DNA of 64,000 nucleotides from Actinotignum timonense (lineage in GTDB: Bacteria; Actinomycetota; Actinomycetes; Actinomycetales; Actinomycetaceae): contig NZ_LT706966.1 in NCBI RefSeq assembly GCF_900155575.1, forward strand, positions 1,051,492 through 1,115,491. The letters run 5' to 3'. Positions 1 to 64,000 of this stretch are shown here, piece by piece. The notes under the pieces are model-generated. The model was not told the DNA's origin, did not search any database, and saw only the letters and a program-made list of their open reading frames with translations. The stretch's first letter is position 1. Every line of letters begins with the position of its first letter. Both the position numbers and the translations under genes were made by a program.

Positions 1-168
1 GTTCTCTTGTTCCCCTCCTCCCCCCCCCCCCAATCCCGCCCCCCCCGCCCGGCCAACCCCTTGCGCTCCCGACCACCACCCCCCGGCCCCCGCCCCTCCC
101 CGGGGCGGGCCCGCCGTGCGTCGTCGTACTATTTTCGCCGGTGAGACAAAGGCGAGCTTTGCCTGGCC
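1..168. other. Intergenic start of window with C-rich tract
   Basis: No gene is visible. The stretch is extremely C-rich and contains an uninterrupted run of twelve C at 20-31 and a shorter run near 41-47. The GTG start of the MFS gene follows at 169. I see no clear -10 box or terminator. The upstream gene lies outside the window. Confidence 0.6.
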
Positions 169-1890
169 GTGCGTGATAAACTCACCGCAGATAGCGCAGC
201 TACGAGCCCGCCGCGCCCGTCGGCCGCTATAGTTATCGGATTTTTCCGCAGGGGGCAGGATTTAGTGGGGCGTACATTCGCCAGTTTGAAATACCGTAAC
301 TACGCTATTTGGTTCGCTGCCTCGTTGGTCGCCAATACCGGCGGGTGGATGCAACGCACCGCCCAGAACTGGCTCGTTATGAGCGACCTGACCAATAATG
401 ATGCTTTTGCCGTGGGTATTGTGACGGCGCTGCAATTCGTCCCCATTCCTTTTATTATGCCGCTGGCCGGCGCGCTCGCTGACCGCCTCGATAAACGCAA
501 AATGGTGGTCCTCACCCAATTCGGGATGCTGCTCACCGCGGTGGCCCTGGGCGTGCTGGTGCTGCTGGGCTGGGCGAATGTGCTGGTGGTTTGCCTGTTC
601 GCTCTGGCCATCGGGGTGATTCAATCCTTCGATAATCCGCCGCGCCTCGTTTTTATTTCCGAATTGGTGCCCCCGCGCTGGCTACCCAACGCCGTGGGCC
701 TGAACTCCATGTCCTTTAATATTGCGCGCCTCATCGGGCCGGCGCTGGGCGGTTTGCTTATCGGGGTGATCGGCACCGGCTGGGTCTTCATTATTAACGG
801 CATCATGTTCGGGGCCACCCTTATTGCGCTGGCCCTCATGCGCCCGGAGGAATTCCACCCGGCGCCGCGGCCGGAAAAGAAAGTTTCCGCGATTCAGGGA
901 ACGATTGACGGCCTGCGCTACGTGGGCAACCGTTCCGACCTCCTCGTGATTTTCGCGGTGGTGGGTGTGGTGTCCTGCCTGGCCATGAATACCCCGCTCA
1001 CCACGGTGTCCATGTCCACCATGGAATTCCACGCCGACTCCACCCAATTCGGCATTGTTTCCTCCATGGTGGCAGTGGGTTCGCTATCCGGTGCCGTAGT
1101 GGGCGCGCGGCGCACCAAACAACCGCGGGTGCGTTCCGTGGTGGGAGCGGGCGTGGCCATGGGTATTGCGGTGACCGCCAATGCGCTGGCCCCGAACCTG
1201 CTGATCTACACCCTCACCCTGGTGCCGGTCGGTTTCTTCATGCTCATCATGCTCACCGCCGCCAATGCAGCGGTGCAGATGTCTACTTCTCCGCAGATGC
1301 GCGGGCGCGTGGTCTCCCTCTACCAGACGGTTAACCAGGGCGTGACCCCGATCGGTTCGCTGGTGGTTGGCGGTATTTCCGGGGCGGCCGGGGCACGCTG
1401 GGGTGTGGGCATCGGCGCGATTGGCTGCCTGGTGGCCACCGTGGGTGCCTACCTGTGGGGCCGGCGCAAATGGGATGTGGAAGTGCATTACCGGGTGCGC
1501 CACCCCTTCCAGCTGGAGATTCTCGGGCCGCTCGAACACGAAAATGAGGAGCGCGAAGCGCAGCTGCGGGCCAATCGCACCGGGCAGACGGATAGCGGGC
1601 AAAGCTTCACCGCGGAGGACCACGACGAAGTCGAAGCCGATCTTTTCGAACCGGAGGACGAAGCGCACGATAGCGAGCTGCGGTCGAGTGAGGCATCGGC
1701 CGCCGCGGTGCAGGAAACGGAACCGAACGAAAGCGCGCCGGGCGAGAGCGTAGCTCGCGGCTCGGAAACTGGGCATTCCCCGCAGCGCGCGGGCAGCTTA
1801 GAATGGCAAGATACGCATGAGGAACCGGATGCGGGCGGGCACCCGGATGCCGCCCCCGCCGCAGAGACGAAGGAGACGCGCGATGAGTGA
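169..1890 (+). CDS. MFS-family exporter with acidic C-terminal tail
   Basis: A 573-residue major facilitator protein, probably a drug or siderophore exporter in the cytoplasmic membrane. The N-terminal membrane domain shows the MFS loop motif GALADRLDKRK between helices 2 and 3, and hydrophobic helices continue to about residue 435. The layout resembles the EntS-like MFS_3 group. From about residue 470 the protein becomes a hydrophilic, Glu/Asp-rich tail with no membrane segment, which is unusual for the family. The GTG at 169 is the first plausible start and lacks a clear ribosome site. Its stop overlaps the start of the DtxR-type gene by 8 bases, so the two are probably co-transcribed and the transporter may be tied to metal or iron status. 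The substrate cannot be read from the sequence. Confidence 0.85.
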   Translation: MRDKLTADSAATSPPRPSAAIVIGFFRRGQDLVGRTFASLKYRNYAIWFAASLVANTGGWMQRTAQNWLVMSDLTNNDAFAVGIVTALQFVPIPFIMPLAGALADRLDKRKMVVLTQFGMLLTAVALGVLVLLGWANVLVVCLFALAIGVIQSFDNPPRLVFISELVPPRWLPNAVGLNSMSFNIARLIGPALGGLLIGVIGTGWVFIINGIMFGATLIALALMRPEEFHPAPRPEKKVSAIQGTIDGLRYVGNRSDLLVIFAVVGVVSCLAMNTPLTTVSMSTMEFHADSTQFGIVSSMVAVGSLSGAVVGARRTKQPRVRSVVGAGVAMGIAVTANALAPNLLIYTLTLVPVGFFMLIMLTAANAAVQMSTSPQMRGRVVSLYQTVNQGVTPIGSLVVGGISGAAGARWGVGIGAIGCLVATVGAYLWGRRKWDVEVHYRVRHPFQLEILGPLEHENEEREAQLRANRTGQTDSGQSFTAEDHDEVEADLFEPEDEAHDSELRSSEASAAAVQETEPNESAPGESVARGSETGHSPQRAGSLEWQDTHEEPDAGGHPDAAPAAETKETRDE

Positions 1891-2587
1891 TGACCTTGTT
1901 GATACCCGCGAGATGTACCTCAAAGCGGTCTACGAACTCGAAGAAGAAGGAATCGTCCCGCTGCGCGCCCGGCTCGTGGAGCGCCTGAGCCAATCTAAAC
2001 CCACCGTCTCGGAAACCGTGGCGCGCCTGGAACGCGACGGCATGATGTACCTGGATACCGACCGTGCCATCGTGCTCACCGACGAAGGCCGGCGCATCGC
2101 CACCAGCGTGATGCGCAAACATCGGGTAGCCGAATGCTTCCTTCTCCACGTGCTCGGGATGCCCTGGGAGCACGTGCATGCCGAAGCCTGCCGCTGGGAG
2201 CATGTGATGTCCCGCGAACTGGAAGAACGCATTTCCCACGTGCTGGGCGAGCAGGGCTACGAACTCAGCCACGATCCTTTCGGCAATCCGATTCCCGCGG
2301 AAAATTCCATGGGTCCCGGCGCGGATATTGCCGCGCGCACCGGCCTACTCGCCGTGGCGGATTACCTGGAACGCAACCCGAACGGTGGGAAAGTCACCAT
2401 TGCGCGCATCGGCGAAGTGGTGCAAACCGACGACGACCTCCTCGAAGCCATGGCCGCGGCCGGCATTAAACCCGATGCTGCGGTGACTATCAGTGTTGAG
2501 GACGACGGCGATATCCTCGCCCACGGGGCAAGCGGAGTTCTTCCCCTGACTGACTGGATTCGCAAACACCTCCTCGTGCACGCCTGA
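1883..2587 (+). CDS. DtxR/IdeR-family metal-dependent repressor
   Basis: A 234-residue metal-sensing transcription regulator. Residues 1-70 form the winged helix (LVDTREMYLKAVYELEEEG, then SKPTVSETVARLERDG), very close to diphtheria DtxR. The dimer/metal domain keeps the ligands of the family: Met in EMYL, His and Glu in MRKHRVAE, and Cys, Glu and His in ACRWEHVM. A C-terminal SH3-like domain follows PFGNPIPA. I chose the ATG at 1883 because AGGAG at 1871-1875 lies 7 bases before it and the protein then begins exactly like DtxR. It overlaps the MFS stop by 8 bases. Iron or manganese dependence is known for the family; which metal applies here is not visible. Confidence 0.93.
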   Translation: MSDDLVDTREMYLKAVYELEEEGIVPLRARLVERLSQSKPTVSETVARLERDGMMYLDTDRAIVLTDEGRRIATSVMRKHRVAECFLLHVLGMPWEHVHAEACRWEHVMSRELEERISHVLGEQGYELSHDPFGNPIPAENSMGPGADIAARTGLLAVADYLERNPNGGKVTIARIGEVVQTDDDLLEAMAAAGIKPDAAVTISVEDDGDILAHGASGVLPLTDWIRKHLLVHA

Positions 2588-2899
2588 GGCGGCCGGGCTG
2601 GAGGCGGTGCGCCTCAAGTGGCGGTGGTGACGGCCGGGTGGCAGCGGTGAGTCCTGGGCGCCCGGCCTGTCTCAGGTGGCGATGAAAGCCGGGTTCCCCG
2701 CCTGGCGGAGCGGTAGTGCGGCGTCGTCGTTCCCGTGGTCTCCACCACAGTTCGTCACCTCAGCGTGGTGTAAGCCGCGAAAAAGTATATCAAAACGTTA
2801 TAAACGGGTACTGGGAAAAGCCTGATATCACGCGAAAAAAGCGGAGGAAAGGCCGGGAGTTCGCCGTTTTGGGATGATAACGGCCCTCCTGTGCCACTT

Positions 2900-2936
2900 G
2901 TTACATAAACGTGACAATTCGTTGCCTAATCGTTAC
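2900..2936 (+). promoter_or_regulatory. Candidate MtrA-type operator upstream of NlpC/P60 gene
   Basis: Four related pentamers occur in one orientation: GTTAC 2900, GTGAC 2911, GTTGC 2921 and GTTAC 2932. They are spaced 11, 10 and 11 bases, so they lie on one face of the helix. The first two read GTTACA-N5-GTGACA, which resembles the direct-repeat site described for actinobacterial MtrA (GTAACA-N5-GTAACA). MtrA controls wall-hydrolase genes in corynebacteria. The rest of 2588-2999 shows no gene. Confidence 0.45.
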
Positions 2937-2999
2937 GCTAATGGACGTACCGAAAGTGCCCCTCGGGGCGCGCAGGAAAGTTTTGTAGGAGATCATCCC

Positions 3000-3734
3000 A
3001 TGACCGGACGCCACGCTCTTGATATGCGGTCGCAGGCTCATAACCTGGCGAACCCCGCAGTACGTGGTCTCACCGCAGCTCTCGTTGTGGGCGGCGCAGC
3101 AGCACTGATCGTTCCGAATGCGGCGGCTGATACCGCGGCGGCGCCCGCCAAGGCGGCGCTGTCCAACCCGCACGCGCAGGACGTTGCCGCTGGCATCGCC
3201 GGCACCACGAGCGCCACCTCGGAATGGAAGATCGAACAGATCAACATTCAATCCGCAGCTCCGGCTATTGAAGTAGCTGCCCCGGCCGCCAGCGCCACCA
3301 CCGCCGCGGCTGAAACCGCCACCGCCTCCTCTGATAACGATGCCGCTCCCGCAGCCGCGGGCATTGGCGTGGAAGTAGAAGCCGCGCCCAGCGCTATCGG
3401 CTCCTCCGTTCTTGATACCGCCCTCAGCGGCGTGGGCTCGCCCTATGTATGGGCTGGCACCACCCCCTCCGGTTGGGATTGCATCGGCTTCGTGCGCTGG
3501 GTCTACGCCCAGCACGGTGTTGCCATCGGCGGGTACACCACTTCGGTGCTCTCGGTGGGCCGCCAGGTTTCCTACGCGGAAGCCCAGCCCGGTGATATCC
3601 TCTACTGGCCCGGCCACGTGGCGATCTCGCTGGGCAACGGCCAGAATGTGGCGGCGTGGAACCCGAGCATGGGTACCCGCGTGGGTCCGGATTCGTGGTG
3701 CGGTGATACCCCCATCGTGATCCGCGTTTCCTAA
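3000..3734 (+). CDS. Secreted NlpC/P60 peptidoglycan hydrolase
   Basis: A 244-residue exported wall hydrolase. Residues 20-43 form a signal peptide ending near NAAADT. Residues 45-130 are an Ala-rich, low-complexity linker. Residues 136-244 are an NlpC/P60 cysteine peptidase domain with Cys161 in WDCIGF and His206 in WPGHVAIS. Such enzymes cut stem peptides of peptidoglycan. The ATG at 3000 is preferred over an upstream in-frame start at 2874 because TAGGAG lies 8-12 bases before it and the signal peptide follows directly. The catalytic domain is strikingly similar to the last domain of the ICE protein at 18506-20029. A strong terminator follows at 3771. Confidence 0.9.
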   Translation: MTGRHALDMRSQAHNLANPAVRGLTAALVVGGAAALIVPNAAADTAAAPAKAALSNPHAQDVAAGIAGTTSATSEWKIEQINIQSAAPAIEVAAPAASATTAAAETATASSDNDAAPAAAGIGVEVEAAPSAIGSSVLDTALSGVGSPYVWAGTTPSGWDCIGFVRWVYAQHGVAIGGYTTSVLSVGRQVSYAEAQPGDILYWPGHVAISLGNGQNVAAWNPSMGTRVGPDSWCGDTPIVIRVS

Positions 3735-3770
3735 AGCGCGCCTGCCGCGAGGTTGGAGAAGAATTATGTG

Positions 3771-3807
3771 CGAACGCCGTCGGAGCTCCCGGCGGCGTTC
3801 GTATTTT
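3771..3807 (+). terminator. Rho-independent terminator after NlpC/P60 gene
   Basis: A 13-base-pair stem (CGAACGCCG paired with CGGCGTTCG, extended by a G-T pair and three G-C pairs) spans 3771-3801 and is followed by TATTTT. Confidence 0.8.
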
Positions 3808-3862
3808 ACGCACGGTTCCACCCCGGGGCGGGCCCGTGGGAGAATGGGCAACGGAGGTAACG

Positions 3863-4774
3863 ATGTACCAGCATGAGAATTCCGTGGTCGTTGGGGTGGA
3901 TGGCTCCCCTGAATCGCGCGCAGCACTTGTGTGGGGTGCGCACGTGGCCGTGAGTCGCAATGCCACTCTGCGGGCCCTCACCTGCTACCAGGAAGGCCCC
4001 GATCCGCGCGGCTCCTATGAGAGCGCCATGAGTATCGCGCGGGAGGCGCTCGCCCAGGAGGGCGTGGCCGGCCTGGCGGGCTTGGAAGCCACCGCGGTGG
4101 CGCTGCCCGGGGATCCGGTCGAGCTGCTCCTGGCAGAATCCAAAACCGCTTCGCGGCTGGTGGTCGGGTATTCCGGGGCGGATACCGCGGATATTGACCA
4201 GCTGGGCGTAGTGGCCGGCGCGATTGTTTCCAAGGCGTACTGCCCGGTTGCCGTGGTGCCGCTCCAGCATTCGCGGCGCCTGCCGATCCGCCACATTGTG
4301 GTGGGAGTGGACGGCTCGCAGGAATCGAAATACGCACTTAATTTGGCGGTGCGGATGGCCGGGCGCTGGGGCGCGCAGGTCTCCGCAATTAACGCGGTGT
4401 CGGTGACACGCGCCGGGGGCGGCCTACTTCCCGGCGGGGATATGACCCGCGAAATTCTGGATGACACCCGCCTGGGCCTGGAAGAAACCGTGGCCGAAGT
4501 GCTGCGCGGGGATGAAACCGTGCAGGTGCGCTGCTACGCGGTGGAAGGCTCCGCGGCAGAAATCATGGCGGAATTCTCAAGCTCCGTGGACCTGGTGGTC
4601 GTGGGGGCGCGCGGCCGCGGCGGAATTACCGGACTGCTCTTTGGCTCCACTAGCCACACGCTGCTCCTCGGCACCCAATCGCCGGTGCTCGTGGTGCCAA
4701 CCCACGCCACCAAGAACCTCCACGTTCCGGATACCAATGTGCCCTGGGATGTGCCCGATCCTTCGGCGCGGTAG
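3863..4774 (+). CDS. Tandem UspA-domain universal stress protein
   Basis: A 303-residue cytoplasmic protein of two UspA domains, about residues 7-142 and 152-293. Each begins with the strand and loop VVVGVDGS (positions 8-15 and again near 156). The second ends with the ATP-binding signature GARGRGGITGLLFGS, and the first has a shortened equivalent (VVGYSGADTADID). Tandem Usp proteins are common in actinobacteria and are linked to hypoxia and persistence responses; a specific role is inference. The ATG at 3863 follows GGAGGT at 3853-3858. No partner gene is adjacent; the gene sits alone between a terminator and tRNA-Arg. Confidence 0.9.
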   Translation: MYQHENSVVVGVDGSPESRAALVWGAHVAVSRNATLRALTCYQEGPDPRGSYESAMSIAREALAQEGVAGLAGLEATAVALPGDPVELLLAESKTASRLVVGYSGADTADIDQLGVVAGAIVSKAYCPVAVVPLQHSRRLPIRHIVVGVDGSQESKYALNLAVRMAGRWGAQVSAINAVSVTRAGGGLLPGGDMTREILDDTRLGLEETVAEVLRGDETVQVRCYAVEGSAAEIMAEFSSSVDLVVVGARGRGGITGLLFGSTSHTLLLGTQSPVLVVPTHATKNLHVPDTNVPWDVPDPSAR

Positions 4775-4878
4775 CTGGGCCTGTAATCGGTAAGTGGCGC
4801 CCACGGTGCCACGCAGAGTAACCTGGAACGGTTATCTTATTCCTACCGTCGTTCGGATGAACGGTCGGCGGTGGGCCC

Positions 4879-4950
4879 GCCCTCGTAGCTCAGGGGAAGA
4901 GCGACCGCCTCCTAAGCGGTAGGTCGAAGGTTCGAATCCTTTCGGGGGCA
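4879..4950 (+). tRNA. tRNA-Arg (anticodon CCT), integration target of the ICE
   Basis: A complete cloverleaf. The acceptor stem GCCCTCG pairs with CGGGGGC (one T-G pair), the D arm is GCTC/GAGC, and the anticodon stem ACCGC/GCGGT encloses loop CTCCTAA (anticodon CCT, reads AGG). The T loop TTCGAAT sits on stem GAAGG/CCTTT. CCA is not encoded. The 3' part from 4913 is duplicated at 39839, so the element restores an intact tRNA at its left end. Confidence 0.93.
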
Positions 4951-5262
4951 CAGTAGATCGGTGCGCGGGCGCGCGTACCCCGGCTTGTAAGGGGCCGGCT
5001 GCCAATACACCTTTCCACCATCAATCTGCATTGTCGGCATGATGTCGTTCGGCTCAAGGCCAAGGAACGCAGCGGCTGTGGCGATTTCGGTCGCAGACCA
5101 CGTTACTCGGCCGCGAAGTTTCCGTGACAGTACGGACTTGTTTGCGTTCAACACCTGGGCAAAGTGTGTCTTCGTAATATCGCATTCAAATAGGTACTGG
5201 TTCAAAACGCTACCAATGGCGGTATTTGCGTTATCGAACCCACCAGTTCCAATTGTCTCCAT
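4912..5262 (-). CDS. XRE-like helix-turn-helix regulator ending inside tRNA-Arg
   Basis: A protein of about 116 residues with a helix-turn-helix around THFAQVLNANKSVLSRKL and a second helical part ending LGLEPNDI, like small Cro/CI-type regulators. I prefer the ATG at 5262. On the minus strand TTGCAC, 17 bases, then TACTGT lie just before it, with seven bases between TACTGT and ATG, so the mRNA may be leaderless. An ATG at 5289 and a TTG at 5316 are in frame and cannot be excluded. Its final residues (CPRKDSNLRPTA) are antisense to the tRNA 3' end, so the gene's end is part of attL and changes on excision unless attP keeps the core. It is divergent from the excisionase-like gene and probably controls it. 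Confidence 0.65.
   Translation of the reverse strand: METIGTGGFDNANTAIGSVLNQYLFECDITKTHFAQVLNANKSVLSRKLRGRVTWSATEIATAAAFLGLEPNDIMPTMQIDGGKVYWQPAPYKPGYARPRTDLLCPRKDSNLRPTA
4913..4954 (+). repeat. attL: 42-bp direct repeat in tRNA-Arg 3' end
   Basis: The 42 bases from the anticodon loop (TAAGCGGT) to four bases beyond the discriminator (CACAGT) are identical to 39839-39880. This is the normal core-site arrangement for tyrosine-integrase elements using a tRNA gene. Confidence 0.93.
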
Positions 5263-5373
5263 GTGTCCAACAGTAGCGCATAGTGTCATGACGTGCAAGA
5301 TGTGTGCTTGTGGCAATAATGTGTGTGTGCTTTACTTGTCACGAGTGATATTACGTGAAACGGAGATACGTTC

Positions 5374-5634
5374 ATGAACTTCTTGTCGGCGAGGGAACTT
5401 TCTTCTCGCATTGGGGGTGCTGTTTCCTCGCGCACCCTTTTGAGATGGGCGCGGGCGGGGCATATCAATAACGCTCGCCAGCTTGCGAGCGGCCGAATTG
5501 TTTTCCTCCCCGAAGCGGTCGGCGAGATCATCACTCCTATTGATCACGAAAATCACCATGACCGCAACGTTGCGCAGCGAGCCGACGCGTCAGAGTCTGG
5601 CGTGATCGCCGGCCAGTTGGAAATTTTCGGGTAA
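5374..5634 (+). CDS. Excisionase-like MerR-type DNA-binding protein
   Basis: An 86-residue protein. Residues 3-54 form a winged-helix/MerR-like fold (FLSARELSSRI, then SRTLLRWARAGHI, then GRIVFLPEAVGEI), the pattern seen in excisionases and phage DNA-binding proteins. The tail is short and polar. GGAG lies 8-11 bases before the ATG. Position beside attL and divergence from an XRE-like regulator suit a directionality factor or early regulator. Binding to att arms is inference. Confidence 0.6.
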   Translation: MNFLSARELSSRIGGAVSSRTLLRWARAGHINNARQLASGRIVFLPEAVGEIITPIDHENHHDRNVAQRADASESGVIAGQLEIFG

Positions 5635-5647
5635 AAGGGGAACGGCG

Positions 5648-6223
5648 ATGACTTCTAAGCCTGAGGATATTACGAGTGGGGTTTATGTTCTTGATGTTGG
5701 TCTGATAGTGCCGTCAGGTCTTGTTAATCCCGCGACGGGTGAGCCGATGGACGATATCCGGTTTTATGTGGCGCTTGATGCTGGCTTGATAGGTCAGATT
5801 GTCGACGTGTGGGAATTTGACGAACAGGACTACGTCAATGTCGTCAAATCGTTTTACCCGCGTATGAAAGACGGGCGTATAGAGCTTGGCTACCGACCCG
5901 ACATTGCCCCGGAAAAGGTTGCGGTTGCCCCTCGGTGGGCGGTGTTGGAAATGCGTTATTTCACGCAAGCCGATGGTGAGTGGATTGACCGTATCGTGCC
6001 CGTAGATGACGCGGACGCACTTCTCGAGTTCCTCGTGCCGCACGTGTGGAGCGTTCACAAGGTCGAGTACTACTTCGCCTATGCTCCGGCTTTCGAGGTT
6101 TCCCAGGTTAAAGCTCTCACCTCCCCACAGTTTTTCTCAAGCGACGCGATTCGTGAGTCTGCTTATCCGGCCAAGCTTGTCTATGAGTGGATTCGTGAGG
6201 CACACGAGAAAGGTGTCCTCTGA
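5648..6223 (+). CDS. ICE hypothetical protein, 191 residues
   Basis: Not recognised. The protein is soluble and acidic, rich in aromatic residues, with no signal peptide, membrane segment or catalytic motif I can name. It starts at ATG 5648, with GGGGAACGG just upstream, and its stop overlaps the next start (TGATG at 6221), indicating co-translation with the following gene. Base composition is slightly lower in GC than the transfer genes. It belongs to a short left-end operon with the excisionase-like gene and the next unknown gene. Confidence 0.7.
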   Translation: MTSKPEDITSGVYVLDVGLIVPSGLVNPATGEPMDDIRFYVALDAGLIGQIVDVWEFDEQDYVNVVKSFYPRMKDGRIELGYRPDIAPEKVAVAPRWAVLEMRYFTQADGEWIDRIVPVDDADALLEFLVPHVWSVHKVEYYFAYAPAFEVSQVKALTSPQFFSSDAIRESAYPAKLVYEWIREAHEKGVL

Positions 6224-6960
6224 TGCCGCGTAAAAAGAAGAAAGTGGTGTTGCCCGAGCTGGGATCGGATTTTGACCTGGTGGTTATTGAGGGTTTGCAT
6301 GTAGCCGATTGGGAAGCCGAGATCCCGCCTGTGTTGAGTTTCCGGCACTGGAATTTCTCCGAAGAGTCCTGGCGCGAGCAAGCTCGCGCTAAAGTCGAGG
6401 AATTTTACGGGCGGCGCCTACGCTACTTCCAAACACTAACCGGTATTACCGAGAGCGCTGTTACTGCTTTGTATGGCAGGCCGGGTGTCTCTTATCGGGC
6501 GACGTGCATTGGTCTTGCCGTGGATATGGGCTGTGAATTGCATGGCGACCTAGACGAGAAGGCCGTATTGCAAAAACTCCTGGATACCACGGCTTTCACC
6601 GCGATAACCCGAGCATACAGCGCCGTGCCAGGGCTGGTGCTTGCTGGCGGAATTCGGGTGCGGAAAGACCCGGAAGTGTTCAAGGTAGGTAATCCGCCTC
6701 TTGAGTGGGTGCTCGCCTACGGGCTGCTTTCGGCAGCCTACATGATCGGTCTTCTTATTACGGGCTGGCCGTGCTATCGCACGCCCGAGTACCCAGACGG
6801 GCTGATGTGCGCGGTTCATATCGCGCCGCTTGGCGGAGAGTGTGATGAGCATGGTTTCGTGCCTGTAACCGAGCGTGCGATAGAGCTTGCCGGGTTTTCC
6901 ATGCGCACGCGCGAAGACGAGCAATACATCCGGGTCGGGGGTCTGCTCTCATGGCGCTAA
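6223..6960 (+). CDS. ICE hypothetical protein with possible XRE-like HTH
   Basis: A 245-residue protein of unknown role with a very basic N-terminus (PRKKKK). Residues 63-100 (LTGITESAVTALYGRP, then ATCIGLAVDMGCEL) look like a helix-turn-helix of the XRE type, so DNA binding is possible. A hydrophobic stretch near 165-180 could be buried rather than membrane. Translationally coupled to the preceding gene. A hairpin followed by a T-rich run at 7142-7193 may end this transcript. Confidence 0.7.
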   Translation: MPRKKKKVVLPELGSDFDLVVIEGLHVADWEAEIPPVLSFRHWNFSEESWREQARAKVEEFYGRRLRYFQTLTGITESAVTALYGRPGVSYRATCIGLAVDMGCELHGDLDEKAVLQKLLDTTAFTAITRAYSAVPGLVLAGGIRVRKDPEVFKVGNPPLEWVLAYGLLSAAYMIGLLITGWPCYRTPEYPDGLMCAVHIAPLGGECDEHGFVPVTERAIELAGFSMRTREDEQYIRVGGLLSWR

Positions 6961-7141
6961 CAACTAACACGCGGCCACCAGGCCGGCTAACGAGACCAGC
7001 CCGGAGGTACTGGTCTTTGGATGCTCGCTTGGGTAAGTCCTGGCAGTTCCATCGATTCTTCCCTTCCATCGACGCTGATAGTTGGTTTGCTGCTTCTATT
7101 ATGCGTGAGTTGGTGGGGTGGGCGCGCTTCCCATTGCGCGC

Positions 7142-7193
7142 GGGCTGGCTGGCTCTTGTTACTCCTAGAGGGTCAGCCAGCCCTATTCTTCTT
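7142..7193 (+). terminator. Terminator-like hairpin between left-end operon and rep-like gene
   Basis: GGGCTGGCT at 7142-7150 pairs with AGCCAGCCC at 7175-7183, followed by TATTCTTCTT. The loop is long (24 bases). The 6961-7218 gap otherwise holds no gene I can support. Confidence 0.5.
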
Positions 7194-7218
7194 CAACTCG
7201 AAGGGGAGGTGAGCACCC

Positions 7219-8511
7219 GTGGCGAGTAGTGACTTGTTTGTTACCCGGAAGAATCGGGGCGGTACGTGGATGACGAATGACGTCGTGTGGGGTGTGCGGC
7301 TTTCCGCTCCCACGCTCGGCCTGTTCGTCTACATGCTCTCGATGCCACCTCATGCTCCGAAGACTCGCGACTCTATGAGCGGGCATTTCGGACTCGGCCG
7401 GCGCGCAGTGGCGACCGCGCTCAAAGAACTCGAGGTTGCCGGGCTGCGGTATCGGTTCCGGGTTGCTGGTGGGCGTGGCAAGTTCGCGACGGTCACCGTG
7501 CTTTCTAGTGAGCCGATCAGCCTTGAGGAAGCATTCCTTGAAGTGCCTGACTCGGTTCGCGGTGATGTGGTGGCGTGTGTATCGGCACGCGCTGATGGTG
7601 AGGAAGCGATCCGGCTGGACGCGGACGGCCACCCGATCTTGGTGTCGTCGGATGTGGAGGATACTCCCGGCGCTGAAACGCAAGATAGCGACAATCCAGG
7701 GTTATCCACAAGCGAGCCGTCCGGGGTGCCGGTTCCGGTACCTCGGAGCGAAATGGTGGAAAACCGCCAAAAACAAAACGCTACCTCGGGGGAGCCTGTT
7801 AGCGACGGTGGGTTATCCACAGGTGGTTGTTCTCCGGGGTGCCGGTTATCGTCCGTCGGTGAGCGGTACCCCTTAAACCAATACCCTTCTTCACTACGCT
7901 CAGAAGGGATTAAATCCAACCAACCAACCCGGCCTGAAACGCCAGCAGATGATTCTGGGCTGGGTGTGGTTGGTGTGGATGGCGACCCAAACGGACAGCC
8001 GGGCGTGGTGGGTGCCACTGTCGTGGCTACCCACACGCCAGCACCTGCCGGGCCGGACTCAAGGGTGCCACAGGTGCAGGACACTCCGGGGGACTCGGCG
8101 GGGGATGCGGTTGTGGTGGCTTCGTGTGTTCCCGAGCGCCTGGCCGGGTTTATTGCTCCATCACGCCTAGAGGCTGTGGCTCGTGATTTGCGGGCCGCGC
8201 TAGATGCGGGCTGGTCGGCAGCTCAGGTTTACCGGGTGTTGAACTCGAACCCACTGCCGGGGGACACCCGAAACGCGGGCGCGTTAGTGGCGTATCGGAT
8301 TCGCCAGATCGCGGCCTGCCAGCCAGTAACCAACCAGCGGGCGGCGCGGGGGTATTCGATGGACGAACTCACCGGCCTGCTCACCGAGGCGCAGAGTGTT
8401 GCGCCTGACGGGGCGGGGGTGTTTGAGGCTCGGATTCGGGATGACCCGAGGTTGTCTCGGGCGTGGCGGCAAATGATCTTGGCTGAACTACCCCAAACGG
8501 TAGCCAAGTAA
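7219..8511 (+). CDS. Replication-initiator-like winged-helix protein A
   Basis: A 430-residue protein. Residues 1-90 are a winged helix (TNDVVWGVRLSAPTLGLFVYML, then LGRRAVATALKELEVAGL), the arrangement of plasmid and phage replication or DnaD-like helper proteins. Residues 130-290 are a disordered Pro/Gly/Ser linker. Residues 300-370 form a compact C-terminal domain (VPERLAGFIA, LDAGWSAAQVYRVLNSNPLP, VAYRIRQIA) shared with the next gene. GTG at 7219 follows GGGGAGGTG with nine bases spacing. In an ICE this pair could support replication of the excised circle, but no origin iterons were found beside it. Transcription regulation is the alternative. Confidence 0.6.
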   Translation: MASSDLFVTRKNRGGTWMTNDVVWGVRLSAPTLGLFVYMLSMPPHAPKTRDSMSGHFGLGRRAVATALKELEVAGLRYRFRVAGGRGKFATVTVLSSEPISLEEAFLEVPDSVRGDVVACVSARADGEEAIRLDADGHPILVSSDVEDTPGAETQDSDNPGLSTSEPSGVPVPVPRSEMVENRQKQNATSGEPVSDGGLSTGGCSPGCRLSSVGERYPLNQYPSSLRSEGIKSNQPTRPETPADDSGLGVVGVDGDPNGQPGVVGATVVATHTPAPAGPDSRVPQVQDTPGDSAGDAVVVASCVPERLAGFIAPSRLEAVARDLRAALDAGWSAAQVYRVLNSNPLPGDTRNAGALVAYRIRQIAACQPVTNQRAARGYSMDELTGLLTEAQSVAPDGAGVFEARIRDDPRLSRAWRQMILAELPQTVAK

Positions 8512-8537
8512 TTCTGATTTTTAGAGAGGAGGTTGTT

Positions 8538-9326
8538 ATGGACACACACGTTGAGCGCAGTGTTGTGGGCGTGCCCAAGGCGTTGCTGGAAGATGAGCGG
8601 CTTTCGTTTGATGCTCTCGCGTTGGCGGTTTACTGCCTGGGGCTGGGTGAGAATGCTTCGGCGGGTTATCGGGCACTGGCTGGCCGTGGGTTGAGTGAGG
8701 CCCGCACCCGCAAAGCACTCTCGGAGCTGGAAGCGGCCGGCTACCGTTACAGGGGCGCGGATGGCCGGGTGGTGATCTCGGATACTCCCATGACAACCCC
8801 TCCAACGCAAGCCACAGCAGCCGCGCCGGCAGATACCGCAAGCACAACCGGCACGGGCCGGGGGATGGTGCGTGAGCGTCGGGAACGCCGCGAAATCCCC
8901 GCGGGTGTTGATGTGGTGGATGAGTGTGTACCCGCACCGCTAGCGAACCTGCTGAAAGGGGTGGGTCGTGAGCGTGCCACAGGATATCTCGAGGAAGCAC
9001 TCGATCACGGCTGGACGAAACGCGCAATCTACAACGCTTTGAATAACAACCCATTCCCGTCGGCCGCGAAGAATCCAGTGGGTCTGGTGATTTATCGGAT
9101 CCGGCATATCGCATCCAAGCAGCCACGCGGCACCAAACAACCACCAACACCGGTTGGTGGTCACGTGCCGGCTCCAGAAGAAAAGCCGGGCGCGGCCTCG
9201 CCGGTGGTGTTTAGTCTTCCTGCCCGCCAGCCACCAGACACGAAGCGTGGCGTGGGTTCCCAGGTTGGCGGGCAGGAAAACCTCCGGGCGATACGCGAGC
9301 GAATAAGCACGCTTCGGGGTGTTTAA
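8538..9326 (+). CDS. Replication-initiator-like winged-helix protein B (paralogue of A)
   Basis: A 262-residue protein with the same two-domain plan as its upstream neighbour. The N-terminal winged helix (LLEDERLSFDALALAVYCL, LSEARTRKALSELEAAGY) is joined by a shorter linker to a C-terminal domain reading LDHGWTKRAIYNALNNNPFP and VIYRIRHIASKQP. The paired C-terminal domains show the two genes arose by duplication. AGGAGG 8 bases upstream gives a strong start at 8538. The gap to protein A is only 26 bases, so both are probably made together and may form heteromers. Confidence 0.6.
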   Translation: MDTHVERSVVGVPKALLEDERLSFDALALAVYCLGLGENASAGYRALAGRGLSEARTRKALSELEAAGYRYRGADGRVVISDTPMTTPPTQATAAAPADTASTTGTGRGMVRERRERREIPAGVDVVDECVPAPLANLLKGVGRERATGYLEEALDHGWTKRAIYNALNNNPFPSAAKNPVGLVIYRIRHIASKQPRGTKQPPTPVGGHVPAPEEKPGAASPVVFSLPARQPPDTKRGVGSQVGGQENLRAIRERISTLRGV

Positions 9327-9392
9327 AGTGTCGTAACGGTAAGGCACCATTAGAGACAAGAGAAGAAACAAATTACGAGGAAGAACCAGACC

Positions 9393-10412
9393 ATGGACAT
9401 CACCCGAATCAAGAACCGGAAGGCGTATGTGCTTGCCGGTATAGGAATTATCGCTATCGCACTCATTGTCGGTATCGGCGTGTATTTGCGTGGGGTATCG
9501 GCCACCAAGGATGCCCGCGCGGACTACACCAAAGCAAGCGCCGAGTATGCGGAATTGAAGACCTCCCTGGAGGAGCAAATTAAGACGGTTGATTTCCAGC
9601 CTGTCCAGTGCTCGAACGACGGGGGTAACCCCGAGAGCTGTTTTAGGGCGCTGGAGTTGCGTGCCTCGATTGAGGGCGAGCTGGCCAAGCCTGTAGATGC
9701 TCGCAAGGCCGAGACTCTTGGTGCTAAGGAGGCACGCGCGGCTGCGACCGCTATTTCCGAGCGTGTGAGCGTGTTGCGCGGGTGGGGTAGCGAACTCGAA
9801 ACCAAGATGGCCGAACTCGATGAGGCATTCTCTAAGAAAGTCACTCGGTATGTGACTGGTAAGGGCGAGGATGGCACCTCGGTCTTGAAGCGGTGTGAGA
9901 AGGTCTTGGGCGAAGCGCGTCAGCTCGCTGGTGAGGCGACTGGGAAGGTTGCTGATGGTGGGATTATCACCTCGATGAACCAGAAAGCAGACGGCCTAGA
10001 GGAAGAATGCGCTCGGGTGCGAGATAAGCACGGTGAGATGCGGTGGCGTGAGGTTCAAGAACGCGTCGCGGCGCTGGGTTTCCAGATCCATGACTTGGAG
10101 GACGCGATGAAGAAAACCCGCGCCGCTATCGGGACGGTCGCACTGCCTGACCAAGCCGTGCAGCCCGAACAGGCCGCTTCCTCGGCTGGCTCTTCAGCGT
10201 CTTCGTCGTCTTCGTGGGGGAGCGACGACACAGGTTATGAGGCGCCTGCTCCTGCGGCGGCTCCGGCCCCAGCCGCGCCTGCTCCCGCAGCTCCTGAGCC
10301 TGCACCTGCTGACAATGGTGGATGGGTAGACAGCGGATGGACTATGGACGGCCCCCCTGTTTGCAGCGAGGGTGATACCAACGGCAACTCGTGGTTTGTC
10401 CCCTGTCCGTAA
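9393..10412 (+). CDS. Membrane-anchored coiled-coil protein with Pro/Ala stalk
   Basis: A 339-residue protein with one N-terminal membrane segment (about 12-33) and the rest predicted outside the cell. Residues 45-245 are charged and heptad-like (long coiled coil) with paired Cys residues around 70-85 and further single Cys. Residues 250-305 are a Ser then Ala/Pro-rich stalk, and the last 30 residues hold two more Cys (PPVCSEGD, WFVPCP), so a small disulphide-bonded tip is likely. Not recognised as a named family. It precedes the VaFE adhesin and Pro-rich wall protein, so a role in mating-pair contact is a reasonable inference. Confidence 0.65.
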   Translation: MDITRIKNRKAYVLAGIGIIAIALIVGIGVYLRGVSATKDARADYTKASAEYAELKTSLEEQIKTVDFQPVQCSNDGGNPESCFRALELRASIEGELAKPVDARKAETLGAKEARAAATAISERVSVLRGWGSELETKMAELDEAFSKKVTRYVTGKGEDGTSVLKRCEKVLGEARQLAGEATGKVADGGIITSMNQKADGLEEECARVRDKHGEMRWREVQERVAALGFQIHDLEDAMKKTRAAIGTVALPDQAVQPEQAASSAGSSASSSSSWGSDDTGYEAPAPAAAPAPAAPAPAAPEPAPADNGGWVDSGWTMDGPPVCSEGDTNGNSWFVPCP

Positions 10413-10422
10413 AAGTAAAGGT

Positions 10423-10454
10423 GGCTCGGTGCTTGTTGGCGCAAGCACCGAGCC
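10423..10454 (+). terminator. Perfect 13-bp hairpin after coiled-coil gene
   Basis: GGCTCGGTGCTTG at 10423-10435 pairs perfectly with 10442-10454 around a six-base loop. There is no T run directly after it, so it may be an mRNA stabiliser or attenuator rather than a full terminator. Confidence 0.5.
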
Positions 10455-10521
10455 GGTGAATCCCTCCAGTTTTTCGCAATGACCTTAAACATTTCGATAT
10501 AGAAAGGACTCGTTACCTATT

Positions 10522-13500
10522 ATGGCAGCGACCACACATGCCCGGCCAGGTGGCCGGACGCTTGCCGCGCTCCTTGCGGTATTTACTCTGATAATTTCGA
10601 GCTTGCTTGGCGGGAGTGCCATGGCGGCTTATGACTCGACGGTCGGGCGCGGTATCGATCTCGTCGGTATCAACCGTTCTGGTGCGTTGCGGCTTGGCCC
10701 GCACATTAATCAGACTCCGCAGATCGGCGGGACGGCTATTGATGCATCCCCTCAATGGTGCATTGATGGCAAGAAAGCCGACCCGGGCCCGAACGACCTG
10801 ACCTCGATTGCGACCCTCACTGACTCGGCGCAGCATGTGCCGGAACTGGCTTTGACGACGCCGCAGGCCGCCTGGCTTTTGAATAAATACCAGGGCAATA
10901 CCACGGATAACGTGAATTTGGCGGCGCTCGGTTTGCTCATGCACGCGAACTTTGAGAACACGGCCAGCGTGGCTCATGAAATCGCCGGTGCAGCGCAAAC
11001 CCAGCAACCGGACGTGTGGGCACGCGCATTACAGTACGTTGCCGAGGCCCGTAACAGTGCCGCCGTCGGCTACGAAGGCGGCCAGGTGGAAGGCGATGGC
11101 CAACGCACCGGTAATATTCACGGAATCGTCGTCACGAATGGCAACGGAGTTCCAGTCGCGGGCATTCCAGTCTTTTTGCAACTTTCCGGCCCTGCCGTCT
11201 TTGACGCTACTGGCACGAACTCCTGGGCAGGGACTTCGGCTGCGGAACCGATCACCCTGACGTGGACTGCCACGGGAAACGGTGATGTGTCCTATTCGAT
11301 GCAAGCAGCAACTTCCGGTCGGCGGACTCTGACAAAGTACGGTTCGGACGGGTCGATTCAAGACATGATCACTACTGGTAATCGTGATCTCGCTTCTGAC
11401 CCGGAGACGGTTACAGTTCCGGGTCCGTCGTGGCGTGTAATTTTTGACTTTCAACCCACCGGCACCAGCCAAGCCACCAGCCAGGAGATTAACCTCGACG
11501 GGACGATTAGCGACACTCTAACGACGTCGGTCGATAAAAGCTATGGTGACGGTAAGTGGACGCAGGTAAACGACCAGCCGGTTCCGGTTGTTTATACGGC
11601 GACTGCTTATTGGGCGGGCCGTGAAAAGCCCACCACCAGCACCACCATCCCGGCAGACGCCGAAGTCCTCGGTAGCGTGGATGTGACCGCGACGGGTGAG
11701 AGTCAGAAGCTAGAAGCGAAGCTGACTACCCCGAAGCGCGGCTACGTGAGCTGGGTTTGGTCGGTTAATAAGGCCAAGCAAGGCGGAAACAGCCAGTATG
11801 TTCACCAGAATTGGAGCGACTCGTTCGGCCTGGAGGCGGAAACCACGTCGGAGAATTTCGACTTTAGGCCGCTCGGTACCTCAAACGTTGCCGATTCTAA
11901 GGTGATCGACAAGGGCACCGTGCTGTCCGATACGTTCGATGCCAAGGCCGACCCGGCCTACCGGGATGGCGAGTGGACACGCATCGTTGCGCCTGGCACA
12001 TCATTTGACGAGGGCACGTACGTGCCGGTGACCTACCGCGCTTCCGCGTATTACGTCTCGCCGGTAGAACTCCCGACCACCACGGACACGGTGCCTTCCA
12101 GCGCGGAATTGATTGAGTCCGTCACCGTCGTAGCGAACGGCCCCGGCTCGCTTAAAGCCACGCTCTCACAGCCCACAGTAAAGGCCGGGTTCGTCACGTG
12201 GGTTTGGGAAGTCAAGGCTGAAGACCAGCCCGCCGATTCCGCGAAGTGGATTAAGGCCGGGTGGGCCGACCAGTTCGGACTCCCGGACGAGACCACCTCC
12301 GTGCGTTACCCCGCCAAGATCGACTCGACGCTCTCTATCCGTGACACGAAGAGCGGCACGTACCTCGTCGATGATGTCTGGGTGACCGGAATGCCCAAGA
12401 ACCACCCGAGTTTCCAGGGTGGTATGGGATTCAAGCCCGACACCGCAACTATTGAGCATGAAGTGCTCTTCTTCCCCCACGGCCTAGAAGTGACGGAAGC
12501 CAACCGCGCTAAGGCGGAAAAGATCGGCGAGACGGTCACGATTCCCGCGCGTAATGGCTTCTATCCGAGCGTTGGTGAGACCTCGTGGTTGGTGAAGCAA
12601 GACGCGAACGGTAAAAACCTGCCCGGAACCTATGTTTTCGTTTCGTCGTTTGCTGGTGATGACCGCGTCCAACCCCTCACAACCTCGGTGGAGGACGTGA
12701 CCGAGCAGTTCACTATTACTCCTGAGCCGGCGATTCACACGACTCTCACGCACGAGAACACGCACGTCGCGCCGAATACCGCCAAGGTGGAGCTGGTGGA
12801 TACGGTCTCTTACCAGAACCTGACGCCCGGTAAGGAATACGAGCTTTCCGGCACCCTCATGGATAAAGCCACCGGCAAGCCGCTCGTGGACGCGAATGGC
12901 GACAAGGTGACTTCGCAGGCGACTTTCGTGCCGGAGACGCCGAACGGCACCGCCACCGTGAAGTTTGTGGTGGACGGTTCGCTGTTTGCGGGTAAGCAGA
13001 CCGTGGCTTTCGAGCGCCTGACGCAAGACGGCCGCGAAATCGCCGTACATACGGACATCAACGACGAGAACCAAACAGTCACGTTCTCGAAGCTCCAGAC
13101 CACCGCAACCGATAAGAGCGATGGCGACAAGACCATCGCGCCGGTGCCTAACGTCGTAATCACCGACCGGGTGTGCGACGTCGCCGGCACCCTCGTACCA
13201 GGCACCGAGTATGAAATCACGGCGGCGTTGATGTTGGATAACGGCGACGCCTTGCTCGACGCTTCGGGCAAGCCCGTAACAGTTACACGCAAGTTTATTC
13301 CGGCGGCGGCGAATGACTGCGCCTCGATCGACATCACTTTCGATGCCAGCAAGCTCGCCGGCAAGAAAGTCGTGGTCTTCGAGACCGTCACCCAAGACGG
13401 CAAGACCGTTTCGGTTCATCACGATTTGAAGGACTCCGAGCAGACGGTAACGGTGGGTACGCCTCCGACGCCGCCGGCTCCGCCCTCGCTGATCCGCACC

Positions 13501-13584
13501 GGCGCCAGCATCACCCTCGCAGCCCTCGCGGCTGCGGGTCTAGTTGTTGGTGGCGCGTGGCTCGTGCGTCGCAAGCGCGCCTAA
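10522..13584 (+). CDS. VaFE-repeat cell-surface adhesin of the ICE
   Basis: A 1020-residue wall-anchored surface protein. Residues 1-36 are a signal peptide. Residues 40-200 resemble an adhesive head: Cys80 in QWCIDGKK and Gln115 in TPQAAWLL fit the Cys/Gln pair of thioester (TQXA-type) domains, though this needs confirmation. Residues about 305-600 contain two copies of a module of about 140 residues (each with a YxDGxWT motif, VYTATAYW or VTYRASAYY, and VSWVWSV or VTWVWEV) and a diverged third. Two VaFE modules follow (TVAFERLTQDG near 828 and VVVFETVTQDG near 951), which normally form isopeptide bonds. The C-terminus LIRTG, a hydrophobic helix and RRKRA is an LPXTG-like sortase signal with Ile for Pro. 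No sortase gene lies in the window. Likely promotes donor-recipient contact. Confidence 0.85.
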   Translation: MAATTHARPGGRTLAALLAVFTLIISSLLGGSAMAAYDSTVGRGIDLVGINRSGALRLGPHINQTPQIGGTAIDASPQWCIDGKKADPGPNDLTSIATLTDSAQHVPELALTTPQAAWLLNKYQGNTTDNVNLAALGLLMHANFENTASVAHEIAGAAQTQQPDVWARALQYVAEARNSAAVGYEGGQVEGDGQRTGNIHGIVVTNGNGVPVAGIPVFLQLSGPAVFDATGTNSWAGTSAAEPITLTWTATGNGDVSYSMQAATSGRRTLTKYGSDGSIQDMITTGNRDLASDPETVTVPGPSWRVIFDFQPTGTSQATSQEINLDGTISDTLTTSVDKSYGDGKWTQVNDQPVPVVYTATAYWAGREKPTTSTTIPADAEVLGSVDVTATGESQKLEAKLTTPKRGYVSWVWSVNKAKQGGNSQYVHQNWSDSFGLEAETTSENFDFRPLGTSNVADSKVIDKGTVLSDTFDAKADPAYRDGEWTRIVAPGTSFDEGTYVPVTYRASAYYVSPVELPTTTDTVPSSAELIESVTVVANGPGSLKATLSQPTVKAGFVTWVWEVKAEDQPADSAKWIKAGWADQFGLPDETTSVRYPAKIDSTLSIRDTKSGTYLVDDVWVTGMPKNHPSFQGGMGFKPDTATIEHEVLFFPHGLEVTEANRAKAEKIGETVTIPARNGFYPSVGETSWLVKQDANGKNLPGTYVFVSSFAGDDRVQPLTTSVEDVTEQFTITPEPAIHTTLTHENTHVAPNTAKVELVDTVSYQNLTPGKEYELSGTLMDKATGKPLVDANGDKVTSQATFVPETPNGTATVKFVVDGSLFAGKQTVAFERLTQDGREIAVHTDINDENQTVTFSKLQTTATDKSDGDKTIAPVPNVVITDRVCDVAGTLVPGTEYEITAALMLDNGDALLDASGKPVTVTRKFIPAAANDCASIDITFDASKLAGKKVVVFETVTQDGKTVSVHHDLKDSEQTVTVGTPPTPPAPPSLIRTGASITLAALAAAGLVVGGAWLVRRKRA

Positions 13585-13674
13585 CCAACCAGGCACACCC
13601 CGAGCTAGCTCGGGGTGGATAAGTGCTCCCGTGTGCGCGTGTTTTCCATGGTCGAGGCGCGCACATGGGTAATC

Positions 13675-13727
13675 GGGGGCTGGGCCAGCTATTGCTGGCT
13701 AGCCCAGCCCCCTCTTCTATCTTTTCT
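13675..13727 (+). terminator. Strong terminator between adhesin and Pro-rich gene
   Basis: GGGGGCTGGGC at 13675 pairs with GCCCAGCCCCC ending at 13712, followed by TCTTCTATCTTTTCT. A smaller perfect palindrome (CCCCGAG-CTAG-CTCGGGG) sits upstream at 13598-13615. The region 13585-13772 thus separates the adhesin transcript from the downstream transfer genes, although readthrough is possible. Confidence 0.85.
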
Positions 13728-13772
13728 CGAACAAATCTCGGCCATGAAAACGAAGTGTTTTGTGAGGTAAAA

Positions 13773-14450
13773 ATGAAGAAAACAACGACTGCTATTGCTG
13801 TATCTACGTTGGCTTTCCTTGCCCTGCCGGCAGCCAACGCTGTAGAAACAACGGCGGAGACCGCTCCCGCAGCGGTAACGGACACGACGGCTGTGACTCT
13901 CGCGGAGACTCCGGGAACGGCCTCCGTTCGAGCGGCGGAACCGGCGGATGTGGGGGATACCCCACCTACGCCAGGAGACGACAGCCCTGCGGTGCCGGAT
14001 GTGCCCGAGCCGCCCCAACCGGGGGACGAGCCGGCACCCGTGCCGGAGCCTCCTGCACCTCCCACGCCGGGGGACGAGCCGGCTCCGGTGCCGCCCAGCC
14101 CCGAGCCTGAACCCGCACCTGAACCTGAACCGGAGCCGGAGCCTGAACCGGAGCCGGGTGTTCCCTCGCCTGACGCGGGTAGCGATACTTTGCCGAGCGT
14201 CGAGGATGAAGCACCGGGCGCGGACTCCTCTTCTTCTTATGAGGCGAGTGAGGGTGAGGGCCGGGTGTATCGCGCCGCTGCGCGCTCGACGGGTTCGTAT
14301 TCGGGTAAGTACGCGGCGTCTCAACGGCTTGCGGACTCCGGGGCCGCTTCGGCGTCGAGCGCTTATCTGGCTTTAGCGGCGATCACGGCCGGCGGCCTAT
14401 GCATCGCTGCTACACGCCGGCGGGGGTATGTGGCGAAGCACGCCGCATAA
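13773..14450 (+). CDS. Secreted Pro/Glu-rich cell-wall protein
   Basis: A 225-residue exported protein. Residues 1-24 are a signal peptide (MKKTTTAIAVS to AANA). Residues 50-130 are a rigid, acidic stalk of Pro-Glu repeats (GDEPAPVPEPP, EPEPEPEP). The C-terminus has LADSG followed by a hydrophobic helix and RRR, a weak sortase-like signal of LAXTG type with Ser for Thr. The ATG at 13773 is preferred because GAGG lies 8-11 bases upstream and the signal peptide starts there. No enzymatic domain is visible. It probably spans the wall as part of the conjugation apparatus, inferred from its place just before the pilin-like and PrgI genes. Confidence 0.7.
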   Translation: MKKTTTAIAVSTLAFLALPAANAVETTAETAPAAVTDTTAVTLAETPGTASVRAAEPADVGDTPPTPGDDSPAVPDVPEPPQPGDEPAPVPEPPAPPTPGDEPAPVPPSPEPEPAPEPEPEPEPEPEPGVPSPDAGSDTLPSVEDEAPGADSSSSYEASEGEGRVYRAAARSTGSYSGKYAASQRLADSGAASASSAYLALAAITAGGLCIAATRRRGYVAKHAA

Positions 14451-14496
14451 CCACCCTTGAAATCAGGCTTTCGTTTTTGAAAGGAAGAAATAGACC

Positions 14497-14697
14497 ATGG
14501 AATTGAATGAACTTCTCGATCTCTTCACTAAATTCGCCACCGCAGGCGGTGGTATTTGGGCTATTTGGGGCGTGATCACGCTGGCTGGTGGGTTGCGTAG
14601 CCATGATGGTCAGCAAACCCAAACCGGGATGTGGCAGGCGCTTGGTGGGGTCATGATTGTGGCTGCCGCCCAGCTCTTCAAATCCATCGCAATATAG
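14497..14697 (+). CDS. Maff2/VirB2-like small membrane protein
   Basis: A 66-residue protein with two hydrophobic helices (GGGIWAIWGVITLAGGL and QALGGVMIVAAAQLF) joined by a short polar loop. Size, GxxIWGVI motif and position directly before PrgI match the Maff2-type small subunits of Gram-positive ICEs, thought to play the VirB2/TrbC pilin role. AAAGGAAG lies upstream of the ATG. Two bases separate it from the next start, so it is in one operon with PrgI and VirB4. Confidence 0.75.
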   Translation: MELNELLDLFTKFATAGGGIWAIWGVITLAGGLRSHDGQQTQTGMWQALGGVMIVAAAQLFKSIAI

Positions 14698-14699
14698 CC

Positions 14700-15101
14700 A
14701 TGGCTTTTGAGGTTCATGTTTACCGCGAGGTGACGGCCTACCAGCCCAAAGTTCTCTTTGGGTTCTCTTGGCGTCAGCTCGGGGCGTTGAGCATTGCCCT
14801 CCCGGTAGCTGGCCTTGCTTATTGGGGCTGCTACCGGGCCGGTCTTGACGATCTCGGAATTTTGATCGTGTTCGCGGTGATGGTTCCGGCGGCGATGTTT
14901 GGGTGGTGGCGCCCGATGGGTATTCCAGCCGAGAAATATATCGGTTATGCGTGGGAGTACCGGTTCGGGCGGCGCCGCTACCTCTACCACCAAATAACAG
15001 ATGTGGGGTTTAGTGATGGGCAAAAGAACACAACAACAGCAAGACGCGGCCGTTCCGGGCGTCTTCGTCGGGAGTACGTCTCCTTCGAAACAAACAACTA
15101 A
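14700..15101 (+). CDS. PrgI-family (VirB3-like) conjugation membrane protein
   Basis: A 133-residue inner-membrane subunit of the type IV secretion channel. It has two adjacent hydrophobic helices (about 29-45 and 52-68) preceded by FGFSWRQL and followed by KYIGYAWEYRF, the PrgI pattern. The C-terminal tail is basic. I chose ATG 14700, directly after the pilin-like stop; upstream in-frame codons overlap that gene. The tail overlaps the VirB4 N-terminus by about 86 bases in another frame. Confidence 0.8.
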   Translation: MAFEVHVYREVTAYQPKVLFGFSWRQLGALSIALPVAGLAYWGCYRAGLDDLGILIVFAVMVPAAMFGWWRPMGIPAEKYIGYAWEYRFGRRRYLYHQITDVGFSDGQKNTTTARRGRSGRLRREYVSFETNN

Positions 15102-17442
15102 CACACACGGGCGGCGGCGTCGCCGGTCGCGCAGCGCGAAGAGCGCTACCGGTATGTCGGCTGCTCCGGGGAGTGTGCAAGCAAAAATACCTTACGAGGC
15201 ACTCACCCAGAGCGGGCTGGCCTGGCTTGGCGGCAACATTTATTCGGTGACGCTTGAACTTTCGGATGTGAATTATTCTCTCGCGCCAAGCGAGGTACAG
15301 GAGGGTGTGATTGAGAAATACGCACGTTTCCTCAACTCGCATTTGGCGGGGACGCATGTGCAGATCCAGTTGATCAACCAGGTCTTGGATAAGGAAGTGC
15401 TGGCGCGTGGGGTGGCCCTTGCTATGCGTGGGGACGGGGTAGACGATTGGCGTAGTGAATATAACAGCTTGATCGCCTCCCGCCTGGCCACGGGTCGTAA
15501 TAATTGCGTTTCGCGTAAATACGTGACCCTCACTATCGAGGCGGAGGGTGTGGAGGAGGCTAAGACCACGCTTTCACGCATGGTCACGACCGCTAGTGCT
15601 GCTCTTCGGGAGATTGAGGGTTGTCAGGCCCGCCAACTGGATGGAGCCGAACGCCTGGCACTCATCACGTATTTTTTGCGGCCCGGTGCTCCTCGTTTTG
15701 ATTATGCTCAGCTCCTGGCCAGCAATCTCACGACGAAAGACGTGGTGGTGCCTCTCTCGCTGGATGTTGGGCGTGATCATGTGGACGCGGGTGGGCGGCT
15801 TTGGCAGTTGCTCGTTTTGCGGGATTTCCCGGCCTTTATTTCCGACCAGTTGCTCGCCGAACTGGCCGATTTGCCCCTGGATATGGCAGTAAGTATTCAT
15901 ATTGACCCGCTCTCGCAAAAGAAGGGTCTCGACTTGGTTAAGGCTCAGATTGCGGGGATGGATATTCAGCGGGGTAATGAGCAACGCCGCCTCCTCAAGC
16001 AAGGGTTGTCGAGTGATCTGATGCCGCATGAGTTGCAGGCATCTTTTGAGGAAGCAACCGAACTACGCACGCAGCTTGAACGCTCGAATGAAAAACTCTT
16101 CCGCACCACGATAGTGATCGCTGTCGGGGCAGACACGGAGGGGGAGCTTGCGGGGCGGGTTGAGCGCGTGAAAACCCTGGCCGCGAAGCACTCGTGCAAC
16201 CTGGAGACGTTGCGGTATATGCAGCTCGACGGCCTCGGGGCGACCTTGCCACTGGGCGTGTGTCGGTTGCCGGTGTTTCGTACCCTCACGACCGGCGCGC
16301 TAGCGGTCATGGTGCCGTTCACAACCGCGGAGCTGATGGAAGAGGGCGGCGATTTTTACGGGGTTAATGCGCGCTCGAAAAACTTGATCGTGGCGGATCG
16401 GCGGCGGGGCATGAACGCCAACGGCTTCGTTCTCGGCACCACCGGCTCGGGTAAAAGCCAGTTCGCGAAGTTCTCGATGCTACAAACTTTCTTGCGGCGT
16501 CCCACCGATGAGCTGCTTATTATTGACCCTGACCGCGAATACGTGCCACTCGCTTCGGTGATGGGTGCGAACCGGGTGATTGTATCGTCTAGCTCACCGG
16601 ACTCGATCAACCCGCTCGAGGTAGACAAGGGCGCGGGCGGGGAGAGTATTCAGGAGAAGTGCGGGGTCGCGCTTTCCCTGCTCGAGGTGCTGCTGGGCGG
16701 GGAGGGCGGTCTGTCGGCTTCTGAGCGGTCGATTATCGACCGGTGCGTGGCCCGGCTTTACCGGGACTATTTGAATACTGACGGCGCGACGCCGCCGACT
16801 CTCACGGATTTATATGACGCGCTCTCACGCGAAACTGACGGTGAGGGCCGCGAGCTTGCCCGCGGCCTTGAACTCTACGCCAGCGGGAGTGCGTCTGGGT
16901 TCGCTCGCGCCACCTCCATTGATCGCAGCAACCGGGTCACGGTCTTCGACACCGCTGATCTTTCTCGTGACGTGCAGACGTTCGGGATGATGGTTGTCCT
17001 GGAGGAGATTTGGGGGCGGATCAAAACGAACCGTGCCCGCGGCATACGCACGTGGGTGTATGTGGATGAATTCCATACGCTTTTTTCGAATCCTCATGCC
17101 GCCTCTTATTTTGAGGCGATGTATAAGCGGGTGCGTAAGTGGGGTGCCTCGATGACGGGTATCACCCAGAATATCGAGGAGTTGCTGGCGAATAAGGCCG
17201 CGCGGCTCATGCTCTCCAATTCCGACGGCCTATTTTTGCTTAACCAGCAGGCAACCGACGGCGCCGCGTTAGCGGATTTGCTCAAGTTGTCGGGTGAGCA
17301 GGCGGCGTTTTTCACGAACCAAGCCCCAGGTAAAGGCTTGCTTCGCCTGGGTGGGGTGTTGGTGCCTTTCGATAACACGATGCCAGCCAGTAGCCGGTTG
17401 TATGAGTTGTTTTCCACGAAATTCGAAGACAAGGCGGCCTGA
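15016..17442 (+). CDS. VirB4-type conjugation ATPase
   Basis: A protein of about 808 residues, the energising ATPase of the mating channel, acting at the cytoplasmic face of the membrane. Walker A is GTTGSGKS near residue 474; the strand LLIIDPDREY follows at about 500, and Walker B is VYVDEFHTLF near 680, with the downstream GASMTGITQN and DGLFLLNQQ motifs of the family. The first 45 residues are basic and low-complexity. Start choice is uncertain: ATG 15001, 15016 and 15151 are all in frame, and only 15151 avoids overlap with PrgI. None has a strong ribosome site. Confidence 0.9.
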   Translation: MGKRTQQQQDAAVPGVFVGSTSPSKQTTNTHGRRRRRSRSAKSATGMSAAPGSVQAKIPYEALTQSGLAWLGGNIYSVTLELSDVNYSLAPSEVQEGVIEKYARFLNSHLAGTHVQIQLINQVLDKEVLARGVALAMRGDGVDDWRSEYNSLIASRLATGRNNCVSRKYVTLTIEAEGVEEAKTTLSRMVTTASAALREIEGCQARQLDGAERLALITYFLRPGAPRFDYAQLLASNLTTKDVVVPLSLDVGRDHVDAGGRLWQLLVLRDFPAFISDQLLAELADLPLDMAVSIHIDPLSQKKGLDLVKAQIAGMDIQRGNEQRRLLKQGLSSDLMPHELQASFEEATELRTQLERSNEKLFRTTIVIAVGADTEGELAGRVERVKTLAAKHSCNLETLRYMQLDGLGATLPLGVCRLPVFRTLTTGALAVMVPFTTAELMEEGGDFYGVNARSKNLIVADRRRGMNANGFVLGTTGSGKSQFAKFSMLQTFLRRPTDELLIIDPDREYVPLASVMGANRVIVSSSSPDSINPLEVDKGAGGESIQEKCGVALSLLEVLLGGEGGLSASERSIIDRCVARLYRDYLNTDGATPPTLTDLYDALSRETDGEGRELARGLELYASGSASGFARATSIDRSNRVTVFDTADLSRDVQTFGMMVVLEEIWGRIKTNRARGIRTWVYVDEFHTLFSNPHAASYFEAMYKRVRKWGASMTGITQNIEELLANKAARLMLSNSDGLFLLNQQATDGAALADLLKLSGEQAAFFTNQAPGKGLLRLGGVLVPFDNTMPASSRLYELFSTKFEDKAA

Positions 17443-17444
17443 TA

Positions 17445-18509
17445 ATGATTGATCAAACTGTTGGGGCGGATGCGCTTTATATTATTGCCACCACGCAAGG
17501 CGGCGTGCCAGGCGTGCTCGAAGACATCGCGACGCATCCGAGTGCTTATCCCGAGCTTGCTGCCTGGGCGAACTTCGCGCGGGTGGTCGGAGTCGGGCGT
17601 GCCGGTGAGGTACCAGCGCCACCACAAACAATGGCTCAGGTGGCACCTGAGGTGGGGCTACCGGCGTCGCCGGTAGCCCCGCTAGCGGGTGGTCAGGCCG
17701 GCCCGCAGGGGGTAGACGGTAGGCGGCGGCGTCGTACGCGGGCTGGTAGCGGCCTACCCGGCCGCGGGAATTTGGCTCGCAACCTCACTCTCGGGGCCGC
17801 TCTCGTATGCCTCGCGCTCATGGTCGCGGCTTTGTGGGTCATGAAAAACCCAACCGCCGACGACGCCGCGCAGTCAGCGCCACCAACACCGGCGGCGTCG
17901 ATAGTGCCTGCGACACCGGAAGCCACCACCGCGCCGCCTGCAGAGGGTGTCTTGGAAGCCACCGGCAAGGCACACATGTGCATAGCCCGCGGCAAGGATG
18001 TTTCGTGTATTGGCGTAGGCGACCATGGCCAGAACGCCTCCCACACGTTCGACGCGGACGTGAAAATCTTGGCGGCGGGTGGGGACACCACCTGCGCGAG
18101 CAGCGGCCAAGGCGCGGTGTGTTGGGGTGATAACAGGTGGAGCCAAGCCGGCCAGCAACCCTCCGACACCCAAGCACCGGCGGCGGTCTCGGGACTCGAA
18201 TCCCTCGAGGTCAAAGACCTTGCGGTGGGGGATGCTCACGCCTGCGCCCTCACGAACACCGGGGTGTGGTGTTGGGGTACGGACTACAACGGACAACTCG
18301 GGGGCGGTGCCCAAGGTGATAAAGCGAGCTTGGCCCGCCAAGTCACGCTCCCGGAAGGCGCAAATCCGACGGGGCTGGTGGCTTCGCGGTTCACCACCTG
18401 CGCGAGAAATGATGCCGGGCGGGCGTGGTGTTGGGGGTCGAACGACAAACAAGCACTCACAAATGACCCGGCTGGGATTGTGGGCGTGACAGAGAAGAGC
18501 GGGCTGTGA
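17445..18509 (+). CDS. Membrane protein with extracytoplasmic RCC1-like repeats
   Basis: A 354-residue protein. Residues 8-55 resemble the helical variant-LRR segment found in some actinobacterial proteins, residues 91-113 are Arg-rich, 115-133 form one membrane helix, and 140-170 are a Pro/Thr-rich stalk. Residues 170-345 carry four RCC1-type blades, each with the C-[AI]...[VW]-C-[WI]-G core (for example HACALTNTGVWCWG). Each blade has two Cys, suggesting disulphides outside the cell. A complete RCC1 propeller usually has seven blades, so this is a partial or multimeric propeller. It lies between virB4 and the wall hydrolase and overlaps the latter by four bases, so it is probably part of the mating channel. 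Its exact role is unknown. Confidence 0.75.
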   Translation: MIDQTVGADALYIIATTQGGVPGVLEDIATHPSAYPELAAWANFARVVGVGRAGEVPAPPQTMAQVAPEVGLPASPVAPLAGGQAGPQGVDGRRRRRTRAGSGLPGRGNLARNLTLGAALVCLALMVAALWVMKNPTADDAAQSAPPTPAASIVPATPEATTAPPAEGVLEATGKAHMCIARGKDVSCIGVGDHGQNASHTFDADVKILAAGGDTTCASSGQGAVCWGDNRWSQAGQQPSDTQAPAAVSGLESLEVKDLAVGDAHACALTNTGVWCWGTDYNGQLGGGAQGDKASLARQVTLPEGANPTGLVASRFTTCARNDAGRAWCWGSNDKQALTNDPAGIVGVTEKSGL

Positions 18510-20029
18510 GCGTGCTTGCGTCGATGAATATCCGCGACACTTCCAGTAAAAAAGCCGCGAATATCCACACTCGCCGAGACTCTCACTTGGTGGGTAAGGC
18601 TGGGCGGCTTGTGGGGGATGTGCGTGAGCTACGCAGCTTCGAGGGTGGAGAAGTCGATGAGCAAGTCGGTACGGCTTTCTCCATCGCCGGCCGTACAGTG
18701 GGACGTAAAACCTGGAATAAAGCACGTCAGCATATTCCGGTACTGCGCGGGCACGTCCCGCGCACCTCGCGTGTCTCTCGTCTTACGGCTCGCCGCGCCG
18801 CGACCGTACCGGCGATGTCGCCGGTGAGGTCGGCGTCGAGTGGGCGTTCCGGGTCGAGTGTCGTACCCGGACTGAGGCGTGCGACACCGGGCAGTCGGCA
18901 GGCCCAGCGGGCTGGCAGGGCTGCCTTGCGGGGTGGGTATCGGCCACGCCTCGCTGCCCGGGCATTGAATGCTGGGCGGGTGGTGGCCGTGAAAATCGCG
19001 GCTGCCATTGCCTCCGGCGTATCCATGATCGCTGCCTCTCCGGTCTTGATAGCGGGGCTGGTGGCCTCCATCATGATCATCGCGATTGTCTCGTTCATCC
19101 CCAACTGGATAGTGAATTTAGTGGTCGATGATGAGTTGCCGGAGGTCGCGTTCCCGATCCAAGACGACTACCCCTGGCGCGATAAAGTTAGGGACTCGGC
19201 TGGTAATGCTACCGAGGTGTTCAACACCGTAAACACGGAGACGCTCTACTATTTCGGGAATTGCACGGATTTTGTGTATTGGCGGGTGAACCGGGATATG
19301 GGTGGCGGCCCCGGCAGATGGGTCTACCGGCATGGTGACCTAACCCCTGCCGGTGGGAACGGCTCCCAGTGGGGAGATACCGCTAATTTGCCGGGCTGGC
19401 CCGTCATCAACAACGCAAAAGACGTCAAAACCGGTGATATTGTCTCTTTCAAGTCTGGGGTGGCTGGGCATGACCACCCGGCCGGACACGTGGCGTATGC
19501 GGCCGCAAACACCGACGGCACCCTCCTCACGGAGAATTACGGTAACGCCGCCTACTACCTCGAGCGCTTCACCCACACTGACTTCCAGAAGTTCCTGGAT
19601 GACGGGCGTATCACTGTGCGCCGCAACCCAGACCTGGGCCGGAGGGCAGCGAGTGGCGAAATAGTTCGGGTGCCCGGCGGGTCGAGCGCCGTTCTGGATA
19701 CGGCTCTCGCCTATCAGGGCGTGCCTTATGTACACGGGGGACAATCCCCGAGCGGTTGGGACTGTATCGGTTTCGTTGCCTGGGTATATCGCCAGCACGG
19801 GGTGACCATCAACTACTTCGACACGACGGGCGTGTTGTCGTATGGGCGGCGAGTGCCCTATAGCCAAGCCAAGCCAGGAGACATTCTCTATTGGCCCGGG
19901 CATGTGGCTATCTCGCTAGGGGATGGCCGGAATGTTGCCGCGTGGAACGAAAAAATGGGGACAACGGTCGGCCCGGATTCGTGGTGCGGGGAAGAGCCTC
20001 CGGTTGTGATCCGCATGAGCGAAAACTAA
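18506..20029 (+). CDS. Conjugative wall hydrolase, CHAP plus NlpC/P60
   Basis: A 507-residue VirB1-like lytic protein that opens peptidoglycan for the mating channel. Residues 1-160 are basic and probably cytoplasmic, and 172-205 form a membrane helix. Residues 248-370 are a CHAP domain (Cys253 in GNCTDF, His328 in AGHVAY, ENYG at 343-346). Residues 393-507 are an NlpC/P60 domain (Cys420 in WDCIGF, His466 in WPGHVAIS). Two cysteine peptidase domains of different families in one transfer protein is uncommon but known. The last domain is closely similar to the chromosomal hydrolase at 3000-3734. The GTG start overlaps the RCC1 gene stop (GTGA). Confidence 0.9.
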   Translation: MSVLASMNIRDTSSKKAANIHTRRDSHLVGKAGRLVGDVRELRSFEGGEVDEQVGTAFSIAGRTVGRKTWNKARQHIPVLRGHVPRTSRVSRLTARRAATVPAMSPVRSASSGRSGSSVVPGLRRATPGSRQAQRAGRAALRGGYRPRLAARALNAGRVVAVKIAAAIASGVSMIAASPVLIAGLVASIMIIAIVSFIPNWIVNLVVDDELPEVAFPIQDDYPWRDKVRDSAGNATEVFNTVNTETLYYFGNCTDFVYWRVNRDMGGGPGRWVYRHGDLTPAGGNGSQWGDTANLPGWPVINNAKDVKTGDIVSFKSGVAGHDHPAGHVAYAAANTDGTLLTENYGNAAYYLERFTHTDFQKFLDDGRITVRRNPDLGRRAASGEIVRVPGGSSAVLDTALAYQGVPYVHGGQSPSGWDCIGFVAWVYRQHGVTINYFDTTGVLSYGRRVPYSQAKPGDILYWPGHVAISLGDGRNVAAWNEKMGTTVGPDSWCGEEPPVVIRMSEN

Positions 20030-20044
20030 CAGGGAGGGCTAGTT

Positions 20045-20881
20045 GTGGCTGGGATTATTTTGGCGATGCTCACCGCGATTTTCGGCGGTAGCTTTGCGGG
20101 CGGGGTCGATGACCTGAAAACAGACATCGCCTCCTACAACCAGAGCGCTTTTGAGTTTTGCACGAGCCTCAATTCTGTTGCGGTAAAGCCTGTGGCGGCG
20201 ACTATTCTCGCGATTATTCTCGTGCTCGAGCTAGCTAGGCTTTCTACCCGTTATGAGGGAGACAGCAAGAGCGGCACCCAGCAGATCGCTCTCGCGTTGC
20301 TGAAAGCCGCGTTGATATTGATCGCAATAGGAAACGTCGATCTCATTCTTTCCTCGATTAATGAGGCGGGTGAGAAAATCACCGCCGGAGTAGTAGCGCA
20401 AAGCCCGGACACGGTTGCCGGGGGTGATCTTCCGGCGTCGGTGAAAACAGCGGTAGACGACCTAGGCTTAGCCGACAAGGCGGGCCTTATGCTCGTGCTT
20501 TTCTTGCCGTGGCTGCTCTCCATCGTCGCCTCCATTGGCGTGAAAATCATCGTGTTGTTGCGTTTCGCCGAGATCTATATTTTGAGTGCGGCCGCAACCC
20601 TTCCCCTGGTTTTCCTCTCGCATCCGGAGACGAAAAGCATCGGCGTGGGATATTTGCGCCGCTATGCGGGTGCGGTCTTGCATGGCGTGGTCATCATCTT
20701 GTGCATCACGATTTACTCGTATTTCCAAGTGGAGATGGTGGACGTGAATAGTTTGACGGGGGATAACATGCTCTCTACATTGACCGCGAATCTTCCGGGG
20801 CTGCTGGCCGCGCCGGTCTTCTTCCTCACCCTGCTTTTCGGTTCCTCGCGCATGGCTAAAGCATTCCTCGGAGAAGGATAG
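20045..20881 (+). CDS. VirB6/TrbL-like polytopic conjugation protein
   Basis: A 278-residue integral membrane protein with about six hydrophobic helices (first near 1-20, others around 48-65, 85-105, 145-170, 180-200, 212-235 and 250-270). The central pair LLSIVASIGVKIIVLLRFAEIYILSA is typical of VirB6/TrbL-type channel subunits. GTG 20045 follows AGGGAGGGC. It is the last gene of the rightward transfer block and converges with the coupling-protein gene; only 19 bases separate the two stops. Confidence 0.78.
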   Translation: MAGIILAMLTAIFGGSFAGGVDDLKTDIASYNQSAFEFCTSLNSVAVKPVAATILAIILVLELARLSTRYEGDSKSGTQQIALALLKAALILIAIGNVDLILSSINEAGEKITAGVVAQSPDTVAGGDLPASVKTAVDDLGLADKAGLMLVLFLPWLLSIVASIGVKIIVLLRFAEIYILSAAATLPLVFLSHPETKSIGVGYLRRYAGAVLHGVVIILCITIYSYFQVEMVDVNSLTGDNMLSTLTANLPGLLAAPVFFLTLLFGSSRMAKAFLGEG

Positions 20882-20900
20882 TGATTATTGATGAATGGAT

Positions 20901-22586
20901 TTAGATGGAGGGTGCTTCGAGCTTTTTCGAGTAGAACGGGGCGAGACCGCGCAAGAAATACAGACACTTGTCGGTCGGCATGTGGGCGATCTCATCCGGG
21001 GTCATGAGTTCACGGCCCAGGCGTTTGTGGCCGCGTGTCCAGTTCCCGTTCCTGCCCCGGCTTTCGGAAATATCGGTCGTGGTGATGGTTTGTTTGCCGA
21101 GCATTTTCGAGAAGTATTCGGTGGTGGAGCGTTCTTGTCCGCCGAGGAAGAGGATTGAGTCGCAGTTGCCGACGATGGTGTCCCAGTCTTCCTTGTAGAG
21201 TGCTTTGCCTTGTGCCATGTTCTGGATGATCACGGATACGGATATGGCACGGGAGCGCATGACAGCGATTTTCCGCTCAAAGGAGGGGATACGTCCGATG
21301 TTTGCGAATTCGTCCATAAACACCTGGAGTTGGACAGGCAACCGGCGTGAATCTTCGTGGTCGGCGATGTAGATGTTGGTTTCGAAGAGTTGCTCGAAGA
21401 AAATGGATGCGAGGAAGTTGAAGGCGGCGTGGGTGTCGGGGATGATCAAAAATAACGCGGTTTTCTCTTGCCCGATGCGCTCGAGGTGGAGAGTGTCGGC
21501 CGAAAGTAAGGCGCGCATGGGTGCCATGTGGAGGGGTGCACACCTCACTCCGAGGGAGATAATCACTGATTTTTTAGTTTCTCCCGCGCCCTGTAGGTAA
21601 GTGTTGTATTGGGAGGCGGCGAAGCGGAGCCCGTCGATCGCGCCGAGAGCCTGAGGGGAGAAAATGTCTTGGGTGGGGTCTTGGCGTGCGATTTCGGCTT
21701 CCTGGATTAGCTCGCTGGTTGCTTCGAAGAGTAGATCGACATCGGACTTGCTCTCGTCGTCTTTTTCGAATGCTTGCATTTGCGCGAGCAGATCAACGAC
21801 GTCGATGAGTGTGCCGGTGTTGCCTTTCGTGTAGTAGATGTAGGCGACGAGGGCGGTGAGGAGTGCGCGTTCTGCTTTTTCCCAGAAGTCACTTGAGGTG
21901 GCGGGCCGCCGCCCGGTGGTATTCGAGATGAAGTTTTCGACCAGGATGCTGATGTCGATTTCACCGCGGGTGTCTTTGAAGTAGGAGAGTGGATTGAAGG
22001 TGGCGGAGCGGTTGAAGTCGACGAGGTTGAAGCACCGTACTTGGTAGCCGTGGGCTGTGAGTGCGGCGTGGGTTTGGGCATAGAGTTCGCCTTTCGGGTC
22101 AGTGACCGCGAACGAGGTATTGAATTGCGCGAGGTTGGGTAAAACGTAGTAGCGGGATTTACCTGATCCGGATCCGCCAACAACGAGGGCGTTGAGATTG
22201 CGTTGGGTTTTCCGACCATCCAGGGACAAGCGCTCCGTGCGAGTAAACAAGAGGTTGCTTGTATAGGTTTTGTCGCGGTAGGGGCGGATCGCGGCTTGGG
22301 TGGCGAAGCGCGCGGAGCCGTGCTCGGCGCCGTCCCGTCGGGTGCCTTTCATGGTCTTGCGGTAGAGGGCGGTTAGGGCGATTGTGGCCGCTAGAAGCAG
22401 ACCGGCGGCGGCGTCGATCTCATGAAAAGAGATATGGAAAGGCCGCTCAAGGAGATCAAGGTAGAAGCGGTCGAGAATATCCGTGAGTGGCAGGCCGGCT
22501 TCGATGTCGCTGCGTACCTGGAAACAGACCTTGTTTCCTGTCCAGAATGCGAGGAGGAGGCCGAGAATGGTGAGGATGTAGGTCAT
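20901..22586 (-). CDS. VirD4/TraG-type coupling ATPase (T4CP)
   Basis: A 561-residue coupling protein that hands the relaxase-DNA complex to the secretion channel. Two N-terminal membrane helices lie at about 3-22 and 58-76. Walker A is GGSGSGKS at 137-144, followed by the DPKGEL motif, and Walker B is VFMDEFANIG near 413, with the T4CP motif VIIQNMAQ. Its start overlaps the upstream small gene by four bases (ATGA). It is the distal gene of the mobC-relaxase operon. Confidence 0.93.
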   Translation of the reverse strand: MTYILTILGLLLAFWTGNKVCFQVRSDIEAGLPLTDILDRFYLDLLERPFHISFHEIDAAAGLLLAATIALTALYRKTMKGTRRDGAEHGSARFATQAAIRPYRDKTYTSNLLFTRTERLSLDGRKTQRNLNALVVGGSGSGKSRYYVLPNLAQFNTSFAVTDPKGELYAQTHAALTAHGYQVRCFNLVDFNRSATFNPLSYFKDTRGEIDISILVENFISNTTGRRPATSSDFWEKAERALLTALVAYIYYTKGNTGTLIDVVDLLAQMQAFEKDDESKSDVDLLFEATSELIQEAEIARQDPTQDIFSPQALGAIDGLRFAASQYNTYLQGAGETKKSVIISLGVRCAPLHMAPMRALLSADTLHLERIGQEKTALFLIIPDTHAAFNFLASIFFEQLFETNIYIADHEDSRRLPVQLQVFMDEFANIGRIPSFERKIAVMRSRAISVSVIIQNMAQGKALYKEDWDTIVGNCDSILFLGGQERSTTEYFSKMLGKQTITTTDISESRGRNGNWTRGHKRLGRELMTPDEIAHMPTDKCLYFLRGLAPFYSKKLEAPSI

Positions 22587-23014
22587 TGGTGTGCTTTCTT
22601 TTTCGCGCGGGTCTCGATCACAGCCGCAATATCAGCCCGGCCCTCATAAGTGAAAGAAACCCGCGGGATTTCCTGGGTGTCGGCAAGGTCTAGTGTGGGT
22701 GCGGTAGATGCGAGTGGTGACGTCGCGACGTCAGAGGCACCCACACCATCGGCGTCACCGACATCGGTCGTTGGTGTGCGTAGGCGGGTGAGGTTGTTGA
22801 AAACGGCGTGTGGGTCGATGTCTGTGTCGATCAAACACAAGCCAGGCTCGCTATACACGAGCGCCTCCACATTGGCTGGCAATAGGCGGGCGACATCGGG
22901 ATGAGTGGGGGCCTCGGCTAGCGTGAGCGCGGTCAAGGGAGCGTGACCGCGTAGGAGCTGGGCGAGGGCGCGCTCTGCTGGCTCGGCTGTTATAAGCGTG
23001 AAAGAGCCGGTCAT
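22583..23014 (-). CDS. ICE hypothetical protein between SSB-like and coupling protein
   Basis: A 143-residue soluble protein, not recognised. The N-terminal half (residues 1-75) looks folded, with alternating strands and helices (FTLITAEPAERALAQLL, VEALVYSEPGLCLID). Residues 80-110 are a linker, and the tail EIPRVSFTYEGRADIAAVIETRAKKK is basic. It overlaps both neighbours by four bases, so it is tightly coupled to the relaxosome and coupling genes and may be an accessory factor. Confidence 0.7.
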   Translation of the reverse strand: MTGSFTLITAEPAERALAQLLRGHAPLTALTLAEAPTHPDVARLLPANVEALVYSEPGLCLIDTDIDPHAVFNNLTRLRTPTTDVGDADGVGASDVATSPLASTAPTLDLADTQEIPRVSFTYEGRADIAAVIETRAKKKAHQ

Positions 23015-23283
23015 GGCGTACTCCAGTCCGGGAAAAAGTCAGGGGCAAGCGAATAGGGGGCGAGGAAGATGCCGCCGTCGTCGCCTTGCTCGATTACTCC
23101 GTATGCAAGTACCTGGGTGCCGCGCTGCAAAGCGAGTTCTTCACCGAGGTAGCGGGCGAGGCGGCCACTAGCTATCACGGTGGTTTTGATAGCAGCCTGG
23201 GTTTCGATAATGAACCGCAAGGAGGTGTGTTCGAGGTTCCATTGTGGAGTGTTGGCGATAGTGCCGGCACAGAAAATATCCAC
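23011..23283 (-). CDS. Small SSB-like OB-fold protein
   Basis: A 90-residue protein. The pattern MDIFCAGTIANTPQW, LRFIIET, IKTTVIASGRLARYL, and GTQVLAYGVIEQG resembles the first strands of a single-stranded-DNA-binding OB fold, shorter than housekeeping SSB (about 170) and without the acidic tail. GTG start at 23283, six bases after the DUF3801 stop. An SSB-like partner in a relaxase operon would protect the transferred strand; this is inference. Confidence 0.55.
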   Translation of the reverse strand: MDIFCAGTIANTPQWNLEHTSLRFIIETQAAIKTTVIASGRLARYLGEELALQRGTQVLAYGVIEQGDDGGIFLAPYSLAPDFFPDWSTP

Positions 23284-23289
23284 GGGATT

Positions 23290-24087
23290 CTACCGGCCCA
23301 TCTTTTTCGAGACCACCTGGGCAGGCACAGGCGGACGCCCGTTGAGTGCGGCTTTTTTGGCTCGGGCTTTCTTCTCGATAGCACGAGCCACATCACTGCG
23401 GGTCTGGAGTTTTTCTTTCGTGACCGGCTTCTTTCCCGGCGCGGCCCCTGACGTCGGCAGTGTCTCCGACGTCGCCGGTGCCTGGGGTGTCTGGCTTTCC
23501 GAGGCAGACAGAGCGGCGGCGTCGGCGTTCGGGGTGGTGGCACCAGGCTGGGTGACGTCGCCGGTTTGCGCGGGAGCGTCTGCTTCTGGTGTACCGTCTT
23601 CTGGTGCTTGCCCCTCTTTCTTGGATGCTATCTTCTCAGGTGTGTCTTTTTCGGTGCCCGGCTTGCTCTGGCTAGCCTGTTGCCGCGTGGGGGTGAGGTC
23701 GGCTTCGATGCGGGCCAAGGCGTGTTGCATGAGCGCCACATCGCTTCCTTGGAAGTGGACAAAGTAGCCTTCACCAGCGCGCTCGAGCGCGAAATCCACA
23801 CCGGCTCGTCTCAAGTATTTTTTGAGAGCGGCAAGGTTTTCCGGGGTGATCTCGGCCGAGTGGAGATCCCCACCTTTACGCTGGAGCGTTTTGATGGTCA
23901 TGCGCCCGTGTTCGCGCTGACTTGGCGCAACGCCTTTCAGTTTGGCGATGTGCTTTAGGCCGCCTTGGGCGGTCAGTCGAACGGCTTGGAGTGAGCCGGT
24001 GAGGAAGTAGCCGGTGATTTTTAGGCCGGCTTGGAGAAGCGTTGCGGTAACCGTGTTGGCGATTTGTTCGCCGCCCATAATACTCAT
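23290..24087 (-). CDS. PcfB-like DUF3801 relaxosome accessory protein
   Basis: A 265-residue protein. Residues 1-130 match the DUF3801/PcfB pattern: helical start (GGEQIANTVTATLLQAGLKI), GRMTIKTLQRKGGDL, LAALKKYLRRAGVDFAL and YFVHFQGSDVALMQHAL. Residues 135-215 are a disordered, Ala/Pro/Thr linker and the C-terminus is Lys/Arg-rich. PcfB proteins help dock the relaxase on the coupling ATPase in Gram-positive conjugation. The start overlaps the relaxase stop by four bases. Confidence 0.8.
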   Translation of the reverse strand: MSIMGGEQIANTVTATLLQAGLKITGYFLTGSLQAVRLTAQGGLKHIAKLKGVAPSQREHGRMTIKTLQRKGGDLHSAEITPENLAALKKYLRRAGVDFALERAGEGYFVHFQGSDVALMQHALARIEADLTPTRQQASQSKPGTEKDTPEKIASKKEGQAPEDGTPEADAPAQTGDVTQPGATTPNADAAALSASESQTPQAPATSETLPTSGAAPGKKPVTKEKLQTRSDVARAIEKKARAKKAALNGRPPVPAQVVSKKMGR

Positions 24088-25487
24088 GAGAGTTCCTTTC
24101 CTTGGATCCTGGTTTGGGTTTGGGTGCGTTGGTCGATTCGTTTGAGTGCGGTCTCGAGAGCCTGGATGCGGGTGGTAGTGCGATCGATCTTCCGATCAAC
24201 CACCTCACTCGACTTCCCTTCATCGAGAATGCTTTGGCGTTCGATAACGAGGGAGGCGTTTTTCTCGATCAGGTTATCGCGCTCAAGGCGAAGCTCATCG
24301 CGGTAGTCGACTAGCTCGCTTGTGCCCATGCGAACTGCGCGGGCCGTCAGGTTCACCGTGTCTGCCCGTGCTCGTAGCTTCTCGCATTCGTTGTCGATGG
24401 CGGCGAAGTAGGCGCGCTGGGCCGGTGTTTTCCCGCGCGGTATCTTCCCCGCAATCAAAGCTGGGGGTGCGTTCACGGGGAGAGTGAAAAACGTATAGAG
24501 CTGCCGTGGGGTGATCTGGGTGTGGAACGAAAAGTCTTTCGTGTTGATGATGGTTAGCTCGGCACCGGCGTCGATGTAGAGCCGGTATGTGCCTCCGCTA
24601 TCAGAGATAGCGGAGGCGGGGAGTACGAGTGCGAGACTGCCGCGGGTGCCGGGAAGGAGTACCTCAATGGTGCCGTTCTCGCGGTGGTCGATGAGGTGTT
24701 TTTGGGCGACGTATTCGAAGACCTGGGTGCGCCCCAGGCGCGCGCGTAGCGCGGCTGGGGTGTAGGGTGCGCCGAGCTTTGCTCCGCGGATAGAGCGTTT
24801 TGTGCCAGGGAGCGTGAAGAGGACGTGTTGGCCTTTGGTTTCCATTTTGATACCGCGCGCGACGAGTTCGGTTTGGAATCCCTCCCAGGTAGCGGTCTCG
24901 CTAATGGCGGCGTCGATGAGGCGCCGCAGATCGTCTTTACGCGAGTCGCCACGCGCTTGGGCATAAAGGTCACCGATGTTGTTATCGCGTCCGTGTCCGC
25001 GCCTGTTCTTGATGACTGACAGACCGTGCTGACGGCATAGTTTGTCGGATAGCTCGCGGATGTCATAGACACGGGTCTTCGGACACCGCCAGCGCTTCCA
25101 GGTATCCCGATTGACGGGATTAAACAAGATGTGGTTGTGGATGTGGTCTTTATCCACATGCGTTGCCACTACGTAATCATGAGCGTCTCCTAACAGCTCG
25201 TGAATCAATTCCATTCCGATGTCGTGTGCCTCGTTGGCATCTACTTCTCCGGGCTTGAAAGATTGAATGAGGTGGTGGGCGAGAACGCTCCCAGGCCGGC
25301 CAACACTCTTATGGAACGATGCCTCGGCGTGGGTGGCCATGAAGCCTTTCGTGATATCTTCAGGCACCCACGACAGGCCCGCATTCGAAGAAACAAGAAG
25401 ATGCCCGTTGGTCTTGTATGCCTGGCATACATAGTCCACTGCCTTACCCAGCGTCGTCTTGATCTGGGTCAGTTTCGTCACCGCCAC
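24084..25487 (-). CDS. MobP-type relaxase (relaxase/mobilization nuclease family)
   Basis: A 467-residue DNA-nicking transesterase that starts conjugative transfer. The catalytic N-terminal domain keeps the HHL motif at 71-73 and the metal-binding three-His motif at 110-119 (THVDKDHIHNHILFN); Tyr19 in VDYVCQ is the likely nucleophile. Residues 190-345 hold a helper domain, and 350-460 are helical and charged. It overlaps mobC by 44 bases. It should nick at oriT, which I place in the hairpin-rich gap upstream of mobC. Confidence 0.92.
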   Translation of the reverse strand: MAVTKLTQIKTTLGKAVDYVCQAYKTNGHLLVSSNAGLSWVPEDITKGFMATHAEASFHKSVGRPGSVLAHHLIQSFKPGEVDANEAHDIGMELIHELLGDAHDYVVATHVDKDHIHNHILFNPVNRDTWKRWRCPKTRVYDIRELSDKLCRQHGLSVIKNRRGHGRDNNIGDLYAQARGDSRKDDLRRLIDAAISETATWEGFQTELVARGIKMETKGQHVLFTLPGTKRSIRGAKLGAPYTPAALRARLGRTQVFEYVAQKHLIDHRENGTIEVLLPGTRGSLALVLPASAISDSGGTYRLYIDAGAELTIINTKDFSFHTQITPRQLYTFFTLPVNAPPALIAGKIPRGKTPAQRAYFAAIDNECEKLRARADTVNLTARAVRMGTSELVDYRDELRLERDNLIEKNASLVIERQSILDEGKSSEVVDRKIDRTTTRIQALETALKRIDQRTQTQTRIQGKELS

Positions 25488-25836
25488 GGCCGCCTCCAGA
25501 GGTGAATCTTTCTATAAGCGTTCTGCTTTGTTCCATGAGTTTTCTGGCTGCCTCAACCTGCTCAAAAGACGCCACATGAGCAGAGTTCACGTTGCGTGCG
25601 ATTTGGTTGAGGTTCACGCCTAGCCTGTTCAGCTCTCTCAGGAGTGCTTCCGCTTGTGCGCCTCGGTCTGGCCTCGTTGGTATCGGCCGGCCGAGCAATA
25701 ATGTGCGCGTGAACGCAGAAAAGTTAGTGTGGCCCAGGGAGCGCATCCGCGCCTCCACCCGCATCCATTCTTCAGCGTCGAAATAGAGATGCTTCTCTAG
25801 ACGGCGCTTCCTCCCGGAGGATGGCGCGCCTTCCAC
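25444..25836 (-). CDS. MobC relaxosome protein
   Basis: A protein of about 130 residues. The core LYFDAEEWMRVEARMRSLGHTNFSAFTRTLLLG is a ribbon-helix-helix-like segment, followed by LLRELNRLGVNLNQIARNVN, the hallmark of MobC, which helps melt oriT for the relaxase. I prefer GTG 25836, because AAGGAGG lies five bases before it. An ATG at 25869 is in frame but sits directly against a TATAGT -10 box, so transcription would start inside that longer version. Confidence 0.88.
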   Translation of the reverse strand: MEGAPSSGRKRRLEKHLYFDAEEWMRVEARMRSLGHTNFSAFTRTLLLGRPIPTRPDRGAQAEALLRELNRLGVNLNQIARNVNSAHVASFEQVEAARKLMEQSRTLIERFTSGGGRGGDETDPDQDDAG

Positions 25837-25869
25837 GCTTTCCTCCTTAACGGGTTTGGGTGTCCCCAT

Positions 25870-25896
25870 ACTATATCAACCCGCGGCGGCGGGCAA
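25870..25896 (-). promoter_or_regulatory. Promoter of the mobC-relaxase operon
   Basis: On the minus strand TATAGT (25875-25870) is a near-perfect -10 box, with TTGCCC (25896-25891) 15 bases upstream as a poorly spaced -35. Transcription would start about 25863 and leave a leader of about 27 bases to GTG 25836. Confidence 0.5.
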
Positions 25897-25983
25897 GCGC
25901 AGTTGTATCCTCAAATGCTAAGCTTGCTAAGCCGGTCGGCTAGGACTAAAGTCACGGCCCGTAGGGGCGGCTTTTGTTCCTCG

Positions 25984-26123
25984 CCCCGTGAAAAGTTTTT
26001 CACGGGGTAGCCGGCCTGGCCAGCGGGAAAGATGCACGCCCGCGGCGTGTATTCCGCTAGCCAAGCGAAGCTTGGCGCCACGCAAAGCGTGGCATGGCGT
26101 GTGGACATTTCATGTCCACACGC
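25984..26123. other. Candidate oriT: tandem array of tight hairpins
   Basis: The 25870-26405 gap has no gene but four perfect inverted repeats in 140 bases: 25984-26007 (11-bp arms, CCCCGTGAAAA), 26060-26076 (GCCAAGC, loop GAA), 26077-26093 (GCCACGC, loop AAA) and 26097-26123 (12-bp arms, GCGTGTGGACAT, loop TTC). Three have three-base loops and are nearly contiguous. Position directly upstream of mobC/relaxase is where oriT normally lies. A further repeat (TCATTTTT/AAAAATGA) occurs near 26262-26283, and GGTGGTGGG-rich stretches run to about 26360. No nic site can be assigned by eye. Confidence 0.55.
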
Positions 26124-26405
26124 AGCCTGGACGGTCAGATGATTGTGGCGCGCCTGCCGTGCCATTATAGCATTATTTTGTGGTGTGGGATGGACGGAAA
26201 AGTGGTGCAGTCCAGCGCCGGCAGCGCACGTAGACGGGTAGCGTTTTTGGTGGTGGGTGGGTTCATTTTTTGTCACAAAAATGACACGCACTCCGGCGGT
26301 AAACGTGGTGGCGTTGGTGGTGGGCGCGCGGGGCGCGTGGGATGGAAGAGTGGTGGGTGGTAGTATTTTGTTTCGGGAACTTACGCCACACCGACAGGTA
26401 TTGAA

Positions 26406-26810
26406 GTGGTGGTTGTGGTGAGGAAGAAAATAGCGGCCTTGAAAGACAGCCCGCTGATCGCTCCGGATTACGCAAAGCTTGAAAAGCGCATCGGTGCGGT
26501 CTCGGATTTCGAGAAAAGGCTGGGTGAATTGCGCGAGCTGCGAGCAACGCTCGTGGACTTACGCGGCGCACTAGTTGAGTCAGGTTTGCCGGTCAAACAG
26601 ATCGTGCAAGCGTTCGCGCTTGATAATAATGAGCGCCGCCTTTTGCTCAAAAAATACCGCAATGCGGGCACGGAAAACGCCGGCACGGGCGGTGAAACTG
26701 AAACGGAAAATGACTCTATTAGCGGCGAGGATACCGCAGGGCAGTGCGACCGTGCCGATAGATGCGCGGGTGAAAATACCGGCTCGAGTGAACACTTCCA
26801 GCAAGACTAA
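26406..26810 (+). CDS. Small helical protein opposite the relaxosome operon
   Basis: A 134-residue protein, not recognised. Residues 18-85 are strongly helical and charged (LEKRIGAVSDFEKRLGELRELRATLVDLRGALVESG, then VKQIVQAFALDNNERRLLLKKY), consistent with a coiled coil plus a small DNA-binding or dimer domain. The tail is acidic and low-complexity. A TAGTAT box at 26361 could serve as -10, and AGG at 26396 precedes GTG 26406. It lies across the oriT candidate from mobC, so an oriT-binding or regulatory role is possible. Confidence 0.5.
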   Translation: MVVVVRKKIAALKDSPLIAPDYAKLEKRIGAVSDFEKRLGELRELRATLVDLRGALVESGLPVKQIVQAFALDNNERRLLLKKYRNAGTENAGTGGETETENDSISGEDTAGQCDRADRCAGENTGSSEHFQQD

Positions 26811-26826
26811 CGGAAGTTATAAGGTA

Positions 26827-26876
26827 AGGCCCGTACCGCGCGATGTGCGCGGTACGGGCCTCGTTTGGCTTGCTTT
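26827..26876. terminator. Bidirectional terminator between convergent genes
   Basis: AGGCCCGTACCGCGC at 26827-26841 pairs perfectly with 26847-26861 around GATGT. T-rich sequence follows on the plus side (TCGTTTGGCTTGCTTTTT). It separates the small helical gene from the convergent helicase gene. Confidence 0.8.
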
Positions 26877-29800
26877 TTATAGGTTTATTGTTTGCTGCTG
26901 GCTGCGTTTACCATCGCGCAGGCTGGCCGTGATTTCTTTGAGTTCTGCCTCCAGCGTGGCAAGTTTAGACTCACCTGACCAGCGCTCCTCCGTTTCGCTC
27001 CCGTAGCGCATTTTTTCGTGTTCGATATTGGCTTGGTATTCTTTCATCTTCTCAGGCAAACCATCGAGTTTGCCGATCATGTTCTCCAGCCGAACGAAAT
27101 AGTGGTAGTCCAGGCGCGGGATGGTGGTTCCTTTGAACTGCACCTCCACCGAGATATCTAGGCCGCTTTTATCGGGAAAATAGCGCCGATAGTATTCAAG
27201 CTGCTGAGCAAACGCTGCCGGCACGGCGACAAGGCCGTGCCCGTTACCTAAATATGATGTCGTGATACCGAACGCTATTTTTACGCCGTTGATCTCGATT
27301 TTAGGCAGGCTATAGACCGGATTCCACGAGATAGCCCCGCCCCCGCGCGAGCTGGCCGTGCGGAAAATATAGCTTGGCAGCGCGCTCAGAGCATCATTGA
27401 GGCGCGCCGCGGCGGCTTTCCGCTCCGTAACGATCTGTTCGTCAAACTTGATAACCGGGGTGGCCGGGTTTGCGAGGGTTTCTTGGATGCGAGTGAGTGC
27501 TTCACCGTAGCGATCCAGGAACATACCCGTGGTTCCTAAGAGCCTTAAGTTTGAGCTGATGTTGGCGTTTTTTGTGCGCCAAGCAGCCCGCTCATTCTTC
27601 AAGCCTTGGATCTGGTTTTTCAAATCAACCGACCGCATGAGCATTTGGTCTCCGGAGGCGATAGCTTTCGTTTCCGCATACGACATCTGGCGTTCGGCGA
27701 GATCTTCGATGGTGCGGCCCGTATATTTCCCGGTCATGACCTGGCCAATAAACGCGGCTTTCCGCTCCAAGGTCTGCCACTTCATGGTATCCAGACTTTT
27801 CAGGGTGCAGTAGCGGTATTCGGCGACCTCACTGTTTTGGTTTTTCTGGCGGAAGACCCGCCCATTCCTTTGAATATGATCAGCCGGCCGCCAGGGCACA
27901 TCAACATGATGGATAGCCACCGCCCGGGTTTGGATGTTGGCACCGGTGCCGAGTTTTTCGGTCGAACCAATTAATATTTGGATGGAGCCGGAGCGGGCGC
28001 GCTTGTAGAGCGCGTCGCGCTCAAGCGTGTTTTTCGCTTCATGAACGAAGGCTACAGCACTCTCTGGCACGCCTTTCTCGACCAAGAGCCGCTTGAGTTC
28101 GTGGTACATGTCGAAGCTGCCGTCTGTTTTTGGGGTGCCTTTATCGCAGAAAACAATCTGCAAGGCCCCGCGCGTGGGCGAGACTTCCCCGGTCTCATCC
28201 AGATACTCGTTGTCTTTGTTCTCGTTCCACACCCGGCAGACATTGTCAGCCACCACATCGACTTTCTGGTGGGTAATAGTCTCGGTGTCGACGCCGTTGA
28301 GCGCTGAGATGTTCTTGTCGGTGAACAGGCGGTAGTCGGTCGCAAACGTGATCCCATCATTCGTGAGGCACAAATAGTTGTCTTCTGTTGGGCTGACCAT
28401 GCCGGCTTTGATCGCGGTTTCGCGTTCCTCCAAGCGCTCCCGAAATTCTTCCATCGGGCCGCCCAAATCAATCTCCAGGGTCTCGGCGCGCCGCTCCCCA
28501 TCACTACGGGTTTTAATCTCGGGAAGATTGAGGCCGAGTTCGCTAGTGAGCTTGACGTCGGCAAACGTCTGCCACATCGAGAGCAGCTCCGGCAAGTTAC
28601 TGAAGGTTGTGAAGCGTTGTTTGACGACATAGCCCCCGCCCGCGTTCATTTCCACCGCAGTGGAGGCGGAGGCGAACTGGCGCGCCCAGGCAGTGAAGTC
28701 CCCGACGCCAGCACCGGCCAAGATGTCGGGGCGTAGGTAGTGCATCATCACCCACATCTCGCCCATCGAGTTCGCTACCGGGGTGGCGGTTGCGAGCGTA
28801 CAAATACGCTCTCTTCCCTGGGAGCGTAGGTAGCTGATTATCATGTCGAGGTCGAGGGCACGCGAAGACGTGCCGCCAAGCAGGCCCGCGAATTTCTCCG
28901 CGCCTTTGACGGGCAGGTTTTTGTAGGCGTGGGCTTCGTCGACGACGAGATAGTCGACGCCGAGAGACTCAAACGAGAGCAGAGAATCATCGTGCTGGCT
29001 GGCCGCGTCGTTGATCTCGCGCTTAATTGACGCTTCGCTCTCAAGCATTTTGCTCTCCAGCTTCGAGATAGAGACATCGCCGGATTGAGCGGCTTCGAAA
29101 GCAATACGGGCACGGGTCTCGTCGAGCTTGGTCTGCTCGTAGACTTTGATGGTTTCTTTACCCAGGGGGAGCTGGCCGAAGGCATAGTGGGAGCAGATGA
29201 TCGCATCCCAATTACCCATCCTTGCGCGGGCGAAAAACTCAGCCTTATTGGCCTTGGAGATGTCTTCACTCTCGAGCGTGAGCAGGCGTGCGGCCGGGTA
29301 GGCGGCTAGCCATTCGCTCCTGAATTGGCCCACCAAATGGTTCGGGACGACGACGAGGGGTTTGGTGACGAGTCCGAGTCGGTGTTGTTCCATGACCGCG
29401 CAGACCATTGCCAGGGTTTTCCCGGCTCCGACCTCGTGGAATAGCCCGCACGTGGGTTCATAGAGCATGCGGGCGATAGCGGTTTTTTGGTGGTCATAAA
29501 GCTGGATTGAGGAAGACAGACCGGGTAGGGTGAGGCCACTACCGATGTCGGTGTAATCGCGGCCCACTAGCGAGTTGAAGCGCTCGTTGTAGATTTGGAC
29601 GAGGCGCTCGGTGCGGGTGGCGTCAGCGAAGACCCATTCTTTGAAGTGGTCTTCGATTTCTTTGCCTTTCGCCACGGCCGCGGCCGTGGCCGCCATATCC
29701 ACTAGTTTCCGGTTTTTGTTATCGGGATCGGTATATGTGACCTCAATAGTGTTCGCGTTCAAAAGCTTGGTGAAGATGTCAGAGGCCCGCATGCTTGTTG

Positions 29801-32696
29801 TACCCCACCGTGTTTCTTGCTCATAAGAGCGGGACTGGGCACCACTCAAGTTCACGGAGTATGCGCCGTCCTTCGTGAGCGTGAGGCTCGGGCGGCCGTC
29901 ATCAAGCAGTTCGCGCAGGAATTGCTGATAGTCGCGGATCGGGATCCAGCTCGCTCCAATACTCGGGGTGATGTCGGTGAAGTCAATAGGCTCAGGCATG
30001 ACTTTCTCCAACGCCTCAACATTTGGCGCGTATTGGGGGTCGGTTTGAGTAGCAGAGCGCGCCGCGGCAAGTTTTTCACGTACGTTGCCCGAGAGATATT
30101 CGGGGGCGCGGGTAAGAGCGCCGGTTTCGGGGTCGAGGAATGCTAGGCCCTCCTCGATGAGCTGACCGCCAATAACTTCTTCTCGGAAGCCTAGGAGGTA
30201 GTGCATGTAGGGCAGGTCGATACCGCCGGTTTGCTCCAGGCTCATCGCAAGCGCTTCGCGGGTCGTTTGTGCGCCTTTAGGCGTATAGGGCGCATAAAGC
30301 TGGCGCGAGGAGAGAATATCGGCGGGGGTGGCGCGCTCTGTCTCGTCATCCCATTTCTCGAGAGCAAACAGTAACGCGTGGCGGGGGTCTTTCTTCAAGA
30401 CTCGGACGGCTTGCGGGTAGGTCACCCGCAAGACTTCTTCGCCGTTTTTATCTATTCGGATGCTTTTCGTATTCCGATTCAGTGCGCCATATTCTGCCAC
30501 ATAGGTTTCATAGGCGGTGCGGGTTTGGGTGCGTAGTACCTCGAGTCCGACGTCGGCGGCCGGGGCGGTTTCTTCGGCGCTAACAAGCCTAGAGACAAGC
30601 GTGAACAGCTCATATAAGCGGTGGGTCTCTGTTACGTATTTCTTCGCTAGGCGCACGCTCTCCCACTCCCCGCTAGCGGCGAGGCGTTCCATGCCTTGAG
30701 GAGTGGGACGCAAAGAACCAGCAACCATGCCCTCCTCGAGCGGGGCGGAGAGCGTTTCGGCGTCGATCTCAATAACCTGCGGGCTATATGCAAGACGCTC
30801 GGGCAGATCAGTAAATACGCGGGTGAGAGCAGCACTGAGATCACTAGCGACGTCGGCGGGCGTCTTCTTACCTTGTTGTACAGTGAGCACGTCGCGCCCA
30901 CCCATCCCGCTCCCGGCTTCAAGCTCGCCAAGAAGATTGGCCGGGTGGTCAAGGAAATAGTTATTGAGCGCAAACGTCGCAGTACTTCCGTCTTTACGGG
31001 GTAGGCGCACGGGGTGGGTGTGTTCCCACGTGAACTCTTGCGGGGTATCGCCTGGGGTGCGTTTGCGGAAGATCAACAGGTCGCTAGCAACGCTTGTTCC
31101 GGCAGCCTCACTGTGAGCACCATTAGGTAAACGTATAGCGGCAACTAGGTCTGCGCGCTCATACAGGTCGCGGCGTGCAGCCGGGTTTTTTGCGTCTAGG
31201 GTGTAGGTGGAGGTGATGAGCGCCGCATACCCGCCAGGCTTGAGCAGATCCAAGGATTTGATGATGAAGTGGTTGTGCATCGAGTGCCGGCCCGGGTTAT
31301 GGGCCGGGTCGAATAGTGCGACGTCAGCGAAGGGCACGTTACCTACCGCCACATCAAAAACAGGCGGGAGCGTGGTAGTTTCGAAGCCTTCAGGGCGGAT
31401 GGTGTCGCTGGGAGCGAGGAGCTGGGCCAGGCGTGCAGCCGTGCTGTCAAGCTCGATGCCGGTCATGGTGAGGTTGTTGGGTGCGTGGGCGATGAAATGC
31501 CCGATACCACACCCCGGCTCGAGTCCCGCACCGCTTTCAACGCCGGCACCTTTGAGTGCATCCCAAATAGCCGTGACATATTCAATGTGCGTGTAGTGGG
31601 CATTGACGACGCTTCGCCGCGCAGCCTTATAGCCCTCCTGCCCGAGAAGATCGTGGAGGCGGGCGCGTGCGGCGCTCCACTGTGTTTTGGTTTCGTCGAA
31701 GACTTCTCCAAGACCACCCCACCCACTAAAGAGCGCGACCTGCTCGAGGTCACGCTCGGTTAGCCCGCCCTGCTCGGCTAGCTCGAGCGCCCGAATATTA
31801 GCGGACACGCGGGCACGCACGCCCGTGATCGTATCTTGTGGCCGCGTGCGTAGATGAGGTGGGTCTACCAGCACTCCTCGATCTCGGAGGGCGTTGTCGG
31901 GTTCTCCCATTCGATTGGCGGGTTCTGGGCTTGCCACTGGGCCACCCAGGCCGGACACTTGCGATCCGGGGTTGATTTCATCGACTGCATCGAGGTGAAC
32001 ATGTCGATGATCTCCCCTCGCATCTTGCCCGTATCCTCCATTGCCTGCCAGGCCAGATGGAAGAGCGCCGGTTCGCCCGATCTCGGCTTCCCCGTCACTT
32101 TCTCCAGGGGGACGTGTGCCACTTGGTAGGACTCGATCCAGAAGCCTTCCCTGATCAAATCGTCCAAGGTCATCGTCAATCCCTCGATCCGCACCACCAG
32201 ACCGCGCCGGAATACTCGCAGTAGTGCCTCGGTCAAGGTTTCCTTCATCCGCGGGACGTACAGCTCCTCGTAATTCTCCTGATCGGTCAGAAACTCGTAA
32301 GGCACGTCCACTCCTATCCAGTCCCAATCCAGTGGGAAGAGTTCCCACGTCTCTACCTCGGCGTTCGGGTAGTAGTTCGGGGGTAGATACGTCTCCATCT
32401 CGAGGAAGAATTTGCGGGCCACGTCCCACTCGCTCGGATTGTTTAGCGCCCAGCGCCTCCACACTTCCCTCGTCTGGAGTGGTTCGCCGGCGTCCCTCGG
32501 GTCGATCAACATCGTTGTTCCTTTCTTGTGTTAGCCCCATGAGAGCGTCTAAGTCAAAAGCAAGCTGGCTAGGCGCAGGCGTCACCTTGCGCCTTTTACT
32601 GGCTTTCCGGTTCCCAGAATACCCTCCATATGGCGGTATATCCATATCTCCATACGCTTGTTTTGGTGTGGAAGTGTTTTTCGGGCTGTTGTCCAT
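26877..32696 (-). CDS. Giant DNA methylase-SNF2/DEAD helicase protein of the ICE
   Basis: A frame of up to 1939 residues, typical of large conjugative elements. Around 390-560 is a methylase-like domain: SAM motif LEPGCGIGHF near 392 and GNVPF near 452 in place of NPPY, so activity is doubtful. Around 1080-1300 is the first helicase lobe (Walker A VGAGKT near 1090, DEAH in VVDEAHAYKNL near 1250). The second lobe ends with motif VI GRVFRQ near 1612. The C-terminal 250 residues are helical. A ribosome site (AAGGA) fits the ATG at 32696, but residues 62-277 are Arg/Gly/Asp-rich and overlap a better-looking frame (31865-32512), so the true start may lie after 31865. Such proteins are thought to process or protect incoming ICE DNA. 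Confidence 0.85.
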   Translation of the reverse strand: MDNSPKNTSTPKQAYGDMDIPPYGGYSGNRKASKRRKVTPAPSQLAFDLDALMGLTQERNNDVDRPEGRRRTTPDEGSVEALGAKQSERVGRGPQILPRDGDVSTPELLPERRGRDVGTLPTGLGLDRSGRALRVSDRSGELRGAVRPADEGNLDRGTTASIPARSGGADRGIDDDLGRFDQGRLLDRVLPSGTRPPGESDGEAEIGRTGALPSGLAGNGGYGQDARGDHRHVHLDAVDEINPGSQVSGLGGPVASPEPANRMGEPDNALRDRGVLVDPPHLRTRPQDTITGVRARVSANIRALELAEQGGLTERDLEQVALFSGWGGLGEVFDETKTQWSAARARLHDLLGQEGYKAARRSVVNAHYTHIEYVTAIWDALKGAGVESGAGLEPGCGIGHFIAHAPNNLTMTGIELDSTAARLAQLLAPSDTIRPEGFETTTLPPVFDVAVGNVPFADVALFDPAHNPGRHSMHNHFIIKSLDLLKPGGYAALITSTYTLDAKNPAARRDLYERADLVAAIRLPNGAHSEAAGTSVASDLLIFRKRTPGDTPQEFTWEHTHPVRLPRKDGSTATFALNNYFLDHPANLLGELEAGSGMGGRDVLTVQQGKKTPADVASDLSAALTRVFTDLPERLAYSPQVIEIDAETLSAPLEEGMVAGSLRPTPQGMERLAASGEWESVRLAKKYVTETHRLYELFTLVSRLVSAEETAPAADVGLEVLRTQTRTAYETYVAEYGALNRNTKSIRIDKNGEEVLRVTYPQAVRVLKKDPRHALLFALEKWDDETERATPADILSSRQLYAPYTPKGAQTTREALAMSLEQTGGIDLPYMHYLLGFREEVIGGQLIEEGLAFLDPETGALTRAPEYLSGNVREKLAAARSATQTDPQYAPNVEALEKVMPEPIDFTDITPSIGASWIPIRDYQQFLRELLDDGRPSLTLTKDGAYSVNLSGAQSRSYEQETRWGTTSMRASDIFTKLLNANTIEVTYTDPDNKNRKLVDMAATAAAVAKGKEIEDHFKEWVFADATRTERLVQIYNERFNSLVGRDYTDIGSGLTLPGLSSSIQLYDHQKTAIARMLYEPTCGLFHEVGAGKTLAMVCAVMEQHRLGLVTKPLVVVPNHLVGQFRSEWLAAYPAARLLTLESEDISKANKAEFFARARMGNWDAIICSHYAFGQLPLGKETIKVYEQTKLDETRARIAFEAAQSGDVSISKLESKMLESEASIKREINDAASQHDDSLLSFESLGVDYLVVDEAHAYKNLPVKGAEKFAGLLGGTSSRALDLDMIISYLRSQGRERICTLATATPVANSMGEMWVMMHYLRPDILAGAGVGDFTAWARQFASASTAVEMNAGGGYVVKQRFTTFSNLPELLSMWQTFADVKLTSELGLNLPEIKTRSDGERRAETLEIDLGGPMEEFRERLEERETAIKAGMVSPTEDNYLCLTNDGITFATDYRLFTDKNISALNGVDTETITHQKVDVVADNVCRVWNENKDNEYLDETGEVSPTRGALQIVFCDKGTPKTDGSFDMYHELKRLLVEKGVPESAVAFVHEAKNTLERDALYKRARSGSIQILIGSTEKLGTGANIQTRAVAIHHVDVPWRPADHIQRNGRVFRQKNQNSEVAEYRYCTLKSLDTMKWQTLERKAAFIGQVMTGKYTGRTIEDLAERQMSYAETKAIASGDQMLMRSVDLKNQIQGLKNERAAWRTKNANISSNLRLLGTTGMFLDRYGEALTRIQETLANPATPVIKFDEQIVTERKAAAARLNDALSALPSYIFRTASSRGGGAISWNPVYSLPKIEINGVKIAFGITTSYLGNGHGLVAVPAAFAQQLEYYRRYFPDKSGLDISVEVQFKGTTIPRLDYHYFVRLENMIGKLDGLPEKMKEYQANIEHEKMRYGSETEERWSGESKLATLEAELKEITASLRDGKRSQQQTINL
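31865..32512 (-). CDS. Gene nested in the helicase frame, unknown function
   Basis: A 215-residue frame on the same strand, shifted +1 relative to the helicase frame. It looks genuinely coding: third positions are mostly G or C, composition is balanced with many Trp, Tyr, Phe and Glu (for example LPPNYYPNAEVETW and FPLDWDWIGVDVPYEF), and AAAGGAAC lies six bases before its ATG. In contrast the helicase frame here reads as low-complexity Arg/Gly/Asp. No family is recognised and there are no membrane segments. The stop at 31865 lies just before the helicase frame starts to look conserved. Either this is a separate upstream gene with the helicase starting later, or both frames are used. Confidence 0.65.
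   Translation of the reverse strand: MLIDPRDAGEPLQTREVWRRWALNNPSEWDVARKFFLEMETYLPPNYYPNAEVETWELFPLDWDWIGVDVPYEFLTDQENYEELYVPRMKETLTEALLRVFRRGLVVRIEGLTMTLDDLIREGFWIESYQVAHVPLEKVTGKPRSGEPALFHLAWQAMEDTGKMRGEIIDMFTSMQSMKSTPDRKCPAWVAQWQAQNPPIEWENPTTPSEIEECW
32625..32654. promoter_or_regulatory. Operator-like TCCATA repeats, 8-bp period (helicase side)
   Basis: TCCATA occurs at 32625, 32641 and 32649, that is at multiples of 8 bases in one orientation. The same pair with 8-base spacing recurs at 33088/33096 at the start of the small RHH gene. Tandem 7-8 bp repeats are typical sites for ribbon-helix-helix repressors. The site lies upstream of the nested gene and inside the longest helicase frame. 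Confidence 0.45.
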
Positions 32697-32734
32697 TGTT
32701 GTCCTTGAGGATGAGGGGGTGGATTAAATAGGGG

Positions 32735-32765
32735 TGGCGCCACCCAAGGGGTGGCGCCATTTTTG
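32735..32765 (+). terminator. Terminator-like hairpin in the gap 32697-32909
   Basis: TGGCGCCACCC at 32735-32745 pairs perfectly with 32749-32759 around AAG and is followed by TTTTT on the plus strand. No rightward gene is visible here, so it may work on both strands, ending the RHH transcript. Nothing else is apparent in the gap. Confidence 0.55.
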
Positions 32766-32909
32766 TGCCTCAAGGGGTCGGCTCAAAACAAAAGGAAAAA
32801 TTATTGGAGGGCCGGGCTTCTAAGTCGCGCGTTCTCCAGCTCGCGGCCATCCAATATGGTCGCCCAGTGTGTGAGGTGGGCTGCTTCCATTACCAGCCAG
32901 CCTCAACAG

Positions 32910-33092
32910 TTACTGTTCTTGGTTTTCTATCTCTTCGAGGTAGTTTTCCAGGGCAGTAACAATCAGGGCGGTCAGGGTTGTTTCCTTGATGACTGCAAGG
33001 ATTTGCAGCTTCTTGGCAAGGAGGCCCGGACAGTTAAAGTGTACGTCTTTTGGGCCGGTGTCTTTAAGGCCCGCGAACATGCTCATATCCAT
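32910..33092 (-). CDS. Small ribbon-helix-helix-like protein
   Basis: A 60-residue protein. The part VHFNCPGLLAKKLQILAVIKETTLTALIVTALENYLEE has the strand-helix-helix pattern of CopG/Arc-type repressors or plasmid partition partners. The tail is acidic. The ribosome site is weak. Its start codon overlaps the TCCATA repeat pair at 33088-33101, which is also present near 32641, suggesting self-repression and control of the helicase region. Confidence 0.6.
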   Translation of the reverse strand: MDMSMFAGLKDTGPKDVHFNCPGLLAKKLQILAVIKETTLTALIVTALENYLEEIENQEQ

Positions 33093-33101
33093 ATTTCCAT
33101 G
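33088..33101. promoter_or_regulatory. Operator-like TCCATA/TCCATG pair over RHH start codon
   Basis: TCCATA at 33088 and TCCATG at 33096 lie 8 bases apart and overlap the start codon of the RHH gene. The same spacing and sequence occur at 32641/32649. Confidence 0.45.
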
Positions 33102-33189
33102 ATGCCACGGTGGGTGGGGCGTGTGGGAGTCGCGGCGTGCTTCATTTTCTTAGGGTGGGTTCTTGTGTGGTGATCGTATTGGGTGGTGT

Positions 33190-33314
33190 TTTTTATCGGC
33201 CTGCCCCTGCGGGGCAAGGCCGGCCCGTGGGGGGTCTGGGGGCACGGGTGCCCCTGGCGGGGTGTGGGGCAGCGCCCCACAAAGTTGAAGGGGGGCAGCA
33301 GAGCGCTGCCCCCC
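33190..33314. other. GC-rich gap with several inverted repeats
   Basis: The 33093-33331 gap has no supported gene. It holds a series of hairpins: one around GCCCC-TGC-GGGGC near 33200, GGGGCA-CGGG-TGCCCC near 33239, and a perfect GGGGGGCAGC stem at 33290-33299 pairing with 33305-33314. The last could end the Panacea transcript (minus strand), although no T run follows in that direction. Confidence 0.45.
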
Positions 33315-33331
33315 TCAACCGAGTATGAGCG

Positions 33332-33787
33332 CTAAACCAGCAAGGATTCGACGACTGGATGTGTACGGTAGTAAGCCTTGATTGACTCTTTGGAGATGAT
33401 CTCCTGGGAGTGGGACTGTGGGTCACAGCCTTGCCGGGCATCAAGCCACGGCTGCTCACCGTGAGTCTTTTCGACCAAAGCATTCGCGGTCAAGTCACCG
33501 AGTTCATCGCAAACGCCGTCAATAACGGCCAGTGCGTCAGCGGATAGTGTGCCGGCTTGACTGGTTAGCTCGCCGGGGTAAATGAAGAACTTACCGCGGT
33601 GCTTGCTGAATAACTCCGGAGAAACCGGGCCGTTCACCCAGGCACGAAAATCTTCTTCAAAAATAGGAGATCCCGTTTGAGCGAGATATGCGGCCTGGCA
33701 ATAGAACGTAAGCTTTTGCAATTTCATGGTGGTCATACGCCCGCAACGCTCAAGAATCTGCGCTGCTACATCTTCAATTTTAGCCAT
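33332..33787 (-). CDS. Panacea-domain (DUF4065, SocA-like) antitoxin-type protein
   Basis: A 151-residue protein covering one Panacea domain: KIEDVAAQILER, MTTMKLQKLTFYCQAAYLAQTG, IFEEDFRAWVNGPVSPELFSKHRG and LGDLTANALVEKTHGEQPW are the family hallmarks. Panacea proteins neutralise a wide range of toxins, including small alarmone-synthetase toxins (toxSAS). AAAGGAGG six bases before the ATG gives a strong start. It faces away from the RelA/SpoT-domain gene, with 44 bases between the two start codons, so the promoters must overlap. Function as antitoxin for that neighbour is a strong but unproven inference. Confidence 0.85.
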   Translation of the reverse strand: MAKIEDVAAQILERCGRMTTMKLQKLTFYCQAAYLAQTGSPIFEEDFRAWVNGPVSPELFSKHRGKFFIYPGELTSQAGTLSADALAVIDGVCDELGDLTANALVEKTHGEQPWLDARQGCDPQSHSQEIISKESIKAYYRTHPVVESLLV

Positions 33788-33796
33788 CTCGCCTCC

Positions 33797-33831
33797 TTTT
33801 GCCTCATATCCGTAATTGCTATGATTCTACC
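33797..33831 (+). promoter_or_regulatory. Leaderless promoter of the RelA/SpoT-domain gene
   Basis: TTTTGC (33797-33802), a 17-base spacer and TATGAT (33820-33825) precede the ATG at 33832 by six bases, with no ribosome site, so the transcript probably begins at or next to the start codon. Confidence 0.6.
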
Positions 33832-34911
33832 ATGCAAGACAGTGTGCGGCCTATATCCAGGGGTGAAGCTAACAAAGCCGGAAAAGCCTTAGCGCAGGCG
33901 TACGTCGCACACGGTGGAGACCTTGCTCGCGTGGGAGAAGACGAGGAGATTCAGGAATACTTCCGACTCGTGCAAGCATGGCGTGCCATGCAAATAGAGC
34001 CTACACGTACTGTGTTTGAGGAACTACAACAAATATCCACACTTATCCCGCACTCGCTCGTGACTTTCCGATTGAAGCGAATCAGCTCGATTCTCAAGAA
34101 ACTCTCACGCAAGAACACCAACCTCAAACTCGGCTCCATGGACGACATAGGCGGGTGCCGGCTTATCGTGGAAACCTGCGAGCAAGTAGACCTTGTCGTG
34201 GAGGAAGTGCGGCGCCGCTTGGATGTGAAAAAATCCCGCGGGGTCAAAGACTATATTGCTTGCCCACAAGACAGTGGCTACCGCTCATGCCACATAATCG
34301 TCGTCGTACCTGGTGAACCATTACCTTCTCGAGTGGAAATCCAGATCAGGACGAGACTCCAGCACTCGTGGGCAACGGGAGTCGAAGCAGCAAGCGCGAT
34401 ATACGGCCAGGATTACAAGAGCCCTGAAAAACTGGCAGGATCGCGAGCTTCCTACGAAGATATAAGGCGATTTTTCCAGCTGGCCTCGGCCCTTTTCGCT
34501 CTTGAGGAAGACCGCCCGCTAGCATCTAATGTTCCCAATGGTCGGGAAGCGCTCAAACGCGAACTTGATGCTTTGAAGTGCTCCAAGCAGATTTGCGGTG
34601 ACCTTGTAGATGCAACAGATGCAACTTTCCAGAGCATCGGGAAGGCTTTTGGCGCTCTTGGCCCTAACCTTTATCTTCTCGAATATGACCGAGAAGAACA
34701 GGTTTTGTACGCTTCGCCTTTCTCGAGCAGTGACATTAGCCAGGCTATTGATTGGTATAACCAGAACGAAGAAGAAGACGTGTTTTCCGGGCGACGCGAC
34801 ACGGTACTCGTCTACGCCACAAGCACCGAGTACCTACATGCCGCGTTCCCTAATTACTCAACAAACCTAAGCGATTTCATTGACAACCTTGGCCGCTGTA
34901 GGCAGGCATAG
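33832..34911 (+). CDS. RelA/SpoT synthetase-domain protein, candidate toxSAS toxin
   Basis: A 359-residue protein with an alarmone-synthetase fold and no HD hydrolase domain. Residues 1-75 are helical (GEANKAGKALAQAY). Residues 78-185 hold the synthetase motifs: RLKRISSILKKLSR (80-93), MDDIGGCRLIV (103-113), DYIACPQDSGYRSCH (140-154) and VEIQIRTRLQHSW (168-180). About 150 further residues of unknown fold follow. TATGAT six bases before ATG 33832 supports this start over an in-frame codon at 33799. Related toxSAS enzymes make ppApp or pyrophosphorylate tRNA CCA ends; which applies here cannot be read. The divergent Panacea gene is the likely antitoxin. Phage defence or ICE maintenance is inferred. 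Confidence 0.8.
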   Translation: MQDSVRPISRGEANKAGKALAQAYVAHGGDLARVGEDEEIQEYFRLVQAWRAMQIEPTRTVFEELQQISTLIPHSLVTFRLKRISSILKKLSRKNTNLKLGSMDDIGGCRLIVETCEQVDLVVEEVRRRLDVKKSRGVKDYIACPQDSGYRSCHIIVVVPGEPLPSRVEIQIRTRLQHSWATGVEAASAIYGQDYKSPEKLAGSRASYEDIRRFFQLASALFALEEDRPLASNVPNGREALKRELDALKCSKQICGDLVDATDATFQSIGKAFGALGPNLYLLEYDREEQVLYASPFSSSDISQAIDWYNQNEEEDVFSGRRDTVLVYATSTEYLHAAFPNYSTNLSDFIDNLGRCRQA

Positions 34912-34957
34912 GATATACCGGAGCGAGGATGCCCAGAGCCGTGTCATGCACGTAAAA

Positions 34958-34999
34958 ACTCCCAGCCCTAACGCTAGATACAACGCTAGGGCTGGGAGT
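34958..34999. terminator. Bidirectional terminator between RelSpo and repeat-protein genes
   Basis: ACTCCCAGCCCTA at 34958-34970 pairs with 34987-34999 across a 16-base loop, with TCTTGTGTTTAT on the right and AAAA on the left, so it can serve both convergent genes. Confidence 0.7.
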
Positions 35000-35016
35000 C
35001 TTGTGTTTATGGGTGC

Positions 35017-35841
35017 TTATTTTTTCTTCTTTTTCGGCCACGTGTAGCGAGCAGTCTGGATCCCTTCTTCTTCTTTCGTGATCGCCGTGATCTTCACGGT
35101 CTGGGTGCCTTTGCGGGTTGATACTCGTGCGTTTTGCCCGATGGTGAGGTTTTGGCCGATGACGAACCAGGTTCCGTCGATTTCTCGGAAGATACACCGC
35201 CCGCCCTTGGTTAGCTCCGCATCGCTTGGCTTGTGTTTGATATAGGTGGCAAGCACGGTGCCTTCCTCCGTGACGGCGATGACGTCATCGACCGTGACGG
35301 TATGTGTTTTCCCGGTCTTCGTTGTCACGGTGACGTCTTTGCCTTCTTCGAGGCCGGGGCCTTCGATGAAGTATTCGTCGGTGTCGGGATTGTGCCGGTA
35401 GATTGCTTGCCCGTCCGGGATGGGAGGGTAGTTACGCTTGTAGAGCGCGGATTGGACGGTGCCGTCGTCGGCTTGGATTTCCCCCACTGTTACCTCATGG
35501 CGTGTGCCGTTTTTGGTGATCACGGTTGCGGTAGCGCCCTCTGTGAGGTCTCGCCCGACAATAATGTATTGGCCGAGGTGTTGGTCTTTGCGGTAGATTG
35601 CTTGGCCTGGCTCGAGGCCCTCGGTGGGGTCTTCTTCGATCCACTCGAATGTTGCGGTGCGGATTCCTTGGTGTTCGTCGATGATCTCACCAACCAAGAC
35701 AGTGACAGTATCGCCGTTTTTGGTTGTGACAGCGGCCTGGCTGCCGGGGGTGAGGTCGACGCCGGTGATGCCGATTTCGTCTTCGCTGATTTTCTTGAAA
35801 ATGATGGTGCCCTCGTCCAGGGGGCCGGTGTTCATGCTCAT
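35017..35841 (-). CDS. Protein made of four tandem beta-rich repeats
   Basis: A 274-residue protein built almost wholly of four repeats of about 65 residues. Each reads G-x-[AC]-I-[FY]-[RK], an aromatic-Ile pair, GxxLxxG, [AV]xVxTKxG and a VxVxxI strand, then a Thr/Ala strand (for example ATVITKNGTRHEVTVGEI and VTVTTKTGKTHTVTVDDV). The pattern suggests small SH3- or OB-like beta modules, known as appended modules on some actinobacterial plasmid and phage proteins. The tail is KKKKK, so nucleic-acid binding is possible. No signal peptide. It is the last gene of a leftward operon of small genes. Confidence 0.75.
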   Translation of the reverse strand: MSMNTGPLDEGTIIFKKISEDEIGITGVDLTPGSQAAVTTKNGDTVTVLVGEIIDEHQGIRTATFEWIEEDPTEGLEPGQAIYRKDQHLGQYIIVGRDLTEGATATVITKNGTRHEVTVGEIQADDGTVQSALYKRNYPPIPDGQAIYRHNPDTDEYFIEGPGLEEGKDVTVTTKTGKTHTVTVDDVIAVTEEGTVLATYIKHKPSDAELTKGGRCIFREIDGTWFVIGQNLTIGQNARVSTRKGTQTVKITAITKEEEGIQTARYTWPKKKKK

Positions 35842-36044
35842 GAGGCTTCCTTTTCTGTTTGTTGGTTTTTGGGTTGGGAGTATTTCCAGGTGTAGACATC
35901 GCCGTGGGTGTAGCGGATGGTGCAGTCGATACCGCGGTCGCGGTGATGGAGGGCGCGGTGTGCGGCGATGCCGAGGTAGTGCAAGGGTTTCTTGCAGGTG
36001 TAGCAGTAGGCGGTTTTGATTCCGGGGTAAATGTTGTTACCCAT
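35838..36044 (-). CDS. Small Cys/His-rich protein
   Basis: A 68-residue protein. CYTCKKPLHYLGIAAH, then HH and CTIRYTH, suggests a zinc-binding knuckle (CxxC plus His). It overlaps the neighbour genes at both ends (ATGA with the repeat protein; ATGGGTAA with the upstream gene), so it is part of one operon. Function unknown; nucleic-acid binding is plausible. Confidence 0.65.
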   Translation of the reverse strand: MGNNIYPGIKTAYCYTCKKPLHYLGIAAHRALHHRDRGIDCTIRYTHGDVYTWKYSQPKNQQTEKEAS

Positions 36045-36264
36045 CCTCTTCCTCCTCGTCGTCGGCGTTGGTGTTTCGGTAGCTTTGCCAGGTGCCGTTT
36101 TGTTCTTTTTCTTTCATGCGGTTCATGAAGCTGGTGAGCATGTTCCAGCCCGCATTGCGATCCATGCCCGCGTTGCTGGCGGGTACGGCTGCGCCGGCGT
36201 TGCTGGCATTGCCGGCGGGTGTCTCGTTGCCGGCATGGCTGGCAAGGTTTTCTTCTTGCATCAT
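36037..36264 (-). CDS. Small protein with Asn-Ala-Gly repeats
   Basis: A 75-residue protein. Residues 9-36 are low-complexity Ala/Asn/Gly (GNETPAGNASNAGAAVPASNAG), encoded by the GTTGCCGG/TGCTGGC DNA repeat found elsewhere in the ICE. Residues 37-60 form a helix (WNMLTSFMNRMKEKEQNG) and the tail is acidic. The start ATG overlaps the stop of the upstream gene. No family recognised; the low-complexity part may be a product of the DNA repeat rather than selected as protein. Confidence 0.55.
   Translation of the reverse strand: MMQEENLASHAGNETPAGNASNAGAAVPASNAGMDRNAGWNMLTSFMNRMKEKEQNGTWQSYRNTNADDEEEEDG
36193..36243. repeat. Dispersed GCCGG...TGCTGGC repeat, coding copies A
   Basis: Copies GCCGGCGTTGCTGGC (36193-36207) and GTTGCCGGCATGGCTGGC (36226-36243) belong to the same 18-bp family seen at 37422-37439 and, in non-coding DNA, at 39722 and 39749. 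Confidence 0.6.
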
Positions 36265-36629
36265 TTCTTCGCCCCTCCGGAGCATTCTTCGGCCGGCCGT
36301 GCATCTGGGATACCGATTTCGGCCAGAGTAGGAACCTTGTCCAGGAATTCCCGAATATAGATCCGGTGTTTCCCGCACGCGTGATCCATGCCCCGCGCGT
36401 GCTCGTAGCGTGTGTATGCGTCGCGTGATCTTCCCCAGGCGTCATATTCAAGCTCTGAAAGACCGTGTTCGTGGGCATATTCAGCTTCCCTGCAAGCCTC
36501 AGAGTGGCTTTCATAAGCAGCGCTGGCTTCCCGGTCATATTCCCGTCCCATACGGAAAAGAAGATCAAGCATTTGTTTTGCGAAGTGTTCGCGGGTGGCC
36601 GCGATAATCTGCTCTGGTGTGGGGGTCAT
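36261..36629 (-). CDS. Helical hypothetical protein A (paralogue pair)
   Basis: A 122-residue, mostly helical, charged protein of unknown role. EQIIAATREHFAKQML and the Tyr/Ala/Glu-rich helices with SHSEACREAEYAHEHGLSEL resemble the C-terminal half of the next gene upstream (IIEATRRHLANEI, YSSEYKECLARAETA), so they are probably duplicated. It contains two Cys. Tight packing with both neighbours indicates one operon. Confidence 0.65.
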   Translation of the reverse strand: MTPTPEQIIAATREHFAKQMLDLLFRMGREYDREASAAYESHSEACREAEYAHEHGLSELEYDAWGRSRDAYTRYEHARGMDHACGKHRIYIREFLDKVPTLAEIGIPDARPAEECSGGAKK

Positions 36630-37169
36630 TTATTCGTCTCCGTCCGTGTCTGTGACGACGATGATCGGGTTGTCTTCTTTTTCCACGTCATCGAGAGTGG
36701 GGGTGAAGTGCCGGAGGTCGCTGATCCGGCAGCAATGCTCGATGCAAAGGAGGGCTTGAGCCTTGTGGTACATGTGCTTACCCCAGGCTTGTGTAGCGTC
36801 ACAGCGTGCTTCGTCGGCGAGTTCTTGGTTATCGCATTCGAGGGCCGTTTCTGCCCGTGCTAGGCATTCCTTGTATTCCGAGCTGTAACGTTCGGCTTGC
36901 TTCATCCGCTTGTGGTTTCCGCTCGCGAGGGTTTCGGTGATTTCGTTGGCGAGGTGTCGGCGGGTGGCCTCGATGATGCTGGATACCCAGGCATCGAAAA
37001 CTGTGTCGGCGTCGTGTGCGAGTTTCCCGGTCGTGTCCTCAACATCGTGGGCACTATCGGGGATGCCGTGCTTCTCGATCTCAGCAAGGCCGGTGTCGAT
37101 GACGAGATTACGTACCGCTTGACGCACATCCTGGGTGGTCAGTTGGGAGGTTGGGTTGAGGAAATACAT
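36630..37169 (-). CDS. Helical hypothetical protein B (paralogue pair)
   Basis: A protein of about 179 residues. The N-terminal part (QLTTQDVRQAVRNLVIDTGLAEIEKHG) is an extra helical segment. From about residue 70 it parallels the following gene. Several Cys and His residues (CLARAETALECDN, LLCIEHCCRI) could bind metal. ATG 37169 is chosen because GGAG lies seven bases upstream; a TTG four codons earlier is also in frame. Function unknown. Confidence 0.65.
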   Translation of the reverse strand: MYFLNPTSQLTTQDVRQAVRNLVIDTGLAEIEKHGIPDSAHDVEDTTGKLAHDADTVFDAWVSSIIEATRRHLANEITETLASGNHKRMKQAERYSSEYKECLARAETALECDNQELADEARCDATQAWGKHMYHKAQALLCIEHCCRISDLRHFTPTLDDVEKEDNPIIVVTDTDGDE

Positions 37170-37196
37170 GGGTGTCTCCAATCTTGGGGTTGTGGG

Positions 37197-37544
37197 TTAG
37201 ATGATTCCTTTAGGGGTGGCACCTGCCGGGACGGGTGTCACGTTCGGGTTGATGTGGTCGGTGATGATGGTGGTTGCCCATTCGGATAGGGAGATTCTGT
37301 TGCCGGTGGCGACGTCGGCGAGCCATGCTCCGCGGATGATGTCGGCGGTTTCGCGGGGTAGGCGGAGGGTGATTTTCACTTTCTCTACCCCGCGTTTGCT
37401 TGACGTGCTGGCGGGTGTCGTGTTGCCGGCATTGCTGGCGTTGCCGGCTGGTACGGCGGGTGTCTCGGTGCTGGCAGCGACGACTGGGTTGGTGATGGGT
37501 GCTTTCTTGAGCGTCTTTAATGCGCTTGTGTCTGGCTTTTTCAT
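37197..37544 (-). CDS. RHH DNA-binding protein, likely ParA partner
   Basis: A 115-residue protein. Residues 1-50 are flexible and include PAGNASNAGNTTPAS, encoded by the dispersed DNA repeat. Residues 55-98 (KVKITLRLPRETADIIRGAWLADVATGNRISLSEWATTIITDHI) are a ribbon-helix-helix domain like small centromere-binding partners of ParA (ParG or omega type). It is encoded two genes after parA in the same operon and overlaps the upstream stop (TAATG). Partition function is inferred. Confidence 0.65.
   Translation of the reverse strand: MKKPDTSALKTLKKAPITNPVVAASTETPAVPAGNASNAGNTTPASTSSKRGVEKVKITLRLPRETADIIRGAWLADVATGNRISLSEWATTIITDHINPNVTPVPAGATPKGII
37422..37439. repeat. Dispersed GTTGCCGG...GCTGGC repeat, coding copy B
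   Basis: GTTGCCGGCATTGCTGGC lies inside the RHH gene and differs by two bases from the 18-bp repeats near attR. The nearby GGCGGGTGTCTCG (37455-37467) recurs exactly at 36214-36226, showing local duplication or conversion. Confidence 0.6.
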
Positions 37545-37948
37545 TACTGTTCTTCCGTTCCCATGGCTGTTTCGTAAGCGTTTTTGATCTTGTCTAAGTG
37601 CTTGACGACCCGTGCGACGCCGCCTGGGCGTAGGACGCGGAAGGCTTGCTCGAATCCGGCCCTGATGTCGTCTTCCCAGGAGGGTGCGAGGTGCCCGTAT
37701 TTCTTCGCCAACCAGGATGTGTGTCCTAGGTGGTTGAGGTGGGGTGGGTCGAAGACAACCAGATAGAACGACTCATCGGGGAACGTAAGGTTGCGGAAAT
37801 CTTCCTTTTGGTCGGGGTTGATTGTGAGGGTGCGCCCGTCGCAAAGCTGGTGGGTCTCGGCCCGAATGTCGCAGTAGATGACGCGCTCGTCGTGCTTGTT
37901 TACCCACATCATGCGCGCGCCGCAGGTGAGGTCGAGGGCGGGTTTCAT
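37544..37948 (-). CDS. Short SAM-dependent methyltransferase-like protein
   Basis: A 134-residue protein. LDLTCGARMMW near the N-terminus is a SAM-binding motif I, VIYCDIR follows, and VVFDPPHLNHLG is a DPPY-type catalytic motif with His for Tyr. The remainder SWLAKKYGHLAPSWEDDIRAGFEQAFRVLRPGG matches a phage/ICE methyltransferase family usually longer at the C-terminus, so this copy may be trimmed. ATG 37948 has GGAGG upstream and overlaps the parA stop. Substrate (DNA base or other) is unknown. Confidence 0.7.
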   Translation of the reverse strand: MKPALDLTCGARMMWVNKHDERVIYCDIRAETHQLCDGRTLTINPDQKEDFRNLTFPDESFYLVVFDPPHLNHLGHTSWLAKKYGHLAPSWEDDIRAGFEQAFRVLRPGGVARVVKHLDKIKNAYETAMGTEEQ

Positions 37949-38790
37949 GAGCAAGCCTCCGTGTCGTCATGGCTGGCCGTGCTGGCGGGTTCGGCACCGC
38001 TGGCAAGTCCGGCGGGTGCCCGAGTGCTGGCGTTGCCGGCGAGAGAAGTTTGTAGGGTCTTGAATGCTTCCTCAATCAGCGCGTCGGCGTCGCCGATGGG
38101 TGTGTGGTTGGTTGCGGTGTGGGGGAATGCTTCCCTCATCGGCATATACCGAGCGAGCAGGTAGTCGCCGTAGGTGGCTTCTAGCTCGGTCAACCACCGT
38201 TTCGTGTCGAGGCGTCCTTGCTGGTAGGAGTTCACGAGAATGCCCGCAAGCTCAAGAGCCGGGTTATATAGAGATTTAATAGTGGCGATGGTTGTGATCA
38301 TCTCGGCGACGCCATCGCAGGCGGTTTCCCGCGCTGTGGTCACGATCAACGCGGTGTCTGCGGCGACGAGCGCCCCGGTCGTCAACATCCCCAGCGAGGG
38401 CGGGCAGTCCACCACGGTCACGTCGTAGACATCGCTTAGGGGCGCGAGGATTGCCTTGAGCCTATATTCCCGGCCCAAAGTGGTGTCGTTTTCCCGATCC
38501 CACAAAGCTCTATCGGCGGGGAGGAGATCAATACCCCAGCCAGGCACTTCCAGTATTGCTTGGCGTGCGGTTTCGGGTGGTGCGCCGGCGACCACCGCGG
38601 CGAGCACGTCATTGAGCGTGAGCGTGTCGGCATCTACTTCGACGCCAAGCGTCGTCGTCGCGCTCCCTTGTGGATCGGCATCCACCAGCAGCACGCGAGC
38701 ACTGGAGGTGCGGGCGATGCGGTGTGCGAGGTTGGTGGCGATGGTCGTTTTACCGACGCCGCCTTTTTGGTTACAGGTCGCGATGATCAT
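37945..38790 (-). CDS. parA: ParA-family partition ATPase
   Basis: A 281-residue Walker-type ATPase that positions DNA on the nucleoid. Deviant Walker A KGGVGKTT (9-16) follows NQ, A' is LLVDADPQGSAT, and Walker B is VTVVDCPPSLG. The fold is intact to about residue 250. The last 30 residues (AGNASTRAPAGLASGAEPAST) are low-complexity and encoded by the dispersed GC repeat. The start overlaps the integrase stop (ATGA), so parA expression is tied to int. A parA with an RHH partner would stabilise the excised circular form. Confidence 0.92.
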   Translation of the reverse strand: MIIATCNQKGGVGKTTIATNLAHRIARTSSARVLLVDADPQGSATTTLGVEVDADTLTLNDVLAAVVAGAPPETARQAILEVPGWGIDLLPADRALWDRENDTTLGREYRLKAILAPLSDVYDVTVVDCPPSLGMLTTGALVAADTALIVTTARETACDGVAEMITTIATIKSLYNPALELAGILVNSYQQGRLDTKRWLTELEATYGDYLLARYMPMREAFPHTATNHTPIGDADALIEEAFKTLQTSLAGNASTRAPAGLASGAEPASTASHDDTEACS

Positions 38791-39629
38791 GCTTGCTCCT
38801 TTTCGGGTTGTGGGACGTTTAGGGTTGTGAGTGCCTGGCGTTGTTGGGTGTCACTAACGGCCACGTATATAACGGTGGATTGGATGCTTTCGTGGCGCAT
38901 CAAGGTCTGGACGATTCGGATGTCCACGCCGTTGGCGACAAGGTCAGTGCCGAAGGAGTGCCGCAACTGGTGGGCGGTCATGTTGATTCCGTGGCGCTCA
39001 AAAGTGTCTGAGATGGTTCGGCCGACGGAGCGGCTTTTGAGGTGCTCGTCGGGGTATTTGTAGGAGGGGAACCACCACCCGTCACGGGGCATGCCGGCGA
39101 AGAATTCTTGGAGTGCTGGGTGGAGCGGGACAATTGCCATTTGCTGGCCTTTGCCAATAATTGTGAGCTGCCCGGTTTCCGGGTCGTAGTCTGAGCCGTG
39201 TATTTTCGCGATCTCATGAATGCGAAGGCCGGCGAAAGCGGCGAGCAAGATCATGGCCCGGGTGCGCTTGTGGAGATGCCCGGAGAGCACTCGCGTGATG
39301 TGTGCGTCGGCTACGGGGCGGGGTTTGCATTTGGGGCATTTCGGGGAGGGGACATTGGTCAAAGGGTTTTTGATTCGGATTTCCATGTTGTGTAGCCATA
39401 CGTAGAAGGCTTTGAGGGAGCGGAAGTAGCTCCATTTGGTGTGGGCTGTGGGCTTTTTGGCGATCCATTCGAGGATGGTGTCGGTGGTGGCGTCGAGGAC
39501 GTTGACTTCCATGTCGCGTCCGAACGCGGTGACGGTGCGGATGCGTTCTTTGATGGTGTTTTTGCTGAGGTTTTGGGCGGTCATCGCGGTCTCCCATTTG
39601 GCGCAGATTTGCGCGTTTTCTTGATTCAT
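38787..39629 (-). CDS. int: Tyrosine integrase of the ICE
   Basis: A 280-residue tyrosine recombinase acting at the 42-bp att core. Residues 5-90 are the SAM-like core-binding domain. The catalytic domain holds Arg in AGLRIHEIAKI, Lys in IIGKGQQMAIVPL, HxxR in TAHQLRHSFG, a distal His in LMRHESIQSTVIY and the Tyr nucleophile in that same motif. CPKCKP between the domains is a possible zinc knuckle. No long arm-binding domain is present. It lies 210 bases from attR and is the first gene of an int-parA-methyltransferase-RHH operon. Confidence 0.93.
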   Translation of the reverse strand: MNQENAQICAKWETAMTAQNLSKNTIKERIRTVTAFGRDMEVNVLDATTDTILEWIAKKPTAHTKWSYFRSLKAFYVWLHNMEIRIKNPLTNVPSPKCPKCKPRPVADAHITRVLSGHLHKRTRAMILLAAFAGLRIHEIAKIHGSDYDPETGQLTIIGKGQQMAIVPLHPALQEFFAGMPRDGWWFPSYKYPDEHLKSRSVGRTISDTFERHGINMTAHQLRHSFGTDLVANGVDIRIVQTLMRHESIQSTVIYVAVSDTQQRQALTTLNVPQPEKEQA

Positions 39630-39721
39630 GGTGAAACTGTAAAAGCCAGCGGTTCCCCGTGGTCTTTGCGACTGTGCAGGTGAGGGGTGTTTTTATTGCC
39701 GTACTGGCTGGCAGTTAGTCA

Positions 39722-39766
39722 GTTGCCGGACTTGCTGGCTGGTGGTTAGTTGCCGGACTCGCTGGC
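39722..39766. repeat. Two 18-bp direct repeats between int and attR
   Basis: GTTGCCGGACTTGCTGGC (39722-39739) and GTTGCCGGACTCGCTGGC (39749-39766) differ at one base and lie 27 bases apart. A partial copy (ACTGGCTGGC) precedes them near 39695. They may be integrase-arm, excisionase or ParA-partner sites. The rest of 39630-39838 shows no gene. Confidence 0.65.
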
Positions 39767-39838
39767 ATTTAGCGAAAAAATTTACGCGATAGAAGATGCG
39801 TGAGAATTACTACTGTGCTGATCGTTAAAACCGTGAAG

Positions 39839-39880
39839 TAAGCGGTAGGTCGAAGGTTCGAATCCTTTCGGGGGCACAGT
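39839..39880 (+). repeat. attR: 42-bp copy of tRNA-Arg 3' end
   Basis: Identical to 4913-4954 and not part of a complete tRNA here. The bases to the left (GAAG) do not continue the tRNA, so this is the displaced 3' fragment marking the right end of the element. Confidence 0.93.
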
Positions 39881-39887
39881 GGGATGT

Positions 39888-39922
39888 CCCGCGTCATAGG
39901 TCTGCCTGTGACGCGGGAATTT
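39888..39922 (+). terminator. Displaced terminator of tRNA-Arg
   Basis: CCCGCGTCA (39888-39896) pairs with TGACGCGGG (39909-39917), followed by AATTTT. It lies eight bases beyond attR, so it is most likely the original tRNA-Arg terminator, now 35 kb away from the tRNA. Confidence 0.7.
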
Positions 39923-40049
39923 TCGTGTTTTCAGGTCGGCTACCGGCAGCAGTTCACTCTGCGGCTTATAGCCCCACTCTGCGATTGAACTATGAAACAG
40001 TTTCGCTGGGCATTTCATGTCTGAAAATACGCAAAATGCATATTGATTC

Positions 40050-40085
40050 TGTATTTGCACGTATTTCGACACTAGAATGGTCTTT
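40050..40085 (+). promoter_or_regulatory. Leaderless promoter of the RloA-like gene
   Basis: TGTATT (40050-40055), 17 bases, TAGAAT (40073-40078), then seven bases to ATG 40086. No ribosome site. The remaining 39923-40049 shows nothing recognisable. Confidence 0.55.
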
Positions 40086-41378
40086 ATGATACTCCTCGGT
40101 GTTGGCGGCGCTAACTTTAGAAGTTTGCGTGATGAATGGGAGCTGTCCCTCCTCCGCCCTTCGTTGCGGCATAACATTCCACCCGAAGGTGAATTGTGGC
40201 GTGAGCACGTATGGCCATGCGCCGCGATTTACGGTGCCAACGCTTCGGGCAAGAGCACCGTGCTGGAGGCACTTAACTTCATTCGAGACGCTGTTTACAA
40301 TTCCGCACGCTCCTGGGCTAGTGCCGATAAGTTGCCCGTGCCTCCTTTTGCACTGGACCCGGAGAAACGGAACGCGGATACCTCGTTGTGGATTGATTTC
40401 GTGACGGATGGTATTCGCTACGTCTATAGCTTCACGCTCAATGAGAGAGCGATTGTTCGCGAAGAATTACGGGCCTATTACTCGACTCGCGCCACAACGC
40501 TTATTGATCGGGACGTGCGCGGGCATAAGGTTCACCCCACGCGGGTGGGGAAGATCAATGAGGTTTCACCCCGTGAGCTGGTTCTTTCGCGCGCCGCTGT
40601 TCTTGGTGCCAAGGTTTTAGCCGACCTCGCACGCACAATCGGCAGAGAATTACTCATGTATCGCGTAGGTAACTCCGATTATGATCTGCAGGTTCATAAG
40701 CTCACCAGCGACCTTTCTAAAAATATTGCCAAGCGGCGGCTCTATGCCAGCTTGGCAAAGGTCGCTGATGTGGGGATTGACGATATTAGTGTTGAGTCGA
40801 GGGAATTCCCGCCCGAATTACTGGATATGTTCAAGAAGCTGATTCCCGAGGAACACCAGGATGAGGAAATCACGGCTGAACTAGTTAAACAATTCGCTTT
40901 AGCTCTGCGTTTTTCCCATAAGGGTGCGAAGGATTCAATCACCTTCGCCGCTGAACAAGAATCCCTCGGTACCACATCCTGGCTCGCGTTAGGGAGTTTA
41001 GCTGTCGAAGCTTTGCGTACGGGAAAAGTTGTATGCGTGGATGAGATTGACGCGAGTTTGCATCCCATGTTGGCAACTGAGCTCATTGCTGCTTTCCAGG
41101 ATCCAGAGCTGAATACCAATGGTGGTCAGATCATTTTCACGAGCCATAACCCTTATTTCCTCTCGCACGAATCTGGTACCGACTTGATGCCGGGACAGGT
41201 ATGGCTGACGGAAAAAAATAATGAGGGTGCTACTGATCTTTTCTCCGTGGCCGATTTCCCTGACGTGAAGCCTGGCACTGATATGGCCAGCTTGTATATG
41301 TCGGGCCGTTTAGGCGCTACGCCGTTACTTGAACCCTGGCTGTTCCGGAAAATGATCGGCGGTCACGGTGATGGTTAG
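40086..41378 (+). CDS. RloA/AbiLi-like AAA ATPase (anti-phage)
   Basis: A 430-residue ABC/OLD-type ATPase. Walker A is GANASGKS at 50-57, preceded by the FRSLRDEWELSLL start typical of AAA_15/21 defence ATPases. Signature and Walker B (TTSWLALGSLAVEAL, VVCVDEIDASLHP) lie near 300-325 and the H-loop FTSHNPYFLS near 350. With the overlapping RloB-like gene it matches the RloAB/AbiL arrangement, related in plan to PARIS (ATPase plus TOPRIM effector). GC is lower than the flanks, consistent with transfer. ATG 40086 is preferred over ATG 40077 from the -10 spacing. Confidence 0.85.
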   Translation: MILLGVGGANFRSLRDEWELSLLRPSLRHNIPPEGELWREHVWPCAAIYGANASGKSTVLEALNFIRDAVYNSARSWASADKLPVPPFALDPEKRNADTSLWIDFVTDGIRYVYSFTLNERAIVREELRAYYSTRATTLIDRDVRGHKVHPTRVGKINEVSPRELVLSRAAVLGAKVLADLARTIGRELLMYRVGNSDYDLQVHKLTSDLSKNIAKRRLYASLAKVADVGIDDISVESREFPPELLDMFKKLIPEEHQDEEITAELVKQFALALRFSHKGAKDSITFAAEQESLGTTSWLALGSLAVEALRTGKVVCVDEIDASLHPMLATELIAAFQDPELNTNGGQIIFTSHNPYFLSHESGTDLMPGQVWLTEKNNEGATDLFSVADFPDVKPGTDMASLYMSGRLGATPLLEPWLFRKMIGGHGDG

Positions 41379-41919
41379 AAAACGTCCCCAACGGCGTCTG
41401 CGTGAGAGCTACCTGATTGTTACCGAAGGCTCAGTAACGGAGGTCGAGTACTTCGGTTTGTTCCAGCAGCTGATACGTGACAATCGGGCAGTTACTCTCA
41501 AAATTGTGTCCGGTGGAGGTGAACCTAGGCGAGTATTAGATAAGGCTATCTCCATCGCCGGGCACTCGGGAAAGTATCAGCATATTTGTCTTGTCATGGA
41601 TACGGACCAGCATCCAACGCTGCAGGCTGTCGTGAAGGAAGCTCAAGAAGAAGGTTTCGAAGTTTTCGTCTCGAATCCTTGTTTCGAGATCTGGTTGTGG
41701 TGGCATATTGCGGATCATTTCGCACACGTACGCCCAGGTGAGCTTGAGAAGAAGCTCGTTCCCCACCTTGATGGTAAGAGCGTACCTAGCACTTTTCCGG
41801 TTGGGTCGTGGCGAGATGCCTACGAGAGAGCGAAAAGTGCGGACAAACAGAACGGAGAGGTAGGGCTGAATCCATCGAGTCGAGTCGGGGAACTGTTGAG
41901 CATCCTCGCCTCCACGTAA
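41371..41919 (+). CDS. RloB/AbiLii-like TOPRIM-type effector
   Basis: A 182-residue RloB-family protein. YLIVTEGSVTEVEYF supplies the acidic EGxxTE motif, LVMDTDQHP the DxD motif and SNPCFEIWLWWH the RloB hallmark, together a TOPRIM-like nuclease core. It overlaps the ATPase gene by eight bases, so both are made together. By analogy with AbiL/PARIS the ATPase senses infection and releases or activates this effector; direct evidence here is only the gene pair and motifs. Confidence 0.85.
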   Translation: MVRKRPQRRLRESYLIVTEGSVTEVEYFGLFQQLIRDNRAVTLKIVSGGGEPRRVLDKAISIAGHSGKYQHICLVMDTDQHPTLQAVVKEAQEEGFEVFVSNPCFEIWLWWHIADHFAHVRPGELEKKLVPHLDGKSVPSTFPVGSWRDAYERAKSADKQNGEVGLNPSSRVGELLSILAST

Positions 41920-41964
41920 AAGCGCATGTACCTTTGGGGCGTAATTCCCGGGTAGGCTGGGGGA

Positions 41965-43293
41965 ATGACCTTGGGAAATACGCACCACGCACAGGAACCG
42001 GATAGGAACGACGGCGCGCCTGCCCCGCTCCATATCGCTATGACCTCGGTGCATACCTCCCCACTGGCCACTCCCGGATCCGCCGATGCCGGCGGCCTCA
42101 ACGTGGTGGTGACCAATACCGCCCAGGCCCTCGCCCGCGCCGGGCACCGGGTCGATCTGGTCACCCGCGCCAGCGAACCCGGCCAACCCTATATGCATGA
42201 GGTCATGCCGGGCGTACGTGCATTCTTCTTACCGGCTGGCCCGCGCCACCCCGTGGCGAAAAGCCACACCGATGGCCTCATCGCCCCTTTCACAGTGGAA
42301 TTTCGCCGGTGGATGGCCGAGCACGGCAGCGGCGTCGATCTTATCCACTCCCACCACTGGTTCGCGGGCGTGGCCTGCCTGCCCGTCGCCCAGGAAACCG
42401 GGCGCCCTCACGTGCAGTCTTTCCATTCGGTAGCTGCGCGGGAAGGCCAAAATCTTGCCGACGGCGAACCCGCGGAATCCTCCGGGCGGGTGCCCGGCGA
42501 GGCGCGCTGCGTGCGCGAATCAGACCTCATTATTGCGGTATCCCAAGCGGAAAAAGAGATGATCGCGCAGCGCTACGGCACCCCGCCCTGCCCGGTCGAG
42601 ATCGCGCATCCGGGCGTGGATATTGAGATGTTCCACCCGGCCCGCGCTGGCGGAGTCGTTGCCGCCTCACCGGCCGCTGCTCCCGGTGCCACGCGCGATG
42701 CCGCGCCCGACTGCGTCACCGAGGTGACCGGAGGGAGGGACTACGTTTTCTTCGCCGCCCGCCTCCAACCCCTGAAAGCCCCGGATTTAGCGATTCGCGC
42801 GCTCGCGGAGCTGCCCGCCGGCACCCGCCCGCTCCTCGTTATTGCCGGGGCGGCCTCCGATGACTTCGCCGGCTACGAGGACCACTTGCGCGCCGTCGTA
42901 ACAGAAACCGGAATGGAAAGTGACGTCCGCTGCATCGGGCCGCTCCCACGCACCGGCCTCGCGGCCTTCCTCGCCCACGCGCAGCTCCTCCTCAACCCCT
43001 CTTTCTCGGAAACTTTTGGGATTATCAACGTGGAAGCTGCCGCTTGCGGCACCCCTGTGGTGGCCTGGGATTCCTCCGGGATTCCCGAATCGGTGCACGG
43101 CGGCGTGACGGGCACCCTGTGCCGCAGCCGCGAGCCGCGCGAATGGGCCGGCGCGGTGCGGGCCTACCTGGACGATCCGGATTTGCGGGCTCGGCACGGC
43201 GCCGCGGGGCGCGCCTTCGCCGAATCGCGCACCTGGGACGCGGTCGCGCGCGATTACGCCGCCGCCTACCGCACACTCGGGAGGAACGCATGA
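41965..43293 (+). CDS. MshA-like GT4 glycosyltransferase
   Basis: A 442-residue GT-B glycosyltransferase. The N-terminal domain has TSVHTSPLATPGSADAGGLNVVV, the MshA-type acceptor loop, and DLIHSHHW. The C-terminal donor domain has FFAARLQPLKAPDLAI and the family motif NPSFSETFGIINVEAAACGTPVV with the two Glu residues. MshA transfers GlcNAc to inositol phosphate in mycothiol synthesis. TAGGCT six bases before ATG 41965 suggests a leaderless start. It overlaps the PIG-L deacetylase gene by four bases, the next enzyme type of that pathway. Other mycothiol genes (mshC, mshD) are not in the window. Confidence 0.82.
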   Translation: MTLGNTHHAQEPDRNDGAPAPLHIAMTSVHTSPLATPGSADAGGLNVVVTNTAQALARAGHRVDLVTRASEPGQPYMHEVMPGVRAFFLPAGPRHPVAKSHTDGLIAPFTVEFRRWMAEHGSGVDLIHSHHWFAGVACLPVAQETGRPHVQSFHSVAAREGQNLADGEPAESSGRVPGEARCVRESDLIIAVSQAEKEMIAQRYGTPPCPVEIAHPGVDIEMFHPARAGGVVAASPAAAPGATRDAAPDCVTEVTGGRDYVFFAARLQPLKAPDLAIRALAELPAGTRPLLVIAGAASDDFAGYEDHLRAVVTETGMESDVRCIGPLPRTGLAAFLAHAQLLLNPSFSETFGIINVEAAACGTPVVAWDSSGIPESVHGGVTGTLCRSREPREWAGAVRAYLDDPDLRARHGAAGRAFAESRTWDAVARDYAAAYRTLGRNA

Positions 43294-44294
43294 GCACCGC
43301 CGGCGGAACCAACGCGCACACTGACGCGCGCACCAGCAGTCAGACCCGCGCGGGCACCAACGCGATCCACTACACCTGGGACCCCGGCGACCCGCTCTTC
43401 GCCCGCACCCTTTTCCTCCACGCCCACCCGGACGACGAAGCGATCCAAGCCGGCGGCCTCACTGCGCTCCTCACCGCCGCCGGGCATCGCGTCAGCATCC
43501 TCACGTGCACCCGCGGCGAAGAAGGCGAAGCGGTTCCCGGGACCCTGCCCGCCGGGGCGGGGGAGGCCGAACTCGTTGCCCGGCGCGAAGCGGAAATCAC
43601 TCGAGCGCGCGCCATCCTCGGGGTTACGGACGGCTTCTGGCTCGGCACCGTGCCCGCCCTCGCACCCGGCGCCGCGCCGCGCCGCTACCGCGATTCCGGG
43701 ATGGCCTGGATCGCACCCGGGGTCGCCGGCCCCGCGCCCAGCGCCGGACCGCGCGCCTTTTCCCGCGCGGACCTGAGCGAAGAAATCGCAGATGCGCGGG
43801 CACTCCTCGCGCACGTGCGGCCCACCGTCATTATTGGGTACGACGCCGCAGCAAGCTACGGCCACCCCGACCACGTCCGGGTGCATCACCTGGCTCGCGC
43901 CCTAGGCCGGGTGAGCGGAATTCCGGTACTCGAGCTGGCATCCACTCCCGGGCAGGCCGGATGGTGCTACCGCAACGCCCGGGCTCATGAAGCCACCGTG
44001 GTGGCGGCGCTGCGCTGCTATGCCTCCCAGCTGACCGTAGTTGATCGTGCGGATCCTGGGCTTGCCGGCTTGCCGGTTATTGGCGCCGCGGGAGCCGGCG
44101 CCCCGGCACTGGGCCCTGCGCCCGACTCCGAACCCGCCCCGCAGCTGCTTATCCGGCACGTGGGCGGCCAGCTCCAGGAGCTTCCGCTCTGGCCGGGATT
44201 GTGCCCGGCCGAGTGGGCGCCGTCGTTCCCCGCTGTGGATTCTTCCGCGCGTGCCGCTAGCATGCCCCAGTCTTCCACGCCGGTGGCGGAATAA
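43290..44294 (+). CDS. PIG-L/MshB-like zinc deacetylase
   Basis: A 334-residue deacetylase. LFLHAHPDDEAIQAGG carries the zinc-binding AHPDDE motif near 50-56, and SYGHPDHVRVHHLA the second zinc/His motif near 190. The length fits MshB, which deacetylates GlcNAc-inositol. ATG 43290 overlaps the glycosyltransferase stop, indicating a two-gene operon. The first 20 residues and the last 70 (Ala/Pro-rich) look unstructured. Mycothiol synthesis is an inference from the pair; a lipid or glycoside deacetylase is the alternative. Confidence 0.82.
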   Translation: MSTAGGTNAHTDARTSSQTRAGTNAIHYTWDPGDPLFARTLFLHAHPDDEAIQAGGLTALLTAAGHRVSILTCTRGEEGEAVPGTLPAGAGEAELVARREAEITRARAILGVTDGFWLGTVPALAPGAAPRRYRDSGMAWIAPGVAGPAPSAGPRAFSRADLSEEIADARALLAHVRPTVIIGYDAAASYGHPDHVRVHHLARALGRVSGIPVLELASTPGQAGWCYRNARAHEATVVAALRCYASQLTVVDRADPGLAGLPVIGAAGAGAPALGPAPDSEPAPQLLIRHVGGQLQELPLWPGLCPAEWAPSFPAVDSSARAASMPQSSTPVAE

Positions 44295-44363
44295 GGGCGT
44301 AATTTTTGGCTTATTGCGGCGCGCATAGGGACTTTTACGCCGGACCTGAGTAGCGTTAAGGTT

Positions 44364-47300
44364 GTGACTCCTCTCTTCAGACGCTCATCTCGCCGGCATT
44401 CGGCTCGTGAATCTCTTTCTCGTGATACCGCCGCGGTTCCCGAGGCCGCCGCGCTGCCCGCGGGCGACCGTGACCCCGCGGAACCCGGGCAGGATACGCC
44501 CGTCGCTTCCTCACCGGCCCCGGCCCCTGCCGAGTCCGCCGCCAGCGCGGAAGCCGCCGGACATTCCGCCACTCCAGCTCAGCAGGCACCGCAGGCCGGC
44601 GCTAGCGGCGTCGCACCGCACGGTGCCTCGGAAACCGCAGCTGTGCAACACGGAACTGAAAGTGACAGTAGTGGAGCGGAAGCGGAGGACCATCCCGCGC
44701 CGCTACCCGCCCCGCAGCGCGAAGAGCTCGTGTCGCGGGCCTATGCGGCCTGGCAGGAGGAGCTGGCCGCGCGGGCCGAGCGCGCGGCGGAGAATCTGGC
44801 CGCGCGGGTATGTATTGATCTCACCCATCCGCACCCGACCGGGGGAGCACAGTTTTCTTCCGGGGCGCCCACCCGCCTCACCTCGCTTATTCGGGAGGAG
44901 CGCAGCCAGCAGGAGGCCCTCGCTACCTGGCGTACCCTGCGGGACCAGGTGGCGCGCGCCGCGGAAGAATACGGGTACGCCCCGATTCAGCTGGCCAGCG
45001 GCAATCTGACGTGGACGGAGCTCCCGCCGCGCCGGCCCAGTGATGAGCTGGAGCCCGGCTATGAGGACACCGGCGAACTCAAGCTCGACCCGGAAGCGAT
45101 GCGGGCCTACGCGGAGGAAGCCGCTGTTCACGCGGCGGCCGGCGGTTCTGGCTCGAACGGTGCAGAGGCAGCCCTCGGGGAGGGGTCGGCCGGATTCGAG
45201 GAGTCGCTCGAGCAACCCGCCACCCAAGCCGCCTCGGAAGCTGCCGGGCAAAGCACCGCGCAAGCCGCCACTCAAAACAGCGAAGAAACCCGGCAGGTGC
45301 GCGAAGTTAGCGTGCCGATTGTGTACCGCCTGCTGCAGGTGGAGGATGTAGGCACCGATGCCCTTATCCAAACCACCCCGGCCCTGTCCGTCAATCCGGA
45401 TATTGTGAGCGCACTGCGCCAGCACGGCGCCCCGGTGCGCGAATTGGCCCAGCTCACCCGGGTGGAGCGGGCCACCGAAGATGAACTTATTACCCGGGTG
45501 CGGCGTCTATCGCATCTCTACCTGCCCGGGGCTTCCTACCGCCCGCAGGTGCTGCTGGGCATGTTTGCCGATCCGGCCGCGCGCGCGATTACCGACGCGG
45601 AGCTGCTGCGCCCGGTCATGATTCGTTCCGGGGTGCTCGCGGCGATTGCCGGGGATCGCGGAACCCACCAGCTCACCAGCGCCCCGCTCCCGCCGGCCGA
45701 AAAACGTGACCGGGCCCCCGAAGGCGAACGCGGGGTGGGCGATTTGGATGTGGCTGAACTTGCCGCGGTGGAAGCCGTGGCAACTGGCCGCGACGTCGTG
45801 ATCGATACCCCGCCGGGAAGCGCGGACGTGACCACCCTGGTCGCGATTGCCGCGGACGCAGCCGCATCCAGCCGCTCCGTCCTCTATATTCCCGGCACCC
45901 GGGCGCGGCGCGCTGCGGTGACCGCGCGGGCCGCTGAGCTCGGCGTAGGTGAACTACTCATTGATCTTTCTGATATTAACGGCGCGGCTTTGCGGCTGCG
46001 CCAGGGCCTGCGCCAAAAGTTCCCGCAGATCGACGAAGAACGCACCCTGGCCGTGCGCCGCGATCTCAAGGCGGCGCGCCGCAGCCTGCGCGGCTACGTG
46101 AACGCCCTGCACGCCGTCGATCCGGTGTGGAATACCTCGGTATATGACGTGCTTGAGCATTTGGCTGAGCTCGCCGCCCAGCCCCAGGGCCCGGCCACGA
46201 AGGTGCGCCTGGATGCCACCGCCGCGGCCCGGGTACGTGAGGATCGCGAGGCGGTGCTCGAACGGCTCGCGGAGGCGAGCCGCGCCGGGGCTTTTAGCGG
46301 GGGCGGGAATTCGGAATGGTTGCGCGCGCAGGTGCGCACGGAGGACGACGCCGCCCGCGCCTTCTCCACCGTGACCCGCATGGCCACCGAAACCCTTCCC
46401 CTGGTTATGGAGCAATCCCAGCGGGTGGCCGGGGAGACCGGCCTGGCCCGCCCGAAGACCCTGGCTCAGTGGATGGAACAAATCAAGATGCTCGAAGGGA
46501 TCGCCGATACCCTCGAGGTCTTCAAACCCGCCGTGTATGAGCGCTCAGTTGCCGATATGGTGATCGCCACCGCGAGCGATGAATGGCGCGCCGAGCACGG
46601 CGAAAGCATGAAACGTGCCCAGCGCCGCGCCCTGACCAAGCAGGCCCGCGATTTTGTGCGCCCCGGGATCCGGGTGGCGGATATGCACGCGGCCCTGAGC
46701 GAAGTGGCGCGCCAGCGCGATATTTGGCGCCGCTACAGCGCGGAAAGCGATTGGCCCACCCTCCCCGAGGGCATGACGATGATCCGGGCCACCGCCGCGG
46801 AAGTGGACGGGCAGGTGCGTGAACTCGAAGAATTCCTCCCGCACCGTGCCGGCCTGCGCCGCGAACCCATCGAAAACGTGCTGGCCCTGGTGCGCACCCT
46901 GGTCTCCCAGCGCCGGGTGCTTGATTCCCAGCCGCGCCGCATCGACCTGCTCCACGACCTTGAGGACAGCGGCCTGGGAGATTTCGCCCGCGATATGGCC
47001 CGCCGCGAAGTGAGCGGGGAAGCGGTGGCCGCCGAACTCGACCTGGCCTACACCAACTCTGTGTTCGAGCAGCTCATCGCCCGGAATACCGTGCTGGCCC
47101 AGGCCGGGCCGCAACAGCTGGCCATGCTCGTACACACGGTGCGGGACCTGGATCGCGAACACGTGGAGAGCCTGCCCGGGCCGGTGCTGCGCGCCGCGAT
47201 CACCCATATGCAATCGGTGGCCCGCAAGCAGCGCGAAGAAACCGTGGCGGTGGACCGCTACCTGGCCCGCGCCGGCGTGAGCGCGCTGGCCGACGTGGCC

Positions 47301-49121
47301 GCTTCAGCAACCGCGCTGGTCCAGGCGGCCCGCCCCGTATGGGTGGTGCCCCCGGCTCTGGTCCCGGAGCTCATCCCCACCCTGCCCTGGGCGGATGTGG
47401 TGATTCTGGACGGTATCGAGGATATTCCGCTCGCCGCGGTGGTCGCCCTCATGGCGCGCGGCTCGCAGCTCGTCGTCCTCGGTGACGTGGCGCGGGCGGG
47501 CGCGGATAGCGCACTCGCGGCCCTGGCCGATGCGCTTCCGGTGTGCGAACTTCCCACGTTCCGTGCGCATCACGATGATCTTGCCCTCGCCTGCTTGCGC
47601 ACCCTCGGGTACGACGACGCCGACCGCGCCGCTCCGGCAGGGCGGGTGCGCCGGGCGGACCGCCTGCAGGTGGTGGACGGGCGCGGGGTCCCCTCCCCGA
47701 ATACCGGGATGGTGGAAGCCCCCAGCGCGGAAGTGGACGCGGTGGTGGATGCGGTGGTGGATCACCTCCTCACCCGCCCGGAAGAATCCCTCGCGGTTAT
47801 TACGATTTCGCGTTTGCATGCCGTGCATGTGCGGGCGGCGGTGGAACGCACCATCGCGAATAGCCCGGCCCTGGCCGAGGCGGGCGAATCCGCGTCCAGC
47901 CTGGTGCCGGTGGTGGATATTACCGGTGCGAGCGGGCTGCGGCGCGACCGGGTTATTTTCTCGGTGGGCTTCGGCAAGACGGTCCACGGCCGGGTGCTTC
48001 ATACTTTCGGCCCGCTTACCGAAGCGGAAGGCGCGCGCTACCTGAGCGAGGCACTCCTGGTTCCCAGCCGCTATATGAGTGTCATTTCTTCCCTGGGCCC
48101 CGGCGATATCGGGGTGGATGATCTTTCCGGGGCGGCCCCCCGGCTCCTAGCCACCCTGCTGGAGACGGCCGCCCGGGAAGAACTACTCATCGGTGCGGAC
48201 GAGGACGTGGCCAAGGCCAGCCCGCTGCTCTTCGACCTGGCCGCGCGCCTGCGCGGGCGCGGGCTTTTCACCGCCCTCTACTACGGCTACGACGCCGGCT
48301 TGCGCATCCCCCTGGTTGTTGCCGAACACGAAGGCGATTGGCGGGTGGCTGTTCTGACCGACGACGCCGATTACGTTGCCGAACCATCGCTGCGCCGCCG
48401 GGACCGCTACCGGGTCGAGATGCTCGAGGATTTGGGCTGGAAGGTGGTCCAAACCTTCTCCTCGTCGATTTTCCTTGATCCGGAATCTGAGGCGGACCGT
48501 ATTGAAGCGCTCGTGCGGGTGGTGCGCCGCGATGAGGCCGCCGCGCGCCACCGGGCCGAAGACACCCCCGCATTTGGGGCGGACGTCGCGGATGCGGTGG
48601 ATGAAGCGGATGTTGCTGCGGCGGGTGCTGCTGGGGACGCTGGCGCGTCGGGTGCATCGGGTGCCGCGGGCGTGCCGGGCGCCGGAATGCCGGGCGTTGC
48701 TGACGCGGAAAGCACGGAAGGCGCGGAAGCTCAGCAGGGCGAAGCCGGCGCGGATAACACTTCGAGTACGCACACTCCGGCCCCGGGTAACGCGGCCGGC
48801 AGTGCACAGGCCGGAACTTCCGCGCCGGATCCGGAAGCATCGCGGCGAGCCCGAGGGAAGAAACCCGCGGTGCGGCCGGGCCTGCCGCTGGCCGCCTACT
48901 CGGATGATCAGCTTGATGACATGGTGGCCTGGATTGCCTCCGATGGGGTGGCTCGTAGCTCGGAACAGCTGGTGGAAGAACTGCGGAGCGAACTTGATAT
49001 TCGCCGCCGCGGGCCCCAGGCCGATGCGGTGCTCGGTAATGTGGTGCGCCGCTCCGGCCTGGCCCAGGCCGATGCGGTGCTCGGTAACGTGGTGCGCCGC
49101 TCCGGCCTGGCCCAGGATTAG
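44364..49121 (+). CDS. Giant degenerate SF1-helicase-like protein with REase-fold C-terminus
   Basis: A 1585-residue protein. Residues 1-110 and about 250-310 are disordered. The helicase-like core keeps the plan of actinobacterial UPF1-like/DUF4011 proteins but has lost key residues: the Walker A position reads VIDTPPGSADVTTL (no Lys), Walker B reads VILDGIEDI (no DEAS) and motif VI lacks TRAR. The segment IFSVGFGKTVHGRVLHTFGPL near 1195-1215 is well kept. Residues 1290-1395 resemble the Vsr-like REase_MTES domain (RRRDRYRVEMLEDLGWKVVQTFSSSIF). The C-terminal 190 residues are low-complexity and end in a 48-bp tandem duplication. TAGCGT seven bases before GTG 44364 suggests a leaderless start. 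Probable role in DNA repair or defence. Confidence 0.75.
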   Translation: MTPLFRRSSRRHSARESLSRDTAAVPEAAALPAGDRDPAEPGQDTPVASSPAPAPAESAASAEAAGHSATPAQQAPQAGASGVAPHGASETAAVQHGTESDSSGAEAEDHPAPLPAPQREELVSRAYAAWQEELAARAERAAENLAARVCIDLTHPHPTGGAQFSSGAPTRLTSLIREERSQQEALATWRTLRDQVARAAEEYGYAPIQLASGNLTWTELPPRRPSDELEPGYEDTGELKLDPEAMRAYAEEAAVHAAAGGSGSNGAEAALGEGSAGFEESLEQPATQAASEAAGQSTAQAATQNSEETRQVREVSVPIVYRLLQVEDVGTDALIQTTPALSVNPDIVSALRQHGAPVRELAQLTRVERATEDELITRVRRLSHLYLPGASYRPQVLLGMFADPAARAITDAELLRPVMIRSGVLAAIAGDRGTHQLTSAPLPPAEKRDRAPEGERGVGDLDVAELAAVEAVATGRDVVIDTPPGSADVTTLVAIAADAAASSRSVLYIPGTRARRAAVTARAAELGVGELLIDLSDINGAALRLRQGLRQKFPQIDEERTLAVRRDLKAARRSLRGYVNALHAVDPVWNTSVYDVLEHLAELAAQPQGPATKVRLDATAAARVREDREAVLERLAEASRAGAFSGGGNSEWLRAQVRTEDDAARAFSTVTRMATETLPLVMEQSQRVAGETGLARPKTLAQWMEQIKMLEGIADTLEVFKPAVYERSVADMVIATASDEWRAEHGESMKRAQRRALTKQARDFVRPGIRVADMHAALSEVARQRDIWRRYSAESDWPTLPEGMTMIRATAAEVDGQVRELEEFLPHRAGLRREPIENVLALVRTLVSQRRVLDSQPRRIDLLHDLEDSGLGDFARDMARREVSGEAVAAELDLAYTNSVFEQLIARNTVLAQAGPQQLAMLVHTVRDLDREHVESLPGPVLRAAITHMQSVARKQREETVAVDRYLARAGVSALADVAASATALVQAARPVWVVPPALVPELIPTLPWADVVILDGIEDIPLAAVVALMARGSQLVVLGDVARAGADSALAALADALPVCELPTFRAHHDDLALACLRTLGYDDADRAAPAGRVRRADRLQVVDGRGVPSPNTGMVEAPSAEVDAVVDAVVDHLLTRPEESLAVITISRLHAVHVRAAVERTIANSPALAEAGESASSLVPVVDITGASGLRRDRVIFSVGFGKTVHGRVLHTFGPLTEAEGARYLSEALLVPSRYMSVISSLGPGDIGVDDLSGAAPRLLATLLETAAREELLIGADEDVAKASPLLFDLAARLRGRGLFTALYYGYDAGLRIPLVVAEHEGDWRVAVLTDDADYVAEPSLRRRDRYRVEMLEDLGWKVVQTFSSSIFLDPESEADRIEALVRVVRRDEAAARHRAEDTPAFGADVADAVDEADVAAAGAAGDAGASGASGAAGVPGAGMPGVADAESTEGAEAQQGEAGADNTSSTHTPAPGNAAGSAQAGTSAPDPEASRRARGKKPAVRPGLPLAAYSDDQLDDMVAWIASDGVARSSEQLVEELRSELDIRRRGPQADAVLGNVVRRSGLAQADAVLGNVVRRSGLAQD
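49017..49112 (+). repeat. 48-bp tandem duplication at end of helicase-like gene
   Basis: Positions 49017-49064 and 49065-49112 are identical except T/C at 49040/49088. Each encodes QADAVLGNVVRRSGLA. In-frame, so the protein simply gains 16 residues. Confidence 0.9.
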
Positions 49122-49131
49122 GCGCGCGGCC

Positions 49132-49533
49132 GTGGCGAGCAAGGCACATTCCGCACGCACCCACCGGGTGGTAGATAACAGCCAGGTGGCAGATAGCGGC
49201 CAGGGGGATGGTGCTCAGCAGGCAGCACGCGTCCACCGGGCGGTGGTGCGCCTCTCCGAGGTAGATGCCCGGCGGGTGGAAAGTGGCGAACTCAAGGATG
49301 CCGCCGAAGCCCTCCAGCGCCTCGCGCGCGGGGACGGGGGAGCGACCCTACCGCACCCGGATACGCCCACCAAAAAATCCGCGTTAAAAAAGAACGCCCT
49401 GGGGGCCACTACCGTGGCACCCCGGGACGCGGCCGTATCCGCACGTGATATTCGCATGCGGGATATCGTGGCGCGCACCGCTCACGAACAGAGCATTCTT
49501 GACGAGCGCCCGCCCCACTTCGGCAAGCTCTAA
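49132..49533 (+). CDS. Hypothetical protein downstream of helicase-like gene
   Basis: A 133-residue soluble protein with no recognised family. The middle part VHRAVVRLSEVDARRVESGELKDAAEALQRLARGDGG is helical and charged; the tail RDIVARTAHEQSILDERPPHFGKL is polar. GTG 49132 is chosen because it lies ten bases after the upstream stop and gives the least overlap; the ribosome site is weak. It is probably co-transcribed with the helicase-like gene and may be its partner. The following 133-base gap holds no gene. Confidence 0.6.
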   Translation: MASKAHSARTHRVVDNSQVADSGQGDGAQQAARVHRAVVRLSEVDARRVESGELKDAAEALQRLARGDGGATLPHPDTPTKKSALKKNALGATTVAPRDAAVSARDIRMRDIVARTAHEQSILDERPPHFGKL

Positions 49534-49666
49534 ATGCAAGCTCTGAGCGGTAGCGGACTCCGGAAAACAGCGAAGCCCCGCACCCGCTCAGAACCGCGCG
49601 AGTTCAGAACCGCACGTATTCGAGCGGTGAGTCGCGCCGATTAGTCGGGCACATCAATCGCGCAGA

Positions 49667-50050
49667 TTAGTCGCGCTTGGCACGCAGCTCATCACGGATC
49701 TCCTTGAGGAGGATGAGCTGGGGATCTTCCGGGGCCTCCGCGGCCGGCTTGGCGTGGCGTTCACGCATCTTATTCATGGGGAGTACCAGGAAGAAGTACA
49801 GCGCGAAAGCCACGATGAAGAAATTGACCACCGCGGTGAGGAAGCTCCCGAATTGGATTTCGCCCCCACCCAGGTGCCACACAAAATTACCGTCAAAATT
49901 CGGCTGCCCGAAAATTGCGGCGATAAGCGGCATGAGAATATGGTCCGTCAGGGACTTCACCACGGCTGAGAAAGCCGCGCCGACGATAACACCGACGGCG
50001 AGGTCCATGACGTTACCCTGCATAATGAATTTCTTGAAACCCGCGAGCAC
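49667..50050 (-). CDS. mscL: Large-conductance mechanosensitive channel MscL
   Basis: A 127-residue pentameric pressure-release channel of the cytoplasmic membrane. It begins VLAGFKKFIMQGNVMDLAVGVIVGAAF (TM1) and has TM2 around FLTAVVNFFIVAFALYFFLVLP, then the charged C-terminal helix LLKEIRDELRAK. GTG 50050 is preferred over the upstream in-frame start at 50086 because it matches the usual MscL N-terminus and AAAGGA lies upstream. Confidence 0.95.
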   Translation of the reverse strand: MLAGFKKFIMQGNVMDLAVGVIVGAAFSAVVKSLTDHILMPLIAAIFGQPNFDGNFVWHLGGGEIQFGSFLTAVVNFFIVAFALYFFLVLPMNKMRERHAKPAAEAPEDPQLILLKEIRDELRAKRD

Positions 50051-50100
50051 CTTCCATCCTTTCGCGCGGAGCGCCACCGGGACCACCCCGGTGGCAGAAA

Positions 50101-50733
50101 CTATGGAGGGGCTACCAGCACTGCCCGCAAAGAATCCGCGGCAGCATAGCCCACGATAAGATTAGCGTCTTTTTCGCGAACAACCAGGTAGAGCACTCGA
50201 TATGTGACACCCTCGGAGAGCATGCCGGCGTTCTTTTCCTCTTCACCGATCCCCACCACCGCGGCTCGTTCCACCACGCGGACCGCTCCGGCCTCCGTGC
50301 TGTGTTCTGGGGCCGGAGCATATAAGCCAATAAAATTACCCGGCTCAATAAAACTCCCGGTCCCATCGGAAGCCACCCGCACCGCCACCACCACGTGCCC
50401 GGCGGGCGGATCGCGTAAGAATTCTTGGGAGAGCAACACCCCGCGGGCCAGGGGATACCCGGCCGGAATATTGGCGGCCAAGCGTTGCCCGCTGGCCTCA
50501 GCTTCCGAAGAAAGCGCATTTTCCGGAATGAGATCCCGGGCCACGGTGCGCGCCTCCACATCACGCCCGCTCAGCACATGCCCGGCCGCTAGATTGCGGC
50601 GCGCGACCAGCACTTGCCCGGTTTCCGGGTAGCGGCGCTCAATTGCCTGAAGAATAGTGAAAAAAGCCAGGAGGGCAACCCCGGCCAGCAGCAGGTGGCG
50701 TGCCCGCCACAGCCGCGTGTGGATACCAGTCAT
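50101..50733 (-). CDS. SAF-domain membrane protein (CpaB-like)
   Basis: A 210-residue protein with one N-terminal membrane helix (about 12-27) and an SAF domain outside (VLVARRNLAAGHVLSGRDVEARTVARDLIPENAL, then GYPLARGVLLSQEFL). This is the layout of CpaB/RcpC, which helps assemble Flp-type pili, but no other Flp genes lie near, so it may serve another wall process. GTG or ATG at 50733 gives the natural N-terminus with basic residues before the helix. Probably single or followed by mscL on the same strand. Confidence 0.8.
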   Translation of the reverse strand: MTGIHTRLWRARHLLLAGVALLAFFTILQAIERRYPETGQVLVARRNLAAGHVLSGRDVEARTVARDLIPENALSSEAEASGQRLAANIPAGYPLARGVLLSQEFLRDPPAGHVVVAVRVASDGTGSFIEPGNFIGLYAPAPEHSTEAGAVRVVERAAVVGIGEEEKNAGMLSEGVTYRVLYLVVREKDANLIVGYAAADSLRAVLVAPP

Positions 50734-50841
50734 AGCTTGAGGCTAGCGAGGAATGCTCAGCCGCAAACCAGAACTAGGCCCGCCTGTGGATACCGGCAGC
50801 GTTTCGCGAAGCTGGGGATAAACCGAGCGGCGTCGTCGTAC

Positions 50842-51054
50842 TTAGTTTTGCGTGGAGCTCCCACCCGAGGAACGCGAGTCATTGTGGTAGAAACCCGAGC
50901 CCTTGAACACGATTGCGCTAATCCCTGCCATTACCTTCCGCAATGCGTCTTTCCCGCACTCCGGGCACGTGACCAGGGCGGCGGCTGTCATCGACTGGTG
51001 CGCATCAAAATGGTGACCGCAATTGTCACAACGGTAACTGTAGGTAGGCACGTT
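50842..51054 (-). CDS. FmdB-family zinc-ribbon protein
   Basis: A 70-residue protein starting VPTYSYRCDNCGHHF with a second CxxC in TCPECGKDALRKV, the FmdB putative regulatory zinc ribbon. The GSGFYHND motif is typical of the family. GTG 51054 is chosen because AAAGGA lies upstream and the family starts there; an ATG at 51099 is in frame. Function of FmdB proteins is poorly known. Confidence 0.88.
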   Translation of the reverse strand, partial: NVPTYSYRCDNCGHHFDAHQSMTAAALVTCPECGKDALRKVMAGISAIVFKGSGFYHNDSRSSGGSSTQN

Positions 51055-51158
51055 CTTCCTTTCCGGGCCGGTGGCCGAGCCGAGGGGCGGCCGGCACAAG
51101 CCGTACGGCGCATTATTCTAGCGCGTGACACGTGCCCTCGGGAAAGTCGCCCGCAACC

Positions 51159-51794
51159 CTAGTGCAGGGGAGAATGTCCGCCCAGGTCCACCACGGTTTC
51201 GGGGAGCAGAACGTAACGCACCGGCACGTCCATCTCATCGTGGGGGAGGGGCGTGTGCACGTATTCTTCGGGCCAAATCAGGGCGCCGACCGGGGTGGCG
51301 CTATCGAGCTGCTTGAGCACGCGGTCATACCAGCCTCCGCCCTGGCCCAGGCGCACGCCGTCGTGATTGACGAGCAGCGCGGGGATAAAAGCGGCGTCGA
51401 CCTCGCGCAACACCATGGAATCGAGGGCTTCGCCCCGGGGTGCGGGCGGGCGGCCGGGTGCCTGGTCGGTAAGATTTTCCGCGCCGGTGTAGCGCGCCCA
51501 CTGGCGGGTGAGCCCGGGGCCGAGCTTGGGCACAAGGAGGGTGCGCCCGCTGGCCACAATGGCATCGCATAGCGCCCGGGTACCCGGTTCGTTGTTGACG
51601 GAAATATAGCCGGCAACCGTGGTGGCGGTGCCGAGGAAATCCAGCACGGTGGTGACCCAGCGGGCTTCGGCTTCCTCCCGGGCGGCGGGCGTGCGCTTAG
51701 CCCGAGCCGCGCGCACCGTTGCGCGCAAGGCCTGTTTGGCTTCCGGCACCGCCATCGCGGAGACATCAGGAAGAGATAGGGTGTGGTCGGTCAT
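51159..51794 (-). CDS. 5-formyltetrahydrofolate cyclo-ligase
   Basis: A 211-residue folate-recycling enzyme that converts 5-formyl-THF to 5,10-methenyl-THF with ATP. It has KQALRATVRAARAKR near the N-terminus, the substrate loop VNNEPGT and the ATP-binding hallmark GVRLGQGGGWYDR near 150. The length is normal. Neighbours on the same strand (FmdB, SAF protein, mscL) commonly accompany it in actinobacteria. ATG 51794 fits. Confidence 0.92.
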   Translation of the reverse strand: MTDHTLSLPDVSAMAVPEAKQALRATVRAARAKRTPAAREEAEARWVTTVLDFLGTATTVAGYISVNNEPGTRALCDAIVASGRTLLVPKLGPGLTRQWARYTGAENLTDQAPGRPPAPRGEALDSMVLREVDAAFIPALLVNHDGVRLGQGGGWYDRVLKQLDSATPVGALIWPEEYVHTPLPHDEMDVPVRYVLLPETVVDLGGHSPLH

Positions 51795-51955
51795 GGCACC
51801 AGTGTGGCACGAGGTGCTGGATGCCCGCTAGGAGTAAGGCCCTTGTGGCTCGGAGCCAAGGCCCGTCGTGCTCTAATAACAAGGCCCGTGCGCGCGGCGT
51901 GAGCGCCGGCAGGCCCCCAAACCGGTACGCTGTGCTGTGTACCGAGGAGGAATAC

Positions 51956-53182
51956 GTGAAAACAGTAGCCGAGCAACTCGATGAATTCTTAAAGGTCGCC
52001 CAGCCTTTGGAGGCTCTCGATGTGGAGCTTGCCGACGCGATGGGCTGTATTCTTGCCGAAAACGTTGTCGCGACTGTTGATGTTCCTCACACCGACCTGG
52101 CGGCCCTGGATGGGTACGCGGTGCGCGCGGACGAAACTTTCGGTGCCGAGCCTGCCCGTCCGGCGCATTTCCCGGTGACCGATGATATTTTCGCCGTCAC
52201 CACCGACCGCATCGCCCACACTCCCGGCGCGGCGGCCCGCATTGCTTCCGGGGCGCGGATGCCCACGGGCGCGGACGCCGTTGTTCCCCTTATCGATACG
52301 GATCACGGGGAAGCGCAGGTGGATATTACGGCGCGCGTGGCCCCCGGGGAGAATGTGCGCGCGCAGGGTGAGGACCTGCGGGCCGGCACCACGATTCTGG
52401 AGGAAGGCACCCGTATTGGGGCGCGCCATATTGCCTTGCTGGCGGCGGCCGGGCGCGACCGGGTGCGGGTGCGGCCGGCGCCGCGCGTCGTCGTGATGTC
52501 TGTGGGCGATGAACTGGTGGCGCCCGGAAAAGCTTTGGGTAACGGAAAGATTTACGACGCGAATTCGCACGCGCTTGCCACCGCGGTACGTAACGCCGGG
52601 GCGGTTGCGTACCGCGTACCGGCGGTTTCCGATGACCGGCATCTCTTGCGCGAGTCTTTGGAGGACCAGCTGCTGCGCGCCGACGTTATCCTCACCACCG
52701 GCGGTTTGAGTTACGGGGGTGGAGATACCCTCAAGGAGGTCCTGTCTCCGCTCGGTTCGATGCGGTTCGACGCCGTCGCTATGAATCCGGGCCGGCACGT
52801 CGGGGTGGGTACCATCGGGGGCGACGGCGCAAATTCGGCACTCATGTTCTGCCTGCCGGGCAACCCGGTGGCCGCGCTGGTGTGCTTCGAGGTATTTGTG
52901 CGCCCCTCGCTGCGGAAAATGGCCGGCTACAAGCACGTGACCCCGCGCTCCATCCGGGCTCGGGCGGTGCGCGGGCTGCTCTCCCGGCCGGGCGTGCAGG
53001 ATTACGTGCGGGTGCAGGTGTACGGCGATCCGCGCGCCGGCTACGAATTTGACCCGGTGGGGGATGTGGAGCTGCTCTCGCTGGCGAATTTCGCGAAATC
53101 GAATGGGCTAGCGGTGGTTCCCGCGGATAAGGAAAGCGTGGGAATCGGCGACGAATTGGAGTGCATGATTCTCAACGGGTAA
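51956..53182 (+). CDS. moeA: MoeA-type molybdopterin molybdotransferase
   Basis: A 408-residue enzyme inserting molybdenum into molybdopterin-AMP. Domain order is as in MoeA: N-terminal VPHTDLAALDGYAVRADE, GARMPTGADAVVP, VRAQGEDLRAGTTILEEG, then the MogA-like domain with SVGDELVAPGKALGNGKIYDANS, TTGGLSYGGGD and MNPGRHVGVG, and a C-terminal beta domain. GTG 51956 follows GAGGAGG. No other cofactor gene is adjacent. In actinobacteria moeA-like genes often sit beside the cyclo-ligase, as here (divergent). Confidence 0.93.
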   Translation: MKTVAEQLDEFLKVAQPLEALDVELADAMGCILAENVVATVDVPHTDLAALDGYAVRADETFGAEPARPAHFPVTDDIFAVTTDRIAHTPGAAARIASGARMPTGADAVVPLIDTDHGEAQVDITARVAPGENVRAQGEDLRAGTTILEEGTRIGARHIALLAAAGRDRVRVRPAPRVVVMSVGDELVAPGKALGNGKIYDANSHALATAVRNAGAVAYRVPAVSDDRHLLRESLEDQLLRADVILTTGGLSYGGGDTLKEVLSPLGSMRFDAVAMNPGRHVGVGTIGGDGANSALMFCLPGNPVAALVCFEVFVRPSLRKMAGYKHVTPRSIRARAVRGLLSRPGVQDYVRVQVYGDPRAGYEFDPVGDVELLSLANFAKSNGLAVVPADKESVGIGDELECMILNG

Positions 53183-53310
53183 GCCTAGCTTGAAGGGATA
53201 GCCCTGCTCAACAACCCCATTCGTCCCACGAATCACACCGTTGTTATTCTCTCTACGAAAGTAACGGCGCGTCCCTGCCTGAGCGCCCCGCGATTGGTTA
53301 AAGTGGCTGT

Positions 53311-54792
53311 GTGGGATTCCAGGGATACGCGTTGATGGCAGTAGTTGTGCTGCTCATGGTCTATGTCATCCCTGGTGTGTATCGGCGGCGCGTCATCCTC
53401 GCTGATGTGCGCATCGACGAACGCTATTCACCCCAGCTACGCACCCTCGCGCTGCCGGACGGAACGGCGGGCGTGGAAACTGGCGGGCCAACCGGGGCCA
53501 TTTTTTTCCGGAAGCCGGAGGTCATCATGGCAGAGAACGACGAACGCGATATTCTTCCACCCAGCGCGGGGCGTAATGTGCGCACCCTGGCGCGGGAACG
53601 CGCGCGCCGTAAAGCACGTATTTCCCAACGCGCGGCGAACCGCCAGCGCGGTTTTGTGGTTGCGGGCGCTTTAGGCTTGCTCATTGTGGTGCTCGGCGCT
53701 CTTGCTTTTACGGCGACGATGCCCCGTTGGATTTTCTACGTTGCTGTGGGCATCGGGGTGCTGTACGGGGCGGGCTTCGGCTACCTCCTCAGTGAAATGG
53801 GGAAAGCAACCGCTCGGGACCGCGAGGATATTGCCGAGCTCACCGAGGAACTTGGTATCCGGAAGACCCGCGGGGCGCAGCGCCATTCGCGCCGCCCGGC
53901 TCGCCCGCGCCCCGGGCGTTCGGCGGTCTCGGCGGCTTCCGCCCATTCGGCTTTGAGCGCGGCCAGCGCGGCCCTGGGAAGCGATGACCTCGGGGCGCTG
54001 ACGGCCGATGCGAGCCGCAGCGCGGATCTGGGGCGGAGTGCTGATCTCAGCCGGAGTGCGGCGAGCGCGAGCGCGGGGAGTGGGAGCGCGGCTACCACGC
54101 CGACGGCTGCCTCCGCGGCCACCGGCGGCGCAGATGCAGCTGGTGAAGGTGAAGCTGAAGCTGCTGGCGATGCTCGTGACGGTGGCGCTGGTGAAGCTCG
54201 CGATGCTCAGGCCGCGAACGCCGATGAATATGAAGCCGGGGTGAACCCGGGAAAAGCACGGAGCCGGAACGCGGGGGCGCGGGCGCCTAAGCGCCGTTCC
54301 GGCATTTCGGTGACCCTTGAACAAGGGATTATCGCCGCGGAAGATTTCGCTCCTATCGCCGGTTCGCAACGCGAACAAGCGGAGAAACTTCCCAAGCGTT
54401 TCGTGGCCGGAGCGGTTCCGCGCCGCCAGCTGTCCAGCTATACGCTCAAGCCGCAGATTCAACAGCGCACGGTAGCGCCCTACCAGGCTCCTGAAGCCCC
54501 GGTAGCTCCGGTGCCCTACCGCCCCAAGGAGATTGGCGAGCGGGTGACTTTCGTGGATGCTGTGGCGCAAGGTGCGGCGGCTTCCACAGTGCCGGCGGGT
54601 CAAGCTGCTCCGCAAGGTACCGCTCAGGCTGCGGTGGGGCAGGCAGCCGCTGTGACAGCGCCTGCTGGCCAAGCAACGCCGGCATCGATGGCCGAAGCCG
54701 CATTGCCTCCCGCACAGGCAGCTGCACCTGCGCATGATGGTCTTGCAGGTGGGGCGGCTCTGGACGAGCTGCTGCGCAAGCGCCGCGCGTAG
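53311..54792 (+). CDS. Membrane protein with long Ala/Ser-rich tail
   Basis: A 493-residue protein. A helix at 6-23 starts the protein; two more (about 112-132 and 138-158) follow a basic stretch. Residues 185-310 are low-complexity Ser/Ala/Asp/Gly, and 345-493 Pro/Ala-rich with RRQLSSYTLKPQ. The plan (short first helix, double helix, disordered tail) recalls SepF- or divisome-linked actinobacterial membrane proteins, but no family can be named. TAAAGT six bases before GTG 53311 suggests a leaderless transcript. A terminator follows at 54864. Confidence 0.7.
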   Translation: MGFQGYALMAVVVLLMVYVIPGVYRRRVILADVRIDERYSPQLRTLALPDGTAGVETGGPTGAIFFRKPEVIMAENDERDILPPSAGRNVRTLARERARRKARISQRAANRQRGFVVAGALGLLIVVLGALAFTATMPRWIFYVAVGIGVLYGAGFGYLLSEMGKATARDREDIAELTEELGIRKTRGAQRHSRRPARPRPGRSAVSAASAHSALSAASAALGSDDLGALTADASRSADLGRSADLSRSAASASAGSGSAATTPTAASAATGGADAAGEGEAEAAGDARDGGAGEARDAQAANADEYEAGVNPGKARSRNAGARAPKRRSGISVTLEQGIIAAEDFAPIAGSQREQAEKLPKRFVAGAVPRRQLSSYTLKPQIQQRTVAPYQAPEAPVAPVPYRPKEIGERVTFVDAVAQGAAASTVPAGQAAPQGTAQAAVGQAAAVTAPAGQATPASMAEAALPPAQAAAPAHDGLAGGAALDELLRKRRA

Positions 54793-54863
54793 CTTTGGCT
54801 GGCTGGATCGGTCTGGCTGACTGCTGAGCTACTGCGGCGCGGGTACTAACTGAAAAGGAAGAT

Positions 54864-54900
54864 CGGGGAGTGGTGTAATGGGAACCACTCCCCGAAATTT
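54864..54900 (+). terminator. Rho-independent terminator before tRNA-Ala
   Basis: CGGGGAGTGGT at 54864-54874 pairs with ACCACTCCCCG ending at 54894, followed by AAATTT. Confidence 0.8.
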
Positions 54901-54939
54901 CATTCCGGGCCGTTCGGGTGCTAAACTAATCAGGTCTTT

Positions 54940-55015
54940 GGGGCTATGGCGCAGTTGGTAGCGCGTCTCGTTCGCAATGAGAAGGTCAGGGGTTCGAATC
55001 CCCTTAGCTCCACCA
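54940..55015 (+). tRNA. tRNA-Ala (anticodon CGC)
   Basis: Acceptor GGGGCTA pairs with TAGCTCC; anticodon stem TCTCG/TGAGA with loop TTCGCAA (CGC); T loop TTCGAAT on AGGGG/CCCCT. CCA is encoded at 55013-55015. The downstream region is patchy and lower in GC, but no copy of its 3' end was found in the window. Confidence 0.93.
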
Positions 55016-55088
55016 TTCTGGCTGGTAAATACCCACACACATCCATTTCGCATGCGGCTTGCAGACCTCACGAGAAAAGGGTAGACGA

Positions 55089-55132
55089 AACCCCGGCGAT
55101 TTAGCCGAAGCTAGGGATCGTTCCGGGGTCTT
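55089..55132 (+). repeat. 44-bp direct repeat, copy 1 (terminator-like)
   Basis: The copy starting AACCCCGGCGATTTAGCC and ending CCGGGGTCTT recurs at 55666-55709 with one change (A/G). It can form a stem (ACCCCGG/CCGGGGT) followed by CTTT, so copy 1 may terminate tRNA-Ala. The gap 55016-55219 holds no gene. Confidence 0.8.
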
Positions 55133-55219
55133 TAACGGCTGACTATACCACCCTGGATCATAGAAAACTTGGGATGTGAGCCAGTACTTGCCGTAGAGGA
55201 ATATTCCGCTTTTGGGGAG

Positions 55220-55603
55220 TCAGGGATTTAACTGGACTTCTTCTGCTGGTAAAGCGCGGACATCCAGATCTAGCGCTGGAGCTTCAGTTTTAACAATGAG
55301 CTTTTCGACCCTCCCCACAGCCGTGCAGTGTTGCGGAGCATTCGGCGGTGTTCCCTCGATGACTGCCACCTCAATGCGTCCATTAGTTTCCTTGACGACG
55401 GTACGTAACTTGAAACATTTGGGGTCGCCCGTGATAGCGGTAAAGGTCAGCTCGTGTGAATTTGTGACTTCGTACTTTGTCCAGTTTATTATCTTTTCCG
55501 AGTGTGAAGTGGCTTCGCTGCTCGAACAGCCACATAACGCAACGACGACGCTTAGGGATACTGTTAGCCCTCTTCCGATTTTTCTCGGTGGCGATTGAAT
55601 CAT
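55220..55603 (-). CDS. Small lipoprotein
   Basis: A 127-residue lipoprotein. Residues 1-24 are a lipoprotein signal with lipobox LCGC (Cys at about 26), then a polar domain of about 100 residues with two further Cys (DPKCFKL, APQHCTA) that may pair. No homology recognised. The composition is lower in GC than the chromosome, and the gene lies between two 44-bp repeats, so it may have been acquired. Adjacent plus-strand frames look like shadows. Confidence 0.65.
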   Translation of the reverse strand: MIQSPPRKIGRGLTVSLSVVVALCGCSSSEATSHSEKIINWTKYEVTNSHELTFTAITGDPKCFKLRTVVKETNGRIEVAVIEGTPPNAPQHCTAVGRVEKLIVKTEAPALDLDVRALPAEEVQLNP

Positions 55604-55665
55604 TTCGCCTCCTAACCCGGTCTATGAGTCCTATTTTGACGTATGCGCGGATCCTGGAAAGCCAT

Positions 55666-55709
55666 AACCCCGGCGATTTAGCCGAGGCTAGGGATCGTTC
55701 CGGGGTCTT
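55666..55709 (+). repeat. 44-bp direct repeat, copy 2
   Basis: Same sequence as 55089-55132 bar one base, 577 bases downstream, so the lipoprotein gene is bracketed by the two copies. This suggests insertion or duplication of the unit beside the tRNA. Confidence 0.8.
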
Positions 55710-55797
55710 CGATGGCCAGGATATCATGGACGGAGACGCTCATGGAGGCTTCCTTCTGCTCCAAAATTCTGTCGTTGGCCACCAATAAGCTTCGAGC

Positions 55798-56689
55798 ATG
55801 TCACAGAACAGTCGTCGCCCCATTGCTGTGGATCTCTTTTCGGGAGCCGGCGGACTTTCCCTAGGTCTGGAGCAAGCCGGGTATGACGTTGCCGCGGCCG
55901 TTGAGTACGATCCGATCCACGCTGCCATCCACGAATTTAATTTCCCCTACGGCAAAACATTCTGCGTGGACGTGCGTAAGGTCAGCGGCGCAATGATCCG
56001 CTCCGAATCGAATATTCAGGACCAAGAGATTCACCTCGTAGCGGGAGGTCCACCCTGCAAGGGATTTCACTGATAGGCAAACGCTCTTTGGATGATGAAC
56101 GTAATTCCCTCCTCAAGGAATTTGTCCGTTTAGTCCTGGAATTGCGCTCGCGCCCCAGCTACCCGAGTCCGCGGTATACACCACGCCGTATCAATGGTTC
56201 ACTTCCGGAAGGGAACCTGCTCCCGCTGGGGCCCAGCGTCAGCGACGCTCTCGCAGTTCTACCCGACGCAGATACTTTTGAGGAGTTTGCTGCCCAGTGA
56301 TTCGGTGGAGAGCGTTGAATACTCGGAACCAAGCCCCTACGCGGCAATCCTGCGTGGTGTCACACAAGATCTGAGGAATTACGCTCGACCCCGTCCATCC
56401 TCGGGTGATTACAGTACGGGAAGCAGCACGTTTGCACGGCTACCCGGATTGGTTCAGATTCCACATAACCAAGTGGAACGGCTTCAGAGAAATCGGAAAC
56501 TCCGTTCCTGTCATGCTTGGCCGCGCGGTAGCCGCAGAGCTACTCAAGGCCGATAACATAACGCCGACCCGCGGTGAATTCACTCCACTCGGCAATGAAG
56601 CATTGCTCTCTTTCACCGCGACCGAAGCCCACGCCCACTTCGGGCTTACAGAACGCGTTATCCCGCAACGTAACAGAGTTCAAAGTTAG
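55798..56689 (+). pseudogene. Broken C5-cytosine DNA methyltransferase
   Basis: The first 91 codons are clear: motif I DLFSGAGGLSLGLEQAGYD, and GGPPCKGF (motif IV with Lys for Gln). A frameshift at about 56067 ends the frame at a TGA. In the next frame the text continues SLIGKRSLDDERN...KEFVRLVLELR, then jumps: the ENV and QxRxR motifs are missing. Further shifted pieces include LAVLPDADTFEELL-type text and the C-terminus VREAARLHGYPDWF and REIGNSVPVMLGRAVA. At least two frameshifts and one internal deletion make it inactive. It is the remnant of a restriction-modification system; no matching endonuclease is visible. Confidence 0.88.
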
Positions 56690-56846
56690 GGATTGGTGTA
56701 TTGAAACGGAGGGGATGTCACGGTTATTATGTTGCAAAATGGATAAGTATTTATCTTAGTGAATACTATAAATGAAATTATCATTATCGTATTCGATTGA
56801 TTCGTTAAGGGTGTCCATAGGGGGATGCCCTGAGACGGGAGAGCGT

Positions 56847-59123
56847 ATGAAACACCGCAAACTTTGGGGGCTTTTCGCATCCTTGATTTCCGGTGCGATT
56901 GTATTGGCGGGTATTGCTATTCCTACGGCCTTAGCCGCGAATGACATTTCCGGATTGGTTGATCAGTCTTCCATCGGGATGAACCGCAACTCCAACTTAA
57001 CCGTGAATTCTCATATCGGAACCACCACTGAAGTTAGCGCGACTACGGGATGGGCGGGAACTCTCAAGTTCAAGTTGGCTAAGAAAGGTGCGCATCCAAC
57101 TGTTAATGCGGGGGATGTCCTGAAGGTTGGTTTGACCCCGATTGATCCCGCTTTGGACTTGTTGCGCATAAGTGGCAACTTCAATTCAGTCACTCAAATT
57201 ACAGATTCTGTCACCGGTGCCAAACTCGCTGATGTGGCTACTGAAGCTGGGCATATTGGAGTCTTTACTTTCACTGACGTGAGTGAAGATTTTGTTACTT
57301 CCCAAATTGAGATGCCGTTCTACGTTGATAAAGGCGTACGTGACACGTATTTTGAGGAAAACCCAGATGTTACCCACGTTGATGTCGCTTACGACATTAC
57401 AGTCGACGGCAAGTCGACGGGGAAGCAGGTTACCTATCGGGTAAAGAAGCCTGTTGTCAAACTCCCGGATATGGCTTCTTTGGAGAAGACGGGTGCTTCG
57501 AAAGTAGATGGCGATAAATCGTATATCTACTCTGAGATCCAAGTTGGTACCAGGTTGCGGCCGAATAATGAATTTATCATTTACGACACGCCCGATGTGA
57601 ATATGGCTCTTCACGGGAATGTTGCCGTTTACGACGAAAAAACTCAGGGAGGTAAAGATTCCTTCTTGGCTGAACTCGGGGCAACGAATCCGCATTGGGT
57701 AAAAGATTCTACAAAGCCCGCTGAGCAGCGCATGGAGATGTGGCTTTATGACATCTACTTCCGTACACCCGAGCCAGAAAATCCTGTATCTTCCCGAACT
57801 GCGGCGTTTGAGGAAAAACCCATCCCTTTGGATCGCTATGACATCGTAGCCAAGAAACAAGGCATGATGAGCATGGCGAACGCTACCGTACCGAAAGATA
57901 TTCTGCTGCAAAAACCGGCAGGAGAGCCCCTCACAGCTGAGGAACAAAAGCTTATTGATGATGCTGGCGGCCTGTATAAGGTCGTTGGTAAAGGATTCAT
58001 GCTGCGAGTGAAGAATTACTCCTCGAAGTACTTTGACGGGGGTGGATACTTCAATATCGGCTTTGATGCTGAGCCTGTTAATGATTCGGTTATGCTCAGC
58101 AAAAACGGGCGGCCTATTTATGTCAATAAGGCGTCCTATTACGCTCAAGAGATTCCGAACTGCGATCCGCAAGTGCATCAGAATTGCACTCCGATTAAAT
58201 ACGAAGGATCCAAACCCGGTGACGTTGAAGCGAAGGGTAAAGGATACAACCCCGAAGAGCTTAAACCGCCGGGGATTACTGCTGAGACCGATGGGTATCA
58301 ACTGATCGACTTCGTGAAGCAGGATGATACGGGTAAGGCTTTGGCAGGTGCGGTGTTCAGCATCTACAAAGCAAAATCCGACGGAACTCCGGGTGATATT
58401 GCCACTAATCGGGATGGCGTAAAACTGGAGAACCTGGTGAGCGGCGCGGATGGCAAACTCTATCTACCGGATCGTACGACAGGCGTGAAACTTGAGCTGA
58501 AGCGCGGTAACTATGTCTTCGTTGAAGTCAAGGCTCCGGAAGGCTTCGTCAAGGCAAAAGACACCGTCGTGCCGGTGCAGTTCAAGCAAAAAGTTGTGGT
58601 GGTTTCCAATACGAAAGTGAAGAACCCGGGTGATAAGCCCAGTGTGGAACCGAGCGCTACTCCGAGTGTCGAACCAAGCGTGAAACCGAGCATCGACCCC
58701 AGTAGTGGCCCAAGCGTCGAACCAAGCGGTGCCCCGAGTGTGGAGCCGAGCAATACTCCAAGCACCTCGCCCAGCGGCAGCCCGAGTGTGGAGCCGAGCG
58801 CGGATCCCAGTAGTGGCCCGAGCGCGGACCCCAGTGGTGAACCTAGTGGTGCCCCGAGCGTCGAACCAAGCGCGGATCCGAGCATCGACCCCAGTGCTCA
58901 CCCGAGTGTTGAGCCTAGCGATGTTCCGAGTGTGGATCCGAGCACTACTCCGAGTTCCGAACCCGGCGGTACCTCGAGCGCGAAACCTACTCCGAATATC
59001 AAGAAGGTGGAAAAACCCAATAAGAAGCTGCCGGCTACCGGATTCGAAGGTGGCTTACTTATTGCGGTGATTGCCGTATTCGGAACAGGTATCGCCCTGT
59101 ATCGGAAATCGAAAGCCAACTAA
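56847..59123 (+). CDS. LPATG-anchored SpaA-type pilin-like surface protein
   Basis: A 758-residue wall-linked protein. Residues 1-32 are a signal peptide. Residues 35-480 are a large Asp/Lys-rich region with beta structure. Residues 480-595 hold a SpaA/Cna-B-like module (FVKQDDTGKALAGAVFSIYKA to VFVEVKAPEGFV), which usually forms isopeptide bonds. Residues 595-715 are a stalk of PSVEPS/PSADPS repeats. The signal LPATG near 728 with a hydrophobic helix and KSK directs sortase. ATG 56847 has GGGAGAG upstream. GC is lower than around it, suggesting transfer. No sortase gene lies in the window. Either a pilus subunit or single adhesin. Confidence 0.87.
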   Translation: MKHRKLWGLFASLISGAIVLAGIAIPTALAANDISGLVDQSSIGMNRNSNLTVNSHIGTTTEVSATTGWAGTLKFKLAKKGAHPTVNAGDVLKVGLTPIDPALDLLRISGNFNSVTQITDSVTGAKLADVATEAGHIGVFTFTDVSEDFVTSQIEMPFYVDKGVRDTYFEENPDVTHVDVAYDITVDGKSTGKQVTYRVKKPVVKLPDMASLEKTGASKVDGDKSYIYSEIQVGTRLRPNNEFIIYDTPDVNMALHGNVAVYDEKTQGGKDSFLAELGATNPHWVKDSTKPAEQRMEMWLYDIYFRTPEPENPVSSRTAAFEEKPIPLDRYDIVAKKQGMMSMANATVPKDILLQKPAGEPLTAEEQKLIDDAGGLYKVVGKGFMLRVKNYSSKYFDGGGYFNIGFDAEPVNDSVMLSKNGRPIYVNKASYYAQEIPNCDPQVHQNCTPIKYEGSKPGDVEAKGKGYNPEELKPPGITAETDGYQLIDFVKQDDTGKALAGAVFSIYKAKSDGTPGDIATNRDGVKLENLVSGADGKLYLPDRTTGVKLELKRGNYVFVEVKAPEGFVKAKDTVVPVQFKQKVVVVSNTKVKNPGDKPSVEPSATPSVEPSVKPSIDPSSGPSVEPSGAPSVEPSNTPSTSPSGSPSVEPSADPSSGPSADPSGEPSGAPSVEPSADPSIDPSAHPSVEPSDVPSVDPSTTPSSEPGGTSSAKPTPNIKKVEKPNKKLPATGFEGGLLIAVIAVFGTGIALYRKSKAN

Positions 59124-59150
59124 GGTTTGTTGGAAGCGAAATAATTAGAG

Positions 59151-59190
59151 TGAGCGGGGGCCGATAACTTTCGACCCCCGCTCACGTTTC
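59151..59190 (+). terminator. Terminator after pilin-like gene
   Basis: TGAGCGGGGG at 59151-59160 pairs with CCCCCGCTCA at 59175-59184, followed by CGTTTC. Confidence 0.75.
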
Positions 59191-59243
59191 AAGAACCTCT
59201 GGGCTCCCGTGGATCTTCACGCAGGTGAAGTGCAGTGCTGTGG

Positions 59244-59891
59244 CTAACGCACTCCCGCCCGTTGCTCGGTGAGGCGCCGGTGGGAGAGCGTGAGAACCCG
59301 ATCGGCGCCGCGGGCAATATCCGCGGAGTGCGTGACAAGAATGACGCACTTGCCGTGCAGATGTGCGGCGTCGTGCAAAATCTGGACCACGCCGCGCGCG
59401 GTGTCCTCATCAAGGTTTCCCGTCGGCTCGTCCGCAAGAATCACCGGCGCGGGTGAGGCCAGCGCCCGCGCAATCGCCACCCGCTGCTGCTGCCCACCAG
59501 AAAGCCGCAGCACATTACGGTGAATCTCATCCTCACTCAAACCCAGCTCCAGCAGCACGGAACTATCCGCCCGCCGATCCACCAGCCGCACATTCTCCAG
59601 CGGCGTCAAGTAATCAATGAGATTGTAATTCTGGAACACCAGCGAAATATGGGCGCGGCGGTGATGGGCGTAGCCCGTCGTCGCAATATCCACGCCCTCA
59701 AAAAGCACCGCGCCCTTCGTGGGCGTATCCAAACCCGCCAGCAAACTCAACAGCGTCGATTTCCCGGCCCCCGAAGCGCCCAGCAGCGCCGTAACCGTGC
59801 CCGGCTCGAAACCTGCGCACACATCGGTCAGCACCTTCGCGCCGCTACCCGGGTAGCTGTAACTCACGTGATCAAGTTCCATAACATTCAT
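59244..59891 (-). CDS. LolD/MacB-type ABC transporter ATPase
   Basis: A 215-residue ABC ATPase. Walker [11 protein letters not shown]-loop VFQNYNLI, signature [10 protein letters not shown], Walker [13 protein letters not shown] and the H-loop VTHSADIA are all intact. ATG 59891 has AGGA upstream and follows the permease stop by eight bases. With the two FtsX-type permeases upstream it forms a MacB/LolCDE-like exporter for peptides or lipids; substrate unknown. Confidence 0.9.
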
Positions 59892-59899
59892 AATTTTTC

Positions 59900-61213
59900 C
59901 TAACTCAGTGACGAAAGAATCTGCCGGGGAGACCGGCGCAAAATCGGAAACAGCGCAATAGCCAGCGCCACGGCAAGAATCCCGGCGCCAACACCCAGCG
60001 CCCACGCAATATCCGCGCCACTCACCGCCACCGGAGGCAACCCGGCCAGCGCGCCCGGCGCCGCACCGTCCACAACGGCCCGCCCCACAAGCACGGTAAG
60101 CTGGCGCCCCGCAAGAATAGCGACGACGCCGCCAGCCAGCGCCAGCGCGCCCAACTCAAGCGCGAAACCGCCGGCAATCACGCGGCGCTGCTGCCCGAGC
60201 GAGAGCAGCACCCCAATTTCCCGCATACGCCCGCGCACCCACAGGGCCAACACCGCCGCGGCAATCACCACGCCGGCCGCGCAGGCACCGCTGAGCAGTG
60301 CACTCAACAGGCCCTCCACGCTATCCATCGCGCGCAGCACCCCGGTGAAACTCGCGGCATTGTGCTCGTAGCTGAGATCGGGAAGTGCGGCGCGGGCCGC
60401 GGCCAGGCTCGCGGGTAACTCGCTCGCGCTCGCGGTGAAACACCGCACCCGGGTGGCACCCGCTTCCCCGCTGAGCTCACGGCCGGCCGCGCTATCCACG
60501 AGGATGCGATTCGCGGCTGCGCTTGCCGGCAGTCCAGACGGATTCGGGGTGGTGCCGTCGAAAATCCCGGTGATCTGGCGGGTCACCTCGCCGGCCGGGC
60601 CGCGCAGCCGCAGCTCATCGCCAAGCCGCAAGGTATTCGCCTCGGCGAAATCACGGTGAATGAGGGCGCCCGGTTTCGCGCTGCTGTTCATCTTTCCGGA
60701 CGTGAGCCGGTAGAGCCTGGCCGCGAAAGCCGGGAAACGTGCCGGATCGGAGCTCGCGGTCACCGTCACCGCGCCCATGACGCCGGCATCCAGCTGCACC
60801 CCGCCCGCGGTGGCCACAGCTCGGGCTCCCACCGGAGTGGCCAGAATATCTTGCTCGGTTGCAGTGCTCGTCACGCCGGGCAGCGCCGCGAGCTGGCTGG
60901 CCTGGGCCGGACTCAGGGTAGGCGCGGCTTGGGTCAGCGGATTATCGGCGGGATTGGTGTTTGGGCTATCGCTTGGGATCGCACCGTCCGCCCCGCTGGG
61001 CGCAGCAGCCGGCGCGCTCGCCACGAACCCGGCTCCGACCTGGGCGTCAATGGCGGTGCGCAGCTGGCCCATGGCCCCGCGCACCCCGGCCTGCGCCACC
61101 AACGCCGTAAAAATCACGCTAATAACCACGAAAAGCAGCACATTGCGAACCGGGCGGCGCCGCAGCGCGAGCCCAGCGCGCGCCCCCGCGCTCATGGGAG
61201 TTACCCCACTCAT
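59900..61213 (-). CDS. FtsX-type ABC permease 1
   Basis: A 437-residue permease. One helix near 24-44, a large outside domain (about 50-290) and three helices in the last 150 residues (for example GACAAGVVIAAAVLALWVRG, AGILAVALAIALFPILR), typical of FtsX/MacB_PCD. Its start overlaps the upstream permease stop (ATGA). It lies between that permease and the ATPase. The outside domain differs from permease 2, so they form a heterodimer. Confidence 0.88.
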   Translation of the reverse strand: MSGVTPMSAGARAGLALRRRPVRNVLLFVVISVIFTALVAQAGVRGAMGQLRTAIDAQVGAGFVASAPAAAPSGADGAIPSDSPNTNPADNPLTQAAPTLSPAQASQLAALPGVTSTATEQDILATPVGARAVATAGGVQLDAGVMGAVTVTASSDPARFPAFAARLYRLTSGKMNSSAKPGALIHRDFAEANTLRLGDELRLRGPAGEVTRQITGIFDGTTPNPSGLPASAAANRILVDSAAGRELSGEAGATRVRCFTASASELPASLAAARAALPDLSYEHNAASFTGVLRAMDSVEGLLSALLSGACAAGVVIAAAVLALWVRGRMREIGVLLSLGQQRRVIAGGFALELGALALAGGVVAILAGRQLTVLVGRAVVDGAAPGALAGLPPVAVSGADIAWALGVGAGILAVALAIALFPILRRSPRQILSSLS

Positions 61214-62574
61214 GCCGCACTCACCAGCAGTTTGCGCGGGGAGGTGCGCAGCATGGGGAGAGCCGCCAGCACGGTTGCTCCGATAAGCACGGCGAGGGTG
61301 AGGGCCAGAGCGAGCGTTGTCGTACCCGCACTCAACTGGACCGCAAGATCATCCAAGGTTCGGGTGGCGGTGGTGACGTCCACCCCGCCCCCGAGCGGCG
61401 CCTGCGAGGTGAGCTCTTCCATCCCGGATTTCTTCACCGAGGCCAGCATGCTGGTCCCCACCCGCTGGGCGACCACGGTGCTGAGCGCCACCCCGCACGC
61501 CGCCGCCGGAATAGTAATAAAGAGCAACTCCACCAGGTACTGGCCCAGAATCTTCGCTTTCGAGGTGCCGATAGCGAGCAGCACCCCGGTTTCGCGGCGG
61601 CGTTCGCGCAGCCACAGCACCAGAACCAGGCTGAGAAGCGCGAGGGCCAGCAGCGCCGTCGTTATAATCGCGCCGGTCATGACGCTCTGCACCCCGGCCA
61701 CCGCGCCGGTAATCCCGGTGAGCAGCTGGGAGGTGCGGGTGAGCTGATAGTTACGCCAATCGATGGGCAGGCCGCGCGCCTCGTTCATCACCGCTTCACT
61801 ATCGGCGCCTTCGGCCACGAAGAAGGTGGTGTCCTGGTAGATCTCGGTTTCCGGGGTGTAGGCGTAGAGCGCGCGGGTGGTGGCGAGGTCCGTGTAGACC
61901 GCGTTGGCGAAAAGCTCGAGGCGGCGCGCGGCCGGCTGCGGATTATCCCCGCGCACCAGCCCCACGATTTCCACGGTGACTTCCGCGGTGGATTTCTTCG
62001 TATTGTCGTAATCGTAGGGGTTCCCGCGCAGGGTGAGTTTCGAGCCCACGGTCAGGCCGTTGAGCCGCGCCAAATCCTCGTGAATAATCGCCTTATTTTT
62101 ATCTTCGCGGGTAATATGCCGCCCGGCCACCAGCTCCAGGGTGCCGCTGCGAATATTCGTTTCGTCCGCGCTGGCGCTCACCCCGCGCACGCTCACCGCG
62201 TTACCGAGCTGCGCCTCGCGCTTGGCGTCATATTCCTGGCGGTCCAGCCGGGCCACCTTGGCGCCCACCAGATCCGCGGTCACATCTTGGCGCGCGGTGT
62301 AGCGATCCACCCCGGGCAGGGCGGCGATTCGCTCCACGTCCGCGGGTTTGACGGTGCCGCCCCCGCGCGGGGTGCCGGAGTTATAGGGGGAGTTCTCCAG
62401 CACGAAACCGGAGCCCAGGGTGCGTTCCGCGTCGCGGCCCGCGGCGGCTGAGGCTGTGCGCACCGCCCCGGCCGAAACTAGCACGGTCACCACCGCTGTG
62501 ATAATGACGAAAAGAAGCAGGGTACGGATATGTTTTCGGGCGACGTAACGCCACGCGCGTCCAGCTAAGGTCAC
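61210..62574 (-). CDS. FtsX-type ABC permease 2
   Basis: A 454-residue permease with the same plan: helix near 20-38, outside domain about 45-300, and three C-terminal helices (ITTALLALALLSLVLVLWL, LLFITIPAAACGVALSTV, TTLALALTLAVLIGATVLAALPML). GTG 62574 follows AAAGG. First gene of the three-gene leftward operon. The gap 62575-62821 holds the thrC promoter on the other strand. Confidence 0.88.
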   Translation of the reverse strand: MTLAGRAWRYVARKHIRTLLLFVIITAVVTVLVSAGAVRTASAAAGRDAERTLGSGFVLENSPYNSGTPRGGGTVKPADVERIAALPGVDRYTARQDVTADLVGAKVARLDRQEYDAKREAQLGNAVSVRGVSASADETNIRSGTLELVAGRHITREDKNKAIIHEDLARLNGLTVGSKLTLRGNPYDYDNTKKSTAEVTVEIVGLVRGDNPQPAARRLELFANAVYTDLATTRALYAYTPETEIYQDTTFFVAEGADSEAVMNEARGLPIDWRNYQLTRTSQLLTGITGAVAGVQSVMTGAIITTALLALALLSLVLVLWLRERRRETGVLLAIGTSKAKILGQYLVELLFITIPAAACGVALSTVVAQRVGTSMLASVKKSGMEELTSQAPLGGGVDVTTATRTLDDLAVQLSAGTTTLALALTLAVLIGATVLAALPMLRTSPRKLLVSAA

Positions 62575-62767
62575 TACCGGGTACCTTTCACGTCTTCGGG
62601 AAAATTTCTGATAGGTAGTAGCTTTTCTCAGCTTACTGGAGACTTCCTGGAGGCTTCGTGAAGAGAATGTGAAGAGCCGTTCGCGAGGTTCTGCGCGCCG
62701 GGCGGCCTGCTCCGGGCCGTGCGCCAGCAGTACAGCGGCCGCCCGTATTGCGCGCAGCCGGGAGCCA

Positions 62768-62773
62768 CTATGA
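62768..62773 (+). promoter_or_regulatory. Likely -10 box of thrC
   Basis: TATGAT at 62768-62773, with TATTGC or TTGCGC 15-17 bases upstream as a weak -35. It lies about 48 bases before the thrC ATG. No T-box or riboswitch was recognised in the leader. Confidence 0.5.
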
Positions 62774-62821
62774 TGGGAGAGCGGCCTTCTTCCCCGCGCC
62801 CACCCTCAGCGAAAGGCGAGC

Positions 62822-64000
62822 ATGCAGTTCATCTCCACGCGTTCCGGGATGGAACCGGCTTCTTTTACCGATATTCTGCTCGACGGCCTGGCCCCGGACG
62901 GCGGCCTGGTGGTGCCCGCCAGCATCCCGCAGGTGAGCGCCGCCCAGCTCGAAGCCTGGCGCACCCTGAGCTACCCGGAGCTGGCCGCCGCGATTATTGG
63001 CCTGTACGCCACCGATATTCCCACCGCGGACCTCGCGCGCCTCACCGCGGCCGCCTATAGCCCGCAGAATTTCCCGGGCGGGGTGCCGCTGCGCCGCGTG
63101 GATAACACCCTCGTGCTGGTGGGCCTATCCGAAGGCCCCACCATGGCCTTCAAGGATCTCGCCATGCAATTCCTGGGCCAGGCCATTCCCTACGTGCTGG
63201 CCGCTACCGGGCGCGAACTCACCATCCTGGGCGCCACCTCGGGGGATACCGGTTCCTCGGCGGAATACGCTTTCCGTGGCCAGCCGGGCGTGCAGGTGGT
63301 CATGCTCTCCCCGCGCGGGCGCATGTCCGCGGTGCAGCGCGCCCAAATGTATTCCCTCCAGGACCCCAATATCCACAACCTCGTCGTCGATGGCGTTTTC
63401 GACGACTGCCAAGACATCGTCAAAACCCTCAGCTCGGATATCGATTTCAAAACCCGCTACCGCATCGGCGCGGTTAATTCCATCAACTTCGGGCGGATCG
63501 CCGCGCAGATCGTCTACTACTTCTGGGCGTGGTTGCGTTATACCGATGGCACTTTTTCGCGGGCTTTGAACGACGCCGCCGCTGCCGCGGCGCCCCCTCC
63601 CGCTCCCGGTGGGGCCGGCGGGGCAGGTGCCGGGGCCAGCCAGGTGGATTTCTGTGTACCCTCGGGTAACTTCGGCAATATTTACGCCGGTCACCTGGCC
63701 CGCTGCATGGGCTTGCCCATCCGCCGCCTGCTGCTGGCCACCAACGAAAATAATGTGCTGGAAGAATTCTTCACCACCGGGCGCTATACCCCGCGCTCGC
63801 GCGAGCGTACGTTCGCCACCTCCAGCCCCTCCATGGATATTTCCAAGGCCTCCAATGTGGAGCGGTTTATCTGGCAGGTGCTGGGGGAGGATTTCCTGGC
63901 CGCCTGGGCGCAGCTGGGCGCCACCGGGACGTTAGATATGCGCGATTATCTGCCGGAATTCGGGGAGACATTCGGTTTCGCGGCCTCCTCATCCCACCAT
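62822..64000 (+). CDS. thrC: Threonine synthase, cut by window end
   Basis: 393 codons visible of a PLP enzyme that converts O-phosphohomoserine to threonine. The N-terminus MQFISTRSGMEP, the PLP-lysine motif GPTMAFKDLAMQFLG near 100, GATSGDTGSSAEYAFRG and the later FCVPSGNFGNIYAGHLARCMG are intact, as in the long threonine synthases. A short Ala/Pro/Gly insertion lies near 250-270. ATG 62822 follows AAAGG. The stop lies beyond 64000, and no internal break is seen. Confidence 0.93.
   Translation, partial: MQFISTRSGMEPASFTDILLDGLAPDGGLVVPASIPQVSAAQLEAWRTLSYPELAAAIIGLYATDIPTADLARLTAAAYSPQNFPGGVPLRRVDNTLVLVGLSEGPTMAFKDLAMQFLGQAIPYVLAATGRELTILGATSGDTGSSAEYAFRGQPGVQVVMLSPRGRMSAVQRAQMYSLQDPNIHNLVVDGVFDDCQDIVKTLSSDIDFKTRYRIGAVNSINFGRIAAQIVYYFWAWLRYTDGTFSRALNDAAAAAAPPPAPGGAGGAGAGASQVDFCVPSGNFGNIYAGHLARCMGLPIRRLLLATNENNVLEEFFTTGRYTPRSRERTFATSSPSMDISKASNVERFIWQVLGEDFLAAWAQLGATGTLDMRDYLPEFGETFGFAASSSHH

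Follow-up and report, generated by a model that had tools for sequence, protein, structure and literature searches.

A 1585-residue protein encoded in a 64,000-nucleotide stretch of the Actinotignum timonense genome (hereafter, the window) had lost the catalytic residues of both an SF1 helicase and a Vsr-like nuclease; the folds of both enzymes are predicted to persist, and selection on them was strong. We regard this protein, with moderate confidence, as an ancient, vertically inherited DUF4011-type pseudo-helicase-nuclease, present across the order, that would act as a non-catalytic nucleic-acid-binding or docking scaffold with a housekeeping function and not in phage restriction.

The source genome was 2.3 Mb in length and consisted of 19 contigs; its nearest named relatives were Actinotignum schaalii and A. 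sanguinis (89–90% identity, lineage Actinomycetaceae). The open reading frame on the forward strand was confirmed as a real gene. Its parts and its neighbors are listed in Table 1; loci, genomes and family codes are designated below by L-, G- and f-numbers, respectively.

Table 1. Parts of the pseudo-helicase-nuclease gene and features of its locus (positions in the window).
Feature	Position	Strand	Remarks
DUF4011-type pseudo-helicase-nuclease gene, stop included	44364..49121	+	1585 aa, GTG start
N-terminal linker, low conservation, residues 1–115	44364..44708	+	conservation; dN/dS 0.33–0.51
DUF4011-like N-terminal region, residues 116–435	44709..45668	+	conserved DLTxxHPxGxAQ
SF1 (UPF1-like) helicase core, residues 436–1250	45669..48113	+	motifs I, II, VI gone; motif V GFGKT[VP]HGRV kept
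Vsr-like REase fold, residues 1286–1381	48219..48506	+	catalytic Asp and Glu replaced
Conserved C-terminal segment AYSDDQLDDMVAWIASDG	48846..49067	+	conservation; dN/dS 0.026–0.034
48-bp tandem duplication, 2.1 copies	49015..49116	+	C-terminus 16 aa longer in source strain
mscL, convergent neighbor conserved at locus	49667..50086	-	Pfam
SAF-domain protein, FmdB-type zinc ribbon, 5-formyltetrahydrofolate cyclo-ligase	50101..51794	-	Pfam; rest of conserved locus
Glp (MoeA-like divisome protein)	51956..53182	+	440.7 bits vs. cut-off 475 for longer ORF

The N-terminal linker started with VTPLFRRSSRR, where Phe5 was almost invariant in 41 family sequences, and the family signature of the Vsr-like region was RIPL...VLTDDxxYVAEPSLRRRDR. 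The C-terminal segment is probably a small DNA- or protein-binding domain. The 48-bp duplication was absent from L002, L072, and L073, the C-termini of which stop after the first copy. Among the Pfam models, MTES_1575 REase (PF18741) matched the C-terminal domain above its gathering score (43.1 vs. 38.2 bits), and the helicase and DUF4011 (PF13195) models gave no match in the 1585-residue protein at E up to 1. Intact orthologs had the domain order DUF4011, SF1 helicase, MTES_1575 REase; five of the six orthologs scanned passed PF13195 (L095, L097, L099, L101, and L109; L105 failed).

According to the preliminary description of this DNA, the Walker A lysine, DEAx, and TRAR motifs were all replaced, and alignment with intact orthologs bore this out: motif I was DTPPGSADVTTL against KGPPGTGKSQTI, motif II was LDGIED against FDEASQ, and motif VI was LLVPSRYM against TRAR-type residues. 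We failed to find the Walker A pattern [AG]x4GK[ST] in the 1585 residues. The sole GxGK[ST] match, GFGKT at residue 1202, was rejected as a displaced Walker A because the intact orthologs have motif V (GYGKTPHGRV), and not motif I, at the aligned position; an intact Walker A motif elsewhere in the protein, which would have spoken against that description, was not present. At the two catalytic positions of the REase, inferred from the intact orthologs (IDL and VExDG), the protein had IPL, where Pro replaces Asp, and VLTDD, where Leu replaces Glu.

These replacements were common to the family. The family alignment retained 41 of 49 loci, near-duplicates (L002, L003, L004, L006, and L074) and frame-broken loci (L007, L065, and L066) being left out. 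The Walker A Lys, the motif VI Arg pattern, the REase Asp, and the REase Glu were each found in 0 of the 41 rows. The Asp position was occupied by Pro in all 41 and the Glu position by Leu, Val, Thr, Ala, or Ser. The REase counts are alignment-dependent: in L103 and L109, an Asp seems to survive at a distance of one or two columns. The loose motif II pattern was matched by a single row (L055), and the DE pair at this motif was also kept in L044 and L054, making three rows with DE. Since none of the aligned members had the Walker A Lys, the loss goes beyond chance or a single bad gene. Both enzymes of the helicase-nuclease are predicted to be catalytically dead, the nuclease surviving as a fold only; retained nuclease activity was rejected because both catalytic positions were replaced in every row. 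The earlier statement that a REase-fold C-terminus persists thus holds for the fold, by Pfam and by the model described below, and not for the nuclease residues. Likewise, in the proposal of "a structural or nuclease protein" derived from a helicase, the structural part is supported, within the limits of sequence evidence, by the predicted SF1 fold, the absent ATPase motifs, strong purifying selection, and family-wide presence, and the nuclease part is left unsupported by the substitution of both REase positions throughout the family.

Selection was estimated against three Actinotignum relatives. The dN/dS value was 0.10–0.12 for the whole gene, 0.015–0.049 for the helicase core, and 0.008–0.048 for the pseudo-REase; the C-terminus had the value given in Table 1, the DUF4011-like region had 0.09–0.18, and the linkers had 0.19–0.51. 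The neighboring genes gave 0–0.06 (MscL), 0.06–0.09 (5-formyltetrahydrofolate cyclo-ligase, 5FCL), 0.04–0.14 (SAF), and 0.017–0.040 (Glp; for L073 calculated from a later start, the first value of 1.5 being an alignment artefact). The folded core is therefore preserved about as strictly as adjoining housekeeping genes. In more distant pairs, dead forms gave 0.08–0.30 and one intact pair gave 0.25, values that are rough because dS exceeded 2 in two pairs. A decaying pseudogene or an artefact of the gene model, which could explain the gene broken over two frames at three of the 49 loci (L007, L065, and L066) and the few matches that cross internal stops (G147 over three), is extremely improbable: one long frame was present at 46 of the 49 loci, dN/dS was far under 1, and the predicted fold was confident. 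This explanation was rejected on selection and predicted fold.

Conservation within the family was highest outside most of the former active sites. Motif V had a mean identity of 0.83, and residues 1301–1375 of the pseudo-REase (0.61–0.76, with invariant Asp1333, Tyr1337, Arg1344, and Arg1346) were among the top stretches, together with the C-terminal AYSDDQLDDMV (0.73), the middle FERSxxDMVxATAs (0.72), and HPxGxAQ of the DUF4011-like region (0.71). Since these stretches are non-catalytic, selection acts on parts other than most of the old active sites. The new invariant residues in so conserved a pseudo-REase could also be read as a hidden, unusual NTPase or nuclease activity that uses the replacement residues. 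We consider this quite unlikely, as the catalytic Asp position is Pro in the entire family alignment and motifs I, II, III, and VI are conserved only near the core average (0.47–0.58 against a mean of 0.55).

The structure prediction proposed in the preliminary description as a check yielded an SF1 core fold, in agreement with its assignment of the protein as SF1-helicase-like. The AlphaFold2 model of residues 436–1400, built with 77 sequences, had a pLDDT of 89.5 and a pTM of 0.76, and its middle part was an all-helical insertion. In a structural second look, the top matches were spliceosome chains (8c6j_U, Z 16.3, rmsd 8.9), which we take to be the helicase Aquarius; the row named Aquarius, 4pj3, had Z 13.9. 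UPF1 (9qdq, Z 15.6, rmsd 4.9, 366 aligned), IGHMBP2 (4b3g_B, Z 15.1, rmsd 4.4, 371 aligned), Dna2 (5ean, Z 14.3), and UvrD-type SF1 chains (Z 13.9) were also matched. Given the last value, the fold alone points to SF1 and does not separate UPF1-like helicases from other SF1 members. With Foldseek, TM-scores calculated across the entire helicase model were low (0.16–0.30). The sequence profile matched SMUBP-2, NAM7, UPF1, and DNA2; the core is thus assigned to SF1 by its predicted fold and to UPF1-like helicases by its sequence profile.

Residues 1250–1400, modeled alone, had a pLDDT of 89.4. In the second look, this REase model matched the putative endonuclease-like protein 3hrl (Z 10.5), the homing endonuclease I-Bth0305I (Z 9.5), and Vsr (1cw0, Z 8.2, 100 aligned); Foldseek against PDB gave no match at E < 0.001. 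The likeness to Vsr is therefore based on the second look together with the Pfam match. The RAP domain of human FASTKD4 (9gek) had a similar fold at Z 7.8, although values below 8 may reflect a common arrangement, and two rows of the Toxoplasma mitoribosome, presumably RAP proteins, had Z 8.4 (9i05) and Z 7.5 (9g6k). RAP domains bind RNA and are not known to cut it. They constitute a separate eukaryotic family, unlike the pseudo-REase.

The history of the losses was read from 81 aligned rows, 71 of which were core orthologs from within the order, representing 16 of its 20 family codes; partial loci L111–L140 were unused for the motif I count, so that motif I was read without f10, f12, f16, and f20. 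Five of the 71 rows were intact at all five positions (L095–L099, families f4 and f17). The Walker A Lys was missing in 66 of the 71, including L170 from f17. The last four of the 81 rows were of the defence type, with motif I intact. Outside the order, the f38 rows (L152–L154 and L158) and L155 had GR[ST] instead of GK[ST], and L156 was intact, but with none of the four neighbors considered below. The f38 loci L152, L153, L154, and L158 had mscL nearby, Arg in place of the Walker A Lys, and a replaced REase Asp with the Glu kept. The f38 orthologs represent a second, milder decay series.

The trees were built without the motif columns, and both carried warnings of long branches or odd letter composition. 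They required two changes at motif I, two to three at motif II, four at motif VI, and five at each of the REase Asp and Glu, counts that alone do not tell loss from gain and that, for the REase Asp and Glu, vary with the alignment. Many independent ATPase losses were rejected, as only two motif I changes were needed. The intact state is taken as ancestral because the outgroup was intact. The pattern then reads as two losses of the ATPase, one inside the order and the other on the f38 branch, with the other residues lost later and in steps. Grouping of L170 with the three intact f17 rows was not rejected by the AU test (p 0.447), and a third ATPase loss, within f17, is possible. Very diverged dead orthologs on long branches were observed in L170 (f17, G212), L169 (f14), and L167 (f18); family f17 thus has intact and dead forms.

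With the C-terminal third as the query, every one of the 151 family genomes sampled gave a match, which covers all 36 genera and all six genomes of the genus. Among the matches listed, most lay in frames of about 1300–1850 codons, with a few in shorter frames (e.g., 441, 1016, and 1114 codons) or in runs over stops (G147 over three). A profile from the 41 family sequences matched 290 of 297 genomes of the order, a count of matches that does not separate this gene from other DUF4011 relatives. Thirteen of the 290 matches had weak E values, from 6e-17 to 3e-5, and family f14 accounted for eleven of these; a longer profile, applied to four of the weak genomes, was strong in G309, G388, and G262 and weak in G180. 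Applied to the seven genomes without a match, it gave a clear match in G163 (E 8e-154) and a partial one in G330 (E 3e-47); the other five had short or weak matches at best, and three of these five assemblies were less than 90% complete. Even genomes of 0.8–0.9 Mb kept the gene, with a frame of 1205 codons in G199 and of 1221 codons in G317. Class-wide sampling gave matches in 85 of 197 genomes, or 69 of 181 without the 16 genomes of the same order, many by short REase pieces. Outside the order, E < 1e-80 was reached by 15 genomes of family f38, by G428 (f25), and by G466 (f45).

The locus was surveyed in 76 core loci, from which the window and three defence-type loci were excluded; some of the 76 are near relatives of one another, and the flanks were often shorter than 6 kb. 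The mscL gene was located downstream in 59 of these loci and, as in the window, on the opposite strand in 57 of the 59. The FmdB zinc ribbon was present in 48, 5FCL in 42, and the SAF protein in 34; at least one of the four was found at 70 loci, the exceptions being L045, L078, L100, L101, L155, and L156. None of these locus neighbors was found at the defence-type relatives L157, L159, and L160. The upstream side was not conserved (kept in 5/76). The gene is most likely inherited vertically, as the locus is common; because the neighbors have different functions, it gives no indication of the pathway.

Upstream, at positions 41965–44294, lay genes for an MshA-like glycosyltransferase and an MshB-like PIG-L deacetylase, each scoring below its curated cut-off and kept, as said, in five of the 76 loci. 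An AAA ATPase similar to the abortive-infection protein AbiLi (PADLOC E 1.4e-73) was encoded about 3 kb upstream (40077–41378). The preliminary description had also suggested a partner encoded by a small overlapping downstream gene. If the open reading frame 48376–49533 was meant, this suggestion was not sustained: the frame was open for 377 codons in the nearest relative (L073) and closed after 70 codons in two of the three close relatives (L072 and L002), its product matched no Pfam model at E up to 1, and the next gene recognized was the convergent mscL.

Glp, the start of which was chosen at 51956 by likely reading, was found within 6 kb in 28 of the 76 core loci. The open reading frame that follows it (53311–54792) had a marginal DUF6667 match (27.5 bits, cut-off 27) and could, by its position, be a GlpR-like partner of Glp. 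Glp itself has been described as an enzyme that was repurposed and whose genomic context is conserved (PMC10522489), and its presence at the locus would fit involvement of the dead protein, alongside the Glp/GlpR divisome system, in cell division or in growth of the envelope. Such a function is fairly improbable: the nearest and most constant neighbor is mscL, which, being convergent, shares no operon with the gene, and proximity alone is weak evidence.

The best curated families for the protein were those of anti-phage systems: ProA (NF058533, 211.4 bits, E 1.7e-62) and Hhe (NF042953, 102.4 bits, E 1.3e-29), with cut-offs of 1500 and 2000 bits, respectively, and PDC-S37 of PADLOC (E 1.8e-65). 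An intact ProA-like protein is also encoded in the same genome. This paralog, L151 (2093 residues, G000:C1:299171–305170), scored 1391 bits with ProA, below the cut-off of 1500; its motifs I, II, and VI were intact, and its REase had the Asp and, as in L160, Met at the Glu position. The L151 locus spans G000:C1:295482–308330, with the gene at 3558–9836 within it. At E up to 1e-60, a threshold that does not count more distant defence relatives, this paralog type was found in 17 of 151 family genomes and nine of 36 genera, including five of six Actinotignum genomes; the copy of G001 had an internal stop.

These likenesses could mean that the protein is still anti-phage, as a dead sensor, regulator, or decoy that is related to ProA/Hhe and cooperates with an intact defence helicase from another locus. 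We find this rather unlikely. Its scores are a small part of the cut-offs, and in the genome search the ProA profile recovered the gene as three pieces of 112, 66, and 43 bits. The same profile gave sub-cut-off matches in seven of the 14 named controls, including E. coli; little can therefore be concluded from a weak match to ProA. The ProA-like type was found in 17 family genomes and the dead protein in all 151, which excludes obligate pairing at E 1e-60, and the gene is retained in the 0.8–0.9 Mb genomes. Defence genes in general have a patchy distribution and a variable locus; the dead protein was instead family-wide, with neighbors common to 70 of the 76 loci. Thus, ProA and PDC-S37, despite being the best-scoring families and having the domain order of the intact orthologs, differ from our protein in distribution, in catalytic residues, and, for ProA, in the curated score, and ProA-like relatives such as L151 keep the ATPase motifs that it has lost. 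Hhe, curated as a defence protein, has a like architecture by name and profile with weaker similarity, whereas our protein has a core distribution and active sites that are gone.

Among other systems, a large DUF4011 gene was described in every isolate of Pseudomonas aeruginosa, where it flanks a defence hotspot (PMC10250203); it is alike in core status by description, and a core DUF4011 gene is therefore not new in itself. MTES_1575 of Microbacterium testaceum, reported to combine an SF-I helicase, a Vsr REase, and a wHTH in one protein (PMC3710099), shares the REase family PF18741 with our protein and additionally has HEPN and transglutaminase domains, neither of which was found in the 1585 residues by Pfam. 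PriA of Deinococcus radiodurans is similar as a bacterial helicase without ATPase: it is reported to have lost ATPase and unwinding and kept DNA binding, with evidence of contact with DnaB (PMC4504706). It belongs to a different helicase family and has a known partner.

Deinococcus PriA is not known to have a nuclease domain. By title, we failed to find a description of the degenerate protein in the literature on ProA/DUF4011/Hhe, MTES_1575, Actinotignum genomics, and pseudohelicases, in which few subscription journals were covered, or in that on Bifidobacterium essential genes, the glp locus, and helicase/Vsr defence.

The scaffold function that we favor could have arisen as follows. The starting point would have been a fusion of an SF1B helicase of the DUF4011 type with a Vsr-like nuclease. 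By the alignment and the outgroup-rooted tree, the common ancestor of most of the order's families had lost the ATPase; loss of the arginine motif and of the nuclease residues followed stepwise, and the protein retained both predicted folds, constrained by a different function. In it, the two RecA-like lobes may combine with the conserved middle region and the remodeled face of the pseudo-nuclease into a nucleic-acid clamp or docking platform, nucleic-acid binding being suggested by the predicted fold. Such a clamp would recognize a DNA or RNA structure and recruit partner proteins, as PriA of Deinococcus binds DNA and DnaB without ATPase. A more far-reaching version is possible, though doubtful: an anti-phage-type helicase-nuclease would have been domesticated early in the order into a (near-)essential, wholly non-catalytic scaffold, the nuclease face of which now serves as a binding surface and which may connect the chromosome with the Glp-FtsZ machinery of cell division. 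If so, a pseudo-helicase would have been maintained through the radiation of the whole order.

A protein of more than 1000 residues is thus matched in nearly all sampled genomes of a large order, without the ATPase residues in 66 of the 71 aligned orthologs. Because the curated families closest to it consist of active anti-phage proteins, annotation by family name probably gives it the wrong role and could make defence genes seem more numerous than they are. The locus, with intact orthologs in some genomes and dead ones in others, offers a natural series for asking what function a helicase-nuclease has after losing its enzyme activities. The broad presence and the strict preservation of the core of this dead enzyme suggest a job that needs no enzyme activity.
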